Program-made: the position numbers and the translations under genes
The notes under the pieces: generated by a model
What the model was told of the DNA's origin: nothing
Databases searched by the model: none
What the model saw: the letters and a program-made list of their open reading frames with translations, nothing else
In this document: piece by piece, positions 1-64,000 of the stretch
Numbering within the stretch: position 1 is the stretch's first letter
Layout of the letters: every line of letters starts with the position of its first letter
DNA from: Marchantia polymorpha subsp. ruderalis
Lineage: Eukaryota > Streptophyta > Marchantiopsida > Marchantiales > Marchantiaceae
Length of the DNA stretch: 64,000 nt
NCBI GenBank assembly: GCA_037833965.1
Contig: AP031357.1
Coordinates: forward strand, 3,492,001-3,556,000
Direction of reading: 5' to 3'

Positions 1-51
1 TGGTTCTTGCCATCCACATACACAATTTTCATGTTGAAATGTTAACGTCAT
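1..51 (-). mobile_element. Left stub of decayed Ty3/gypsy element D1
   Basis: This short stretch resembles 29401-29451 in the second decayed element D2 (shared words such as ttcttg, tccacata, caat-tt and gttgaaa). It ends at the gtcat target duplication (47-51) used by element C. The matching continuation of D1 resumes at 24130. I therefore read it as the integrase-side part of D1, split by the insertion of C. The alignment is by eye and the sequence is too decayed to translate. Confidence 0.55.
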
Positions 52-147
52 TGTAATAACCCACTAAAGGCTAAAACTGCAATATAGTGGTAGAAAGGTC
101 AAACCCACAGGGACAGAGGAACACACAAGGTACAAAGTGTCACGTTT

Positions 148-985
148 AACAGACTATTGAGGAGTTTGAATTCTCAGGCGACTGTCACTCCCAGAAATAC
201 TGCAAGTGTCCACTCGGAGCGCACTCGGAGGTCGCACAGTGCAGCGTAACACACACACACACACACACACACACCTGAAACTACAGAAACACAACCCAGA
301 GATCCGTTAGGACCTCTACTTCAAGATTTCAGGGGTAAGGTCTCCCAAGGGTACACTCAGCGAAGCTGCGGGTAGTGACTCCCAACTCCGGCTTTTACAA
401 CACTTCCACTAGCTTGCTGCTAGCGTAGGAAACCCGGTTTGGACTGCCTACTTCGGATCGAAGTCACTCATACGCGGTGAACAACACTCTCAACTCACAA
501 AACGCGCAGAGAACACAGGTCCGCACTAAAGGACTCACTGAGAAATATTCCAGTAACACACCATAACAGTCTATTGAAGAGTTTGAATTCTTAGGCACTT
601 GTCATTCCCAGAAATACTACAGGGGTTAACCCAAAGGCACCTGCTGCAGCGTAATCTGAATTTACAACCAAGGCTTACACGAAGTAGCAAAACTTCACTT
701 TGGCATTCAGGGGAAAAATCCCGAAGGAGTACAATCAGGAACAATCACTCGAAGGTGTAGGGGTGAAACTATTCAAGTATCTAACTAGTCATTGGCTCTG
801 AGCATCAGCAATCACCCGCAGGTGTAGATCCGAACTACTCAAGTCTCTAACCAATGTACTAGCTCTGAACATTCGGCCGAAGGCCTTCAGCTACACAATG
901 CGGATCGCTAAGGTGTAGCTCCTCGTGCGTGGTGACAGAACTCAGGACACAAACACGTAGAGAAAATGAGTTCCTGATCTGTACT
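148..985. repeat. Diverged ~415-bp tandem duplication in the 3' region of element C
   Basis: The words starting acag-ctattga-gagtttgaattct at 151 recur at 566, and later parts of the two units (gg-gtaaggtc/ggaaaaatcc, the aatcac-cg-aggtgtag motif, the block ending near 540 and near 960) also correspond. The copies are clearly diverged, so this is an old duplication. A short (ac)n run lies at about 248-274. I see no coding sequence in 52-1161. Confidence 0.5.
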
Positions 986-1161
986 TCTCATGTTGGGAAA
1001 GATCCCAAGGCAAGACGCCTTGAACTACTTTATACCTTCTAAGTCCTAACTAGCACTACACTGCATTACGCGCCGGCACGGAACCACGCTACACTACACT
1101 CCGCGGAACCTGTGCTTCGCCTCCTGCGCGACGGACTGCCGCGCACTAACTCCCTACCCTG

Positions 1162-4124
1162 CTAGTCTTCCGCTCGACTGCGCAGTCCCAAACGCTGCAA
1201 TGCCGCGGACACCTCCGCGGTGTCCGCGGCGTGAATGTCCGCCTCGAGGGTGGACATGGTATCCCGCGCCTTCGACAGAAAAGAGTCTAACTTCTTTGCC
1301 ACCTTCCGCCGACTCCTACTGTCACCTGTCAACAACCCGGCTGCACGAAGCTCTAACTCACACAGTGTGAGTTTCTCCTGCGCCGCCACTTCCCAGTGGA
1401 CGTAGCCCTTGAGACAATGGGCGACTCGCCTCGCCATCTCCTCCTTCGTGCGATCTGCCTCTCGCCTGCGATCATCTTCAATTACCACCAACTGCGATTC
1501 GGCCTCCGCACGCTGCGCTCTCAATTTCCCGCACTCCGACTGTAGCCTGCGGATTAAATCCTCATCCGCCTGTCGTGCGAGCTAACATTCCGCCAACAAC
1601 CGCGTCTGTCGCACGAGCTCCTCTGACAGAATCTGATTCTGAGTTTTCTCATATATCAATTCTTCCGTGGTCTTCACCACATCCCGGGTGAGCTCGTCCA
1701 GTCTCGCCTTCTTCAATGTGTCGTAGTGCGTGTGCGTCTTCCGCACGAGATTATACTATCCCCACAAACAGTCATGCTTCTCCCGCAAATCCTTCAACTC
1801 TCGGTCCACCCTAGCTAGTAGCTTGCTGGTGTGGACTTTAGTGCGAGTCCGCCTGCGCACTAATTTGATGTAGGATCCCGGCCGGAGTGGATCGGCGTAT
1901 TTATCAAATTTGCGATCCAAGTACTTCAGCAGAGGTAGTACCTGCTCAGAGAGCGCCGTCGCCGGCGCTCCAACAATCTCCTCCTCGGTATCTCCGGATC
2001 CCGACATTGCTTCTGTGGAGCCTCCGTCGTCATCATCCGAGGGAAGGATTTCGGTCGCCATTGATTGCGTTGGCGACTGACCCGAGTGGGGCTGCACGTC
2101 GTCTACGGGTGCTGCCGCCGCAAGCACTCCCGCAGCTTCGCTGCTACCCGCTAAAATATCCAAGGCGGTGGGTGAATGTGGTCGTGCTACATCCCCATTC
2201 TCCGCCTGTCGATCCTCGACTGTGTCCTCTTCGCCGCCGACGTCCGCCGTCGAAGGCGATCGAGCGGAATGTGTCTGCGCAGGGGTGTAATTGCGCATCG
2301 CGCACCCGAATTTCGTCCCGCGGACAGACAATCCGCTCCTCCGTTAGGTCCTGCTCCCTCGATCGGTCCTGTGCGCAGGCGCAAATACCGGCGCCTTGTC
2401 CGCCGCAGGCGCAGCGCCGAAGGCGACAGAGCCGGAGGCCGCTCGCCCGATGTCCCTGGCCCCGAAGGCCCTACCGCCGAAGGCGCATCTACCGGCGGAT
2501 TACCCGCCGAAGGTGCGGTCTCCGCACGCTCCCTACTCCAAACTCGCTGACCCGAAGGTCCAGGCGCCGAAGGCGCAAATCGCGGCGCGTTGTACGCCGG
2601 AGGGTCTGGTCCCGAAGGCCCGTGACCCGAAGGCAGATCTTCCGCCGGCTCCTTCCCCTTCCTACGTTGGACCGGGGGTGAATCCTGCCTGTGCGTAGGC
2701 GAACTCCTGTGCGTAGGCGAACTTTCTCTGCCTACGCGTAGACGGAGATCCACGTCCGCGTGAGGTCGCCTTTCCGCTGGAGCTCGCCTGTGCGTAGGCG
2801 AAACACTCGTCCGCATCGCACGTGGTAACTCCGGAGGCCCTTGGCCCAAAGGCCGCCTCTCGCCCGTCGGAGGTGCAGCGTGGTCCGCCGCTCCTGCGGA
2901 CGTCCGCGCTCCCTCGTTTTTCTCCGACGACGCACTTTCTTTCTCCGTGGCGATCGTCGCCGTGTCCGCGCTGCTGGCTGGTAACACAAGCCTGCGCGCC
3001 TTTTGCTTCGGCCGGCTGCACACTTCGTGCAGTGACCGCTGTCGAATGGGAGCAGTGGTTTCTCGATGCGGCTCCTCCTCGGACTCCTCTCTCCATCGAC
3101 GCTTCCGCGGCACTCTTGCTGCGGGTGTGTTTCTTCCCTCTTCCCTCCGCGTCGGTGGAGTAGAAGCGGGTGAATCCTCTGCATCAGTGTCGACCTCGTT
3201 ATCCCGCACATACTTCCCGGGATGGTCGACGGACAATGGCGGAAAACGAGCGAACTCCGCCGCGGTCAAACAATTTCTCTGCCGATAGAAATTGATCAAG
3301 AAAGGAGAGAGGTGATTGAGAGTTCCCCCCTTCTCCTCGAATGCATGTTGTCGCATCACTCTGTGCAGGATGCTCGCCTAGTGAATTGGAGCTCCCTCGA
3401 TGATGAGCTCCACAAAAGAAACGTGCCACAAGGTGATGTAGCAGGCGCGGTGTGGCTGCAGCAATTGCAGCAGCGCCGCCGCTAAAGTTCGGCGGAAACG
3501 ATTTTTGTAGTCGCGGGTTTTGTACCCATTCTTGGTAGACCTCTCCCGCTTGAACAATTCCACAAATTGCGCCTCGTCTTGCTTCGACACCTTGACGCTC
3601 TCACTATCAAAGAGAAGGTGCACTTCGATGCCGGCACACCTCCCCAATGCCTGCGCCCAATCTTGGACGGTCCACCGATCGACATGCGGACGCAATCCGC
3701 GCGTAGGTGGTCGCTGTGGCTCCAGCCACTCGCGCACCATATCCACACAGATGTAATTCCATCCCCACAGCAAGAAATCGAGCTTTCTTGCAATCAGCCG
3801 TTCTTCGTAGGCACGCAACCCGTTCTGTGGAAGCCGGAGCGGCAGCATCCGCAATCTGCTCAGCTTCGACATTGCGTTCTTGAAATTCACTTGCTCGCTA
3901 GTTCTTTCTCTGCTCCGCTCGAGCTCCTTGCTCCCTCTGCACACTCTAATCTCACTCAATTTCAAATCGCGCGCACTCAATTCTCTCTCAATCAACAAGT
4001 AATCCTCTGCGCGGCGATGTCTGGAATGCTTAGCAGCTAGCAGGTGGACTCGCGCAGCTCGCACTAGAAAATGAAATCGCGAATTCAAGAATGGGGCGCC
4101 CTCCGTCTCGCGGTCGAAGGTCAT
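1162..4124 (-). pseudogene. Broken long gene of element C (N-terminal domain, Pro/Arg-rich middle, coiled-coil C-terminus)
   Basis: Starting at the ATG at 4124, one frame runs to about 2190 and is interrupted only by a TAG at 3378-3380. A frame change in 2187-2331 then leads into a second frame that continues to a stop at 1162, with TAG codons at 1756-1758 and 1582-1584. Restored in outline only, the product would be near 970 residues: an N-terminal region rich in W, L and R containing the words LLFDSESVKV and HLSPFLINFYRQRNCLT, a low-complexity middle with SPTHR and PSGP repeats, and a heptad-rich C-terminus. I recall similar repeat-encoded proteins from bryophyte genomes but cannot check this. 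No reverse transcriptase, integrase or transposase motif is visible. Function unknown; it may be gag-like or an accessory protein of the element. Confidence 0.6.
2380..2810. repeat. Cluster of short GC-rich palindromic motifs in element C
   Basis: Two related words recur here: gccgaaggcg types (for example near 2412, 2475 and 2568) and gcctgtgcgtaggcg types (near 2688, 2707 and 2788). Both fold on themselves (cgcc/ggcg arms). The same words recur at about 4290-4500 and 23290-23960, that is, on both sides of the element B insertion, so they belong to element C. In the coding part they encode the repeated peptide words of the broken gene. Confidence 0.6.
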
Positions 4125-4506
4125 GGTCGGCTCTTGGTCGTGAGGGTCGAATCACTTTATGGCCGCGTTGGCTCTAAGCTAAAACGGTCTCCGCTCTCAC
4201 GCGCGGCTTCACGCTCCGCCGACGCCGATTTAACTCACACGCTCGAATTGGCAAATTTGAACTCCGCTAGCGTACTACGCCGCGGACATGGGTGCGCAGC
4301 GCCGAAGGCGGGTTTTCCGCCTTGCGCGCTACACTCGTTCGTACCGCTCCTCGGCCAATCCCCCTCCGCCGAAGGCGATCGTCCGCTCATCGGACAAAAG
4401 TTGAACTCCCTTCTGCGTAGGCGGAATTCCCGGCGGAATCTCCGCCGGCGCGGAACTTCACCCGCCTGTGCGTAGGCGCTCGCCTGCGCGTGGGCGAATT
4501 CCGTCC
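4125..4506 (-). other. Element C leader next to its gene, up to the B insertion
   Basis: GC-rich stretch upstream of the ATG at 4124 in minus orientation. It contains further copies of the gcgtaggcg and gccgaaggcg words. It ends at the gtcc target duplication of element B (4503-4506). No protein match seen. Confidence 0.4.
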
Positions 4507-5364
4507 TGCAACCTCCGGGCTGACTCTCACTCAGGTTTACCTCTGATGGCTTTGTGGTAGCGCATCATGGTTCTAGAAGACTAAGATTCATACTCTCACT
4601 CATGTCCCAAACACCTTCTCTTACAAACTCTCATGTATCACTCCAACTCACACACAACTCTCCTCACATCACCCTCTTCACATAAATGCAAACACACGTC
4701 GATACTCCAAGATACTCAAAAACTTCACTCCTTCATTACTGAAACAAGTCCTCACACATGACTCTCCAAACTTGCTTGAGAGGTGCTACTCTACCTCTCT
4801 ATTTATACTACTTGAGAAGTTACCATAGTAACATGTGGTAATTTCTCCTAATTTACTTTTACCTAGGTAAGTTTGACTAACCTTCTCTACGTGGCAACAT
4901 GCCATTGGCCTACCTAAACCTTCTAGAAGCTTCCGGAATCCAAGGTTGAGGTGGCGACATGCCATTGGAAGCTTTTAAACTTCTACAAGCTTCCTAGCCA
5001 CTAAGTCAACATTAGACTTAGTCTAGCCAATCATCTTTCATACATTTAGTCAAACCAATCAAATCCAAGCTTCTAGTCAAATATCTAATCCCTTGGAATC
5101 TAGAACTTTTGTATAAGACAAAATAGAAGTGCTCACTCCTTGTAAAAGACAAAATAGAAGTGCTCACTCCATTCTTTTAGAACTCCGCTAATTACTCCGC
5201 CAACTATAGACATTGTAGCTAAACTTAGTCATGACTAGATAAACTTAGTTATAACTAACTAGTTTAGTCATAACTAGCTAGTCTTAGCTATGCCTTGGCT
5301 AATCATCCTTATTCCCTTGACCACTTCTAAGACTTAGTACATATGTGCAACACCCGGTCTTACA
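4507..5364 (-). repeat. 3' LTR of element B
   Basis: Matches 22429-23286 at a constant offset of 17922. It starts with TG and ends with CA. It contains a tandem 31-bp word around gacaaaatagaagtgctcac near 5117-5170. Confidence 0.93.
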
Positions 5365-5382
5365 TTTACCCCCGGACCAAGA
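5365..5382 (-). promoter_or_regulatory. Polypurine tract of element B
   Basis: On the minus strand the sequence GGTCCGGGGGTAAA lies directly before the 3' LTR start TGTAAGACC. This is the expected place for the plus-strand primer of reverse transcription. Confidence 0.7.
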
Positions 5383-5387
5383 TTTCA

Positions 5388-6112
5388 CTACGCCCTCGGA
5401 GTGAAAGAATCTGATCTTCGATGGAATAACTTCAACTTGTCGTGGTTGACTCGATCGAAGTGACGTCCTCCTAACTCCTTGATGTCATAAGTGAAATTTC
5501 CCCACACCTTCTCAACTATGAAAGGTCCAAAATACTTAGGAAGAAACTTTTTCCTAGCTCTCTTGTATCTAATTGCATCAAAGAGCATCACCCAATCACC
5601 TTCCTTGAACGGCTTCAAGTTCTGGTTTCCACTTCGTTTGTCGTGATACTTCTTCTGCAACTGTTGAGCCCGCTCCACTCGTACCATGGCTAGTGCTCGA
5701 GCTTCCTCCAACTCCATCAATTGTTGTTGGCGAGACTTGATGGCTTCTGCTCCATTTGATTTCTTCAACCTTTGCTGGATTGTTGTGAATGTTGTCAAGT
5801 CAAACTGTATGGGAAGTTTTGACTCAACTCCATACACCATCCGAAAAGGTGAGTATCCGGTAGATGTCTTCCATGTTGTGCGATACTCCCATAAGATAGC
5901 ATGGAGCCTCTTGTCCCAATTGTGTTTACTCCCGTCCATGTCTGCATCCTTGGCCAACATCATACACAAAGTGTAGTTGGTCCGCTCCGCCAACCCGTTA
6001 GCGTTAGGTTTGTAGGAAGTGGTCACTCGAGCCTTGATGGAAAAGTGCTCCAACATGGCTTGAATCATACTTCCCACAAATTCTCCTCCTCTATCTGATA
6101 CTAACTCCAATG
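5388..6112 (-). CDS. Element B integrase, C-terminal half (split by element A)
   Basis: This frame holds the second half of a retroviral-type integrase core. The second catalytic Asp is in LVSDRGGEF, and the catalytic Glu is in NGLAERTN after YKPNA. It continues through the WEYRTTWKTSTGYSPF region and the C-terminal GDWVMLFD and KYFGPFIVEKV segment, and stops at 5388. The first half is at 17231-17765. Across the insertion the junction reads GCP|LELVSDRG, a normal integrase sequence, which shows that A landed in a codon of this gene. It is non-functional in this copy because of the split. Confidence 0.9.
6109..6112. repeat. 4-bp target duplication of element A (left copy)
   Basis: The sequence aatg is repeated at 17227-17230 on the other side of element A. 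Removing A plus one copy restores the element B integrase frame. Confidence 0.85.
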
Positions 6113-6523
6113 TGTCGTGCGAATACATATTGCCATACACTCTACATCGCTGACATGCTACTCACATACACATACGCACACACATACACACATATAAGGC
6201 GCGAGAAAGTACACACTCAAATGTCACAACTGAAATAAACGGGAAATTCCCCACTGGAATTCCCGTCGGTCAATTACCCTACTGGCAACAAACCGTCACC
6301 GTCACAAACATGAGTCAAGCCCAACCCACTCCACACTCGGAGAATCCAGGTCGACGCAAAAGGGAAAGTCACTCTACGCTCCCAACGCTTCCAGGCTCGA
6401 CTCGAAGAACTGACGTTCTTCGAGCCGTCCCCGACTGTATACCCCTCGTGACCGGAACCCTAACTTTACGGCTAAATATAGTAAGTGTCTGAACTTCGTG
6501 AGCCGACTCATAACTACATGACA
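6113..6523 (-). repeat. 3' LTR of element A (411 bp)
   Basis: 6225-6523 repeats at 16928-17226 at a constant offset of 10703, both ending cataactacatgaca. The first 112 bp have no counterpart in the right LTR because a poly(T) run stands in their place. The ends are TG and CA. Confidence 0.8.
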
Positions 6524-6525
6524 GC

Positions 6526-6644
6526 TGTCGTGCGAATACATATTGCCATACACTCTACATCGCTGACATGCTACTCACATACACATACGCACACACATAC
6601 ACACATATAAGGCGCGAGAAAGTACACACTCAAATGTCACAACT
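6526..6644 (-). repeat. Extra partial LTR copy between LTR and polypurine tract
   Basis: These 119 bp repeat 6113-6231 exactly as far as I can compare, separated from the LTR end by two bases (gc). The pyrimidine-rich cgccccccta directly after it (6645-6654) is the likely polypurine tract on the minus strand, so the true LTR no longer abuts its own tract. This looks like a tandem LTR with most of the second copy lost, or a strand-transfer error. Confidence 0.75.
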
Positions 6645-6812
6645 CGCCCCCCTAGCTGGCGGTCAGGTCCCTCTGACTCCCAGGTAGCCCCATCAACAAC
6701 TACATGCTATACACCTTCGTGGGTGCGCGAACCAGTAGGCCGGGTGCTATGTCGCCCCATCGTTAGTCGCCTATCTGCAATTCATAACATGTGAAGATCA
6801 AGTCATCTACCC
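6645..6812 (-). other. 3' untranslated segment of element A with polypurine tract
   Basis: Lies between the pol stop codon at 6813 and the partial LTR copy. The end next to the LTR copy reads TAGGGGGGCG on the minus strand, a good polypurine tract. Nothing else recognised. Confidence 0.55.
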
Positions 6813-9800
6813 CTATGAAGTACATCGAGGACAAACCCATCGTCCAGCCGGAATAACAACGATAGGCGGAGTTAGGCACGACATGTGCCATCCCCTAGAG
6901 CACCTATCACACACCAACATACGGGCCGCCTGACCAGCCGACCCACACAGCATGCACCTCAAGCTAGCACGTACTATCGCTAAGCTTGGGTCCATAGTGC
7001 CATCTACGTTTGGGAGGTGGCATGGCGCACAATTGCGCACATGATCCTTCCAAACAACGCCGTCACGACCCTCCAACAGGAGAACTCCAGAAGGTAACAC
7101 CTCCCGCACCCGCAAGATGGTGCGTCCCGCCGTCACATCCAATGTCGTCGGTGCAGTCTGCTGTAGATAGACGTAGTCTCCCACATGGAATCTACGAATT
7201 GATGGTCGATAACCTCCTCCCCGAATGGTTGCATACCGCAACGTATCTCTATGTTGAGCAATCGCAAGATTCTCAAACGCTGCAGGCATAACTCTTCGAA
7301 AGAGCTCTGCACGTTGAGAACATACTCTCACCCACATATTCGGGTCATCAAGGTTCACCACCTCGCTAGACTCACGACGAATCGATGTTGGCAAGTCTGG
7401 ATCTCGGCCGTACAATAGAAAATATGGTGAGAAGGAAGCCAAGGATGCCTGCCGACTGAACCGATATCCCATGGCCAACCACGGTAACTGGATATCCCAG
7501 TCCCCAAGATGACCTTTGTGCAGGCCATACTTGCGCAACGCCCTCTTCACCGTCTGTACAACACGTTCAGCTAAACCATCCGCCTCTGGATGATCTCGCG
7601 ACGTGGTCCGATGATCAATCAGTGCCTTGTCGCACAAGACCTGAAACTCACCCTGAAACTCCGTTCCCTGATCGGTCAACACCTCAGCTGGTGCACCATA
7701 GTGACTAAGCACTCTGTCAAGAAAAGCATACGCTACTCCCTCACTTGCCTTGTCAGGTAATGCCACCAACTCAATCCACTTGGAGAAATGCTCCACCATC
7801 ACCAACACATACCGATGATGTCGTACAGTCAAAGGTAGTGGTCCAGCAAAGTCCAAACTCCAACGGTAACCTAAACCCATGATGGGTAATGGATGTAACA
7901 CTGGTGTCGGGGCATTGAATGATGCCCTCACTCGATCACAAACCATGCAACGTGATACCAACTGCTGTACCTGAGTATGCATACCACGCCACCAATACTG
8001 ACCAAGGAGTAAGCTGTATGTACGCTTCACTCCAAAATGTCCCAACTCCTCATGAGCATGCTTCACAATGCGTGCTCTCTGGGCTGGATGTGGTACTACT
8101 CGTACCCTACCGTCCTCCCATACTCGGAGAACATGTGATCCCTCCAATCGGTACCTCTTGGCCCGTTGGAGAACACGATCTCGCTCCTTGGCACCCACTG
8201 TGCCTGGCACCATGCTGGTCCGTAGGAACTCCAACACCAATGCATCATCGTGTACATCACGCTGATCCACACCACCATCCTCAACCTCAGGATCTGGAGG
8301 TCGACCATCTACTCTCTGACTAGAGTAAGATGTCAGATGATCCTCTCTGCTAGAGTTCCCACGTAACCAACACATGAAGGCAGATGCATGCCAACCAGGC
8401 ACCATCTCCTCGTCAACCTCACCATGCCATCTAGCTCCAGTGTCATCCTCCTGGCTAGTGCATGGGTTTCGACTCAAACCATCGGCATCTAGGTTCGCAA
8501 CTCCAGGTCTATGCACCACCTGAAAGTCGTACTCCTGTAAGATGAGAGCCCACCGTGCAAGTTTCCCTGTAAGCTTGTCGGACTCCATCAACCACTTGAG
8601 CGGTTGATGATCAGTAACAAGGGTGAACTGCGTACCAAACAAGTAACACCTGAAGTGCGCCACAGCCCACACCGCTGCCAAGCACTCTCCCTCGTACGAA
8701 CTATACCGCGACTCCGCTGCATTGTTCGAACGACTAGCGTACGCAACCACAAACTCCTTGCCCTCATCATCACGCTGCGTCAACACCGCTCCAAGTCCCA
8801 ACATACTCCAATCAGTGTGCAATTGGTATGGACGACCTCTAATAGGTCTCCTCAAGATGGGAGCGGCCACCAACCTGGCCTTGAGCTCAACAAAAGCTCT
8901 CTCCTGCTCATCTCCCCATCGCCACTCCTGATCTGACTTCAGCAACTGGTTCAAAGGCTTGGCTATAGCACTGAACCCCTTCACATACCTCCGGTAGTAG
9001 TTCGCTAAACCCATAAATGCACGAACTCTACTCACATCCGTGGGACGAGGGATGCGTGCAATAGCCTCCACCTTTGCTTGCTGAACTCCTAAACCACCTG
9101 GGTATATCACATGACCCAAGTACTCAACCTTCTCCTGGAAGAACTTACACTTCCCAGGATGTAACTTCAAACCATGAGCCCTCAATCGCTCAAACACAAT
9201 CTGCAAGTGTATCTTGTGTTGCTCCCCAGCGTCACTAAACACCAAGATATCATCAATGTAACATCTGACAAAATCCAGCCCCGCCAGGATTCTGTCCATA
9301 ACCCTCTGAAACTCGGCAGGTGCATTCTTCAACCCAAAGGGTAAGAATCGCCACTGATACAAACAATCCTTGCCGTGGGAGTTGACGCCCCAAAACGCTG
9401 TCTTGGTTTTGTCCTCCTCCCGAATTGGCAACTGATGGTATCCTGCCCGAAGATCCAAAGTACTAAAAATCCTCGCATGTCCCACCACATCGAAGATCTC
9501 CTCAGGTGTAGGCATGGCATACTTATCGGACTTCGTCTGCCGATTGATAGGACGGTAGTCTCCACACATGCGCCTATCCGTGTAGTTGCCATGTACATCC
9601 TTCTTCACCGGCATGACAGTGGCTGACGCATACTCACCATGCGATAACTCCACTAGTCCAGCCTCCAGTAGGTCCAACGTCCTACCCCGAATCAAATCTC
9701 TCTCCATCTCACTGTATCGATAAGGACGACGGAAGATTGGCGTATCACTAGCCAATTCTATCCGTATACCGGGTCCAATCAACGCACCCAACTCCTTCAT

Positions 9801-9941
9801 ACTGAAAGCAAAACAACTCCTATAGTCTCGTAGGAATTGTGTCAATCGTCGCCTCTCTCCTCCTGTGATCTGGGAACCAATCAATGGCTCCCATTCCTCC
9901 TCCATAGGCACACTAGAGACAGGCGACACTGTCAATGGTTG
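6813..9941 (-). CDS. Element A pol: reverse transcriptase, RNase H, integrase, C-terminal PHD finger
   Basis: About 1040 residues with no own well-placed ATG; translation probably comes by read-through of the TAG at 9942-9944. RT: LRAGYHQLPI, the LPFGLKNAPAEFQR motif and the catalytic box YIDDILVF near residue 225. RNase H: LHTDWS, YEGECLAAVWA, VTDHQPLKW and NLDADGLSR, near residues 370-490. Integrase: HHCC zinc site (HAHEELGH to CMVCDR, about 625-670), then core acidic residues in SLDFAGPL, VLTDQGTEF and DGLAERVVQ. The last ~45 residues form a C4HC3 PHD finger: CMLC, CDRC, WHMSC, WVCPRC. Chromodomains are the usual chromatin reader at this position in plant gypsy elements; here a PHD takes that place. 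All catalytic residues appear present. Confidence 0.92.
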   Translation of the reverse strand, partial: QPLTVSPVSSVPMEEEWEPLIGSQITGGERRRLTQFLRDYRSCFAFSMKELGALIGPGIRIELASDTPIFRRPYRYSEMERDLIRGRTLDLLEAGLVELSHGEYASATVMPVKKDVHGNYTDRRMCGDYRPINRQTKSDKYAMPTPEEIFDVVGHARIFSTLDLRAGYHQLPIREEDKTKTAFWGVNSHGKDCLYQWRFLPFGLKNAPAEFQRVMDRILAGLDFVRCYIDDILVFSDAGEQHKIHLQIVFERLRAHGLKLHPGKCKFFQEKVEYLGHVIYPGGLGVQQAKVEAIARIPRPTDVSRVRAFMGLANYYRRYVKGFSAIAKPLNQLLKSDQEWRWGDEQERAFVELKARLVAAPILRRPIRGRPYQLHTDWSMLGLGAVLTQRDDEGKEFVVAYASRSNNAAESRYSSYEGECLAAVWAVAHFRCYLFGTQFTLVTDHQPLKWLMESDKLTGKLARWALILQEYDFQVVHRPGVANLDADGLSRNPCTSQEDDTGARWHGEVDEEMVPGWHASAFMCWLRGNSSREDHLTSYSSQRVDGRPPDPEVEDGGVDQRDVHDDALVLEFLRTSMVPGTVGAKERDRVLQRAKRYRLEGSHVLRVWEDGRVRVVPHPAQRARIVKHAHEELGHFGVKRTYSLLLGQYWWRGMHTQVQQLVSRCMVCDRVRASFNAPTPVLHPLPIMGLGYRWSLDFAGPLPLTVRHHRYVLVMVEHFSKWIELVALPDKASEGVAYAFLDRVLSHYGAPAEVLTDQGTEFQGEFQVLCDKALIDHRTTSRDHPEADGLAERVVQTVKRALRKYGLHKGHLGDWDIQLPWLAMGYRFSRQASLASFSPYFLLYGRDPDLPTSIRRESSEVVNLDDPNMWVRVCSQRAELFRRVMPAAFENLAIAQHRDTLRYATIRGGGYRPSIRRFHVGDYVYLQQTAPTTLDVTAGRTILRVREVLPSGVLLLEGRDGVVWKDHVRNCAPCHLPNVDGTMDPSLAIVRASLRCMLCGSAGQAARMLVCDRCSRGWHMSCLTPPIVVIPAGRWVCPRCTS

Positions 9942-9944
9942 CTA
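9936..9944 (-). promoter_or_regulatory. Candidate stop-codon read-through site (UAG CAA CCA)
   Basis: The only stop between the upstream frame (ending NPSLQCVA) and pol is a TAG followed by CAACCA, with no frame change. This fits the UAG-CAR-YYA consensus known from tobamovirus read-through. It would give a fraction of gag-PR-MTase product extended by pol. A plain CAG-to-TAG mutation is the alternative. Confidence 0.55.
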
Positions 9945-10272
9945 CGCTACACACTGCAAAGAAGGGTTCTCCGTACCCTCCTTCGTAGCCACCTCCACGT
10001 GAGAATCCTCTCCAACTGCATGGGCTGCAACTCTGGCAAGTCCTTTCGTCACGTCCCATAAACGTCGAGGGCCCTTCGCGGCCCCGTACATCCCGTCCAT
10101 GTCCCAAATCAATGGGGTGGGGACACTAGACGATATCACCACCAAAGACTCTCTGTCTGCAACACTTTGGTCCTGCTCCGCAACAACTGGCGAAATAGGT
10201 GAAGGTAGCCGATACCTCAACCCACTCCGCGTAAATCCCCCGCGGTCCTCAACAGGACCACTAGACTGCTCC
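9942..10272 (-). pseudogene. Third partial gag N-terminus fused to the native pre-pol tail
   Basis: 10061-10272 repeats 16047-16258 (gag leader plus MDGMYGAAKGPRR). It then continues into about 40 residues (LWDVTKGLARVAAHAV...), which end at the TAG before pol. That tail is probably the original C-terminal end of the methyltransferase polyprotein, now cut off from its body. Junction homology at the pol side is aacgtcgaggg. Confidence 0.7.
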
Positions 10273-10620
10273 ACTAGTACCCTCGCTAATGCTACTACTC
10301 GCACCTCCACTGATGCCGATACTCGCAGCTCCACTAGTACCCACACCACCCTGGGTAATGGATGAGTAGTTCGGAGACCAATGCCGTCTCCATGCATCAA
10401 TCTCTACAGCATACTCTCTCCCAAACTCATGATAATCGTCCATGGGAGGCCCCTCCAAATGCTGGAATAATCCCTTCCATGCAAAGAAGGGTGTAAACAA
10501 CGTGGGGTTACGCAGAAACTGCATATCACACCACGTGTCGAACTCCTGAATAAAATCATCAAGCTCGATGGTGCCCACTGCACCAGAGTAACGTCGAGGG
10601 CCCTTCGCGGCCCCGTACAT
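10273..10620 (-). pseudogene. Second partial copy of gag N-terminal region
   Basis: Repeats 15730-16077 without visible change, encoding gag from MYGAAKGPRR to GISGGASSSISEG. It joins the third copy at the shared word actgctcc (10265-10272) and the gag-protease copy at cat (10618-10620). Confidence 0.75.
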
Positions 10621-12322
10621 GCAGCCTTGCCCAACATCAAGGGCTGTGCACCAGAATCCAACAAAACTCTGGCTGGAACATACACCTGTCCAGTAGAACT
10701 CACTAACCGAAATAGACCACTTCGGTTGTCCACCATACATACACCAGGGACAATACTCTCGCGATCAATGGCTGGGCGAGCTGGTAAGGACTCCATCCTC
10801 GCCGCTGCGGCCTGCCAAGTCGTCTCCTCAAACAATGTAGACGTTGAGGATGGGTCCTCAACTGTATCCTCACTTATCTCGGCACTAGTAGCAGCGACTC
10901 TCCCACGCTCACACGACGTGGCTGCTACCCGAAATACTCGAGCCAAATCAATATCAGAGTCTATCAACTCCGTGGCTGAGAACAATGGAGATCGCAAGAC
11001 TGAAGTGGCCATCCGCATCACTGCACTAGATGGCACGTCTGCGCCCACAACAGATGATGTAAGAACCTCAGTTCTCACTCTAGTGTCAGTAGGCGGTGCA
11101 GGTCTCATAGATGAACTGCTACCCACCTCTGATAACAAAAAGGACTGGGGAAGTCTAGACTGACGTCCACCCTCACCCCTCTGAGGATCCAACTCCACAG
11201 TCGCACCACGTGGCTCTGAAGTGCGAGCACCACCTCTGGTCACTGCAACTGATGCCTCAACCGGTGCTGCACTGGCCAAATAGGAGAAATCCTCTCCCTC
11301 GTAAGATGTGGAAGTGCTCGCCCCCAGACCGGCCATAGCAGCAAGCCTCTGCTCCAACTGCTCAATCCGAGCAGCCATAGCGCTCTCTGTGGCAGAAGTA
11401 GCACTCGCTGCGGTATGCTCAATGGCCCCGGTACCTCTACCACCTCTACCACCTCTGCCACCTCGATCACCTCTACCACCTCGGCCTCGCGGAGCATCAC
11501 CTCCACGACCTCTACCTCCAGATCTCAACTCAGGATGAAGGTCAAAGCAACGCTCTCGAGGGTGACCCGGTCGATGACAATGATCACAGGTCACCTGTGC
11601 CGGCTGTGGCCTAGCCTGTGGAGTTTGTCCCTCTCGCTCCTGGGGACAATCCTTCCTCATATGGCTACCTCCGCATGTCCAACATGACGGTCCCTGTGGC
11701 TGACCCGAAAATGAAGGCAGTGGTGGCCGCGCACTAGGCTCTCTGTGACCTGAAGGATGTCGTGTATGACCTCCACGACTCCCACTTATGGGGCGAGACT
11801 GTGCTGGGCTATGTGGGATACGCGAGGTAGTGGTCGTGTCCCTCGCAAATGTAGACGTCACCACCCTCTCCTCCACCATGTTAAGCTCAATCTTCTCAGA
11901 AAGAGCAAACACATGGGCTAATGTGGGTGATGAGTCGCTCATGAGAGTAGCATCACGCACTCTCCTCCGCAACTCTCTGTCAAGGATCCGATACCAGTAC
12001 TGGACAGCCTGTGCCTCAGTCACACCGTGAGTAACTGAGATGAGCCGTCGCATACGAGTGTATGCCTCACGAAGACTCTCACCAGTCTTCCGCTCAAACT
12101 CCTGGAGGCTCCTCAACTTCTCCGTTTTCACCCCTTGATAATTCTTCCTCAATCTCTGGAAGAACTCAGGAATGGGGCTAAACGAAGGTACGCCACCAGC
12201 ATCTCCCCTCGTGCTGCCACCGGCAATGCTAACAGTACCACTGCTGGTACTAGTACCAGTTGCGCCAACTGCTCCACTAGTACCCTCGCTAATGCTACTA
12301 CTCGCACCTCCACTGATGCCGA
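10621..12322 (-). pseudogene. Duplicated gag to protease segment
   Basis: 1702 bp repeating 14075-15776 at an offset of 3454; the two translations are identical over the compared length. It carries the gag body, both zinc knuckles (CWTCGGSHMRKDC and CDHCHRPGHPRERC), the GRGG-rich tract and the start of the protease (VLLDSGAQPLMLG). It breaks off just after GKAAC and runs into the second gag N-terminus. It starts abruptly after the methyltransferase at 12322. Confidence 0.85.
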
Positions 12323-15300
12323 ATATCTCGCCTGTCGCCCCCAGCCATTGCCACTACTGTCCCGGTAGGCAATGAGCTAATAAGTGGTGTAACAACCACC
12401 AAATCTGCGCGCAAACGGCGTTGCTCGGCCAAACCCAAGCTCACAATCCATGTCAAGCAGTTCAGGTCCATAGCCTGACCCAAAACCTGACGACGCGACG
12501 CCTCTGAAACTAAAGAAGCCGCGGTCACACCAGTAAGAAACCCCATCGCACGCTCTCTCTCATCAGCGTTGGGCTCCACCAACTGATGTAGGGTACTGTC
12601 CCATAGTAGTCCAGGTCCCCCATCACGATATGCATGTGATGCCGGATAACTGACAAATGTAGGTAAAGCCATCCGAGGCTGACCTACGCGGTTCACCAAT
12701 GCCATAGGTGACCTGTCAGCAACTCTCACTACTTGAGAGTGCCGGGAAACATCCAAGATACTGTCAACGGTGAGTGTAATATCACGCTTCACCGAATCAT
12801 AGGCATGACGCAATATCTCACGTGGCAAAAGGTTGGTCCACCACAAACGTGCACGATGCGCTCGTGATCCAACCCTCGCAGCATCCAACAGTACTGCAGA
12901 TCCAATCCATGCTCGGACTTGATGGACACTCGCCATCAATTGGGCCCGAGTGTCACCCAACAATGGTACGTTCTCCAGAATGTATGCTGGAGAACATGTC
13001 TGCTGCACTTGGAGATGACGTAACACTCGCATCATCTCCCAAAACATCCGAGATCGGGGATCATGCAACCCTGTCCCATGTCCAGCGCGTGTGTGTCCCT
13101 GACATGGCCAGCCCGCAATCACCATATCAATATGGCCAACGCGGTCAAGGTCTGGCGCCCCCAGCAACGAAATGTCTGAAGGCAACGCCTTCTGGAATCC
13201 TCGGACAGCTGATCGCGGCAACAACGAAGGAAAACGCCGCATCAACTGTGCAACATGTCGTGAAGAGACTCGTCGTGCAGTCTCGTCCTTCTCCACATAC
13301 AAGTATCTTCGTACGGGAATACCTGACTGCAACACCGCAGCCAAACCGGTGCTGATCCCACCAAAAAGATCCAGCAAACAAACGCCCTCTGAGGAATACT
13401 CCCATGCAAGAGGTGTAGTAACCAATGGAGACAATGCGCTAGAACCACTAACGAGCCGATCAGCTGAAGCCCTGTCTGGCTCTGCTGGTAAAGAGGCTTC
13501 ACTCCAAGCCGTTCTCACCAACCTATCAGCCTCCAACTGTAGTGCCTGACACGAACTCCACAGTGGAACATCTAAGGGTGAAGTCACCGCCGCTGTGAAA
13601 CTCACAACCTCCTCCACATCCTCGTAGAGTGAGGTATCGTCGGCAGACATGTTCCCCTCCAACAAGTCATCGGGCCAGGTAAGCACTCCGCTAAAACCCG
13701 CAACAGATGCCAAGACCGCTGATGAAGATCCAAGAGGTCGATCCCGAGAAATAAATCTCACTGGCAGCTCGCTCAGACGTCCATCTCCGGACTGCCAACC
13801 AGGACGATATGCCGCAGTTTCCGTCCAATAGTCCATCCGAAAGCCCATCGGGTATAACACCACTCCACCAACAAGCACATCATATGACTCTGCTGATGTA
13901 ACCACAGCACGAACTCCAAACTGCGAGCTATCATGAGGGTGATCATGCCTCAACTGCACCGCTATGCTCTCCCTGGTCATAAAGTAAGACCTATTGCTGG
14001 CACCACCAAGGGATGTCTGGATCTGGAATGGGCAAGGTTCCAACTCGGACTTCCGAATGCCCAAACTAATGCATGCAGCCTTGCCCAACATCAAGGGCTG
14101 TGCACCAGAATCCAACAAAACTCTGGCTGGAACATACACCTGTCCAGTAGAACTCACTAACCGAAATAGACCACTTCGGTTGTCCACCATACATACACCA
14201 GGGACAATACTCTCGCGATCAATGGCTGGGCGAGCTGGTAAGGACTCCATCCTCGCCGCTGCGGCCTGCCAAGTCGTCTCCTCAAACAATGTAGACGTTG
14301 AGGATGGGTCCTCAACTGTATCCTCACTTATCTCGGCACTAGTAGCAGCGACTCTCCCACGCTCACACGACGTGGCTGCTACCCGAAATACTCGAGCCAA
14401 ATCAATATCAGAGTCTATCAACTCCGTGGCTGAGAACAATGGAGATCGCAAGACTGAAGTGGCCATCCGCATCACTGCACTAGATGGCACGTCTGCGCCC
14501 ACAACAGATGATGTAAGAACCTCAGTTCTCACTCTAGTGTCAGTAGGCGGTGCAGGTCTCATAGATGAACTGCTACCCACCTCTGATAACAAAAAGGACT
14601 GGGGAAGTCTAGACTGACGTCCACCCTCACCCCTCTGAGGATCCAACTCCACAGTCGCACCACGTGGCTCTGAAGTGCGAGCACCACCTCTGGTCACTGC
14701 AACTGATGCCTCAACCGGTGCTGCACTGGCCAAATAGGAGAAATCCTCTCCCTCGTAAGATGTGGAAGTGCTCGCCCCCAGACCGGCCATAGCAGCAAGC
14801 CTCTGCTCCAACTGCTCAATCCGAGCAGCCATAGCGCTCTCTGTGGCAGAAGTAGCACTCGCTGCGGTATGCTCAATGGCCCCGGTACCTCTACCACCTC
14901 TACCACCTCTGCCACCTCGATCACCTCTACCACCTCGGCCTCGCGGAGCATCACCTCCACGACCTCTACCTCCAGATCTCAACTCAGGATGAAGGTCAAA
15001 GCAACGCTCTCGAGGGTGACCCGGTCGATGACAATGATCACAGGTCACCTGTGCCGGCTGTGGCCTAGCCTGTGGAGTTTGTCCCTCTCGCTCCTGGGGA
15101 CAATCCTTCCTCATATGGCTACCTCCGCATGTCCAACATGACGGTCCCTGTGGCTGACCCGAAAATGAAGGCAGTGGTGGCCGCGCACTAGGCTCTCTGT
15201 GACCTGAAGGATGTCGTGTATGACCTCCACGACTCCCACTTATGGGGCGAGACTGTGCTGGGCTATGTGGGATACGCGAGGTAGTGGTCGTGTCCCTCGC

Positions 15301-16086
15301 AAATGTAGACGTCACCACCCTCTCCTCCACCATGTTAAGCTCAATCTTCTCAGAAAGAGCAAACACATGGGCTAATGTGGGTGATGAGTCGCTCATGAGA
15401 GTAGCATCACGCACTCTCCTCCGCAACTCTCTGTCAAGGATCCGATACCAGTACTGGACAGCCTGTGCCTCAGTCACACCGTGAGTAACTGAGATGAGCC
15501 GTCGCATACGAGTGTATGCCTCACGAAGACTCTCACCAGTCTTCCGCTCAAACTCCTGGAGGCTCCTCAACTTCTCCGTTTTCACCCCTTGATAATTCTT
15601 CCTCAATCTCTGGAAGAACTCAGGAATGGGGCTAAACGAAGGTACGCCACCAGCATCTCCCCTCGTGCTGCCACCGGCAATGCTAACAGTACCACTGCTG
15701 GTACTAGTACCAGTTGCGCCAACTGCTCCACTAGTACCCTCGCTAATGCTACTACTCGCACCTCCACTGATGCCGATACTCGCAGCTCCACTAGTACCCA
15801 CACCACCCTGGGTAATGGATGAGTAGTTCGGAGACCAATGCCGTCTCCATGCATCAATCTCTACAGCATACTCTCTCCCAAACTCATGATAATCGTCCAT
15901 GGGAGGCCCCTCCAAATGCTGGAATAATCCCTTCCATGCAAAGAAGGGTGTAAACAACGTGGGGTTACGCAGAAACTGCATATCACACCACGTGTCGAAC
16001 TCCTGAATAAAATCATCAAGCTCGATGGTGCCCACTGCACCAGAGTAACGTCGAGGGCCCTTCGCGGCCCCGTACATCCCGTCCAT
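12298..16086 (-). CDS. Element A gag-protease-C5 cytosine DNA methyltransferase polyprotein
   Basis: The first ATG in frame is at 16086, after an upstream TGA; product about 1262 residues. Gag occupies about 1-300 (DDFIQEFDTWCDMQF, LREAYTRMRRLISVTHG). Two zinc knuckles lie near 315-365, separated from the next block by an RGG-rich tract. An aspartic protease follows at about 655 (VLLDSGAQPLMLG) with DVLVGGVVLYPMGF downstream. The methyltransferase occupies about 895-1240 with motifs in linear order: I LLDLFGGISTGLAAVL, IV AGWPCQGHTRAG (catalytic Cys near 994), VI YILENVPLL, VIII GSRAHRARLWW, X RRQVLGQAMDLN. The linear order is unlike plant DRM enzymes, which are permuted, and looks DNMT3-like. 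The last seven residues are foreign, caused by the duplication junction at 12322, so the native C-terminus is lost. Catalytic motifs look intact. Confidence 0.93.
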   Translation of the reverse strand: MDGMYGAAKGPRRYSGAVGTIELDDFIQEFDTWCDMQFLRNPTLFTPFFAWKGLFQHLEGPPMDDYHEFGREYAVEIDAWRRHWSPNYSSITQGGVGTSGAASIGISGGASSSISEGTSGAVGATGTSTSSGTVSIAGGSTRGDAGGVPSFSPIPEFFQRLRKNYQGVKTEKLRSLQEFERKTGESLREAYTRMRRLISVTHGVTEAQAVQYWYRILDRELRRRVRDATLMSDSSPTLAHVFALSEKIELNMVEERVVTSTFARDTTTTSRIPHSPAQSRPISGSRGGHTRHPSGHREPSARPPLPSFSGQPQGPSCWTCGGSHMRKDCPQEREGQTPQARPQPAQVTCDHCHRPGHPRERCFDLHPELRSGGRGRGGDAPRGRGGRGDRGGRGGRGGRGTGAIEHTAASATSATESAMAARIEQLEQRLAAMAGLGASTSTSYEGEDFSYLASAAPVEASVAVTRGGARTSEPRGATVELDPQRGEGGRQSRLPQSFLLSEVGSSSSMRPAPPTDTRVRTEVLTSSVVGADVPSSAVMRMATSVLRSPLFSATELIDSDIDLARVFRVAATSCERGRVAATSAEISEDTVEDPSSTSTLFEETTWQAAAARMESLPARPAIDRESIVPGVCMVDNRSGLFRLVSSTGQVYVPARVLLDSGAQPLMLGKAACISLGIRKSELEPCPFQIQTSLGGASNRSYFMTRESIAVQLRHDHPHDSSQFGVRAVVTSAESYDVLVGGVVLYPMGFRMDYWTETAAYRPGWQSGDGRLSELPVRFISRDRPLGSSSAVLASVAGFSGVLTWPDDLLEGNMSADDTSLYEDVEEVVSFTAAVTSPLDVPLWSSCQALQLEADRLVRTAWSEASLPAEPDRASADRLVSGSSALSPLVTTPLAWEYSSEGVCLLDLFGGISTGLAAVLQSGIPVRRYLYVEKDETARRVSSRHVAQLMRRFPSLLPRSAVRGFQKALPSDISLLGAPDLDRVGHIDMVIAGWPCQGHTRAGHGTGLHDPRSRMFWEMMRVLRHLQVQQTCSPAYILENVPLLGDTRAQLMASVHQVRAWIGSAVLLDAARVGSRAHRARLWWTNLLPREILRHAYDSVKRDITLTVDSILDVSRHSQVVRVADRSPMALVNRVGQPRMALPTFVSYPASHAYRDGGPGLLWDSTLHQLVEPNADERERAMGFLTGVTAASLVSEASRRQVLGQAMDLNCLTWIVSLGLAEQRRLRADLVVVTPLISSLPTGTVVAMAGGDRRDIRHQWRCE

Positions 16087-16927
<841 letters not shown>

Positions 16928-17226
16928 CACAACTGAAATAAACGGGAAATTCCCCACTGGAATTCCCGTCGGTCAATTACCCTACTGGCAACAAACCGTC
17001 ACCGTCACAAACATGAGTCAAGCCCAACCCACTCCACACTCGGAGAATCCAGGTCGACGCAAAAGGGAAAGTCACTCTACGCTCCCAACGCTTCCAGGCT
17101 CGACTCGAAGAACTGACGTTCTTCGAGCCGTCCCCGACTGTATACCCCTCGTGACCGGAACCCTAACTTTACGGCTAAATATAGTAAGTGTCTGAACTTC
17201 GTGAGCCGACTCATAACTACATGACA
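16928..17226 (-). repeat. 5' LTR of element A, truncated
   Basis: 299 bp matching 6225-6523 and ending catgaca before the aatg target duplication. The inner 112 bp are missing and replaced by poly(T). Confidence 0.85.
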
Positions 17227-17230
17227 AATG

Positions 17231-17765
17231 GACAACCAAATCGAGTAATGATTCTCTCATATAAAAATCTACCAACCTCCTTCTCATTAGTAGATTTAAG
17301 TGGTCTTGCCTCTACCCACTTCGTAAGATAATCTGTAGCTATCACAATGAACTTATTCCCTCGAGGAGTAAGATTCAAAGGACCTACAAAATCTATTCCC
17401 CACTTTTCAAAAGGACCTAACACTGGTACAGAAATCATAGGAGGGGTTTTCATGGACTTTTTAGCAAAAGCTTGACACACATCACAACTTTTGCAATATT
17501 CCACACAATCCTTAAAAATACCCTTCCAATGATAACCAGCATCAAGAATTTTGAAGGCAGTTACCTTCCCCGCAAAATGTCCTCCACATACTGCACCATC
17601 ATGAAACTCCTTCATGAGTTGTAGTGCCTCTCCTCTCCCAACCGCCCTTCGTAGAAGTCCGTCAGCTCCTTGATGAAAAAGTACCTTCTCCATGATCATA
17701 TAAGGTTGACATCTAATCCGCATTAGCATGCTTCTTTCCAGGTCTATCCTCAATGGTATAATCAA
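17231..17765 (-). CDS. Element B integrase, N-terminal half
   Basis: Holds the HHCC zinc site (EFHDGAVCGGHFAGK to CKSCDVCQAF), the first catalytic Asp in WGIDFVGPLN and the segment up to RIITRFGCP, where element A begins. It lies in a different frame from the RNase H part. At about 17713-17725 the RNase H frame ends KKHANAD and a stop. The spacer of roughly 60 residues that normally joins RNase H to the zinc site is absent, and the reading jumps to MRIRCQPYMI. I infer a deletion with frame change, making the pol of this copy defective. Confidence 0.85.
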
Positions 17766-20700
17766 ACTCTGCTAGTAGTAGCTTCCATCTAGCTATCCTC
17801 CCTTCAGCATTAGGCTTGTTGAAAATGTATTTCAAAGCCTTATGATCAGTCACTATAGTGAATCTCCCACCCAACAAATAATGTCGAAACTTCTTAAGTG
17901 AGAAGATTACAGCTAAGGCCTCTCTCTCTGTCACTGAGTAATTCTTCTCCGCTTGAACCATTTGTCTACTAGCATAGGCAATTGGATGATCATGCTTTTC
18001 ATCATCTAATTGACTCAAGGTGCATCCTACAGCAATATTTGATGCATCTGTGTAGAGAATGAAAGGTTTACCCCAATCCGGTTTCGCCAAAATTGGAGCC
18101 GTCACCAACGCCTTCTTGAGAACTTCGAACGCCTTCTTTGCAGCTTCATCCTTGAAAATGAGTTCGTACTCCACTCCCTTCTTCATGTAATTCGTCAAGG
18201 CATGAGCTTTGTTGGAGAAGGACAAGATGAACCGTCGATAGTACCCCACCATACCAAGGAATTGCCTCAACTTGGTTAAAGTCGCCGGAAAAGGTAACTC
18301 CATGATCCGTGTCACCTTCTCTGGGTCCACCGCTATACCATTCTTGGAGATGATATGCCCCAACAATAGGCCTTCCTCACATCCAAAAATGCATTTTTCT
18401 GGATTGAGTGAAGCCTTAGCTTCCTCCAGCCGTTGAAGTATTTTGATCAAATGATCAAAATGATCTGCTTTCCTCCCGTAAACACAAAAATCATCTATGA
18501 AATCCCTTACAAACTTTCCAATGAAAGGTTCAAACACTCTATTCATGAACCTTTGAAAAGTGGCAGGAGCATTACATAGACCAAACGGCATCACTCTAAA
18601 AGCGAAGGTTCCCCATGGAGTAGTAAAAGTTGTTTTGAGTTGGTCTTCTAAGGCAATTTGGATTTGGTTATAGCCACTATAACCATCTCCAAAACTATAC
18701 CACTCATGGCCAGCAACCTCCTCTAGAATCTCATCTATGAAAGGCAAGGGATAGTAGTCTTTCTTTGTGACAGCATTCAACTTTTTGTAATCTACGCACA
18801 CTCGTAGCTTACCATTCTTCTTCTTCACTATCACAATTGGAGACACCCATTCAGAATTTTCTACCTCGTAGATGAAGCCAGCCTCCTTGAGCTTGTCGAT
18901 CTCCTCCTTCACCACAAGAGCCGTAGGTGGATTTATTCGGCGTTGCTTTTGCCGAATAGGACGAGCTTTCTCCTCCAACTCGATGCGATGAGTCTCCAAC
19001 GTCACATGCTTAAGATCCTTGTAACTAAAGGCAAAAACATGAATATATTTGCGAAATATATCCAGAAACTTTGCCTTTTCCTCCTTGGTAACCTTGGGAC
19101 CAAACCTGAGAGTGGACAGTCGTCGACACACCTCCTCTTCGCTCATCTCCACTTTGTCAGGATCTTTCTTCACTCCAGGCCTAGGCAACAACTCCATGGC
19201 AGCAATGACTTGTACTTGAACATTATCATCAGAAGAGTACTCCGATGATGTTTCTTGATCAGAAGTTGAGATGTCTGTGTCAACTTCTGAAAAGCTACCA
19301 CTCTCTTCACTCTCAGATTCCCAATACTCGTCAGTTGGTCTATCTGAGTCAGTGGTGGATTCCCCTCCTCTCGTCAAAGGAACCTTAACTCGATGGTTCT
19401 TTGGGCCTATCCTCAAATAGCCCTTGTGCCATCGGTCCGTAGTCCTTACCGCCCTCAACCAAGGACGTCCCAACAGCAAGTCGTAGCTAGCTTCCTTGAG
19501 AATTTGGAAGGAAAGCAAAGTTTGCACTCCCCTCACACTAACCACAACTTTGTCTACCACCCCCAGTGGTCTTACCTTCTGTTTGTTGGCCATACCAACA
19601 ATTATGCTAGAAGGTCTAGAAGGTTGCATACCCAACTTCTGCATCAACCTCTCAGACATGGCATTCACAGCCGATCCACCATCAACCAACACATCTGATA
19701 CATCATGTCCATTGATCCTCACTTCGATCTTTGAAGCATGTGTACATACCTCCGAAGTAGCCGCATCCACCACCCCAACTCCCACATTGGTCATGTGAGC
19801 CTTCCCCTTAGATTTCCGCTTCTTGGTCCTTGTGGAGATAAGACCTCCTCTTAACTCCTTCCGAATGGCTGGATTCAAGGCAATCAGCTGACCAACTGTT
19901 ATATTGGCCTTCTGATTTCCTACATCCTCCACCACGTCATACTTAGCTTGAGAAGATGAAATGGAAAAGTCATCCATGCCCAACTTCTTCCTTGGTACTC
20001 TTGGTTGACTCACTCCACTTGACCGTGTACTTCGACTTGGCGTGTCCTCCATGAAAATCGATTCGTCCGCAAATCGGGCCCGCTTCTTCTCATGAGCAAG
20101 GATATCCACTTTCGATTTTGAGCTCTCCCCTTTCTCAAAAGTGCATTGATGAGGGAATACATCAATGGATGCTACTCCCTTATCCTTGGCTTGTTGCGTG
20201 GCCGGTGCATTGTTGTTGTGCCGAACTCCATCATGTTGTCGAGGGTTAGGACAATTCCTCTGAAAATGAGGACCTCCACAAGAAAAGCAAGAAACCGCAA
20301 AGTTTCCTGAAGGTGGATTTCCTCTTGGAGGATAATTTCCATACCCCCTAGAGCCTCCTACTACGTTCTGATTCCTCTTCTCCCACAACTGTACTACATT
20401 GATCTTGAGATCTGCTAGAGTCTCCGTGATAGATTTCAACTCATTTTGAAAATCCACACTAGGATTCGCTATCGTGGATGAAGTAGAAGTGTTTGAAACA
20501 ATAGACCTTCCTACAACCGGTGGAGCTACTTCTCTAGCCACCAAGCTAGAATCATCATCTTCTAAGCTCTCCTCCATTCTAATAGCAATTCGAATGGCTT
20601 CAGCCTTAGAAGAGGGCTTCTCGTATCTCACCTTACTTCGAATCTCTGGTCTCAAACCTCCAACGAAGTTCTTCATGAGCATCGCCCTTATCCCCACCAT

Positions 20701-21087
20701 TGTAGCATCCACTTCGTCTCCGCCCTTCCTCAACACCACGTGGAATCTAGATTCCAACTTCTCGGTTCTCTCCACATAGGTCCTCACCTTCTCGTTCTCT
20801 CCTTGTTTCAAGAAGGTGACCTCACACATCAACTTTTCATAACTTTCACTGGGAAGAAAGTTTTCGATCAGGTTCTCCGTTAATGTCTCCCACGTGTCGT
20901 CCTCCGAATGCTCCCTCTTGTACTCCTTGTACCACTTGAGAGCAGAATCCTCCAAGAAATCCGGCAAAAGCATAGCCCACTCGTCTTTCTTCCTCTCATT
21001 GTTTCCTATGCAAGCCCTCTTGAAGTCCCTAACAAAAGCTTCTACATCCTCATTCTCCCTCCCATAAAATACCGGAAGCTTCCCCAT
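17713..21087 (-). CDS. Element B gag-protease-reverse transcriptase-RNase H
   Basis: ATG at 21087 (MGKLPVFYGRENED), about 1124 residues. Gag has the retrotransposon capsid words ALKWYKEYK and NFLPSESYEKL; a zinc knuckle CFSCGGPHFQRNC lies near 270; the protease is LVDGGSAVNAM near 470, with DGG in place of the usual DTG or DSG, as in many plant gypsy elements. RT: FGDGYSGYNQIQI, VMPFGLCNAPATFQR and a catalytic box FIDDF near 862, with Phe in place of the usual Tyr. RNase H: LYTDASN, VTEREALAVIF, VTDHKALKY and the truncated end KKHANAD. Codon composition is less GC-rich than in element A. Confidence 0.92.
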   Translation of the reverse strand: MGKLPVFYGRENEDVEAFVRDFKRACIGNNERKKDEWAMLLPDFLEDSALKWYKEYKREHSEDDTWETLTENLIENFLPSESYEKLMCEVTFLKQGENEKVRTYVERTEKLESRFHVVLRKGGDEVDATMVGIRAMLMKNFVGGLRPEIRSKVRYEKPSSKAEAIRIAIRMEESLEDDDSSLVAREVAPPVVGRSIVSNTSTSSTIANPSVDFQNELKSITETLADLKINVVQLWEKRNQNVVGGSRGYGNYPPRGNPPSGNFAVSCFSCGGPHFQRNCPNPRQHDGVRHNNNAPATQQAKDKGVASIDVFPHQCTFEKGESSKSKVDILAHEKKRARFADESIFMEDTPSRSTRSSGVSQPRVPRKKLGMDDFSISSSQAKYDVVEDVGNQKANITVGQLIALNPAIRKELRGGLISTRTKKRKSKGKAHMTNVGVGVVDAATSEVCTHASKIEVRINGHDVSDVLVDGGSAVNAMSERLMQKLGMQPSRPSSIIVGMANKQKVRPLGVVDKVVVSVRGVQTLLSFQILKEASYDLLLGRPWLRAVRTTDRWHKGYLRIGPKNHRVKVPLTRGGESTTDSDRPTDEYWESESEESGSFSEVDTDISTSDQETSSEYSSDDNVQVQVIAAMELLPRPGVKKDPDKVEMSEEEVCRRLSTLRFGPKVTKEEKAKFLDIFRKYIHVFAFSYKDLKHVTLETHRIELEEKARPIRQKQRRINPPTALVVKEEIDKLKEAGFIYEVENSEWVSPIVIVKKKNGKLRVCVDYKKLNAVTKKDYYPLPFIDEILEEVAGHEWYSFGDGYSGYNQIQIALEDQLKTTFTTPWGTFAFRVMPFGLCNAPATFQRFMNRVFEPFIGKFVRDFIDDFCVYGRKADHFDHLIKILQRLEEAKASLNPEKCIFGCEEGLLLGHIISKNGIAVDPEKVTRIMELPFPATLTKLRQFLGMVGYYRRFILSFSNKAHALTNYMKKGVEYELIFKDEAAKKAFEVLKKALVTAPILAKPDWGKPFILYTDASNIAVGCTLSQLDDEKHDHPIAYASRQMVQAEKNYSVTEREALAVIFSLKKFRHYLLGGRFTIVTDHKALKYIFNKPNAEGRIARWKLLLAEFDYTIEDRPGKKHANAD

Positions 21088-21307
21088 TTCCAACTAATTT
21101 TTTTTATTTTTATTTTTATTGGAAATTTATATGGGGCTTCCTAATACAATATAAACAACACTAACTCCATCCTTGAGTAATTCATCAAAGGAAACACAAA
21201 AGGAATTGGTTGTTCCAAGATAGCCAAAGCTCTCTCCTCTCCTAGGCATACGATGAGTCTTACCCTCATCATCATCTTCTCCATCATTCGAATGATGATC
21301 TCCATCT

Positions 21308-21751
21308 TCAGTTGGAGCTTGAACCCGCTGAGGTCACTTTCTCTGTTTCAGCACTTAGCTTGCCGTCAAACCCTTCCACAAGTGATTCCAGAAGTGCCTT
21401 CACTCCGCTGCATTCGTGTCCCGCTGGTAGCCCAATCACTCCGCAATTGTCACAGAAGGTGGCGCTTTGGGATTCATGTGGCGATGATGGTCCCAAGTGA
21501 AGTTTCAAATCTCCCAAGTTCCTCTTGCTCCTCAATCTTCTATCTTTGTTCCGCAGGGAACAATTGACAACCTTATGGCCCTCCTCTCCACAATAAAAAC
21601 AAGTTTCACGTTTGACTCTTGGAGATTGACTCACTACTCTTTCTTCAAACTCCACCTTGAATTCTCTTGTATTGGAGTCTAAAGACACTATAACATCCAA
21701 GCCTTGAGGTACTTTGGATAACCTAACCTTCCAACCTTCTTGTTCACTCAT
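21308..21751 (-). CDS. Small zinc-knuckle protein upstream of gag in element B
   Basis: ATG at 21751; 147 residues. It has a CCHC knuckle CFYCGEEGHKVVNC in the middle followed by a basic stretch (NKDRRLRSKRN) and a second Cys/His cluster CDNCGVIGLPAGHEC. It lies between the 5' LTR and the gag ATG in another frame. Probably a nucleic-acid-binding protein of the element, either a separate ORF or a former gag N-terminal exon. I do not recognise the family. Confidence 0.6.
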   Translation of the reverse strand: MSEQEGWKVRLSKVPQGLDVIVSLDSNTREFKVEFEERVVSQSPRVKRETCFYCGEEGHKVVNCSLRNKDRRLRSKRNLGDLKLHLGPSSPHESQSATFCDNCGVIGLPAGHECSGVKALLESLVEGFDGKLSAETEKVTSAGSSSN

Positions 21752-22399
21752 TTTCCCATAAGGTAGAAACCACTCAAAAGACCTCTCCCAGAAACGCTAT
21801 CTACTTGACGAAAACTGTGAATAAAGAAATCAAAAACTTTTGCTTTGTTATCTTGCTTTTGTACCCCCTCAACTTCAAATCAACATAACTTCGTCTCTAG
21901 ACGTGATCTCTCAGTGAAATTTTGACTCAAACGTAGCTTATCTTCCAATACACACTCGTACGAAGTTTCAAAGCCTAAATTGAAATACAGAAAAAGTAAT
22001 CAACTCTGTACAAACTTTCCAGAGAGCAGACTTTTGATACCCGTGAAAACCCACTCAACTTCTAACTCTCATATCTTTCTGTTAACACATGATCTGGACC
22101 TGAAACAAAAACGTAAATTTTCTCTATCTTTCACTCTAAAATCAATAAAAACTTTGAAGAATACCTTCAAAAATACTTTTCGGTGTCTAAGATCACTTTT
22201 CTCTCAAAAAGACATGTTTACGTGAACAAAACATACAAAATCACTTCTAGGCTATCATATGAGACTATGGGATAAACAAATGGAATTTCGCTCTCAAGCA
22301 CACTCTCCGCTCTTTCATTCCCCAATGTTAACACCAAGTGATCCCTCATGGATACTTTCTCTCGAGCTAGAAATCGAATCCTAAACATTCCGCCTTCTA

Positions 22400-22424
22400 G
22401 ATTGAGGTCCCGGCAACGGAACCA
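22400..22424 (-). promoter_or_regulatory. Primer binding site of element B
   Basis: Four bases inside the 5' LTR end, the minus strand reads TGGTTCCGTTGCCGGGACC. It starts with TGG, as required to pair with a tRNA CCA end, and resembles the Asp-tRNA type site common in plant gypsy elements, with differences near its start. Confidence 0.55.
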
Positions 22425-22428
22425 AAAA

Positions 22429-23286
22429 TGCAACCTCCGGGCTGACTCTCACTCAGGTTTACCTCTGATGGCTTTGTGGTAGCGCATCATGGTTCTAGAA
22501 GACTAAGATTCATACTCTCACTCATGTCCCAAACACCTTCTCTTACAAACTCTCATGTATCACTCCAACTCACACACAACTCTCCTCACATCACCCTCTT
22601 CACATAAATGCAAACACACGTCGATACTCCAAGATACTCAAAAACTTCACTCCTTCATTACTGAAACAAGTCCTCACACATGACTCTCCAAACTTGCTTG
22701 AGAGGTGCTACTCTACCTCTCTATTTATACTACTTGAGAAGTTACCATAGTAACATGTGGTAATTTCTCCTAATTTACTTTTACCTAGGTAAGTTTGACT
22801 AACCTTCTCTACGTGGCAACATGCCATTGGCCTACCTAAACCTTCTAGAAGCTTCCGGAATCCAAGGTTGAGGTGGCGACATGCCATTGGAAGCTTTTAA
22901 ACTTCTACAAGCTTCCTAGCCACTAAGTCAACATTAGACTTAGTCTAGCCAATCATCTTTCATACATTTAGTCAAACCAATCAAATCCAAGCTTCTAGTC
23001 AAATATCTAATCCCTTGGAATCTAGAACTTTTGTATAAGACAAAATAGAAGTGCTCACTCCTTGTAAAAGACAAAATAGAAGTGCTCACTCCATTCTTTT
23101 AGAACTCCGCTAATTACTCCGCCAACTATAGACATTGTAGCTAAACTTAGTCATGACTAGATAAACTTAGTTATAACTAACTAGTTTAGTCATAACTAGC
23201 TAGTCTTAGCTATGCCTTGGCTAATCATCCTTATTCCCTTGACCACTTCTAAGACTTAGTACATATGTGCAACACCCGGTCTTACA
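22429..23286 (-). repeat. 5' LTR of element B
   Basis: Pair of 4507-5364, same length and no difference in the parts compared. It ends ttaca before the gtcc duplication. Confidence 0.93.
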
Positions 23287-24124
23287 GTCCGCGCTGCTGC
23301 GCTGGCGCCGAAGGCGTTGACCGCGGTCAACAGGCTCCGTCCAACCTGTCCATTTCTTGCTTCTCCGTCGGCGTTCCCGCCGCCGCAACTCCGTTCGACC
23401 GAAGGCGCATCCATCCGTTCCGTCCGTACGGTCCGTACGGATTTTTCTACTCCGGTGGTTCCTCGCCCGTCCGCGCTGTTGCGCTGGCGCGGAAGGCGCC
23501 GTACAATTTCTACCCCCGAAGGCGCATTTCTAGGGCCGAAGGCGGATTTTCCGCCGACGCCGAAGCGCCTGTGCGTAGGCGAACTTCGCTCGTCCGCCTG
23601 GGCAGAGGTTTCCTCGCCTGTGCGTAGGCGGCCTGTGCGTACGTCAAAACCCTATTTCGCCTACGCGTAGGCGAACTGCCTTCGTCCGCGCATAGGACAA
23701 AACTTTCCTCGCATGTGCGTAGGCGGAAAGCTGAGTATCTTGCGACCTTCATAACTCCCGGAGTCCTCATCCGTTCGTGGCGTTCTTGAGCTCGTTGGAA
23801 TCAGCGCGTCAAGCTCTTTCCAACAAGACCCTAATCAAGTCGAGGCGTTTGGGAATTGACCAAATTCTGAAGGATTCCTCTAGCGCCGAAGGCGGATTTT
23901 GCGCCTTGCGCCGTAGGGGTCATACCTTCAGAGCCCGCAAGGAGGGTGGTGTCCGTCCCCGACGTTGCACCCCACTCCTGGATTCTACGAGTTCTCTCGA
24001 GAATCTCTGCGATCTGCCGATTTCACTCTGTTTTGGTGCACCGAAGGCTATTTACACTGCTGCCGCGGTACAGTTTTCCAAAAATGTTTTAATTTCCTCA
24101 AAAATACCAAAGTGGGGTACCACA
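23287..24124 (-). mobile_element. Element C, right part (5' end in minus orientation)
   Basis: Continues the GC-rich sequence left of 4507 and again carries the gcctgtgcgtaggcg and gccgaaggcg words (23290-23700 and near 23885). It ends ccaca at 24124, next to the gtcat duplication. The outermost bases form the right terminal inverted repeat. No convincing gene of its own. Confidence 0.65.
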
Positions 24125-26172
24125 GTCATTTTGTCCATTAAACTTGTCGTTTAGACCGATACTTTTGAGTTTCCAAATAAATCAAAGATTTATGAGCGGT
24201 CTTCATCACCAATGCTTCCAATGTTGCTAATACAATGACTAACTCCTCCCGTAATGTTGTGTGATAATTTTGTTCTATTGTCATCAACTTTTGAGAATAG
24301 AAAGCAACTCGATGTCATCAATCCTTTTATTCTTGTTGAAGTATGGCATTCACCGTCGTACTTGATGCTTATAGTAACCAACTTGATAGGATGGTAAGGA
24401 TCATACCACTTGAAGATAGGTCCGTATAACAAAATATCTTTCAATGTTTGAAAAGCTAACTCTTGAGCGGTTCATTTTTTACTTATCATTACCATAGAAG
24501 TCAAGGTCTTAGCTAGGCGAGCAAAACCTTTCATAAATCTACGATAGAATCTAGTAAATTATAGAAAGCTCTTCAACTTAGTTTGATCCTCAGTTGTTGT
24601 CCATTTCTGAATGATATTTATCTTTTCACTCAAAACTTGTAATCCTGGAACTGTAATCTTTATAGTTGCAGGACTCTAAGTTTTGATTCAAATAATCTAC
24701 TTCTTATTTGCCATAGTCACATTTTGAAGCTTTGACATACAATTGATTGTATCACAAAACTTAAAATACTTCTCGTACATGAAGTCTATGATCACTTTAA
24801 GTTTTGCTATACATAAATATATCATCTAAAAAACAATGACAAATTTATCTAGATAAGGATGAAATATATCATTCATCAATCCCATGAATGTAGTTAGTGC
24901 ATTAGTGAGAGCAAAATTCATCACTAGATACTTAAAATAACCATAACTAGTACAAGAAGTATTCTTGTGGACATCTTCATCTGCAATTTAAATTTGATTG
25001 TAGGCGCTTCTTAAATCTAGCTTGGTGAAGTAATTCTCTCCTTGAAGTTGATCAAACAAATCATCGATACAAGATAATAAATATTTGTTTTTCACCGTTT
25101 GCTAATTCAATCCTCGGTAATCGATACATAGTCTCATGGATCTATACTTCTTCTTCACAAAAAGCACTAGAGCTCCATAAAGTGAAGCACTTGGTTGAAT
25201 GAATCCATTGCTCAACATCTACTCTGCTTGAGCTTTACATTCTTCTAGTTTGTATGAAGCCAAACGATATGGAGCTTTGCAAGTTGGTGTACTTCTAGAT
25301 ATCACATCAATCTTGTGATCTACTTGTCTTTTTGATGATAATACTTCAGATAGATCATATGAAAAAATATCTTGTGATGTCAGTCAAATTCAGCAAAATT
25401 TGGCAATGTGATCCATTCGTCGACATACATAGCATTAACAATTGTCACAAACTTTTGTTACTCCTCAAACCATTCAATTATTCGCATAAACTTCTAGCAA
25501 ATTTGAAACTTCTGGTTGCTGAGTGTCAGCTTCAAATCTTTGGGATGGTACTCTTGAAGATGCAAAACGATTTCTACCTCAAAAAGTTTTTAACTCCATA
25601 GGTGTATATAGACTATATGGATCTCAAAAATTACTTTCTGGTGTCACCGTGTGTGACACCATAAAAAAAGTTGTTGAGCCATTGCGATTGCTTCGTTCAT
25701 TGTGCATGGACTTCTTACAGTCATTTCCTTTCAAATTTGATACTCCAAGGCTCGTTTGAACACGTCAAAGGCTTCTGTTCCACTCATATCAATAAATACT
25801 TGAAGATTGCAAAAATTTTCAATGTACACATGAATTCATTCTTTCTGCTTCAAATCTCACAATCTCATTTTTGCAATCTAAAGAAAGTACACCGCTTGAA
25901 AATTCTCCAAAATTCAATCCTGCATTCCACTTCACAAAATGATAGCACCTCTTTCTGGAAGCATTCTCTTACATGTTGTGTACCATGTGATAATCTTATC
26001 GGTAAGATAAGATCTCATAACATTCCTTCAATATAATCAAAAACATGAAAATTAGATAAATGAATATTCATCATCACTATCAATATCTCTAAAATTGTCA
26101 TCGTTCTACACTATATGTAAGCTTTCACTTTACAAGATTTCAAAGCAAAAAAATTGCTTGATATGCAATCTC

Positions 26173-26415
26173 TTAAAGTTGTTTTCTGTTTGACTTTGTT
26201 GCATCAATAAAAGTTGAATTTGATTCAATTTGAAAAGCTTGAACTTGAAATTCAACTTCTATCTCTCCAACTCTTTCGCTTCCTACTTTTTCACTTTTCA
26301 ATGCGAATATTTTATCTTCCATGACTTGCTGCTTGATATGTCCATCTACTATTGCTTTTTTCAACTCCTTCATTTCCGCCATGAAAACCTCACCCATATC
26401 GATTGATGTCTCCAT
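26173..26415 (-). pseudogene. Gag N-terminal remnant of D1
   Basis: An 80-residue open stretch starting METSIDMGEVFMAEMKELKK, lying between the primer site/LTR and the RT remnant of D1, where gag is expected. Highly charged and probably helical; no zinc knuckle. It is called by position and not by similarity. Confidence 0.4.
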
Positions 26416-27030
26416 GTTTTCTAACACTCACTTTAGCACAGAGTAAGTATAATCATTATATGATTATACTTACTTTATCTGATGTCTCAACAAAGGAGTC
26501 ACAAAAAGTATATGTGATTTTATCACAACTTCATAATACTTTTTCCATAACTTCTCACAAAAAATCTATCCATGATCTCTTTGTCAATATGTTGTTCTAA
26601 TCTTTACATAAGTATTGAACCAAACCGAGGCAAATGATTTGCAATTTGAATTCATGAAACATTAAGTATAGAATGTATATGACACAATCTAAAGTCTCTT
26701 CATAATTAATTATTGAAAGAATATGTGGCACTCTCAACTTGATCACTCTAGTCATACAAATTTGCATTCAAACAAGCCACAAGGTAGAACCGAAAATGAT
26801 TTCTCTCCATGCAACAAATGTGAATATTGAATAGGTTAGGAATCAGACATTACGGTACTGGATTCTTGTCAAACCCATCCAAGGGTTTGCAAAACCACAA
26901 TTTACTCCTTTTCCCTTTTCTCCCCATGCAAATCAATGACCCCTGCCAATCTCTATACACTCTCCAAATTGAATTCATCATTTCTCATTTGCTATTGCAT
27001 AATAGATAATTCACATTCAAGGAAAAAACA

Positions 27031-27046
27031 AGGTTGCTCTGATACA
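27031..27046 (-). promoter_or_regulatory. Primer binding site of D1 (initiator-Met type)
   Basis: The minus strand reads TTGTATCAGAGCAACC two bases inside the LTR. It differs by one base from TGGTATCAGAGC, the site paired by plant initiator tRNA-Met in very many LTR elements. Confidence 0.65.
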
Positions 27047-27048
27047 AT

Positions 27049-27517
27049 TGTAACATTAGGATTTAGGGAGAAGTTCACTTGAAGATGATAATATAAACTC
27101 TGAAGATGAGAGAATCCAACCGTGGTTTATACTCTCCCTTATATAACTCTTACCAACAAGTACAAAGAGATAAGATTTCATCTCCATCATCCAATCGACT
27201 AGGAGTGAATTGATGACATGACGGATATAACTTATGAGCATATAGATTGATGATGTGTTGCTTCCAACTAATACATCAACCAGCACACTCAATCTTTACC
27301 TAACAAACACACGAATTGATGATGTGAAGTTGCTCCCAACTAATACACTAATTAACACACAGATTGTTAACACAACACTAGAGATTTATCACTATCATCT
27401 ACTCTAATCGATCTTGAGTCGCCTTTACTTTAGTTCTAACTAACTAAAGATGATTACACTCATACACTTTGCAATAACAAGTATATAGCACTTGCGTATT
27501 TTCAAAAACAGTCAACA
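27049..27517 (-). repeat. 5' LTR of D1
   Basis: Starts tgtaacatt and ends gtcaaca, immediately beside the primer site, about 469 bp. 27593-27998 is a diverged relative (shared gatgataa, gaagatgaga and attgatgat-tg blocks). Confidence 0.6.
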
Positions 27518-27592
27518 ATTATAGTGTTATGATATTAAATAATTCTGTTAGAACAAAAATATATATTTTTATTTTCAAATTTGACACAAACT

Positions 27593-27998
27593 TGTAACGC
27601 TAACGTAAAAACCAATTTAGCTATGAAACATAACTTTGAAGATGAGAATTAACTAGAATGATTTTTCTTTTGCTTATACAAATCTTTCCAACACGAATGA
27701 GTAAATGAACTTTTATTTCCATTGTTCATTATAGTTTGAATGGATTGATGATATGGCAGATAGCAAACAAGCATACGAATTGCTAATGTGTTTTTTTCAA
27801 CTAACACATCCAAAACTTAATTAACAATCATACAAATTGCTACCATAATAAATATAGATTGTCCAATATAATGCAACTCTATTTTCAACTTTAGCATTGT
27901 CTATTTTTCTTTTAACTAATGATGGTTACAAACATACTTTGTTTTCAGGAAGTAACTTTTCTTCTTTAACATATGTTCAAATTTTTGAACCGTCAAAT
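27593..27998 (-). repeat. LTR remnant of D2
   Basis: Diverged copy of the D1 LTR starting tgtaacgctaac. Its right-hand neighbour is the integrase end of D2, so it is the 3' LTR. The right boundary is approximate. Confidence 0.5.
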
Positions 27999-30520
27999 AT
28001 ACATTAACTAGAATTCTAGCTGGTTTTCAAATTGATTATTATGATGAGTATACTTTCATTGAATCAAATATTCTATTTTGAAATAATTATGATCTTGAAT
28101 TTTTTTTCTAAGTATATTTTAGATCTAAAATTTCGCATGATAAATTATCAAGATTGAAACAATATATGTTTTTGCATTTGTGACATAAAAATTACATGTG
28201 TTGTTTTTTATGTATGGCAAAAATTACATCTTGTATGACATTTCATCAATACATTTCAATATAACAAGAGTATAAATAAATGAAGCATTAAACTTTGATG
28301 TTCCTACAAGAAACAAATTTGTTGTAGATGACAAAACATGATACTTTATTTGAATCTCAAATATTTGCAATGAGTATCTCCATGTTGTTTTTTTCTTATG
28401 AGTGAACTTCAACATTTTTGCTCTTTATGTAATCATTAGTGAATATGTTTCACAAAATCTTTGAATGCATCTACTTTGATAAAAACAACTACTCTTTTTT
28501 AAAATCTCATCAAACTTGATACAATTATGAGATAAGCATCAAATAAAAGATAAAATAAAGACACATATGTGAAATTATTAAAAGAATTGTTATATGCAAA
28601 TTTCACATAGGGTAAAATATTGAATTTTTGTTGCTCTTCTAATATACATGTTTGTGGCATATATTTTACATTTATTGGCTCTATCCATTGTATCATCAGT
28701 TTGACTATGGTCTATCATCCTCAAACTATTCTCATTGCTAACGTTGTTTTGAAAATATGGAACAAAATTTGGATTTTTGAAAATAAAAACCAAATTTTCC
28801 AAAATAAATCAATTTATGAATGATTGATCTTTTTGTTAATTTATGATTCACAAAAATACACCTGGATACAATCAAGCGAGTTGTTAAACTATTTTTTTAA
28901 TTGGTCTAATGTGAATCATCTTGCCCAATTTTTTCATATAATCCATAATTGAATTATTTTTTCAAAAAAATCTGATTATTCATAATGATATACCTCTATC
29001 TTTTTTTTGCAATAGAAAATTTTGTAATAAACCCGTTTTTTTATTTATAGATTTGTTTTGTTGACGAGTTATACAAATCTGAACATAGTATTCCACAATT
29101 TTTTATATTTATAGGCAATAATAAATTTATTATATCTTTCATTATATCAAATTTTTTCATATGGTTTTTCATATTTGTATTGATATAAATAATCTAATAA
29201 TAATGATTTTTTTGATATAATTTTGAATTTGCGAAATTCATATATGCAGCTTGTGAAATGCCAAAACTCAAATCTTCTCTGCTGTTTTAAATATATAATA
29301 ACTCCTTAAACTCTTCATAATTCATTGTGGCATGTGTCATCTTGCTTCATCAATAGACAACATGATCAAGACATGACATGAGTGTGAGAACATTGAGGAG
29401 ATGTTTCTTGACTTCCACATATACAATCTTCGTGTTGAAACACTTACGTAACTCTGACCATAAATTTTTTTGTTTTGAAGATTTTTTTGAATTTCCAAAT
29501 AAATCATTGATTTATTGTTCATTTTCATTACAATATCCTTATTTTGCAAGTAATGTCTCTTGTGTTTTGTTGTCATAAAATGAATAGTTTTTCTAGTTTT
29601 TTTGTGTGATAATCTTGTTTTGTTGTTTTCAATTTTAGAGCAAAAAACAATTGGATATTATTTATTCTATCATTTTTGTTGGAGTTTTTCATCCATTGTT
29701 TTTTCTATTAAATATCAATAACCAAATTCATAAATTGAATGCAATTGTTTCATTTGAAAATAAATTCGTGTAACAAAGCATCTTTCAATATTTGATAAAT
29801 TAATTCTTGAGCTGAGCTTTATCTTCAATTTTTTTATCTTTGTCTATCATAGATGTTAAAGCTTGAGAAATTAACTCTTAAGTTGTGCTTTAATTCCATT
29901 TTTTTATCTTTGTTTATCATTGGTGTTAAAATTTGAGAAATTAATTCTTGAGTTAGATTAGTATAACTACAAATATTAGTGATAAGTTCTTAAAAGTTCT
30001 TAAAGTGAGTGTGATACTCAAGTGCTATTCATTACTGAATGGATTTTTATCTTTTCAATCATCATTTGAATTCCTTATGCTATAATTCTATGGCTCAAAC
30101 AATCTACTTTTGACTTGTCAAATTTACATTTGAAACTTTGGCATATACGTTTTTTTGTTTTGAAAAAACATGAAATATTTTTTGTAAATGATAATTTTTA
30201 TTATTCAAGGTTTTTTTACAACAAAATATCATCTAAATAACAAAATATCATCTAAAATGAAGAGTATCGTTATCAATTCATGAATATAGCTTATACATTA
30301 GTGAGATCAAAAGCCATCACTAGATATTCAAAATGATCATATCTAAACAAAAAAACAGTCTTATGAATATCAGCATCTGTACTTTAAATCTAATAGTATC
30401 CTCTCCTTACATTTATTTTGGCAATATTTTTCATTACTTGAAATTGACGAAAGAATTCGTTGATAATGGAAGCTTGTTTTTTAACATTTTTTTTGATTCA
30501 TTCAAGATCTTATTAATGTT
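27999..30520 (-). mobile_element. Decayed Ty3/gypsy element D2, internal region
   Basis: Integrase remnants are readable on the minus strand at 28500-28740: IDHSQTDDTMDRANK matches the usual YHPQTDGQTERVN, and, after a frame change, LPYVKFAYNNSFNN matches the LPLAEFAYNNS motif. 29400-30500 is a diverged copy of 24160-24700 plus 1-51 of D1 (RNase H and RT end). No frame is open. Confidence 0.65.
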
Positions 30521-33090
30521 GCTGCAAAGTTTGTAAAGTCAATTGAAGTGCTTGTCTAGCAAATGCTACATAAAATTGGCCAAGAATTATGAACGAATGA
30601 AAGCAATTTATCAACATTGTGCTACTTTGCTAATTTTGCGGGAATATACTTTACTAATATATATATATATATATATTCAATCTTTTTTTGAGTACAACTT
30701 TCTAGTAAATTTTAATATATAAAATTACTAAGTTAAAATTTTTATTCACATTGTAATTAAATATGGAGTTTACTCTCCCACAATATGAATTAACTCAAGT
30801 ATTGTTAAGGGCTAACTTAGGTATTTTGATAAGTTAGATAAGATAAGTTAAGAATTAGGCTATGGGATATATCATACAACCGAAATCTTATAACACAGTG
30901 GTAGCTAGCAATATTTTACAAGTTTTTTTTATAAAATCTAAAAAGTTTCATGCACGTAACTACGATTTAAGCATGTATGACCTCTTTGTATGTGCAAGCC
31001 TGCAGTGTGTGTGAATTCAAGTTTCTATTAAATTCTTTTTAGATATTTCAATCTTTTGCATAGCATCAATTCATTTTTTTGCAATAAATTAAATAAATAT
31101 ATTTAATTAATTATTTATATTTATAACTTAGAATAAAAATTAGAATACGAATAACATTATTTTAATTTTAGTTTATTTTAATTTATGCAGTGTGTGTGAA
31201 TTCAAGTTTCTATTAAAATTTTTTTAGATATTTCAATCTTTTGCATAGCATCAATTCATTTTTTTGCAATAAATTAAATAAATTTATTTATTTATTTATT
31301 TATATTTATAAATTAGAATAGAAATTAGAATACGAATAAAATTATTTTAATTTTAGTTTTAAAATTATTCTATATTTTTTAAAAAAAATTATAATCATTA
31401 AAAACAAATCAATATCTAAATTTAGCCAAAAAAATTAATTTCAAATATCATTCAATTTATATAATATATAGTATAATTTGAAATATATTTTTAATTTATT
31501 ATCATGACTAATCTTGATTTAACCCGCTCAATGAATGTGTTTTTATGAATTTTTTTAGCTATTAATTTTATTTTAATCTATCTTTCGATTGGTATAAAGT
31601 TGTGCATCAAATTCTGGTGTGTTCATATTATGTTCAGTAGATTATTGATGATTTTTTTTGTATTCAAAAAAATTTGTTTAATTTTTCATCGCTAACTTTT
31701 TTCATAAACATATTTTGACAAATGAGATGTAAACTATATGAATTATGTTTTACAAAATTAAATCTGACCTTGAATGATAAAAAAAAGACTTTGAAGAAAA
31801 TATTGTGAATTAGTAGATTGTAAATGTGATATATTTAAAAAAAATTAATGTTAATTCTGTAAGTTACTTATATTATTTAAGTATAAAAACATAAGGTCAA
31901 AATTCTAGTCTTGCCCTGTTTTATAAAAAAAATTTCTCATGATTAATTTGATTAATCATAGTCAAATTGAAACTCATAGAATTTTTATTTGTCTGATATA
32001 TTGAATCAATAATTCTGAAATTTTGTCATGAATGTTAATTTATGTTTGCTTTGATAAGTGTTGCAAACTTTGATATCATCAAAACTTTCATAATGTGAGA
32101 AACTAGAAGCAATTACAAAAGCAAGAAATATATTTTTGGCACTATCAAAAATAAAAATATACATTTAAAAAAATGCAAAATAAAGTCTGTTTGAAATAAT
32201 TCACCAATATGTTAAGTAAAATGACGTATCATTAAAGAAATTAAAAATGTGAACAGAACATTAATGTTTATGATTATAAAACATTTCAATCAAAACTTTT
32301 ATTAGAAAAAATTTAACATGACAAATTCTTAACATTGAATTTCATTATGTTTTCATTATGTCTTGTCTTTTCTTGTATTCTTGTCTTAATTGAATCATGA
32401 ATAAATAACTAATAATAAAAAATAAAAAATTTGTTGTTGAAACTGTATACTTACATATACTAAAAAAACTCAAGTACAATATTACATCCAAGAAATGTCA
32501 TTGTTTTGGATAAAATCATGAAATAGATTAGCTTGTTATTTTATTGTTCGTAAGGAAAGTTTTATATGAGCGCAAATGATTGAAAGGGAAGAGTTTTTTC
32601 AAACTTCTATACTTACAAGACCAAATCTTCATTCATGGATATTAATGAGAGCAAGATTGCTTATTATGAAATCAATAATATGACACAAGAAGAAGCTCAA
32701 ATATAGATGAAGCAAGTCTTGTTAATGAATAAGAGTAACTAGATTAGACAAAAAAAAATCATTCAAATATGTATACTAGATTGTTATTACATTGGATTTG
32801 TATAGCTTATATGAAGTATAAACAATGATTCATCATGATATTGAAACTTAAGAACAAGATGACATAGTGTTGATTTTGAAAGGAAAAAAAAGTTTTTAAA
32901 TAACAGCTCAATTTTTTTACCAATAAGCCTGATTGAAATATTGCTATAGATCGTGAGTTGCATGTCTTGTTACTAATGTATAACAAGACATGAAAGCTAT
33001 TGAGGTATTTAAAAATTAAAAGTTTGATTGATAACAAAATGGATTTCTAAACTTAAAGACAATCTAACATATCACAAGAAAAAAATCTTC
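30521..33090. other. AT-rich DNA without recognised gene
   Basis: Very AT-rich, with a (ta)n run at about 30655-30678 and one tandem duplication (31001-31370). No coding signal. Confidence 0.5.
31001..31370. repeat. Tandem duplication, 185-bp unit, two copies
   Basis: The unit beginning tgcagtgtgtgtgaattcaa at 31001 recurs at 31186 with few changes, including the word tttgcatagcatcaattcat. Differences are mainly in (att)n stretches. Confidence 0.85.
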
Positions 33091-33099
33091 AAAGCTGGG

Positions 33100-33760
33100 T
33101 TAGTGATAAAAGATTCCACATAAGAAAAATTTATGGACTTTAATTAAGTTGATCTATAGCAAATATGCTACAATGTAACTAGTATGTGCATTTGCTGCAA
33201 TATTTAGTTTGACAATGGATTAAGTGGATGTAGTTACAATAAATCCATGTAGATATTTGGAGTAGACCATTACTTAACACAACTAGTTGATTTCAAGAAA
33301 TAAATCAACAGAATTTTGTTTTTTGATTGTTCAAATCATTATATGGATTGAATCAAGCTTTTGGCCATTTAAATCTTGAGTTTAATGAATTCATGAAAGC
33401 GCAAAAACTTTCCAGTAGTGTTTATAATCTATGAAAAAAAACTAACAACTTCATTCTCATCAATCTAGTGACAAGTTCATTTTGAAAAAGATGTAATGTC
33501 AACAAGTACAAGAACCAATTGAAGTTTGCACCTAAGATGAAAGATTTGAATAAGTGCAAGAGTATATTAGTGATGAATTTTCATAATAATTGGGAAAAAA
33601 ATATGGTTTGGTCAACTCAAATCTATTCAACATGTGTTAGACAAGTTTAACATGACAAAGTACAAAGAACTATGGATAACACACTTTAAATTTTGTGCAT
33701 CATAATGTCAAATCAATGCAATTGTAAAGTAAAAGATGTTATTAATTATCTATAACAAAT
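33100..33760 (+). mobile_element. Ty1/copia reverse transcriptase remnant
   Basis: The plus strand shows broken RT landmarks of the copia type in the right order: VCAFAAIFSLTMD-VDVVT (the usual LIA-AA-YNL-I-QMDV-TAFL), then KSLYGLNQAFGHLNLEFNEFM (KSLYGLKQA--WN--FDEFM), then MKDLNKCKSILVM and HVLDKFNMTKYKEL. Frames shift and stops occur. An old relic. Confidence 0.75.
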
Positions 33761-34320
33761 ATGTGAACATACTCATATATTTGATGATTATTTATTGCTT
33801 AAATCTTTATTAAGAATTTTTGTAATCTAACATTTCAATAGAACTCAAATGTATATTGACTTTATTCAATTTATATTATACTTTAGCAAAAATTTGATTT
33901 TTACTAATTCAATAGTCTCAATTTTTACAGAGTTGATAATTTAATTTAGAATCTTTGATCTTCATAAAACAATACTTCACAACGAGCTAACTTTTGACAA
34001 AAATCCAACACATTATCATCTTTCTTTGTTACTTCTAGACCTGGATACATACTTACATCTAAAACTCTTACTATTCTTTGTGAATATGACTGATCTCAAA
34101 TCACATTCAATGTTGTACAAAAGAGTTTCATGAGAAAAAAATGAGGTGTTAATATAATTTTTTGCTATAAATGATCAGTCAACCAAAGACTTACAACTTT
34201 GTGATTAGTAATTGTCTGCTAGTTATGATAAAGTATCACATATGCAAATGATAGATAAAAAAAGATAATATGCTCAATAGATATAAGACTTTTCTTCTAA
34301 TCTTTATCTATTCTATTAAA

Positions 34321-34521
34321 TTATGGAAGATAAATGACAAGATCATCAAACACATGAATGTGTTCTTTTATATATATGTTAGATTTTTTCATCTTGAAGC
34401 TACTAACCTTCAAGATGAAAGCATAGAATATGTTTAATAAAGCTTTGCAATGCAATTGTAGTTCAAGATTCTTAAACATCATAGTGCAATTGTTGAACTC
34501 ATTCACTTTATTCAAATCCAA
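34321..34521 (-). pseudogene. Ty1/copia gag remnant
   Basis: The stretch NKVNEFNNCTMMFKNLELQL resembles the copia gag (UBN2-type) segment with hNEFN--h--L--hG-hh. It lies on the opposite strand from the copia RT remnant, so it belongs to another insertion or an inverted piece. Open for about 66 codons only. Confidence 0.5.
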
Positions 34522-35660
34522 ACATTATGACTATGTTCATATTTTAATTTTAAAAATCTTTCTAATTATCATTATAATTGAAATATTTTTGCTTGAATCT
34601 TTTGGCTAGATCTATAGACTTCATCTTGTCTTTCACTGATAACTTCTAAAACAAATAATCACCATGTCTATGGCACATCTTGCTCTGCAAGATTTCATGA
34701 TCGTCATCATGTTTTGTCAAATAGTTGAAGTTATACTGATTGTCATTGGAGAAAATTTGTCTTTTTCTTAATTCATATATAGATCTGAAGATTTCTTGAT
34801 TTATTCAAGCCTCTACTTCCAATTATTTCCATGTCTAGTTTGTTAATTTTCTTACTTGTATTAGTTTATTTTAGTTCTATTAATTATTATATCATCCTTA
34901 GATCAATAACATGATATCTTTGCTTCTAACAAGACCTAGAGGTTAAAATTATTCGAAAACATGCACAAAACTAAATGATTTTTTAAAGCAATTTTTGTTA
35001 AATTGCAATTCAATTGAACTATCATTTTGAAAGTTAGTTAGAGTTTTGATTGTAACTACTTAAACCTCCAACTATTAGTTTGTCTTGTTGAGTAGTGAGA
35101 GTAAAAATTTTTGTTACCGTGAACATAATCGATAACAAATCACAAATCACTCCCCACTCGGGTGTAGCTAATGCTTGTTAGTTTTTCCTCACATACAAAG
35201 TGTAGCACAAGAAATCCCTATCTTTGTGTGTAACTCAGCCATGTTGTGTGATATTTTAACATACAACGTGATCTCAAAGGTGCCGACCGTCTACTACAAG
35301 TAAACAATGATTTGTTGTTCATTTGTTTTTGTTGTTGATTTTTGTTCCATCAAACGGGATGATAAAAAAAGAAAGATGAAATTTTTGAGTTTCAAAAGAT
35401 TACGACAGGCATTGTTGTTGATGTGAAAGCAAATTCATATCATGATCCGAGATAATCAAACCTCCAACAAACTTACAACAAATCTTTAAAACCTACAACT
35501 TTCAAAACTTACAACTTTCAAAGGTAATGAAAGTACAAACCACTTTCTAAGTTTGTTGGTGTCTTGAGTAACTTGGATTCTTTATGTTCCGTAATTTCGA
35601 TATCGTTTCAATCATCTAAATTAGCGTTTCAATCTTCTAACTAAATTCATGAATTTCAGC
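34522..35660. other. AT-rich DNA, no gene recognised
   Basis: Probably further retrotransposon debris: scattered minus-strand words look like copia gag continuation, but no motif is firm enough to name. Confidence 0.3.
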
Positions 35661-35663
35661 GAC

Positions 35664-36745
35664 GCCGAACTTCACAAATTTCTTAAGTTTTGAGTTGAAG
35701 TTTCAAGTGTTGGACCAAGATTGTTTCTTGCAGAGATTGTTTTTTTGAGTCTGATTGTCTATCAAAGCTAAAAATTTGTATGAGCGTGGACTTGGATATT
35801 GCGCTCTAGCTTGCAAAATGTCAGGTATTTTGGAGTTGCAAAGCCGAAGTTCACAAATTTCTAGAGTTTCGAGTTGGAGTTTCAAGTGTTGGGGCCGAGA
35901 TTGTTTCTTGCAGAGCTTGAATCTATCTGTTGAAGTGTCTACCGAGGCTAAAAGTTTGCAAAGACTTGGAGTTAGATAGCGTGCTCTAGCCTGAGAAATT
36001 TCACGCATTTGAAAGTCGAAAAGCCAAAATTCACAAATTTATTGAGTTCTTAGTTGGAATTTCAAGTGATGCAGTCGAGATCGTTTCTTGCAAAGATTGT
36101 TTCTTTGCGTTGGAGTGTCTACCGAGGCTGAAAATTTAAAGCAGCATGAAGTTGGTTACCGCGGTCCAGTCTAAAAAATTTCACGCATTTAGGAGTCGCG
36201 ACTCCGAAGTTCACGAATTTCTCGAGAATATAGCATGATTTGAGTCTGAAACTTTTTGGCAATTAGAAAATCAGTATTTTGCAGTAGCCAAAAAATTTTG
36301 AAGTTGAATGTATGCTTAAGTCAGAAGTTATGTGAGTTTCGAGTTTTGAATGTTCATGTGATTATCAAAATTTTCAAACAATTTTATCTTTAACACAAAG
36401 CACGATTTGAAGCTCAAACTTTGTAGAGACTGGAAGATCATTAGTTTGCAGTATAATGCAAATTTTGAAGTTGAATGGATGCTTGAGTTTGAACTTACGA
36501 GATTTTTGGAGTTTCGACTTTGACTTTCAAGTGTTCGGGTGGTAATCAAAATCTTCAAAAAATTGTGTGTTCGAGACGGAACATGATCTGATGTTGAAAC
36601 TTTTTACTGACTGGAAGATCAGTAGTGCGCAGTAGTCTGCAAAGTTTGAAGCTGAATTTATGTTTGAGTACAAAGTTAGGAGATTTTTGGAGTTTTGACT
36701 TTGAGTTTTGAGTGTTCGGGTGTTACCGAAATATCAAGTTGCTTC
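35664..36745. repeat. Tandem array, ~180-bp unit, about six diverged copies
   Basis: The word ccgaagttcacaaattt or a close variant occurs at 35665, 35844, 36024 and 36204 (steps 179, 180, 180). A second set keyed on aagttgaatg lies at 36301, 36468 and 36649 (steps 167, 181). Both sets share gagttt-gagttggagtttcaagtgtt-gg, so they are one family in two subtypes. Confidence 0.85.
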
Positions 36746-36748
36746 GAT

Positions 36749-37530
36749 ATGTCTACTCAAGACGATATTTTTCAGCTTCTGCAAACAATCTTTGGAGAAT
36801 TGAAGGAACTTTGACATGAATTCAAGATGCAAGCAGCTGCTTTAACTCTTGCACACAATCAAATTTGAGAATTCACAATGTGATACTGCATGCGAGAAGG
36901 TACCAAGGAGGTTTTGCTACTTTCATCAAGTCTCATCTTCTACCTCTCATACATCTAGAAGCTTAAGGTGTCGGCGTAAAGTATCATTGACTACGTTTCG
37001 GTATGGTTAGAGTATTGTATTGTTATTTGGCAATTTGTTATTTTGCATCATTGATCATGGGTACTTTCTCATCACACTTTTGCAACCAAAGCAAACCATT
37101 TCATCACCTTATTGGAGACATCTTAGATTTCAGAGGGGATATCTTTCTAGCTAGAGATTTCAATGCTTGTATACAATGTGTTCAATTTAGTGATTCCTTG
37201 ACATCTTCTATGTTTGAAGAAATTTACGATAGTTTGTGGTCTAGAATCTCTTTTGATACTTCCAAAAATTCTTTGACATAGCACTTTCTTTATGAAACCT
37301 CTTGTTTCCCCAATTGTCAGTTTAATACTTGTTTTTCCTCTCCCGGTGCTAGCGCAATAGATTTTTTTTTGTGTTCCTTGATTAATAATTATCTGATCTC
37401 TAGTTTTGATGTTCTTGATCCTTGACCTGGATCAGACCATGCAACTCTTTTGTTTACACTTTCAATGTCAAAATCAACCTTTGCTTCACCTTGCCAATAC
37501 TTTTTAGCTTCTCCCAAGTTTCGCTTAGAT
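36749..37530 (+). pseudogene. LINE-like ORF start and endonuclease remnant
   Basis: An ATG at 36749, directly after the tandem array, opens MSTQDDIFQLLQTIFGELKEL before a stop. From 37003 an AP-type endonuclease can be followed: HLIGDILDFRGDIFLARDFN (usual ---GDFN), then after a stop GASAIDFFLCS and PGSDHATLLFTL (usual --S-IDh and -SDH-PL). This is the order of a non-LTR retrotransposon endonuclease; the catalytic GDFN is ARDFN here. Relic, no RT seen downstream. Confidence 0.6.
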
Positions 37531-39265
37531 CATTATAAAAGGAATCTTTATGTATAACATCTACAATATCTTTTTAACTCACATCATATGAAGTCCAGAT
37601 TCACATACCGTTAACTTACAACTCATAGAATTGCTCAAAAATTTTCCATCGAAATTCTTTTTTAGTCATAGTTCTAAGATTACTAAAGTACTATCTTATA
37701 ATGGATGGTTTGATTTTGGATACAAACTAGCAAGGCTTACTTTCAAATAGAGTTCTGAGAGACTCATAAAGTTGTTGAAAATTTTTATTCTTTGCTTCAT
37801 CTTCAGTCTTATGATTTTGTTTGTTACATTATGAATGTTATTAGTTAACATTCTTGCGTTCTTGCACTAGATAGTGTGTTCTTTTGGTTCTCTTAGTTTG
37901 GAATTGAATTGTTTGCATTGTGTTTTCCAACCTTTTGACCCTTTGGATCTCACGAGTTGATATTTTTACCATATACCATTCACAAAATGGATGGTTTATC
38001 TTCTTGAAGTTGAATGGTAAATTGGTGAGCAGCGAGAAGTAGGAAGAGTCACATTTTTTTTGAATGATATACCTAACATAATGATTTGGATTTTCATGCA
38101 GCAAGCATGAAAATGAGCACTTGTTTGAGACACCTGAAACAGAGATGCTTGCTGCAGTTGTTTCAGGTGTCTCAAACAAGTGTCTCAGGTTTCGAAACTT
38201 TAGACAGAATACAGCAAGAGGCTTACATATTGAGAAAAATAGAAAGAAGCGGAGACAACCAACCAAAGGTGTAACTAGGAGAGCATTCGTATCTGCTGCA
38301 AGTATATCATGCATGTGACGCAGCTAACTAGGATTATAGACTCTATCAGAAGATAGGGCATTTAACCAGAAAACAACTGGAAGTGCAGCAACAGCTGGAA
38401 ATTCAACAAATGCAGCAGGAGGAATAAAAACGTCCTTGTCAATAGCACAGGATATACCGTACAAGATCATGTATAACGTGCACTGAATGCTAGACTCACA
38501 GCGACGGAACACAAGTCATGTTCCTAACAGTCCGTATGAATACACGTGGAAGTATAGATAGAGGAAACTTGAAGGTCACTGAATAATACAGCAAAAAACG
38601 AAGGAAGATCCCGTCTAGTATGAAAGTGACTAGTCACATGGGAATACATGTCACTACCATAAGAATAAAAAAAAACTTTTCATCTTAAGAAAAACTCCCC
38701 CTATATAAACTATAAATAAAAAAATTACTTACTCTCAGCCAATATTGTACAGGGGGATTTCAAAATCCTTATCATTACCATCTTTAATTGTAAATTAGAG
38801 CTACAAACTGTATGAAACTAGACATTTGAGTGTGCAAAATATTTCTTCGTGAGAAATAGATCTGATTAGCAAATGAGTGTCCGTTTCGTAGCATGATACT
38901 TAGCAGCAGCAAAGTTTATCTGATATTTGAGTTCTGAACATGTAGATATTTCCAATCCGATCACACATTGGAATAAAGAGAAGATGATGAACTGATAAAA
39001 CATGTGTGCAGTCAATATAAGAACCGATGGCATACAGACTTGTTGAACATAAGCTCACTCATTTGCCTGGGCCATCTGCGATGTGAATGTGAGTTACAAC
39101 TTAAAGGGCGCAAACTTAGGTAGCGATGAACAAATCAAACGATGCTTCCTTTTTCTATTGTTCTCAGTAAGAGGTAAATCCAAACTGCTCGGTTTATGAA
39201 CTTCGGGTTCAAAATTACTCTCAATGTTCAGTTGATTCCACTAGTCATTGCCTTTCGACTTTGTG
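37531..39265. other. Intergenic DNA with one hairpin, no gene recognised
   Basis: Apart from the hairpin at 38119-38181, nothing is recognised; open frames here are short and of no known family. Confidence 0.4.
38119..38181. repeat. Perfect hairpin, 22-nt arms, 19-nt loop
   Basis: The arms acttgtttgagacacctgaaac (38119-38140, shown in full as 22 nt in two halves acttgtttgag/acacctgaaac) and 38160-38181 are exact reverse complements. The loop is agagatgcttgctgcagtt. Part of the right arm word (tgtctcagg) repeats once more after the hairpin. It could be a small-RNA precursor, a transcriptional hairpin or the core of a small inverted-repeat element. Confidence 0.85.
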
Positions 39266-39808
39266 CTACATCGAGGTGCGTCGAAGACACTCCAAATTTC
39301 CAACATCTAAGATTGTCTTCCAAAAGGATAAAGAACCTGGAAACTTCACAATGTCCATGACGTCTTGGTCCCATAATCTATACAAAGAAAAAGAGGTAGC
39401 TATGAACTATGAACATTGATCGCGGGTCAAACCTGTAAGTTTGAGGAATGTCAATGTCATTTAACTTACAGTTGAGGACAAGTACGTCGAAAGAATCGCG
39501 CTCCTCAGATATTTTGCCAGTAATCTTCAAGAGATGAGACGAAGAAACTATTCTCACCTTCAAAGTCGAGAGTAACACCTCCACTCCACAGTAATAAGCC
39601 CAGTGAAAATCACCACCTAAAAATCTATTGCTATCCAGAAAACATGCTTTAGCAAGATACAGCCTCGCAGCTCCTTTAAGTTAGAACGCAATTGATCAGA
39701 ATAGTGTCCTGCAAATCCATCAGCTAAAAGTTCACGTTTCTTGTGACTGACAAGATTAGCGCCTGTTGCACAGTAAGTGACAATACTCGAAGTTACGGGT
39801 AATCCAGT
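39266..39808 (-). pseudogene. Two-exon gene fragment of unknown family
   Basis: The minus strand from 39808 reads TGLPVTSSIVTYCATGANLV and continues as coding-like sequence. At about 39674-39679, in a short A run, one base appears to be missing; after it the frame gives GAARLYLAKACFLDSNRF and DFHWAYYCGVEVLLSTL. A clear 55-nt GT-AG intron (39378-39432, with a CTCTTTTTCTTT tract) joins DIPQTY to RLWDQDVMDIVKFPG. The stop is at 39266. A stop codon (39809-39811) precedes the fragment and may follow a splice acceptor TTTAG. About 160 residues. Family not recognised. It may be the 3' end of a gene or a relic; the missing base could be a sequencing error. Confidence 0.5.
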
Positions 39809-40155
39809 CTAAATGACAATGGTGTGCGTAAATGTGGTTTACTTCTCACATCCCCGCAAGGAAACAGGTGTTAAAGATGTGAGTAAACCCTACCACAAGG
39901 ACAAGCCCGACTTTGACAAGTTACCATTTTCATTTTATTAACTGAGGTGAAGGCATGATATGCTGACTGGTTGAAAACCCCTAGAGAAAAGGGTGATGAG
40001 GGTGATCACTATGAACCTAATTAGAACAAGAAAATGAACGAAGTTACTTACACAACTCGATCTCGCAATTCACCAACCAGCCATTTGGGACAAAAGCTAC
40101 CCCTAAAATTGGGAAGCTGTCCACCGAGTAAACTACTGCTCATAGTTCACAGTGA

Positions 40156-43100
40156 CTACGGAGATGGCCGCCTCCTCCGGGGAGCCACGTCATCATCTCC
40201 TTCTCGATTATACTTCATGATACTACTACCCCTACCATCCCTGTCTCTGCTGCTATAACTCATCTTACTAGCGTCTCTCCTCTCCTCATCCCTGTCTCTA
40301 CCACCATCTCTTCTTGAACTCCGTTCCCGTTCTCCTCTGGAAGCGTCTTTGCTGCTTCGCTGCTCCACTTTAGGACCGGTCTCTTCCCGTCTCGGCCCAT
40401 GCACTTTACTCTCACCACCTTCATCACCTGACTGTCTTCGTGCCTCACTATTGCCCTCAGCTACGCGCCCAAGGGTTGCTGAGGGACTTGTCAAAGGGGG
40501 TGAGTCTCGGGTAGAGCCGGCTGCGGTAGCTCCTGCGTTCTCAGTGGATCGGTGTCGACCGCCAGCTGGCGATACATGTCTTATGCCGGCAAGTAATTGC
40601 CGATCTCTATCATCCATCAACGCAGAGCCGTGCACAACGTGGGGAGAAGTTCTTCTGGGTGGAGTTCGCGCTCTCGTTGTTGGCCTCTCCCTCTCTCTTT
40701 CTCGGTCTCTCGACCGAGCTCTGTCTCCGTCCCTCTTGCTATCACTCAAGCGTTTCAAGCCAGCTGGTGGTGACCTCTGGCTTCGCGGAGGTGGCGGAGG
40801 AAGAGGAAGCTTCGGTGGCGGAGGTACTGATCGACGCGCTGGAGGTGACTCGACTCTCTCGATCTTCAGTTCTGGTTTATGAGCAGCAGGAGAGTGGCTT
40901 CGCTTCTTAATGCTCTTCTCCACAACTCCTCCACCACTACCACTAGAGTTCGTTGGTCGAGGAGGAGTGCGCACCCTCGGAGACCTTGTTCGTGATCTCG
41001 ACCTGGAGTGAGTTCGCGACCTTGATCTCCTAGAAGGGCTCCTCCTCTTTCTTGGAGATACGCTCCGTTCCTCCCTTCTAGACCAATTATCAGGATATTC
41101 TTCATGAGACCTCCCACGTCTACTTGAAGACGAACCTTCTACAAGAGGACTTCCGCCTGATCCACGGCCAGTATAAGGGCCTGTGTATCGGACGTCCATT
41201 CCTCGACCTCCAGGGCCACCACGACCAGGTAACCCAAGACCAAGGCCAGGTCCTACACCCATTCCTATGCCCATACCGATACCCATATTCATACCCATAC
41301 CGGGACCCATACCCATCCCCATTCCCCTTCCCATGCTGACTCTTAAACCACCAAGGTTCATCCCCACAGCCATTCCCATTCCTGGTCCTCCTCTTCCCAT
41401 GTTGAACATTACTCCCCTACCATTCCGACCTCCGGTTTGGAATGGTCTCGGGGGTCCACGCGATGAGCTTCCTGCTTTGGTCACAGTACCATCAGGTGCT
41501 ACTACAAAACCACTGCTTTCAACCTTGGCAGCAGCTACTGCAGCGGCATTCGTAGGACCACGAGGACCGAAGCCAACCGCGTCATTGTAGCGACCTGGCG
41601 GAGAAGGATGTCGATTGGGGCCCCATGGACTTGTGGGACCGCTCGGGCTGTCCATCCAAGGTTCCATTCGGCCTCTCGCACGAACCACAGGTGAGCCTCC
41701 TCTTCCATGTGTTCTACCCCGTCCAAGCTCTCTCGGTGAAGCGAGTCTGGGACTGATATCAAGGGTGTCATCACCCCTGCAAATATAGCGCACGGTTGCG
41801 TAACTACTTAGTACAAAGAAAGATGAGACTGTGATGGCAAGGCAGTCATGAGTTTGTACTTGGACACATGATGCATAACGGATCCACATCCAGGAAACTC
41901 TCGTTCTCACTTTCTGCTTCTACTCCAAATAAAACCAAAAGAACGATATAAGAGACAGCGTGAAGCTCCAAAATTTCATACAGTCGATTTCATAAGCTTC
42001 AGACTAGAGTTGAAAGCCTAAAAAGATACACTAATTTCAAAGAATACCTTAATCCATGCTGATGATCATCCCTGGTCCAAGAGTCTTCAGACCTTGCTCT
42101 GTCCCCAATGCTATCCGTGCGCAAGCCCCTTCCAAATCGACTGGTGACTGGACCCCCTCGCGGGCTTATGCTGGCACCTCTTCCGTTAGTACTTCCCCAA
42201 GGACTACCGCGACCAGTTCGGACAACTGGATTCCCTTTTGCTGCCCGCAAGGCATCATCAGGGTTGTCAAAGCCCTCAGGTAACTGATCCCAACCAGATG
42301 ATTTAGTCCTGCTTTGACCATCACCTCGTCTTACTGCAATAGCAGAAAGGTCCTTGTCCTCGTGCAAACGCTTTTCTTCCCTCGTATGTGCATTCTCTAC
42401 GAATTTGACATCCGCATTCTCCCTGTGGGCAGCTTTGTCGTCGCCTCCGTGCCTCTCTAGAGAAGGACCATCCTCAGGTTCTCTGCTTTCATCACTCTGG
42501 CCTCCAGCGACGCTCTTCGTTTCCGTGGGTAAGCATTCCACATCAGAACCTTTGGTCGATGCCTTCTCTACATCCAGCTGTTTGTCATCCTGGAAGGCAA
42601 GGGCAGGCTTACTCACTTCCCCGTGAGCACCTTTCTCGACATGGGTAGGACTTGAATCTCCATTCCTTTCGGCTTTAATCGGACCTTCTACTTCACCTTG
42701 ATGACGAGTTCCAACGCTACCTCTCCACTCCCCGTCCGCACGTTCATCTGCATCTGAACCAAGTTCTTCTCCGTCTCTAGAATCAGCAGAGTCGTCATAG
42801 TCAACGTGTTCAGCCTCCATCTCTTCGATATGGCCTTCATTCCATTCACGCGGACTTTCAGCTTGTGCAAATTCTGCCATTTGGGGTTCCTCCATCGTCT
42901 TGTCCGGGACAGCTTTCTCGGCATCAGACGCCCTTTCTGCTTCGTAGTCAGAACCATCATACTCGACAAAATCATAATTGTCCGCACTGTGAACATTGCT
43001 TTCGTCGTTAACAACGTCATCCAAAGACTTGACAGTCGCCTGAAGTGATTCTTCGGGAGAAGCCTTCACATTTTTGGCCTCAGACTTCCCAGAAAAGTCA

Positions 43101-46100
43101 GCGTCACTTGAAGACTTGCCACCGACTTCCACAGCACTGGTGCTGGCACTACACTGACCTTCGGTAGGCGGAATGTACTCTAATACCAGTTCTGCCACAA
43201 CTTTCCCCTCATGTTCGAAATCCAACTTAAGAACTACATCATCTTTCACATCTGATTCTACTGCACTTTTGAGGAACACAATTTCATCCTTTTGTTCACC
43301 TCCGGTTCTGTCATCATCTGCAGATAATACATGATGGTCGGAGCCTACGACGTCTTTACTATCATCCTGCTTCTTTGGACTGCTCTCTTCCCCTCCAACG
43401 GGCAAATTTGCAGCCTTTGATTCTACCTCAACCGCCTCTACTCCAATTACGCTTGGTGCATGCTGATCCGAAACCCTTTCTGCAGAGAGATTTTCAATCC
43501 CGGAATCTATGGCGTCAGATTCCTCAGCAAGGCACTTTACTTCAACACCCCCTGCGTCATTAGACGAGACATCACACTCACCCTCAAAGTGTGTAACCTC
43601 TACTGCCTGACCCTCCTCGTTACTCAGCTCCTCCAGAACGACTTCAGCATTAACTTTGGCACACTCAGGCAGAGCCAGAGAAACATCCAGTCTTGAATCA
43701 TCTGCAACGACTTTATGAACACGTTCTACATTGGTATCATTAGAAGTGCTAGCTTGTGCTCCAACACCCAAGCCCGTAAAGGTACCCGTATCCTCTTCAG
43801 GCGGCCTCTCCCACTCCTCCATATCCATGTTCAGATCCCAATGCAGCCTAGCGTCCCGCGAAGGTCCTTGGCTTGCACTCGATGACCTAGCCACATCTTT
43901 CACGTCTGCATCACCTGAGTGAACGTTGTCATGATGCATCTCCCTCTCCGTACTGACTTCTCTTTCACGCTTCTCATCGCTGTGGAAGTCCCGTTCTAGA
44001 ACACTGATTGCTTGTGTAGGGACGCTGCTTGCTAAATCACTACTCCTAGATGCATCGTCGACTAAGTGCCTTCCTTGAAATTCTCTCACGTCATCGGTTG
44101 TGACAGGACTGCGGTTACTTGTTGATGCATGCAGCCCCCCTGACTGATGGAAGTCTGGGGAAATGGCCCCGGCACTTGCGTGCACAGAAGATTCTTTCAG
44201 TGCCTCTTTACCTACAGTCACATTCGGAATTCTTCTAGGTGGCACATGAAGCGTATCGTGCTGGATAATATCCAAAGGACGACTCTGCTGGCCATGTGAC
44301 GACGGAACATTCTCATGTTCCGTCGGCCTACCGTTTTCAGAAAGCTTTGACTTCTCGCCGGACTTCACTCTTCCCTTGCCCGGGTGATGATCGTCCTGTT
44401 GTCCTGCTCTGCTGTATCTCGACTCTTCGGATCCGCGAGCTGTGTCACTTACATTCAAGCTTACCCTACTCTGAGTTGCCGTTGATCTTCTCGTTAAAGA
44501 AGAGTCTGACCCCTTCTTTGAGGACCCCGCACCTTTCTCAAATGGTATGACTTCACTGGTAGCACCAGAAATTTCACTGTCGTGACGTGCCACCAAGTCA
44601 CTGGCATCTGACAGCGGGTAAACAAGCTTCCTGCCAGAGATAGTCATCCCACTGTCTCCCTTGCTCTCAAGTACGCTGAACACTGCGTGCGCTCCAGCAC
44701 CTGTAACAGCTTCAGTGTCTAACGATCCACCTTCCAACATTTCTGCATCCTCTGAGCACTGACCTACCTCACCTTTGGAACTCAAAACTGTTTGATCAGA
44801 CTGCTCTCCTTTGGGTGCGACTATGTCCACTTGGGGAGATGGTGAAGGCGATTTTGGAGGCGGTGACGGAGATCGAGGTACTTCCAACATTTGAAATTTT
44901 CGTTTCTTTATGGGAACGGTAACCGCTGCATCATTAAAGCGTCGCCCAAATAATGTGGTACCAACCTGTCAAAAAGACAAAAGAGTGTCACAGGTCTTTC
45001 TGGCTTTTCTACCGTTACTACGATATTATGTGAGACAACTCTTGCTTTTCCGCCCAGTTCATTCTGCTCTGTTGGATCCACATGTCCACCGTCATATGGA
45101 TCCAACAGAGTAGAATAAAGTGCCTGAGTACTTTACTTACTTATCTTTTGCAAGAGTTCTCAGATTGATCGACAATCACTGAAATTCTCATGCATTTGTG
45201 ATGATAGGAACGCCACGTTGATCATAAGATGCTATCGATGAAAAGACTCAATCATTTGCAGCGAGACTATCACTAAGTTTGTTACGACTATATCAAGACA
45301 TTCCAGGATAGCATAGCGCTTCGAATATTCATCCATTTGTAAAGAACATAGACTTCCTGCAAGAGAGCAGGATCAAACTCCTTAATCAAGACCAAAGCAG
45401 TCAAGGTTATGTACAAAAAGCGAGTGGCACTTAACATAAAACCTCATTTAAATAAGAATGGAACATGATTCAGGACAGAAAGAAAGTAACAGGGCATGAC
45501 CATGGACACATTCATAGTCGTTGCGCATCAGCTTCCGCTTCGCAAAACCAGAACATGTACATACAGCAACCTTTCATACTCATCCTTCTAACTTTGTTCA
45601 AAAAACTGGAAAGATCAGGATGCCGACACCAAAAAAGAGAGTATGGGTGGATAGCGCGATAGCTTCTAAGCCACGAAAGATCCCAGGTCTAGGATCTTTT
45701 GGTCGGTTGAGTCATAACACAATAGAAACCAACTAGTTCACTTAGAATAACAATCAAAAGCCCAACTGGGTTATTATGGTTAGTGAAAGAAAAATCGGTA
45801 ACTCTGGTTAATGTTTATCACTGACAACTTACATGTAGGTGATACTCTCAGATCTAATGAACAAAAAACGAAGAAATGTATGAAAATACCGTGGCGTCAA
45901 ACGTTATTTTCCAAAGGCCAGGGAGAAACTTCAAGGTCAGTAATAACAATTATCGTTGTGGACATGGAAAACAAGAACGAGTGGTAAAAAAGGAGGCTTT
46001 TGTACCACCGTGATCATAAGTATCCTCCTTTTTTTTTACATAACAATCTTAACGACTCTTAGCAGATCTACACTAAGTACTGGAAGCAATAAAAAAATCC

Positions 46101-49100
46101 GAAAAAAATACAACAGTAGACAGATAGCAAGAAGCCACGTGCTTAGATGCAGCCAGATAAATGGCAAGAAACTACAACACAAGAATCTCAGCATTAATCT
46201 ATAAGAAAGTAGCACGACCTCCACCTAAATGACGTTTGAACTTCAGTTTATGCATTTACAACTCCCGATTGACACAACTCTCAAATATCGAACATTCATG
46301 ACCGCATCCCTGATACAGCAATAGAAGACAAGTATATTATTTCTATGTCGAGATAGTCAAGATATCCACCTTATTTGCTTCCACTCCCGCAGAGTCTGTC
46401 TTGTCTCCACTTTGCGAGGGGTGACCGTCGCTCTCCTCCTCCTTAACATTCTTAAAAGGACGCTTCTCAACATCTGCTTTGGCTACAACTCCACCATTTG
46501 TCAGCGCGCTGCGCAGGCGCTTACGACTGGTCTGATCCGTCTTGGCAGCTCTTCTAGAGCTGCGCGCTTGAGACGATGTATTGGGAGATGTAGAGCCAAG
46601 TGACGTTTTGACCGAACTGACTCCAGAGCTTGTGAGAAGCTCGTCCTTCGGTGATTTGAGAAATCTCTCGCCGCAAATTTGACACAATCCAGCTAGCGTT
46701 GCCTGTCTAGTCCAGGCTTTATTCGAAAGGTGTTGAGCCGCAGAGACACAGGCCGGATGTGCGAAAGCTTCACCATCTTCACACGCATGCTCTGTCACAG
46801 GATGGATCTGCACGACAATAAGAAGCTGAAACGTCAGCATATGACAATTGTGGAAAACCCCGAAAGACGACCGAAAATTAGTGGACTTCCGGCACCTAAG
46901 ATTTTGTATTCGGCGTGGGGACTGTTGTGCATACCATCGGTTCAAAATCTTGATTGTCTTCGCAGCCACATACACAGCACACTCGTTCAACTCCTTCTCT
47001 ATCTCTTATTTTAGCATCCGTCCACAGATCTTCCAGTTGCAAATTCCCGCATTCTCCCTGGGCATGGCAAAACCAGCAAGATACTCAGCCAAGTATATCA
47101 CTCACGACTGCATACTCCCCCAGAACCCTACTGTTTCACTCACTTTCTCTACGAAGCTTTTGCCATAAGCAGATAATAGCCCGCCAGTGACTGCATCTGG
47201 AGGCCATTACCTTGAGGCTGCCGGGTTTTCATCCTTAAAAAGGTCTATGCAACTCCTTTTGACTCCAAGCCAGGCAGCTGGCACCATACAGTGTCTGTCG
47301 CATCAACCTAAACCAATAGGAGGCTGAGGACCGAGAAGTTACATACGATGGCTAGATCTTGCCCTGCCTTAAAGGCCCAAAGACGTAATCCATCCCTGCA
47401 TCACTTCCTCAATCTGACATTTCCCTGTACTACTTGCCAAGCAAAAGACAAAACAGCGACAGTCCTTTCTCCAGCTCGTCACTGTTTACAACTCTAGTAC
47501 GTAATCCTTCACTTATCCAGCTCCTGTGTGCAAAGAAATCTCTACCTACGGAGTCCCTGGCAGACCAGAGCATATCCTGTCCCTGTAACCCTGTGAAATT
47601 CCATCAATTCCCTGTTAAACAAGACCGCGCTTCAAGTCTGAAGCTCTCGTAGATTCCTGAGACTAACCTGTTCATCCAACCTGATGACAACCACATCCTC
47701 CCTGTCCGCCCTCATACATGCCGAGCATATGTAATCCGCAGGTATCTGCAACATAGAAACAAAAATAGGTTGAGCTTGCAAGCTTTAATGATCAACCCAC
47801 CCACATAGTTCACAAGGTTTTCTTTAAAGTCTGTTCTCCTCTCATCCTCGCTGCGATCACCGCCGCTCAAATATCTCCATATCTTCCACCGCACCTGCGC
47901 GTCGAGTCCAAACGTGTATCCCGCTCCTTCCTGTCCAGAAAAAAGTTCCTGCATTTCCTTTCTAGCTACAACGAGACCAGCTGTAGTTTTCCTGAGCTCC
48001 TGGAGACGACTTAATATCAGTTGCATGTCCTGTTACTACAACACCGACCCACAACTTTGTACGTCCGCAAGTTCGCTAAGAGAGAGCTTGAAAGTCAATT
48101 TGTGCTTTTCCTCCGAGTACGCTTACATAGTCCAGAGTTAGTCTGTAAGTCTCGACTGCGTAGTTCAAACAATCACAAGCAGTGTATCTTCTTGCAGCAA
48201 GATCAAGGTAATATAACTCATTGATGTTACAGGAGTCTCGCCACGAACACATCGTGAGAAGAGCACCAAGGCCGATTAAGAGAGAAAAAGTTTGATAGAG
48301 TATGACTCCACTGCGACCCTGCAGAAATCAAACAGAATCCTCGCTGCCACTTTGGCTTTGCACCTGTATGAACAGTAAACGTTCATCCGAATAGAGTACT
48401 GCCAGAGAGAGCAGGCTGGAGAATATATGACTACAGGAGGTCTGGAAAGAGATTACACCTGCTTATCAGACCGGAATCCCTGGCATTCCGCGTGTTCCCA
48501 CGCCCCACAGCGCTCACAAGCCACCATGAGCCCTCGGCTGCGGTTCTTCCCACACGCGCAATCGACTTTCTCTCCCGTTTCAATCTCCACGAAAGCGCTA
48601 ACGTGCTTGAGGGCGCGCTCCCTCCGATGGCCGAAAGTCTCCCGATTCCTGCTCGTCAAGTCGTTCACGTTCTGCTTGCGCCAGCTCTCGAAAGCCACAC
48701 CTCGCAGGAACCGCACCGCCTTGTTCAAGGCTTCGTACGCTTCATCTGGTATACCTCCTCCTACTAAGCTATGGTCCTGGAAAGAAACCGCACGCAGGCG
48801 ACCGTTCTCGAGCCGGGACATAGCCACCACGAACCGCAGTCCTGTCAAGCGATTCTGTCGCATGCAAATGTAAGATCTAATTCCTCTCCGCCTCACACTC
48901 TCAGGAGACGATCCAAGAGCCAAAAACGCATCTAATCTGGGAGACCCCGACAAAGCACATCCCTCCGTTCTTCCAAGCGCTGACGCAGCATCCTGTTCGC
49001 TGAAGATGAAAGCTCGAAACTGAACCAGAGTATCGGTGGTGATGGCGAACCTGAGAGCCTTCGCTCGAGCGTCGGCGTCTTCAAACCCGCGGGCATTACA

Positions 49101-49211
49101 CCTAAACTTATAGGATCGAGTGATGCACTGAAGCTTCCCGTCTGGCAGACGAGACTCGACCAAGTAGAACTGATTACCCGTATTGTCGCATAGTCTCTTC
49201 ACAGAGATCAT
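40156..49211 (-). CDS. PHD-finger protein with Met/Gly-rich and Arg/Ser-rich C-terminus, five exons
   Basis: Exons (minus): 49211-48459, 47745-47668, 46807-46370, 44965-42048, 41776-40156. All junctions are GT-AG and all phases agree; the product is about 1935 residues. ATG at 49211 (MISVKRLCDNTG). A C4HC3 PHD finger occupies residues 218-261 (C218, C220, C232, C235, H240, C243, C258, C261) and is completed across the first intron by IPADYICSAC. A second Cys/His group follows (HACEDGEAFAHPAC, LCQICGERF). The long fourth exon is acidic and Ser-rich and includes LHWDLNMDMEEWERP. The last exon has a Met-Gly run, the word ESSGFVVAPDGT, an RS stretch (SRSRTHSRSRSRTRS) and ends DDDVAPRRRRPSP. Likely nuclear, a chromatin reader linked to transcription or RNA processing by inference. 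I cannot name an orthologue; joining exons 1-3 to 4-5 rests on splice phase only. Confidence 0.75.
45061..45116. repeat. Intronic hairpin, 20-nt arms with one mismatch
   Basis: 45061-45080 (attctgctctgttggatcca) and 45097-45116 pair with a single G/T difference around a 16-nt loop, inside the intron before exon 4 of the PHD gene. Confidence 0.7.
47805..48029 (-). other. Candidate in-frame cassette exon within the PHD finger
   Basis: 225 nt, open, phase 0 on both sides, with AACAG before it and GTGGGT after it. It encodes 75 residues (DMQLILSRLQELRKTTAGLV to FKENLVNY), helical and charged, with KIWRYLSGGD inside. It lies in the first intron of the PHD gene, so its inclusion would split the PHD finger between C243 and C258. 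Either an alternative exon, a conserved insert, or a chance open stretch. Confidence 0.4.
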
Positions 49212-50800
49212 TTCGCCTCGCAAGCAGCCAGTCTGATAGCCTACTCCCTACAGCTACAATGTTGAGCGCGACACCGCTCACGCACTGACACCCGCCAGAC
49301 ACACACCGTTCATCGAGACGGGCTCTATAGGAGCTTGGAGAAAGGCAAGATACAACGAGGTTCACAGAGAATCCCCATGACGTTCGGCTGTCGACCACCA
49401 GGACGATCTGCGCATACTCACTCGCCGAAACCACAACAAAAGCGGCTCAGGACGACCACCGCAACTACAGTCTCTATAGCCCGACCTACTTCTCCCGGCA
49501 TCTTCCTCAGCACCGCCTCCGCCGCGACCAACACCCGCGAGCCCGCGAGCAACGACGCATCCCCCGCCCCGCTTCGACGACGCGCTCCAAGATCTGACAA
49601 TCGCCGGCTGCCTCCAGAACCTGCGCACCTGATCACTTCACGATACTCCAAATCCTATTCTCCCTCGACGGCCCGCCCGCTCGCTCGCTCTTCCACCCTC
49701 GCCTCGCCTCGCCTGCTTCGCGCTCCCGGCGCCCGTCGAGCTGTTCACACTGCCGATTGCGAGCCGAACACCGCCGCTCCAGTCCTCGGCGTCTATCCTC
49801 GCCTCGATCGAGCTCCGTGCAACCGAGCAACCTGTTACCGCCACAACCAAAAGTCGTCCTCGCTCCTCCGCTATAGCCTCCTATTCCCTGCTCCTGATAA
49901 ATGATCGCCCTCCTCTGAGCTTTCGCAGCCGTCTATAGCTCTGCGTTCCCGCAACCGACTCTCTCCCTCTCTCTTCCATTGCTCCCTCGGCCTCCATCCC
50001 TCCCTCCCTCCCTCCTTCCCTCCTCCCTTCTCCCACCCGCTCCCTCCCCCCTAGGTCTTCGTCTCCGCCTTCGACCACCGGAACCCAGCGAACGCCTCCC
50101 TCGCCACGCCACTCCACTCCCCCCCCCTCCCCTCCCCTCCCCTCCACCCCGAAAAACAAGATTGTGGTCGACAAAGAAATGCCCAGCTTTCTACGGACAC
50201 GCGCAGGCAGGCGGGCACAGGCAGACAAACAACAGACGGACGCGGACGCCTCTTCTTGCTCCTCGTCCTCCTCCGTCTCCTCCTCCTCCTCCTCTTGCTC
50301 CTCTTCTTCTTCTTGCCGCTCCTGTGCTTCGCTTTCTCCCGCTCCGCTTCCCCTTCCCCTTCTCCTTCCCCTCCCGGACACCGGTCCTTCGCCGCGGTGG
50401 GTCTCGCTCGCTGACCGGGGCAGCCCTCCTCCACTCCTCCCGTCCTCCCCTCCTCCCCGCGGGCGGACGGGCAGCGCGGGCAGCCGGCTCGAACTCCTGC
50501 GATTCCCACCGGGGGAGTGGGCGGGCGGGCGGGCCCGCCGGGTTTGAATCGCCCGCGTTTACACGCCTCGTCCATTGACGCCCGATTGTCGTTTTGCGCC
50601 TTCTTTTCTCGCCCCGGAGGCCAGAGGTGATTCGCACGAGTCTCGGAAAGGTGTTCGTCGTACTGCTGCGCCTCTTTATCCACCTCATTTTCTGGACCGC
50701 AGTATTCTTCATTATCGGCGCTGATAATATTCCGGCATCGTAAAGTTTGACCAACCACATCGAGCTGCTTCGCTTTCCTCGCATTATTTTATGCTTTTCC
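49212..50800 (-). promoter_or_regulatory. GC- and CT-rich upstream region of the PHD gene
   Basis: The only strongly GC-rich host segment, with (tccc)n at about 49996-50045 and cctcctcc runs near 50265-50345 on the plus strand (GA-rich on the gene's sense strand). Position and composition fit a promoter and 5' leader. Long open frames on both strands follow from composition and show no domain. Confidence 0.45.
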
Positions 50801-53800
50801 TCGCAACCACCCGAGCACTCCTCCTCCGCTCCGCAGTTCGCTTTAGTTAGCGAGACCTTCCGGATTAAGCCAGCCCGAGGCGATCGTACACAGATCTCGG
50901 AATGATGTATGGACCCGGATCACGTATACGTATGAGTTGTAGTCAGTAGAGAACGATTTTCCACCCGGATACGATCGTTCTCCTCTCTACGTTAGGCTTC
51001 TCGTCGGACCGAGACCATCGTAAAACAATTCGGATCGAAAAGGTACGGCGGAGTTTATCATCCACAAGCAAAGCAGAGGTCGATAAGGATCAGCGCAGAA
51101 ACTTAGACAATTATAAGCACGAAGCAGCCTAAAAAAGAATTGTGGGCTCGCAATTTTTTTCTGTGGTGAGAGAGTTACAGACTATTGAGTGGTACATAAT
51201 CAGAGCACAAACAGAGTAAATTCGCAAGTTGCGGGAATCACGGAGGAGGTTATTAATTTCGAGTTAAGTAAGTCCAGTTTGTAAAGTGTTTCATGCTTTA
51301 TTCATGAGTCATATACTGTCACATACAGTCATCACTTTTTCCTTGTATCTGTTCGTTGTATCTACTTTCCTGAACACTTTCCTTGGCGTATTGTTGACCC
51401 TACAGAAAACATATTTTCCTAGTCTGACGATATATCTTAGAAGATAATATTCTAAGATCCCCCTTCTCTGAAATTCGAAGAATATCGACAGAGTTTTGAT
51501 TAAAATCCGACGATATATTACTCATATTTACATGGTAAGACATCCGTAACTACTATCTACGAAAGTCTCACTCGACTCCAGATGGGTCTTTTATAGCTGC
51601 GGTGCAGATATGCTTACATACTGGCAATCATATTACTTTTACAGCTTCTCATACTGGATATTGATTTCGCCTCAAACTTGTTCAGTATGAAATTCCCCGT
51701 CAAACCTAATCTGAAGGTGGGACTTGTGCTTTTCTTCGTTGTATAGTTGGTTTATCATGAATTTTGTTATTGTATCATAGATTGAAGAAACCCACGACTA
51801 ACGGTGCTGAGAAGTAAAACAAATTTCAACATTATAACCTACATGTTATTAGAGAATCCACAAGAGTTTAACATAATATTTTGGTTCCATTATATTAAAT
51901 TATTTTACAACATCATTTATGTAATTTAGTCAGATTCAATCACTAAAAGTAGTAATGAGTGCAATCCATCGTATGCAAATCATGTAAAATGATGATTTCA
52001 AGTTAAAAAAATGTGTACAGATCATGTGACATATTTTTTGTTACAATGATATTGGGGCTAGCCCCATATTTCCTTATTGGTCTTTACATGTAGGGTTTGG
52101 GGTCTTCCCATCTTGTTCCTTTTTTTTTTGTGCTTGGTGTATGATAGGTACTTGACATCGGATTTTTACTTTTTCAACATTTTCTTTCTAATATAATATT
52201 GATGTATACTTCAATTGGAGGAACATTTTGGCTCAAAACACCTCACATGTGCGTTGATAGGTAGGAGTCATTCATTGATTAACTTATATTTAGCATGGTA
52301 GTGGAACATTATTATTCACTCCAGGTTGCATTGAGTGGGGAAAAAAATCTTAAGCAGGAAGTTTGCGGTTCAGAAATAATTTGTTTGCTAGTATTGAGCA
52401 ATAATGGCCTTTTCAAATAGTGTTGTAAGATCTCTCGACATAATATAGTGAACCTTGCGATATTTACGTCAATAGCTGTTAAACAATTTGACGATAAGAC
52501 AAAACAATAAGGTGGCGGGAGTGGACTGTCAGGCTTTTGGGAAAGCACTGGTCAAATTTCCTTCAGACCCTGCCCTAAACTCCAACGTACTTTTCAAGTG
52601 GATCCGATTCATCGGATTTCAGTGTAGGGCTCAGAGCTGCGACGGTTCCTCGAGAGCAGCACAGAGGCGAAGGCTGCCTTGCGGCTAGTGACCCCGAAGC
52701 TACAGGAGTGAGATTACCTGTGACGGTATGGGTGAGGTCCAACCTGATGTGGCTTCGCATTTAAATTCATATTCAGATATACACATCTCTGCTCATTATA
52801 ATTTCGACTTTACTTTCATGTATGATATTTACAGCTTAGGACTACTCACTCTCATGATATATAATCATGTTTATATCTACTAGTTTTCGCATTGGGCTGG
52901 TGCAACCATCTACCAGAGTCTCTATACCTCTCTCACACACACATGACTATTGGTACATTTTGAAATGGTCTGTGGTCAGTGAAGATATGAATTAGGTCAT
53001 TGAGTACTATATTGATATTGCGAATTTACATGTGACATTAAATTGAAGAAGAATTAACTATCTTAGACAATGGGGGGAGAGCAACTAAGGTGTACGCATA
53101 CATGTAAATTCTTAGATTCAACAACTTGAGATTTATCGGGATACACTTTTATATATTTTTTATAAGACTCAAGAGATTGTCGAAATATGTGAAAGTGTTA
53201 GTATTCTCTTTACGAATACAAATTTTCGGGAAAAGAACTATAGATGGGATTCAAATGAGAATAAATCATGTCCGATGATGATTTACAGGAATCTCCATCT
53301 AATCTATTAGTTATATAGTACACAAATGTAAGGTGACATATCACCCTATAGATTACTTGTAAATACTATTGGGTCTATAGGACATATCATCCCTCATATT
53401 ATCTAGCGATGGTAGTGGGTCCTAGACCTGTGTTACCCCTTTTATCCACTTAGAACTTGAATGGGGCATTACCAATTTTCATTTTACCTTTTCGCCTTCT
53501 ATCTTACTAACCTGGAACCCAATATTTGCATTCTAGTACGTAATCTTTAACTGACCGTTGGAGGAATGTCAGCTAGAAAAGCGAAGCCCACTATGAATGT
53601 CCTCTAGATTACGACCAGAAATCGATCTTCACGGCCGATCTATATCTCATTAGAAAATCCTGACCGTGAATTTGACATTCACTCTCTGCTGTCGGGTGTT
53701 TACCATTGGTAGTTTCTCGAGCTACTTTCGACGTGATCCATTGTCTCAGAAAGCTGCGCGCGAAGCCTAGTGGCGGATAGGGGTTTCCTGGAATCCTTGC

Positions 53801-53920
53801 TTTTCCCTGCTTAGGACGTATGGGAAGTAGATAGAGTGACAGTTGGGCGCAGTGGGATGAGCTGCATCGAATATGGTTCCTTCGTCATCCTTCGGGTGAG
53901 TTGTGTTACGGATTAGTACA
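50801..53920. other. Intergenic region between the PHD and SEC-C genes
   Basis: Moderately AT-rich. A small GC-richer island at about 52540-52740 has only short open frames. I see no gene, repeat or RNA here. Confidence 0.45.
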
Positions 53921-55123
53921 ATGGCGACGATGTTAGCTTCTGGCTTGAAGTCTTGTCCACTGATCTCACAAGAATTGTCACATGTTGCGTCAGGATTCTG
54001 CACAGGAAGCTCGAGCTCTCTATCGTCGTTTTCGGGTTCATTGCTAGCTAACAGCAGATCAAGCAGCTTATCACAGCAGTCTCGGTTGAGGGTTTCTGCT
54101 GAAGCTAAGGGTTTTGGAAAGGTTGTTCAGAAGACTAAGAAGAGCTTTGGGAAACCCGAGAAGGGATCTGGAGATGCGGCGACAAATGTGTGTCCATGCG
54201 GAGGAGGAGAAGAATCTAAGCTCTACCCTGAATGTTGTGCTCGATACCATGGAGGTGTAGTCGAGCCTGACGCAGCGACCCTGATGAAAGCTCGCTTTAC
54301 TGCTTATTCTCTAGGAGTAGTTCCTTACGTCGTTAAGACAACGCATCCAAAGAATCCCGACTTCGAAGGCGTTCAGGATTTTGCAGCCGACGTGAAAGCG
54401 ACCTGTGAAAGACTGAGGTTTCTGAAATTGGAAATTCTAGAGTCCCAGGAAGTTTCAGAGACTGAGGCGAATGTGTCATTCATAGTTACATACTCAATTT
54501 TGAAAGGTGGTAGAGGCGAGAGGAAGTATCTGAAAGAGAAGAGCGTATTTGTCAAGGAAGATGGTCGATGGCTTTATCGAGACAGAGAAGCTTTAAGTCA
54601 AGCATCGGAAGCTGAATGGATGGCGTCGACCTTTTCCAATGCCGCTGACCCTGAGAATTCCCGGAAGACCTTCAACAAGGGTATGGAACTGACCGAATTT
54701 CATAAGCTCTTTGAGTAATATCGATCCAGCTAAGCTCTCTCTCTCTGTGTCTTGAAGAATGTTGAAGCCATGCATCTTGTGCAGTGTTGAGTGAAGTAAA
54801 CTGGACAGTTATTCTGCCTCCCGCGCTTGGCTCTGTCGTACTTTGGTGATGGTCTTGATACTTATCTGTCGTCAGCTGTTCCACATTTGTGACGCTTGAC
54901 ACGTCTCGAGTTACCAACTGTGAAGACCAATTGAAGTAAACGGGGAAGTTTATGGAGTGGGATGTCACATTGTCGCACCAAACTATTTTTTGTCTCTTAC
55001 GTATGTGGGATTTGACTTCTGTGCACAGGAACCGCTTCAAAGCCGGGTGTTACGGGCTATAACCCTGCTGTGGAAGCTAGGACTCCAAGGATTCCTTTGA
55101 AGTCTCGAACGGGTGGGAAGTGA
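53921..55123 (+). CDS. YchJ/UPF0225-type SEC-C domain protein, likely plastid-targeted, two exons
   Basis: ATG at 53921; exon 1 to 54680, GT-AG intron 54681-55028, exon 2 55029-55123; about 284 residues. The first ~60 residues are Ser-rich with few acids, typical of a plastid presequence. SEC-C core: CPCGGG with C91, C93 and CC at 105-106, followed by YHGG, the invariant-looking DAATLMKARFTAYSLG and VVKTTHP, as in bacterial YchJ. The middle domain continues to SVFVKEDGRWLYRDRE. In exon 2 the product ends GYNPAVEARTPRIPLKSRTG plus GK. Without splicing the frame would stop at 54718 after GMELTEFHKLFE. The SEC-C motif binds zinc; the cellular role of YchJ-type proteins is not established. Confidence 0.78.
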
Positions 55124-58100
55124 GACCAATAATCAAAGACTTTGGAACTCCAAAGTACGAGCATACCTGCAGGAAAGGGTTTGAACCATCTAAGCTATTC
55201 AGCATCTGCAGAATTCAGAGGATTCGGACAGGATCCTCTTTGTAGATTAAGTTAATGGATTTAAGGTTTTCTGTATCACACACTTTTTAAGAATATGAGA
55301 CCAGTTTCGGGAGCTTCTAAATTTGAATTTATGCTCAATGCAGCTGGCTCGTTCTTCCCTGCGAAGTTCATTCCAAACTTAACACGTGGATCGAATTTCA
55401 TGTTCAGTCTTGCGACATTCTAGCTATGGCTAAGAAAGTTTTAATGGACATATTTCCGAAAACAGTTGAGAGAAATTCTTGGCCGATTTCCAGCGAGTGA
55501 CGAAAACTTGTTTCATTGGATCGGTGGCCAAAACCAGCTGAGGTGTAGTTTATCAGTAGTAAATTCTCTGCCTGTCAAGAAGTATTCAGACGATAGACTT
55601 GCATCTACTGCAGCCTATGGTCTCCTCGGACTGTTGTGCGATTCGACTCTGCATTCACTCCACACATTTGCTCTTGTCTACTGCAAGTTTTATAAACGCC
55701 TTTGTCAGGATGGTGTCACCATGTTATGGTAAGCTTCTATCGCACTCTCTCAATGTGCGTCGAACTGAAGTTGAGAAGAAGCGGAGCTCGTGTGAAGTAC
55801 TTTCAGAACTACTGCATTGACTTCAGCACTCACTCCTGGATGAGGTTGTGAGCTCAGATCCCCCCTGGCCACCTCGAATTTCAACCCCAGGTAGCTGGGT
55901 TGTCGCAGTCCATTGAACCTGGAAAGTCCCAGTAATCCATGCATTGTTACACCAGAGGACAAAAGACTATTCTCATACGAATAGCGCTGACGTAAGCATA
56001 CCCGCAGTGACCTCGGGAGTCAGGGCACAGATGTGACGTATGGACTATTCGGTTCAGCAAGACTATAACCGATGACTGTGCACTTTCAGTTGGATCTTTC
56101 GTGGATCTGGTTTAACCACAATTTCGGTCCTTACATAGTAGTCTCTGCAGATACCATCAAATCAACGCAATCCAGTCGCAAAATGCTTTCTTCATGCTTG
56201 AGCGGAAACTGTTTCACTCATGAATATAATACTCCGAAGATGCAATATAAGTATACTGGGCTGATTCGCATCATTCAATCTCCTCCATGTACACTTCTAT
56301 AAAACCTTCTCATCCCTCTTCTGTAACAATCATTAACAACTTTTCCACAAGCCAATATTCATTTGGCCTTGATTTCATCTCTTCGTGTGTTCTCGCGAGC
56401 TAATTTATCGTTCAAGTGATGAAAAAATATGATTACATAAATCTTCCTTGAAGTTGTTATCCACAATGACAAGCCGTGATATGAGTTTAAAATACAATGA
56501 ATATTAACAGCTTTAAGGTTTTTATCACGATAAAAAATGTTTTGGGTTATTGTCATGTTGTCATTTTATGTTTAACCTATTAATCTCTCGCGCTTTTATT
56601 CATTTTATGAGACATGATTGTTGATATGATTTGAATGGAAAAACTGAATGAACGTGAATATAAAATAACTGAATTTCATTCTTAAAACAAAAAGTAAATT
56701 GTATACACCTACAACAAAAAATATAATGTGACGAGACACTAATTTAATATGTTCATGTCAAATTTATCTGAAAGTAACATTCAATGTATTCAATCCATGA
56801 TAAGTATCCCATAAAATACATCACTATACGAAATGATTATTCTATAACTTTGATGATGAAATATAAGTTTGGTATTTTGATTTTAATTTAAATAAAATTA
56901 AGCAATTAGTTTCAAATTCTCACTATATTATCGACAGTTTTTTCATTAGTATGTCTCATGTTTTTGTATTACGTTTTTGTTGGACATTTTGTAGAATTCT
57001 GTAAAATAAATGTTTAAAAACCTGTTGATTTAACATGATATTACTTAGATAAAAATCACATTTGTATATCCCATGATTAAGTTTTCTTACTGATACACAA
57101 TATAGTAGTTTTCAGATTTTTTTAATAATGAGATTCTAAAGGACAAGTTTTTCGTTTTTATGTATATTTTATCTTCTCTCTCTTGAAATTTTTTTAGATT
57201 CCAAAAATTCAAAATAACCTTCTAAAAAATAAAAAGATAAAAAAAAAGATTTATATCTGTTGTTCGTTGAAGCCAATTGCCAAAAATTTATCTCTTGAAT
57301 TCAAATGAACAAATTTATTTTATTCTTTTACATCACATGTAATCAACTTACCAACTATAATAACAATTAAAATTGATACGTATAATATTCGAATAGATGT
57401 TGAATGTTTATTTTTATCGGTGTATACGAAGAAGCTTACCGAATTCTTACTCATCACATATTTCTAAATCTTTATCTTAAAATCCTATATACCATACTTT
57501 TACAGCAAAATTTACTCAATAAGTATGTGTAATGTTCAAAATGATATACAGAAAATACAATCAAGGGCAATGCTCTTGTTGGAACAAATATCAATGAAAA
57601 TGTAGAATAGTATTATGAAGTTAAAGTTTGATATTTGATATTGCAATTATTATTTTATGTTATTGCATTTTTTACATAGTAAAGCATATAATGTAATGTT
57701 TTACATGTTATGACCAGATTGATTCCATCATTGTAAAGTGATATTTTTCTAAAATTTGATTCTGAAGTATTTGATGATATTGAACCAGCTAATCTTTTTA
57801 AGTGATGAATAAGAAAGACAATAAATATTTTGGTTCAGAAAAAACATATATAAAATTTTTTGCAAGATTATATCTATGATTCATGTTGCATTTTGATATA
57901 CATGTTCATTAAAAATATGTAAGTAATGTTGAGTTTCATGACTTTGACCTGTAGTAAATAATTTAGTTACTCAAATGTACTTATGAAATTTAATTCTTTA
58001 ATTGTGAAATTTTTTAACATTTTTTTTTCTAGATTCAAAAAGAAATTGACTCCAAGATCAACAGTTACATATATATATCGGGTAGTCTCTCTGAGAGGGT

Positions 58101-58237
58101 GGCCTGGATAGGTAGTCTTTTGGAGTTTAATATGAAGTGAGTTTTGTTATTGACGTCATGTTAGCGATCTTGAAGATTGAGAGTGGTTCCTTGAACTACA
58201 CTCACATACATGCACGTGAAATGTAAATAAATATATG
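55124..58237. other. Intergenic DNA, becoming strongly AT-rich after 56.3 kb
   Basis: Follows the SEC-C gene. No gene, repeat family or RNA recognised. Confidence 0.45.
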
Positions 58238-58990
58238 TTAATCATCAGATTGGCTGTTGCGGTCCTCAGTCTTTTCCAAGTTTTTTAGGGGGATGATCCT
58301 TGTCGTTTGCTTTGTTCCGTTCTTGATGTGGATGGCGGTTTTGCCATTGTTTTTGGTCTTCCTAGTTCCTTTAGAAATGAATTTCCAAGGAAGAAAGCAA
58401 GATGAAGTCGTCCAACATAATTTGGATGCATCGAACTCGGACACACCTTTGATAACCTTGAATCTCATCCTGTGCAGAGCATTACCACCGTAGTCGAGAT
58501 TCAGAACGTAGTAAGTCCAAAGCACCGGCGTTGGAGGACTAGATAAGCGCCAAGGAGCATCTTTCGGGGACGTGTGTAAAACATGCACGAGAGCAACACC
58601 ACACTCCAAAAACAGTTCAAGATCCAGACAAAGTCCAAATCTGTAGTGATGATGGTGAGTTCCTAGACTTTGAAGGACATGAGATGTTACAAAACTGTAG
58701 AAGATCCCATACGCCTAACAACTCTTCTTGTTCCACTCGTAGAAATTCCCTTCCACTGCTACACTGGGCACATCTCGGGCCTCGCAATATTGTCCGGCAC
58801 AGTACACAAGGTTCGCCAGTACCCTCACCACGGTAGCCGTTTGACCGTAAAAGTCTTGCTATTACGTAGGGCCTCGCAGACTCTTGACAATCGGCGTATC
58901 TTCAAAAGGCAAAGGGTCTCCGTTCCAACAGTTTTCAACCACGTCAGTGTATTTCCTGGCCGAAAAAACATATGAGGAAAATGTTTCCAT
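58238..58990 (-). pseudogene. Coding-like patch of unknown family
   Basis: 58238-58650 on the minus strand is open for about 135 residues (including YYVLNLDYGGNALHRMRFKV) after a possible acceptor CACTACAG. Upstream, another frame gives paired cysteines (CVLCRTILRGPRCAQC) and EELLGVWDLLQFC, and further up ARKYTDVVENCWNGDP. The pieces lie in different frames and I cannot join them by clear introns. It is less AT-rich than the surroundings. Either a decayed gene or a poorly resolved real one; family unknown. Confidence 0.3.
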
Positions 58991-61900
58991 AGAAAATGTA
59001 AACAAGAAATGCGGGGAAAGGGACTTTGAAGTTTCTTTTGTCAACCATTTTGCTCACGTTGGATGTTTTTCTTTGTTGTAGTAAAAGAATCACAGTTACA
59101 GCAAGGGATTCACACTGCATTAGGTGCATGTACCGATGGTTAAAACACACTGTATCTTCTTTAAAAATATAAAATTATCATATATTGTTTTGAACGTTCC
59201 TTCACGTAACATTTTCACCCTCAATAGATTTTTTCGAAAGTTTTCTTACTCAGAACGAGGTCATTCTCATGAGGAACATTTTCACCCTCATTTGGGACTT
59301 CGGGTTGCTAAAAGCTTGTACGAGAATATATTGTGTTTTTTAAGCTTACTCGGTTTAACTTCAATTTTTCTTTCTCTAAATACTGACGATTATATTTGCG
59401 GCACATTAATAGAGGCTTTCTTAAAACAAACCACACGTCATACGTAAGTTACATACTGCATTTTTAAAAGAGTATTGACAAGTAGCCTGTGAATTTAGGA
59501 GGTTCCAAAGTGATATCTTCATTCTACGATGAAGATCAACCACTGTTAGTGACTTTGAAATTCTTAAATTACAGGGGAAAACCTGAAAAATATTTTCTAC
59601 ACTTAAAACATATTTACATCAATATTCTTACAGTAAATATTGGAAAAAGAAATGAAGCCGGAAGAAAAGTTTGATACCAAGCTTACTGTGGATAAATAAG
59701 ATAACATAGACGTAGGTTGTCTGGAAGTTTGAATTTTTCAAAAACACTATTGGTAATATAAAAGGTATTTTTTTCCTTGGATCTCGCACTGATGATAGAT
59801 TCAAAGCATGATTTATAAACTTGGCACGGATTTAGAAAACCTACGTTTGTTGATAATAACTTCAGGTCTTATTACATCGTAACGAAGGTAATCTTTCAAT
59901 TTTTACACATCTAAGATCACACATAAGACTGAGCGTGAGGATTACGGCGAGTAGTATGGCGAGGAGAAATGTGAAATCAGGAATGATGCTAAATAAACTA
60001 CTCTCAACCAAAAGTAAAGCAGATGAGGAATATGCTGTCATACATATTCATCCAACTACTGTGTAAATGATAAATTCTAGATCCCTACGTAAATAACTGT
60101 TTTTGATTCTGATCACAAAGACAAGGCTAGCAAAAGCAGTTTCTTTTATTTAGTTCTGTTCTGAAAAAATTTACCTCACAATAGGGTTTGTCCGAGTGAG
60201 ATATTTAATTTTTTTGGAAAACCATGTGTCAATACTATCTTGATTGTAGTTTAAATATTATTTTAGATAAGTTTGTTTCGTGGAGTACTATGCATTTTCA
60301 TGGATAAAATTACGACTTATGGTAATATCATTATTGAAAATAGAATAAGGTGACCTTTAGCAAGGAGTTTACTAGCAATTTCAACTCAGGTTTAAGTATT
60401 TAAGATTGTCATCTGCATCTAATTGATAATGAGATTTGCTTGGTTGGATGCAAGAATAGTTCTGCCCTGTAGAGGATATATTTTGATGTAGTTGACATCG
60501 ATTAGCACAAACGAGTTTTGTATCAATTTGACATCAAGCAGAAATTAATAGAATCAAATTGAAGCTCATAGTCAGTCCTTCCACAACAAGAATTATTGTG
60601 AATTCTAATGTGGCATGAAAATGCAGAATTTTTAAATCTTTTTCAAATACAAATGCAAAGTAAAGTTTTAATTTATGTGTAAAATTTTCAATTATGCTAT
60701 CCATTGATAGCTCTATACATACAGCTTTATCATTAAAATTGAATCATAATTTCGGTAAAAATTACTTAAAAAAGTTTTCTATGTTTAATTTAACAAGATT
60801 GAGTTATGTTTCAACTATATGTATACGTTTTGTTCTTGCGGTCAATTAGTTGTATCTTAAAGCTTGAGCTCAATCCAGGCTCGATATTGTCATCTCTTTG
60901 ATTTTGGAAGCGGAAGGAGAGGCAGGAAGAGATTAATTGCCAATGTTGTAAGAACTTCCACATATGGGGATTAGAACCAAACAGCTCAGTCAAGGAAGTA
61001 ACAAGCATGATCGATTTGGAAGCGCGCTAAAAAAAGTATGAAAGATTGGAAACAAATTTGTTTTCTTGATGTTAACTTCAGTTTTACTGCTGTTTTGTAA
61101 AAGGACATTATGTACTCAATTTTTTTTCAATAATTACAAGATTCAATTTATTTAAATTAATAATAATTACTCTCAAATAAACGAATAATAAAATAAAATA
61201 AATTCAAAGTAATTTAATTTTTTTACTCTATATAACTTAGCAGTTTCACGATTCTTTACTTTTAATAGAAAAACTGGAATTTTTAAATAAAATTCTAAGA
61301 AGTAAAATTTATCTTAATTGGCTAGTATCTTAACTTTTTTCTACCTTCATTAATAAGTATATATGATTAAAAAAAGCTTTAAGATTAATTTTTGTTTTTG
61401 CACATCTTCAACTGTAATAAACTTATGCGTATTTAAACCATATATTTATTATGTATCGATACAAAAAAAAGCTTCAAAATATTATATGAGTTTTGAAAAT
61501 TGTGCATATTTCTTTTATGTATGAATTTTTTTATAATTATAGATTTATCAATATTTTATAATTTATTTATTTATTCATTAAATAATTTTAAAATATATTA
61601 TTCATTAAAAAAATCCTAAATACTGTCAAAATCAACTAAAAAACTATCTCATATTAAGTGTTATTTTAAAATTTTAAATTGATGAAGAAGATGTATCTAA
61701 AATGTTGGGTATAAAACAGAATCATAATTTGTAAATAATTTCAAATAATATTCAAATATTTTTTAAACAAAAAATTTATACTTATCTATTTAAAAATTTA
61801 ATAAATCAAAAAATTTATGTAAAAAATTATTTTTGTATGCATTTTGAAATATAATAATAAATTATAATTTAGTACTGTGATAAATTTATTTATTATATTT

Positions 61901-64000
61901 ATCAAATTTGATGATTAATTGAACTTATGAGACTATATTTCTTCATCAATGAAGCATTATGAAGATTATGATAAATTTTCATTAAAAAATATTTTTTATC
62001 AATATTCAATACAAGAGTCGTTTTATTTTTAAGATATTATATATATATGTTTTGAGAAAAAATATTGAAATAATAAATGAAATCAAATATTGCATTCAAA
62101 TAACCATAAAACAATATTGGACTTGAAAATTTAAAAAGCATAAGTGATCTATGTTTACACTTACATGTCTAGAAATTGAAACAGGAATGTAAATATGTGA
62201 ATGTTTTTAAAACAAGTAAATAAAAAAATATAACGCAAAAAATATTTTTTGATTTTAGATTATATAAAAAGAAAAAAACATCAAATTTTAATAAAATTTA
62301 TTAATTGATAACTTTTTTAAAGCAGAATTGTTTAAAATTCTATTTGAATCATTAAACACATGAAATTTTTTGTTTCATAAATTCATTATATTTTTTTAAA
62401 TATTAAATCAACTTTTTTTAATTTAAATATTTTCAGGAAATATTGTAAATAATATAGGAATGGTACAAGGAGCATTTGTAAAGTTTGCTAGCAACTTTTT
62501 TGAACTTCAAAAACCTTAACTAGTTATAGAACTTCTCAAGGAATAATTATTTAGATAATGAAAACAACTCTTACCACAACACGAGTTACTAATTCCTAGT
62601 AGTTCGTCAAAGTCTAGCTAAACTCTAGATAACTTAACTGAAATTAGATTTAGGTATATTCCTAATTAGTGTTCAAACAAGAGATTTTGATATCTTATAT
62701 ATATATATATATATATATATAGAGGAAGTCGAGTCAGAGCTCGCATTGAAACTTTTGTAGGTATCCATAAAAAATATGTTGTTCTTGTAAATATACTTTG
62801 AAAATGACAAACCACATTTATTTGGGTAGAGTTGTTTCATATTTTTTAGCGTGCATTTCTTGTAACATTTTTTGATCAATATATAATATTTAACATGACA
62901 GTTAATTTTTTTTTATCATTTTTTATATTTCATCTATGTATCAATCACTTGTAAATATCTGCAAAGAAAATTTGGTTGTTTATTGCAAAAATCAAAACTT
63001 ATCTTGCATACATTATTTTATTTTTATGTAAATTTTTACAAATATTATATATTTTAAAAAATTTATACATATATATGATTTTAGATACAGCTTTTATTTT
63101 CATATACACCATAAGCTTTTTCAAATTTAATTATGATACTTTGTATATGATATCTAGATTTATATGGAAAATACTTTTTTCTGTATAATTATTTTGTATG
63201 TGCAAAATCTTTGATGATAAAATATTGTAAAAGTTTTTCTTTAGTGTTTTTAAATGATATTTAGTAAATTTTTATTTATTTTTTGCAAATAAAAATATTA
63301 AAATGCATCTTAAACAACCATAAAAATTAGAGATAATAATTCATGTAAAAAGTAAATTTTTTAATAATTTCTGTCAATACCTGAAGAAGTAATAACATTG
63401 ATTCATTTTAGATTATGATATTTTATCACATATTAGATAATTTTTATCTTTTTGACATGATTTTAGAAATTTTGTGCTGAAATTATTTAAATATCGTAGA
63501 CTTCAATATTCCATACTTGATACTACAATTAACATCAATTAATGCAAGAACAAATAAAATATTCAAGCCAATGCAACTGATTTTGAGTACATACAAATAT
63601 TAATTTTTTATTTCAAAGTAATTTTTAAAAAATTATAATATCTGTAATTTTTAATATTTGAATGATTGTAAATGACATAATGAATAGATGTTATAGACCT
63701 GTAAAACTCACATCAAAATTTACTTACTTTTGATTTTCAAAATTTATCCAAGACATAGGAATGAGTTAGTTGTGCATTACTTCTTGAAATTTATTTCTTA
63801 AAACGTCCTACTTCGTCAAGTGGTCTCATACTCATTCTCGGAATCTGCACTAATGTTTGTTACTTCTCAGTGTTAAATCAAGAGGATGGTCACTTATCTT
63901 CGGTGCACAACAACCTTACACGGGCCCTAACTAAGAAAGCGTTCGGCACTCATGATGGGCTACGATCTACAAGTCGTTCTTGCCAAATTGGGAGCATCAC
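58991..64000. other. AT-rich DNA without recognised genes
   Basis: Mostly over two-thirds A+T from 61.0 to 63.7 kb, with a (ta)n run at about 62695-62721. Composition rises toward normal in the last 200 bases, which could be the edge of another feature outside the window. No gene or RNA seen. Confidence 0.45.

Follow-up and report, generated by a model that had tools for sequence, protein, structure and literature searches.

A DNMT3-type methyltransferase in the Gag-protease frame of a Marchantia Ty3/Gypsy element with split terminal repeats

A family of Ty3/Gypsy retrotransposons in the liverwort Marchantia polymorpha carries a C5 cytosine methyltransferase, DNMT3-type by sequence and predicted fold, at the end of its gag-protease frame. 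We favour an explanation where the enzyme is a regular part of Gag-protease, is packaged, and methylates the element's own cDNA, and we give this an even chance of being right. The principle of a methyltransferase-bearing Gypsy element is already known, since Gypsy elements that bear a DNMT3 and have DIRS-like repeats were described from Klebsormidium in a 2018 paper (PMC5890265, sections compared). The newer part is the split-repeat anatomy, in which the integrated ends fall within the LTR indicated by the PBS and the polypurine tract (PPT).

No report of the Marchantia element was found by title or abstract among the open-access papers listed. Retrotransposons that were recently active in a land-plant model are here found to contain DNMT3-type methyltransferases. 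Marchantia is easy to grow and transform, and the question of why a methylation-targeted parasite should carry its own methyltransferase thus becomes testable in a tractable host, while the anatomy of the element ends offers a route to studying integration from joined cDNA.

Architecture of the element

In the window, the 64,000-nucleotide stretch of DNA that was analysed, the repeat map delimits an 11.1 kb Gypsy element on the minus strand (6113-17226, termini TG...CA) that is nested in another Gypsy element, the LTRs of which (4507-5364 and 22429-23286, both on the minus strand) are identical over 858 bp. The inner element is flanked by a 4-bp target duplication (AATG on the plus strand, 6109-6112 and 17227-17230), and when the empty site is rebuilt from both flanks and a single CATT, an open frame results that, read by eye, resembles an integrase core.

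ORF1 comprises 1324 aa from stop to stop (12298-16272, minus strand), and the plus strand across this interval is crowded with stops. The original prediction had described a frame at 12298-16086; this exists, with residue numbers that roughly fit a start at a Met near 16086, but it lies on the minus strand and reaches 16272. ORF1 has a gag-like region, two CCHC zinc knuckles (aa 379 and 411; 15001-15138 when residue positions are converted by hand), a protease-like DSG motif at aa 719 (LLDSGAQ, 14098-14118) and a methyltransferase domain (12445-13380). As Pfam reported DNA_methylase alone in the ORF1 of this copy (1.7e-9, above the cut-off), its gag and protease parts are identified by motif only; Pfam protease families do score in both of the first-layout relatives scanned, that is, those with the methyltransferase at the end of ORF1 (P0018, P0031).

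The window copy is itself rearranged. A 2.2-kb duplicate of rearranged ORF1 pieces (10064-12307), which is not in the C1 copy, breaks the tail of its ORF1, leaving this frame 37 codons short of the C1 version, and separates ORF1 from the stop codon ahead of ORF2. Compared with the C1 copy, most of the 5' leader is also gone: a run of 161 A (16767-16927) follows X1-AGTTGTG and occupies the place that the PBS and the bulk of the leader hold in other copies. The claim of a polyprotein ending in a methyltransferase is confirmed as to its gag-protease and methyltransferase motifs, and the many near-identical genome copies and 38 homologous proteins show that the frame is no chance occurrence; in this copy the tail is altered.

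An in-frame UAG (9942-9944) in the leaky-type context GCG-UAG-CAA-CCA lies between ORF1 and ORF2 (6813-9941, minus strand), in which Pfam reports RT and RNase H followed by a DDE integrase (H2C2, rve), the Gypsy-type order, and a C-terminal PHD finger (6822-6956, 2.9e-10). We infer from this arrangement that the enzyme is produced at the Gag level, above that of Pol, as the methyltransferase precedes the UAG, and that readthrough occurs at this codon. Neither a chromodomain nor a tyrosine recombinase family was reported by Pfam for ORF1 or ORF2, the integrase core rve being found instead of the latter. A DIRS element was rejected, as the recombinase is not reported and target duplications are present.

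Class and origin of the methyltransferase

By sequence and predicted fold, the ORF1 domain is a DNMT3-type C5 cytosine methyltransferase. Motifs I (CLLDLFGG, aa 965), IV (PCQ, 1056), VI (ENV, 1100), VIII (RAHRAR, 1137) and X (a motif-X-like GQAMD, 1265) follow in linear order. The best sequence match is DNMT3A (E 8e-10), with weaker matches to HaeIII (2.6e-4), to the DNA methyltransferase 4onj, which we take to be tobacco DRM (3.4e-4), and to DNMT2 (0.0062). With the predicted structure as query (mean pLDDT 72.9, pTM 0.78), all 50 Foldseek matches listed are DNMT3 structure chains. Counting against the function that we favour, ECQ replaces PCQ in 45 of the 181 aligned rows of relatives and references.

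It had been proposed that the domain belongs to the C5 family and is not simply a captured DRM, and the DNMT3A match and the motif order agree with this; a captured DRM is rejected because the motifs are linear, not permuted. The host genome does hold candidate sources for a recent capture, a DNMT3-like locus (L001) and a DRM-like locus that reads as permuted (L002). However, L001 is only 31% identical to the element domain over 141 residues and, in a tree whose only outgroups are two DNMT3 sequences, without DNMT1, CMT or DNMT5, does not group with the elements, and a DRM source is excluded by motif order, so that we regard capture of either host gene as extremely unlikely.

Copies in the genome and selection

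The methyltransferase is a family trait of a multi-copy element. Allowing up to 3 mismatches, the zinc knuckle block occurs 167 times in the genome, the PCQ block 256 times and the integrase block 278 times, and many copies are near-identical. Of the 18 places on C1 and C2 that match the integrase block exactly, 14 have a PCQ block at the usual distance; for the other 4 none is listed there, and some copies may be without the domain. Several open frames of 1351-1365 codons surround the methyltransferase match in genome loci. A one-off chimera or assembly error as the source of the fusion was rejected, as the C1 copy and 10 of 12 loci carry a stop-free domain.

For an analysis of selection, 14 copies were aligned, a non-random sample consisting of the window and C1 copies and 12 of the 20 best-scoring loci; the host loci L001 and L002 and the partial or frameshifted loci L003, L004, L008, L011, L013 and L017 are not included. 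Stops occur in two of the aligned copies (L016, L009). Over the 91 pairs dN/dS is 0.29, and changes shared between copies are mainly silent (27 vs 12 replacement), while singletons are mainly replacements (43 vs 24 silent). Every one of the 14 retains DLFGG, PCQ, ENV and RAHRAR. The sequences thus show signs of purifying selection on the methyltransferase among the copies examined. In the copy tree, the window and C1 copies are at zero distance over the domain. Since the repeats are identical in the window copy and nearly identical in the C1 copy, the family has been recently active.

Relatives and known systems

At E <=0.001 there are 38 homologous proteins. Beyond Marchantia, homologues are present in further liverworts, in Sphagnum and in Closterium. 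Another layout, which we call the second, with the methyltransferase between RNase H and integrase instead of at the end of ORF1, occurs in Gypsy elements of chlorophytes (Haematococcus, Chlamydomonas eustigma) and in metagenomes; these have a related methyltransferase and a related pol from RT to PHD finger. The RT-RNase H part of ORF2 is 35-47% identical to 18 aligned second-layout proteins, compared with 27-37% between the outer Gypsy element and these same proteins. As the second layout places the enzyme behind RT and RNase H, dosage at the Gag level is not general. Homologues are found from chlorophytes and a charophyte to Sphagnum and liverworts, which suggests an old association and not isolated algal cases. 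One scan of viral contigs revealed no relative, and no protein named as K. nitens is among the homologues listed.

Methyltransferases in algal and dinoflagellate retrotransposons, which the original prediction had mentioned, are indeed published (PMC5890265, sections compared), and its placement of such an enzyme within a gag-protease ORF of a land plant is upheld, although it had missed the strand, the nesting, the readthrough-type stop, the PHD finger, the split repeats and the rearranged state of the window copy. According to that paper's description, on which our comparison is based rather than on K. nitens sequence, KnitGypsy-Dnmt3 of Klebsormidium nitens (de Mendoza et al. 2018) is likewise a Gypsy element of LTR type; its DNMT3-type domain is unpermuted and under purifying selection, and it combines a DIRS-style repeat arrangement with Gypsy domains. 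It differs in that its host is an alga and its domain lies in the Pol ORF, whereas in the liverwort the domain ends the gag-protease ORF before the UAG; target duplications and end structure are absent from the sections compared. SymbioDIRS-Dnmt3 of dinoflagellates is also a retrotransposon-borne DNMT3, but in an unrelated, DIRS-type class of element with a tyrosine recombinase and not a DDE integrase (PMC5890265, same sections). For the Tf1/Sushi and Tcn1 chromoviruses, self-priming is predicted (PMC6317226, in part), and the liverwort element has a 12-nt PBS complementary to its own repeat; it differs from them in its PHD finger, split repeats and methyltransferase, and in that a chromodomain is not reported.

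Possible functions of the enzyme

In the process that we favour, the enzyme would be made and packaged at the Gag level, not the lower Pol level. Within the particle or the pre-integration complex it would methylate the cDNA of its own element, CG being the most likely target, and new copies would thus be methylated before they reach the nucleus; selection of chromatin may be aided by the PHD finger. In the sections of PMC5890265 compared, two dinoflagellate retrotransposon DNMT3 domains gave de novo CG methylation in yeast, the Klebsormidium enzyme gave none, a result its authors call inconclusive, and it is argued that other retrotransposons cope without a methyltransferase.

Alternatively, the enzyme might work in trans: guided by the integrase PHD finger, it would target host chromatin and mark either sites of insertion or elements that compete with its own. 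This finger is found in the element family and in both second-layout proteins scanned (P0034, P0222), and its PDB matches include MLL3 and the chromatin proteins CHD4, KDM5A/B and UHRF1; however, it is encoded by ORF2 and the enzyme by ORF1, hence on separate polypeptides unless readthrough occurs, and we think such a role rather unlikely. Somewhat less probable still is that the element, once inserted, soon silences itself by means of the enzyme, thereby sparing the host. A kindred idea, that retrotransposition may be held back by the domain and the host may gain from it, is among several in the compared sections of PMC5890265, and the sequence evidence does not tell self-silencing from cDNA methylation, but the identical or nearly identical repeats of the window and C1 copies speak for recent activity of the family. 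That the substrate is RNA (element RNA or tRNA), as the 2018 authors consider possible for the dinoflagellate LINE enzyme (PMC5890265, same sections), appears very unlikely to us, as the best relatives are DNMT3 and the match to the tRNA methyltransferase DNMT2 is the weaker one.

Split terminal repeats and integration

The ends of the element do not carry the same complete LTR. At the 5' end there is X1 alone (16935-17226, 292 bp, TGTCATG...ATTTCA), while the 3' end reads Y1-GC-X2-Y2, all on the minus strand: a putative PPT (6645-6653) directly precedes Y1 (6526-6644, 119 bp), which is followed by a GC dinucleotide (6524-6525) at the centre of the 10-bp palindrome GACAGCTGTC, by X2 (6232-6523, 292 bp, identical to X1) and by Y2 (6113-6231, identical to Y1), the 3' terminal repeat, which ends in CGACA. 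Such split direct repeats, as in DIRS/PAT elements, are seen both in the repeat map of the window and at genome places. There are 117 exact PPT-Y, 107 Y-GC-X, 115 X-Y (<=1 mismatch) and 147 exact X-PBS places, of which 100, 94, 91 and 100, respectively, were compared, with C9 places left out of two lists. An exact 4-bp target duplication flanks 12 of the 13 split-repeat copies examined, these being copies with both ends located, which were not chosen at random.

The extra piece at the 3' end appears to have been added by end-joining. We tentatively propose, while judging it somewhat more likely to be wrong than right, that insertion proceeds via the palindrome inside the LTR and not via the LTR ends, the extra Y coming from a further LTR copy that was end-joined before the integrase cut. 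The reverse-transcribed LTR would be Y-GC-X, as PBS and PPT suggest; a further LTR copy, of which the extra 3' Y is the start, would be joined end to end onto the first, either because a circle forms or because strong-stop DNA is added; and the DDE integrase would then cut GACA|GC|TGTC, producing the integrated ends X (left) and Y (right). A packaged methyltransferase could act on the joined intermediate. If true, this would explain DIRS-like repeats in Gypsy elements with a DDE integrase, and would offer a natural parallel to the circle-junction model once put forward for retroviruses, in which the integrase likewise acts on joined repeats, opening them at a site of twofold symmetry. That site is at the LTR-LTR joint, whereas the liverwort site is inside the LTR, and the model was abandoned for retroviruses (PMC11054761, in part); our proposal derives from genomic anatomy only.

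Elements with a single Y do not discriminate, because recombination between Y1 and Y2 would yield the same form. A simple 2-LTR circle opened at random was rejected: it predicts that mirrored elements, with X-Y-GC-X-PBS at the left end, are as common as split-repeat elements, but none were found among 100 of the 147 exact X-PBS places, a search that mutated joints would escape. Addition at the right end, or an asymmetric intermediate, would therefore be needed. An exact Y-GC joint precedes two of these 100 places, and in both a PPT stands before that Y.

A DNMT3-like methyltransferase carried by a Gypsy family

The inner Ty3/Gypsy element of the window (6113–17226, minus strand) sits inside another, outer Gypsy element with 858-bp LTRs that the window repeat map shows to be identical to each other. 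An empty site rebuilt from 60 bases of each flank and a single CATT contains an open frame that, by eye, resembles a Gypsy integrase core, so that both boundaries of the inner element and its 4-bp duplication are firm. Its first frame, ORF1, bears the methyltransferase (12298–16272, minus strand, by ORF scan), while ORF2 (6813–9941, minus strand) encodes reverse transcriptase (RT), RNase H and integrase and ends in a PHD finger, according to Pfam.

The original prediction of a linear C5 motif order within a retrotransposon frame is borne out by the ORF1 series DLFGG, PCQ, ENV and RAHRAR, followed by the motif-X-like GQAMD. Among PDB sequences the top match of the domain was DNMT3A (8e-10), then DNMT3C and DNMT3B; lower matches were HaeIII (2.6e-4), 4onj (3.4e-4, titled in the match list merely as DNA methyltransferase, which we take to be the tobacco DRM), DNMT2 (0.0062) and DRM2 (0.26). 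With an AlphaFold2 model of the domain (mean pLDDT 72.9, pTM 0.78) as Foldseek query, DNMT3 chains occupied all 50 of the 50 ranks listed (target TM-score up to 0.75, identity 16–21%); by sequence and by fold alike the domain is closest to DNMT3. A host DNMT3-like locus (L001) shares 31% identity with the element enzyme across 141 residues and falls outside the element clade in a tree that has just two outgroups and weakly supported deep nodes; the motif order of another host locus (L002) reads as permuted DRM.

The methyltransferase is a trait of the element family. In the 241 Mb of genome searched (9 contigs), matches with at most 3 mismatches number 256 for a 27-base block around PCQ, 278 for an integrase block and 167 for a zinc-knuckle block. 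Of the 18 exact integrase places found on C1 and C2 (two of the contigs), 14 have, by eye, a PCQ block 3.26–3.32 kb upstream; this is a lower bound, as PCQ blocks with 2–3 mismatches are absent from the listing. Copies lacking the domain had been named as evidence against the prediction; it is present at no fewer than these 14 places, and some other copies may lack it. Pooled dN/dS for the domain is 0.29 (91 pairs, 14 copies). Changes common to at least two of these copies are 27 silent and 12 replacement, and singletons 24 silent and 43 replacement; divided by the site numbers (244 silent, 737 replacement), this gives about 0.15 for shared changes versus about 0.59 for singletons. Spreading lineages are thus constrained while single copies decay, the pattern to expect if transposition requires the domain.

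In the comparison copy on contig C1, ORF1 (1361 aa) stops at UAG and ORF2 continues in the same frame. Leaky stops of the tobacco-mosaic type read UAG-CAR-YYA, and the context found here, GCG-UAG-CAA-CCA, agrees. The stop stretch is present in 12 of 20 fetched loci, with UAG in every one, although the search pattern already fixed most bases after the stop; the other eight are two host loci, four partial loci and two non-matching ones (L005, L019). From a UAG of leaky-type context placed after the methyltransferase we infer that the enzyme should be produced alongside Gag and protease, with pol scarcer.

Relatives and the two layouts

The ten best homologues are all Marchantia polymorpha proteins, with identity up to 95% over the methyltransferase region. 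Named homologues come from M. polymorpha, Marchantia paleacea, Riccia, Calypogeia, Sphagnum fallax, Sphagnum troendelagicum and Closterium, and many further ones are metagenome proteins. Retrotransposon context was seen directly only in several Marchantia and metagenome proteins and in the S. fallax protein P0017, whose gene model spans gag to integrase. In an alignment of relatives and references, 45 of 181 rows have ECQ in place of PCQ, P0036 being one of them, and the Cys is retained.

The methyltransferase of a metagenome protein, P0037, retrieved 120 proteins, mostly bearing RT or integrase domains. Haematococcus lacustris and Chlamydomonas eustigma are among the source organisms, and some Marchantia proteins were retrieved as well. 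Window ORF2 matches 18 proteins of this second layout in two separate blocks, RT-RNase H (35–47% identity) and integrase-PHD (33–49%); RT-RNase H of the outer Gypsy element matches the same 18 at 27–37%. In the four proteins placed (P0034–P0037) the methyltransferase occupies the gap separating these blocks, with RNase H on one side and integrase on the other. For the Haematococcus protein P0222, Pfam gives RT, integrase and PHD without DNA_methylase, and the protein matches the P0037 methyltransferase domain at 4e-60. Related pols therefore carry the enzyme in two places, which fits either a single capture followed by relocation or two captures; layout labels on the tree were assigned by search of origin.

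A DNMT3-bearing retrotransposon is a kind already known. Such elements have been reported from algae and dinoflagellates: de Mendoza et al. (2018, PMC5890265) describe Gypsy elements of Klebsormidium nitens with DNMT3 in the Pol ORF and DIRS-like repeats, and dinoflagellate DIRS elements carrying a DNMT3 with CG activity in yeast. A 2025 paper (PMC12344493) cites the streptophyte case and names LTR Copia and DIRS families. Unlike the Klebsormidium Gypsy elements as described there (PMC5890265), the Marchantia element has the enzyme in the gag-protease ORF before the UAG. No title or abstract reporting the Marchantia elements was found in the open-access literature searched. What is new lies in the land-plant hosts, in the gag-protease position preceding a stop of leaky type, and in the structure of the ends.

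Terminal repeats and integration

On the element strand the repeat order is X1, internal region, Y1, GC, X2, Y2, with X of 292 bp and Y of 119 bp; in the window X1 and X2 are identical, as are Y1 and Y2. Other copies have ACTCGAAGAACT, the primer binding site (PBS), directly after X1 (147 exact X-PBS places in the genome). It is perfectly complementary to X positions 113–124, which suggests self-priming, as predicted for Tf1/Sushi-like elements (PMC6317226). X has TATA at two positions, 44 and 83, and the second of these is 30 bases upstream of the complementary stretch. A G-rich tract directly precedes Y1 (117 exact places). By the usual rules of reverse transcription, the LTR bounded by PBS and G-rich tract would be Y-GC-X, yet integrated copies begin with the start of X and finish with the end of Y: an exact 4-bp duplication flanks these termini in 12 of 13 split-repeat copies examined (all three of the window, C1 and C3 5.0 Mb copies, and nine of ten others). 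Ten extra places were chosen for having no exact Y-GC-X or X-Y match. Three proved to be genuine single-Y elements, each flanked by an exact 4-bp duplication, and one has a duplication matching at 3 of 4 bases; in four, another dinucleotide separates Y and X (AC twice, AT, TC), one has Y-GC-Y and in one the left end was not found. In one row of that comparison an apparent duplication was discounted, neither end being located.

The X2|Y2 joint is exactly TTTCAGTTGTG in 43 of 57 places (gapped pattern search). The 14 deviant joints, classed by eye, show substitution (5), an extra T (4), filler of at least 9 bases (2), trimmed X (2) and partial duplication (1). One locus carries PBS sequence in the joint (L065), another has Y shortened there by about 90 bases (L133), and a third has three Y with trimmed X in between (L140). 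The joint looks like an end-joined product. PBS carry-over and trimming are expected of joined reverse-transcription ends; later deletion could mimic some of the irregularities. For 100 of the 117 places where the G-rich tract precedes Y, an X-Y joint at the expected distance was seen in 54, Y-GC-X only in 18, a run into the PBS in 2 and neither in 26. At L139, tandem Y-GC-X-Y pieces with the flank repeated on the internal side seem to be a segmental duplication of the 3' end.

The cut creating the element ends would fall within the perfect palindrome GACAGCTGTC. The simplest substrate, a symmetric 2-LTR circle, would offer the palindrome in two equivalent places, and a cut at the second would yield mirrored elements; none was found among 100 of the 147 X-PBS places, and this form is disfavoured. 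Mirrored elements would be avoided if linear cDNA gained an LTR copy on its right-hand side, or if only the PBS-side LTR of the intermediate were double-stranded.

Irregular copies and other features of the window

The window copy is atypical of the family. In the stretch from X1 to gag, AGTTGTG and 161 A replace the PBS and the leader, which spans about 3 kb in the C1 copy, and ORF1 pieces inserted over 2.2 kb shorten its ORF1 by 37 codons. The series X-AGTTGTG-poly(A) resembles an element RNA whose 3' end was attached to the A-rich tract found before gag in other copies; an assembly fault is a possible source of this arrangement.

Leaders (loci L025, L035–L038, L045–L047, L141–L153) range from about 1.3 to 3.9 kb, as derived by hand from X-PBS and zinc-knuckle places. 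The part adjoining the PBS forms six unlike groups among eight copies compared, and most of 14 copies inspected have in common the A-rich tract and the sequence preceding gag. The picture suggests that foreign sequence was captured repeatedly, or that the groups are old subfamilies. The C1 leader contains an antisense AAA ATPase gene fragment (L081:478–918, minus strand; Pfam AAA, 9e-10), probably captured from the host.

Elsewhere in the window, two long, G+C-rich open frames (396 and 257 aa) lie at 2187–4151 (minus strand) near the outer Gypsy element, and a 264-aa frame at 48453–49247 (minus strand) has a cysteine-rich end that on reading resembles the start of a PHD-type finger. Positions 24000–40000 and 56000–64000 are AT-rich, with G+C as low as 0.22, and stand next to transposon sequence that is richer in G+C.
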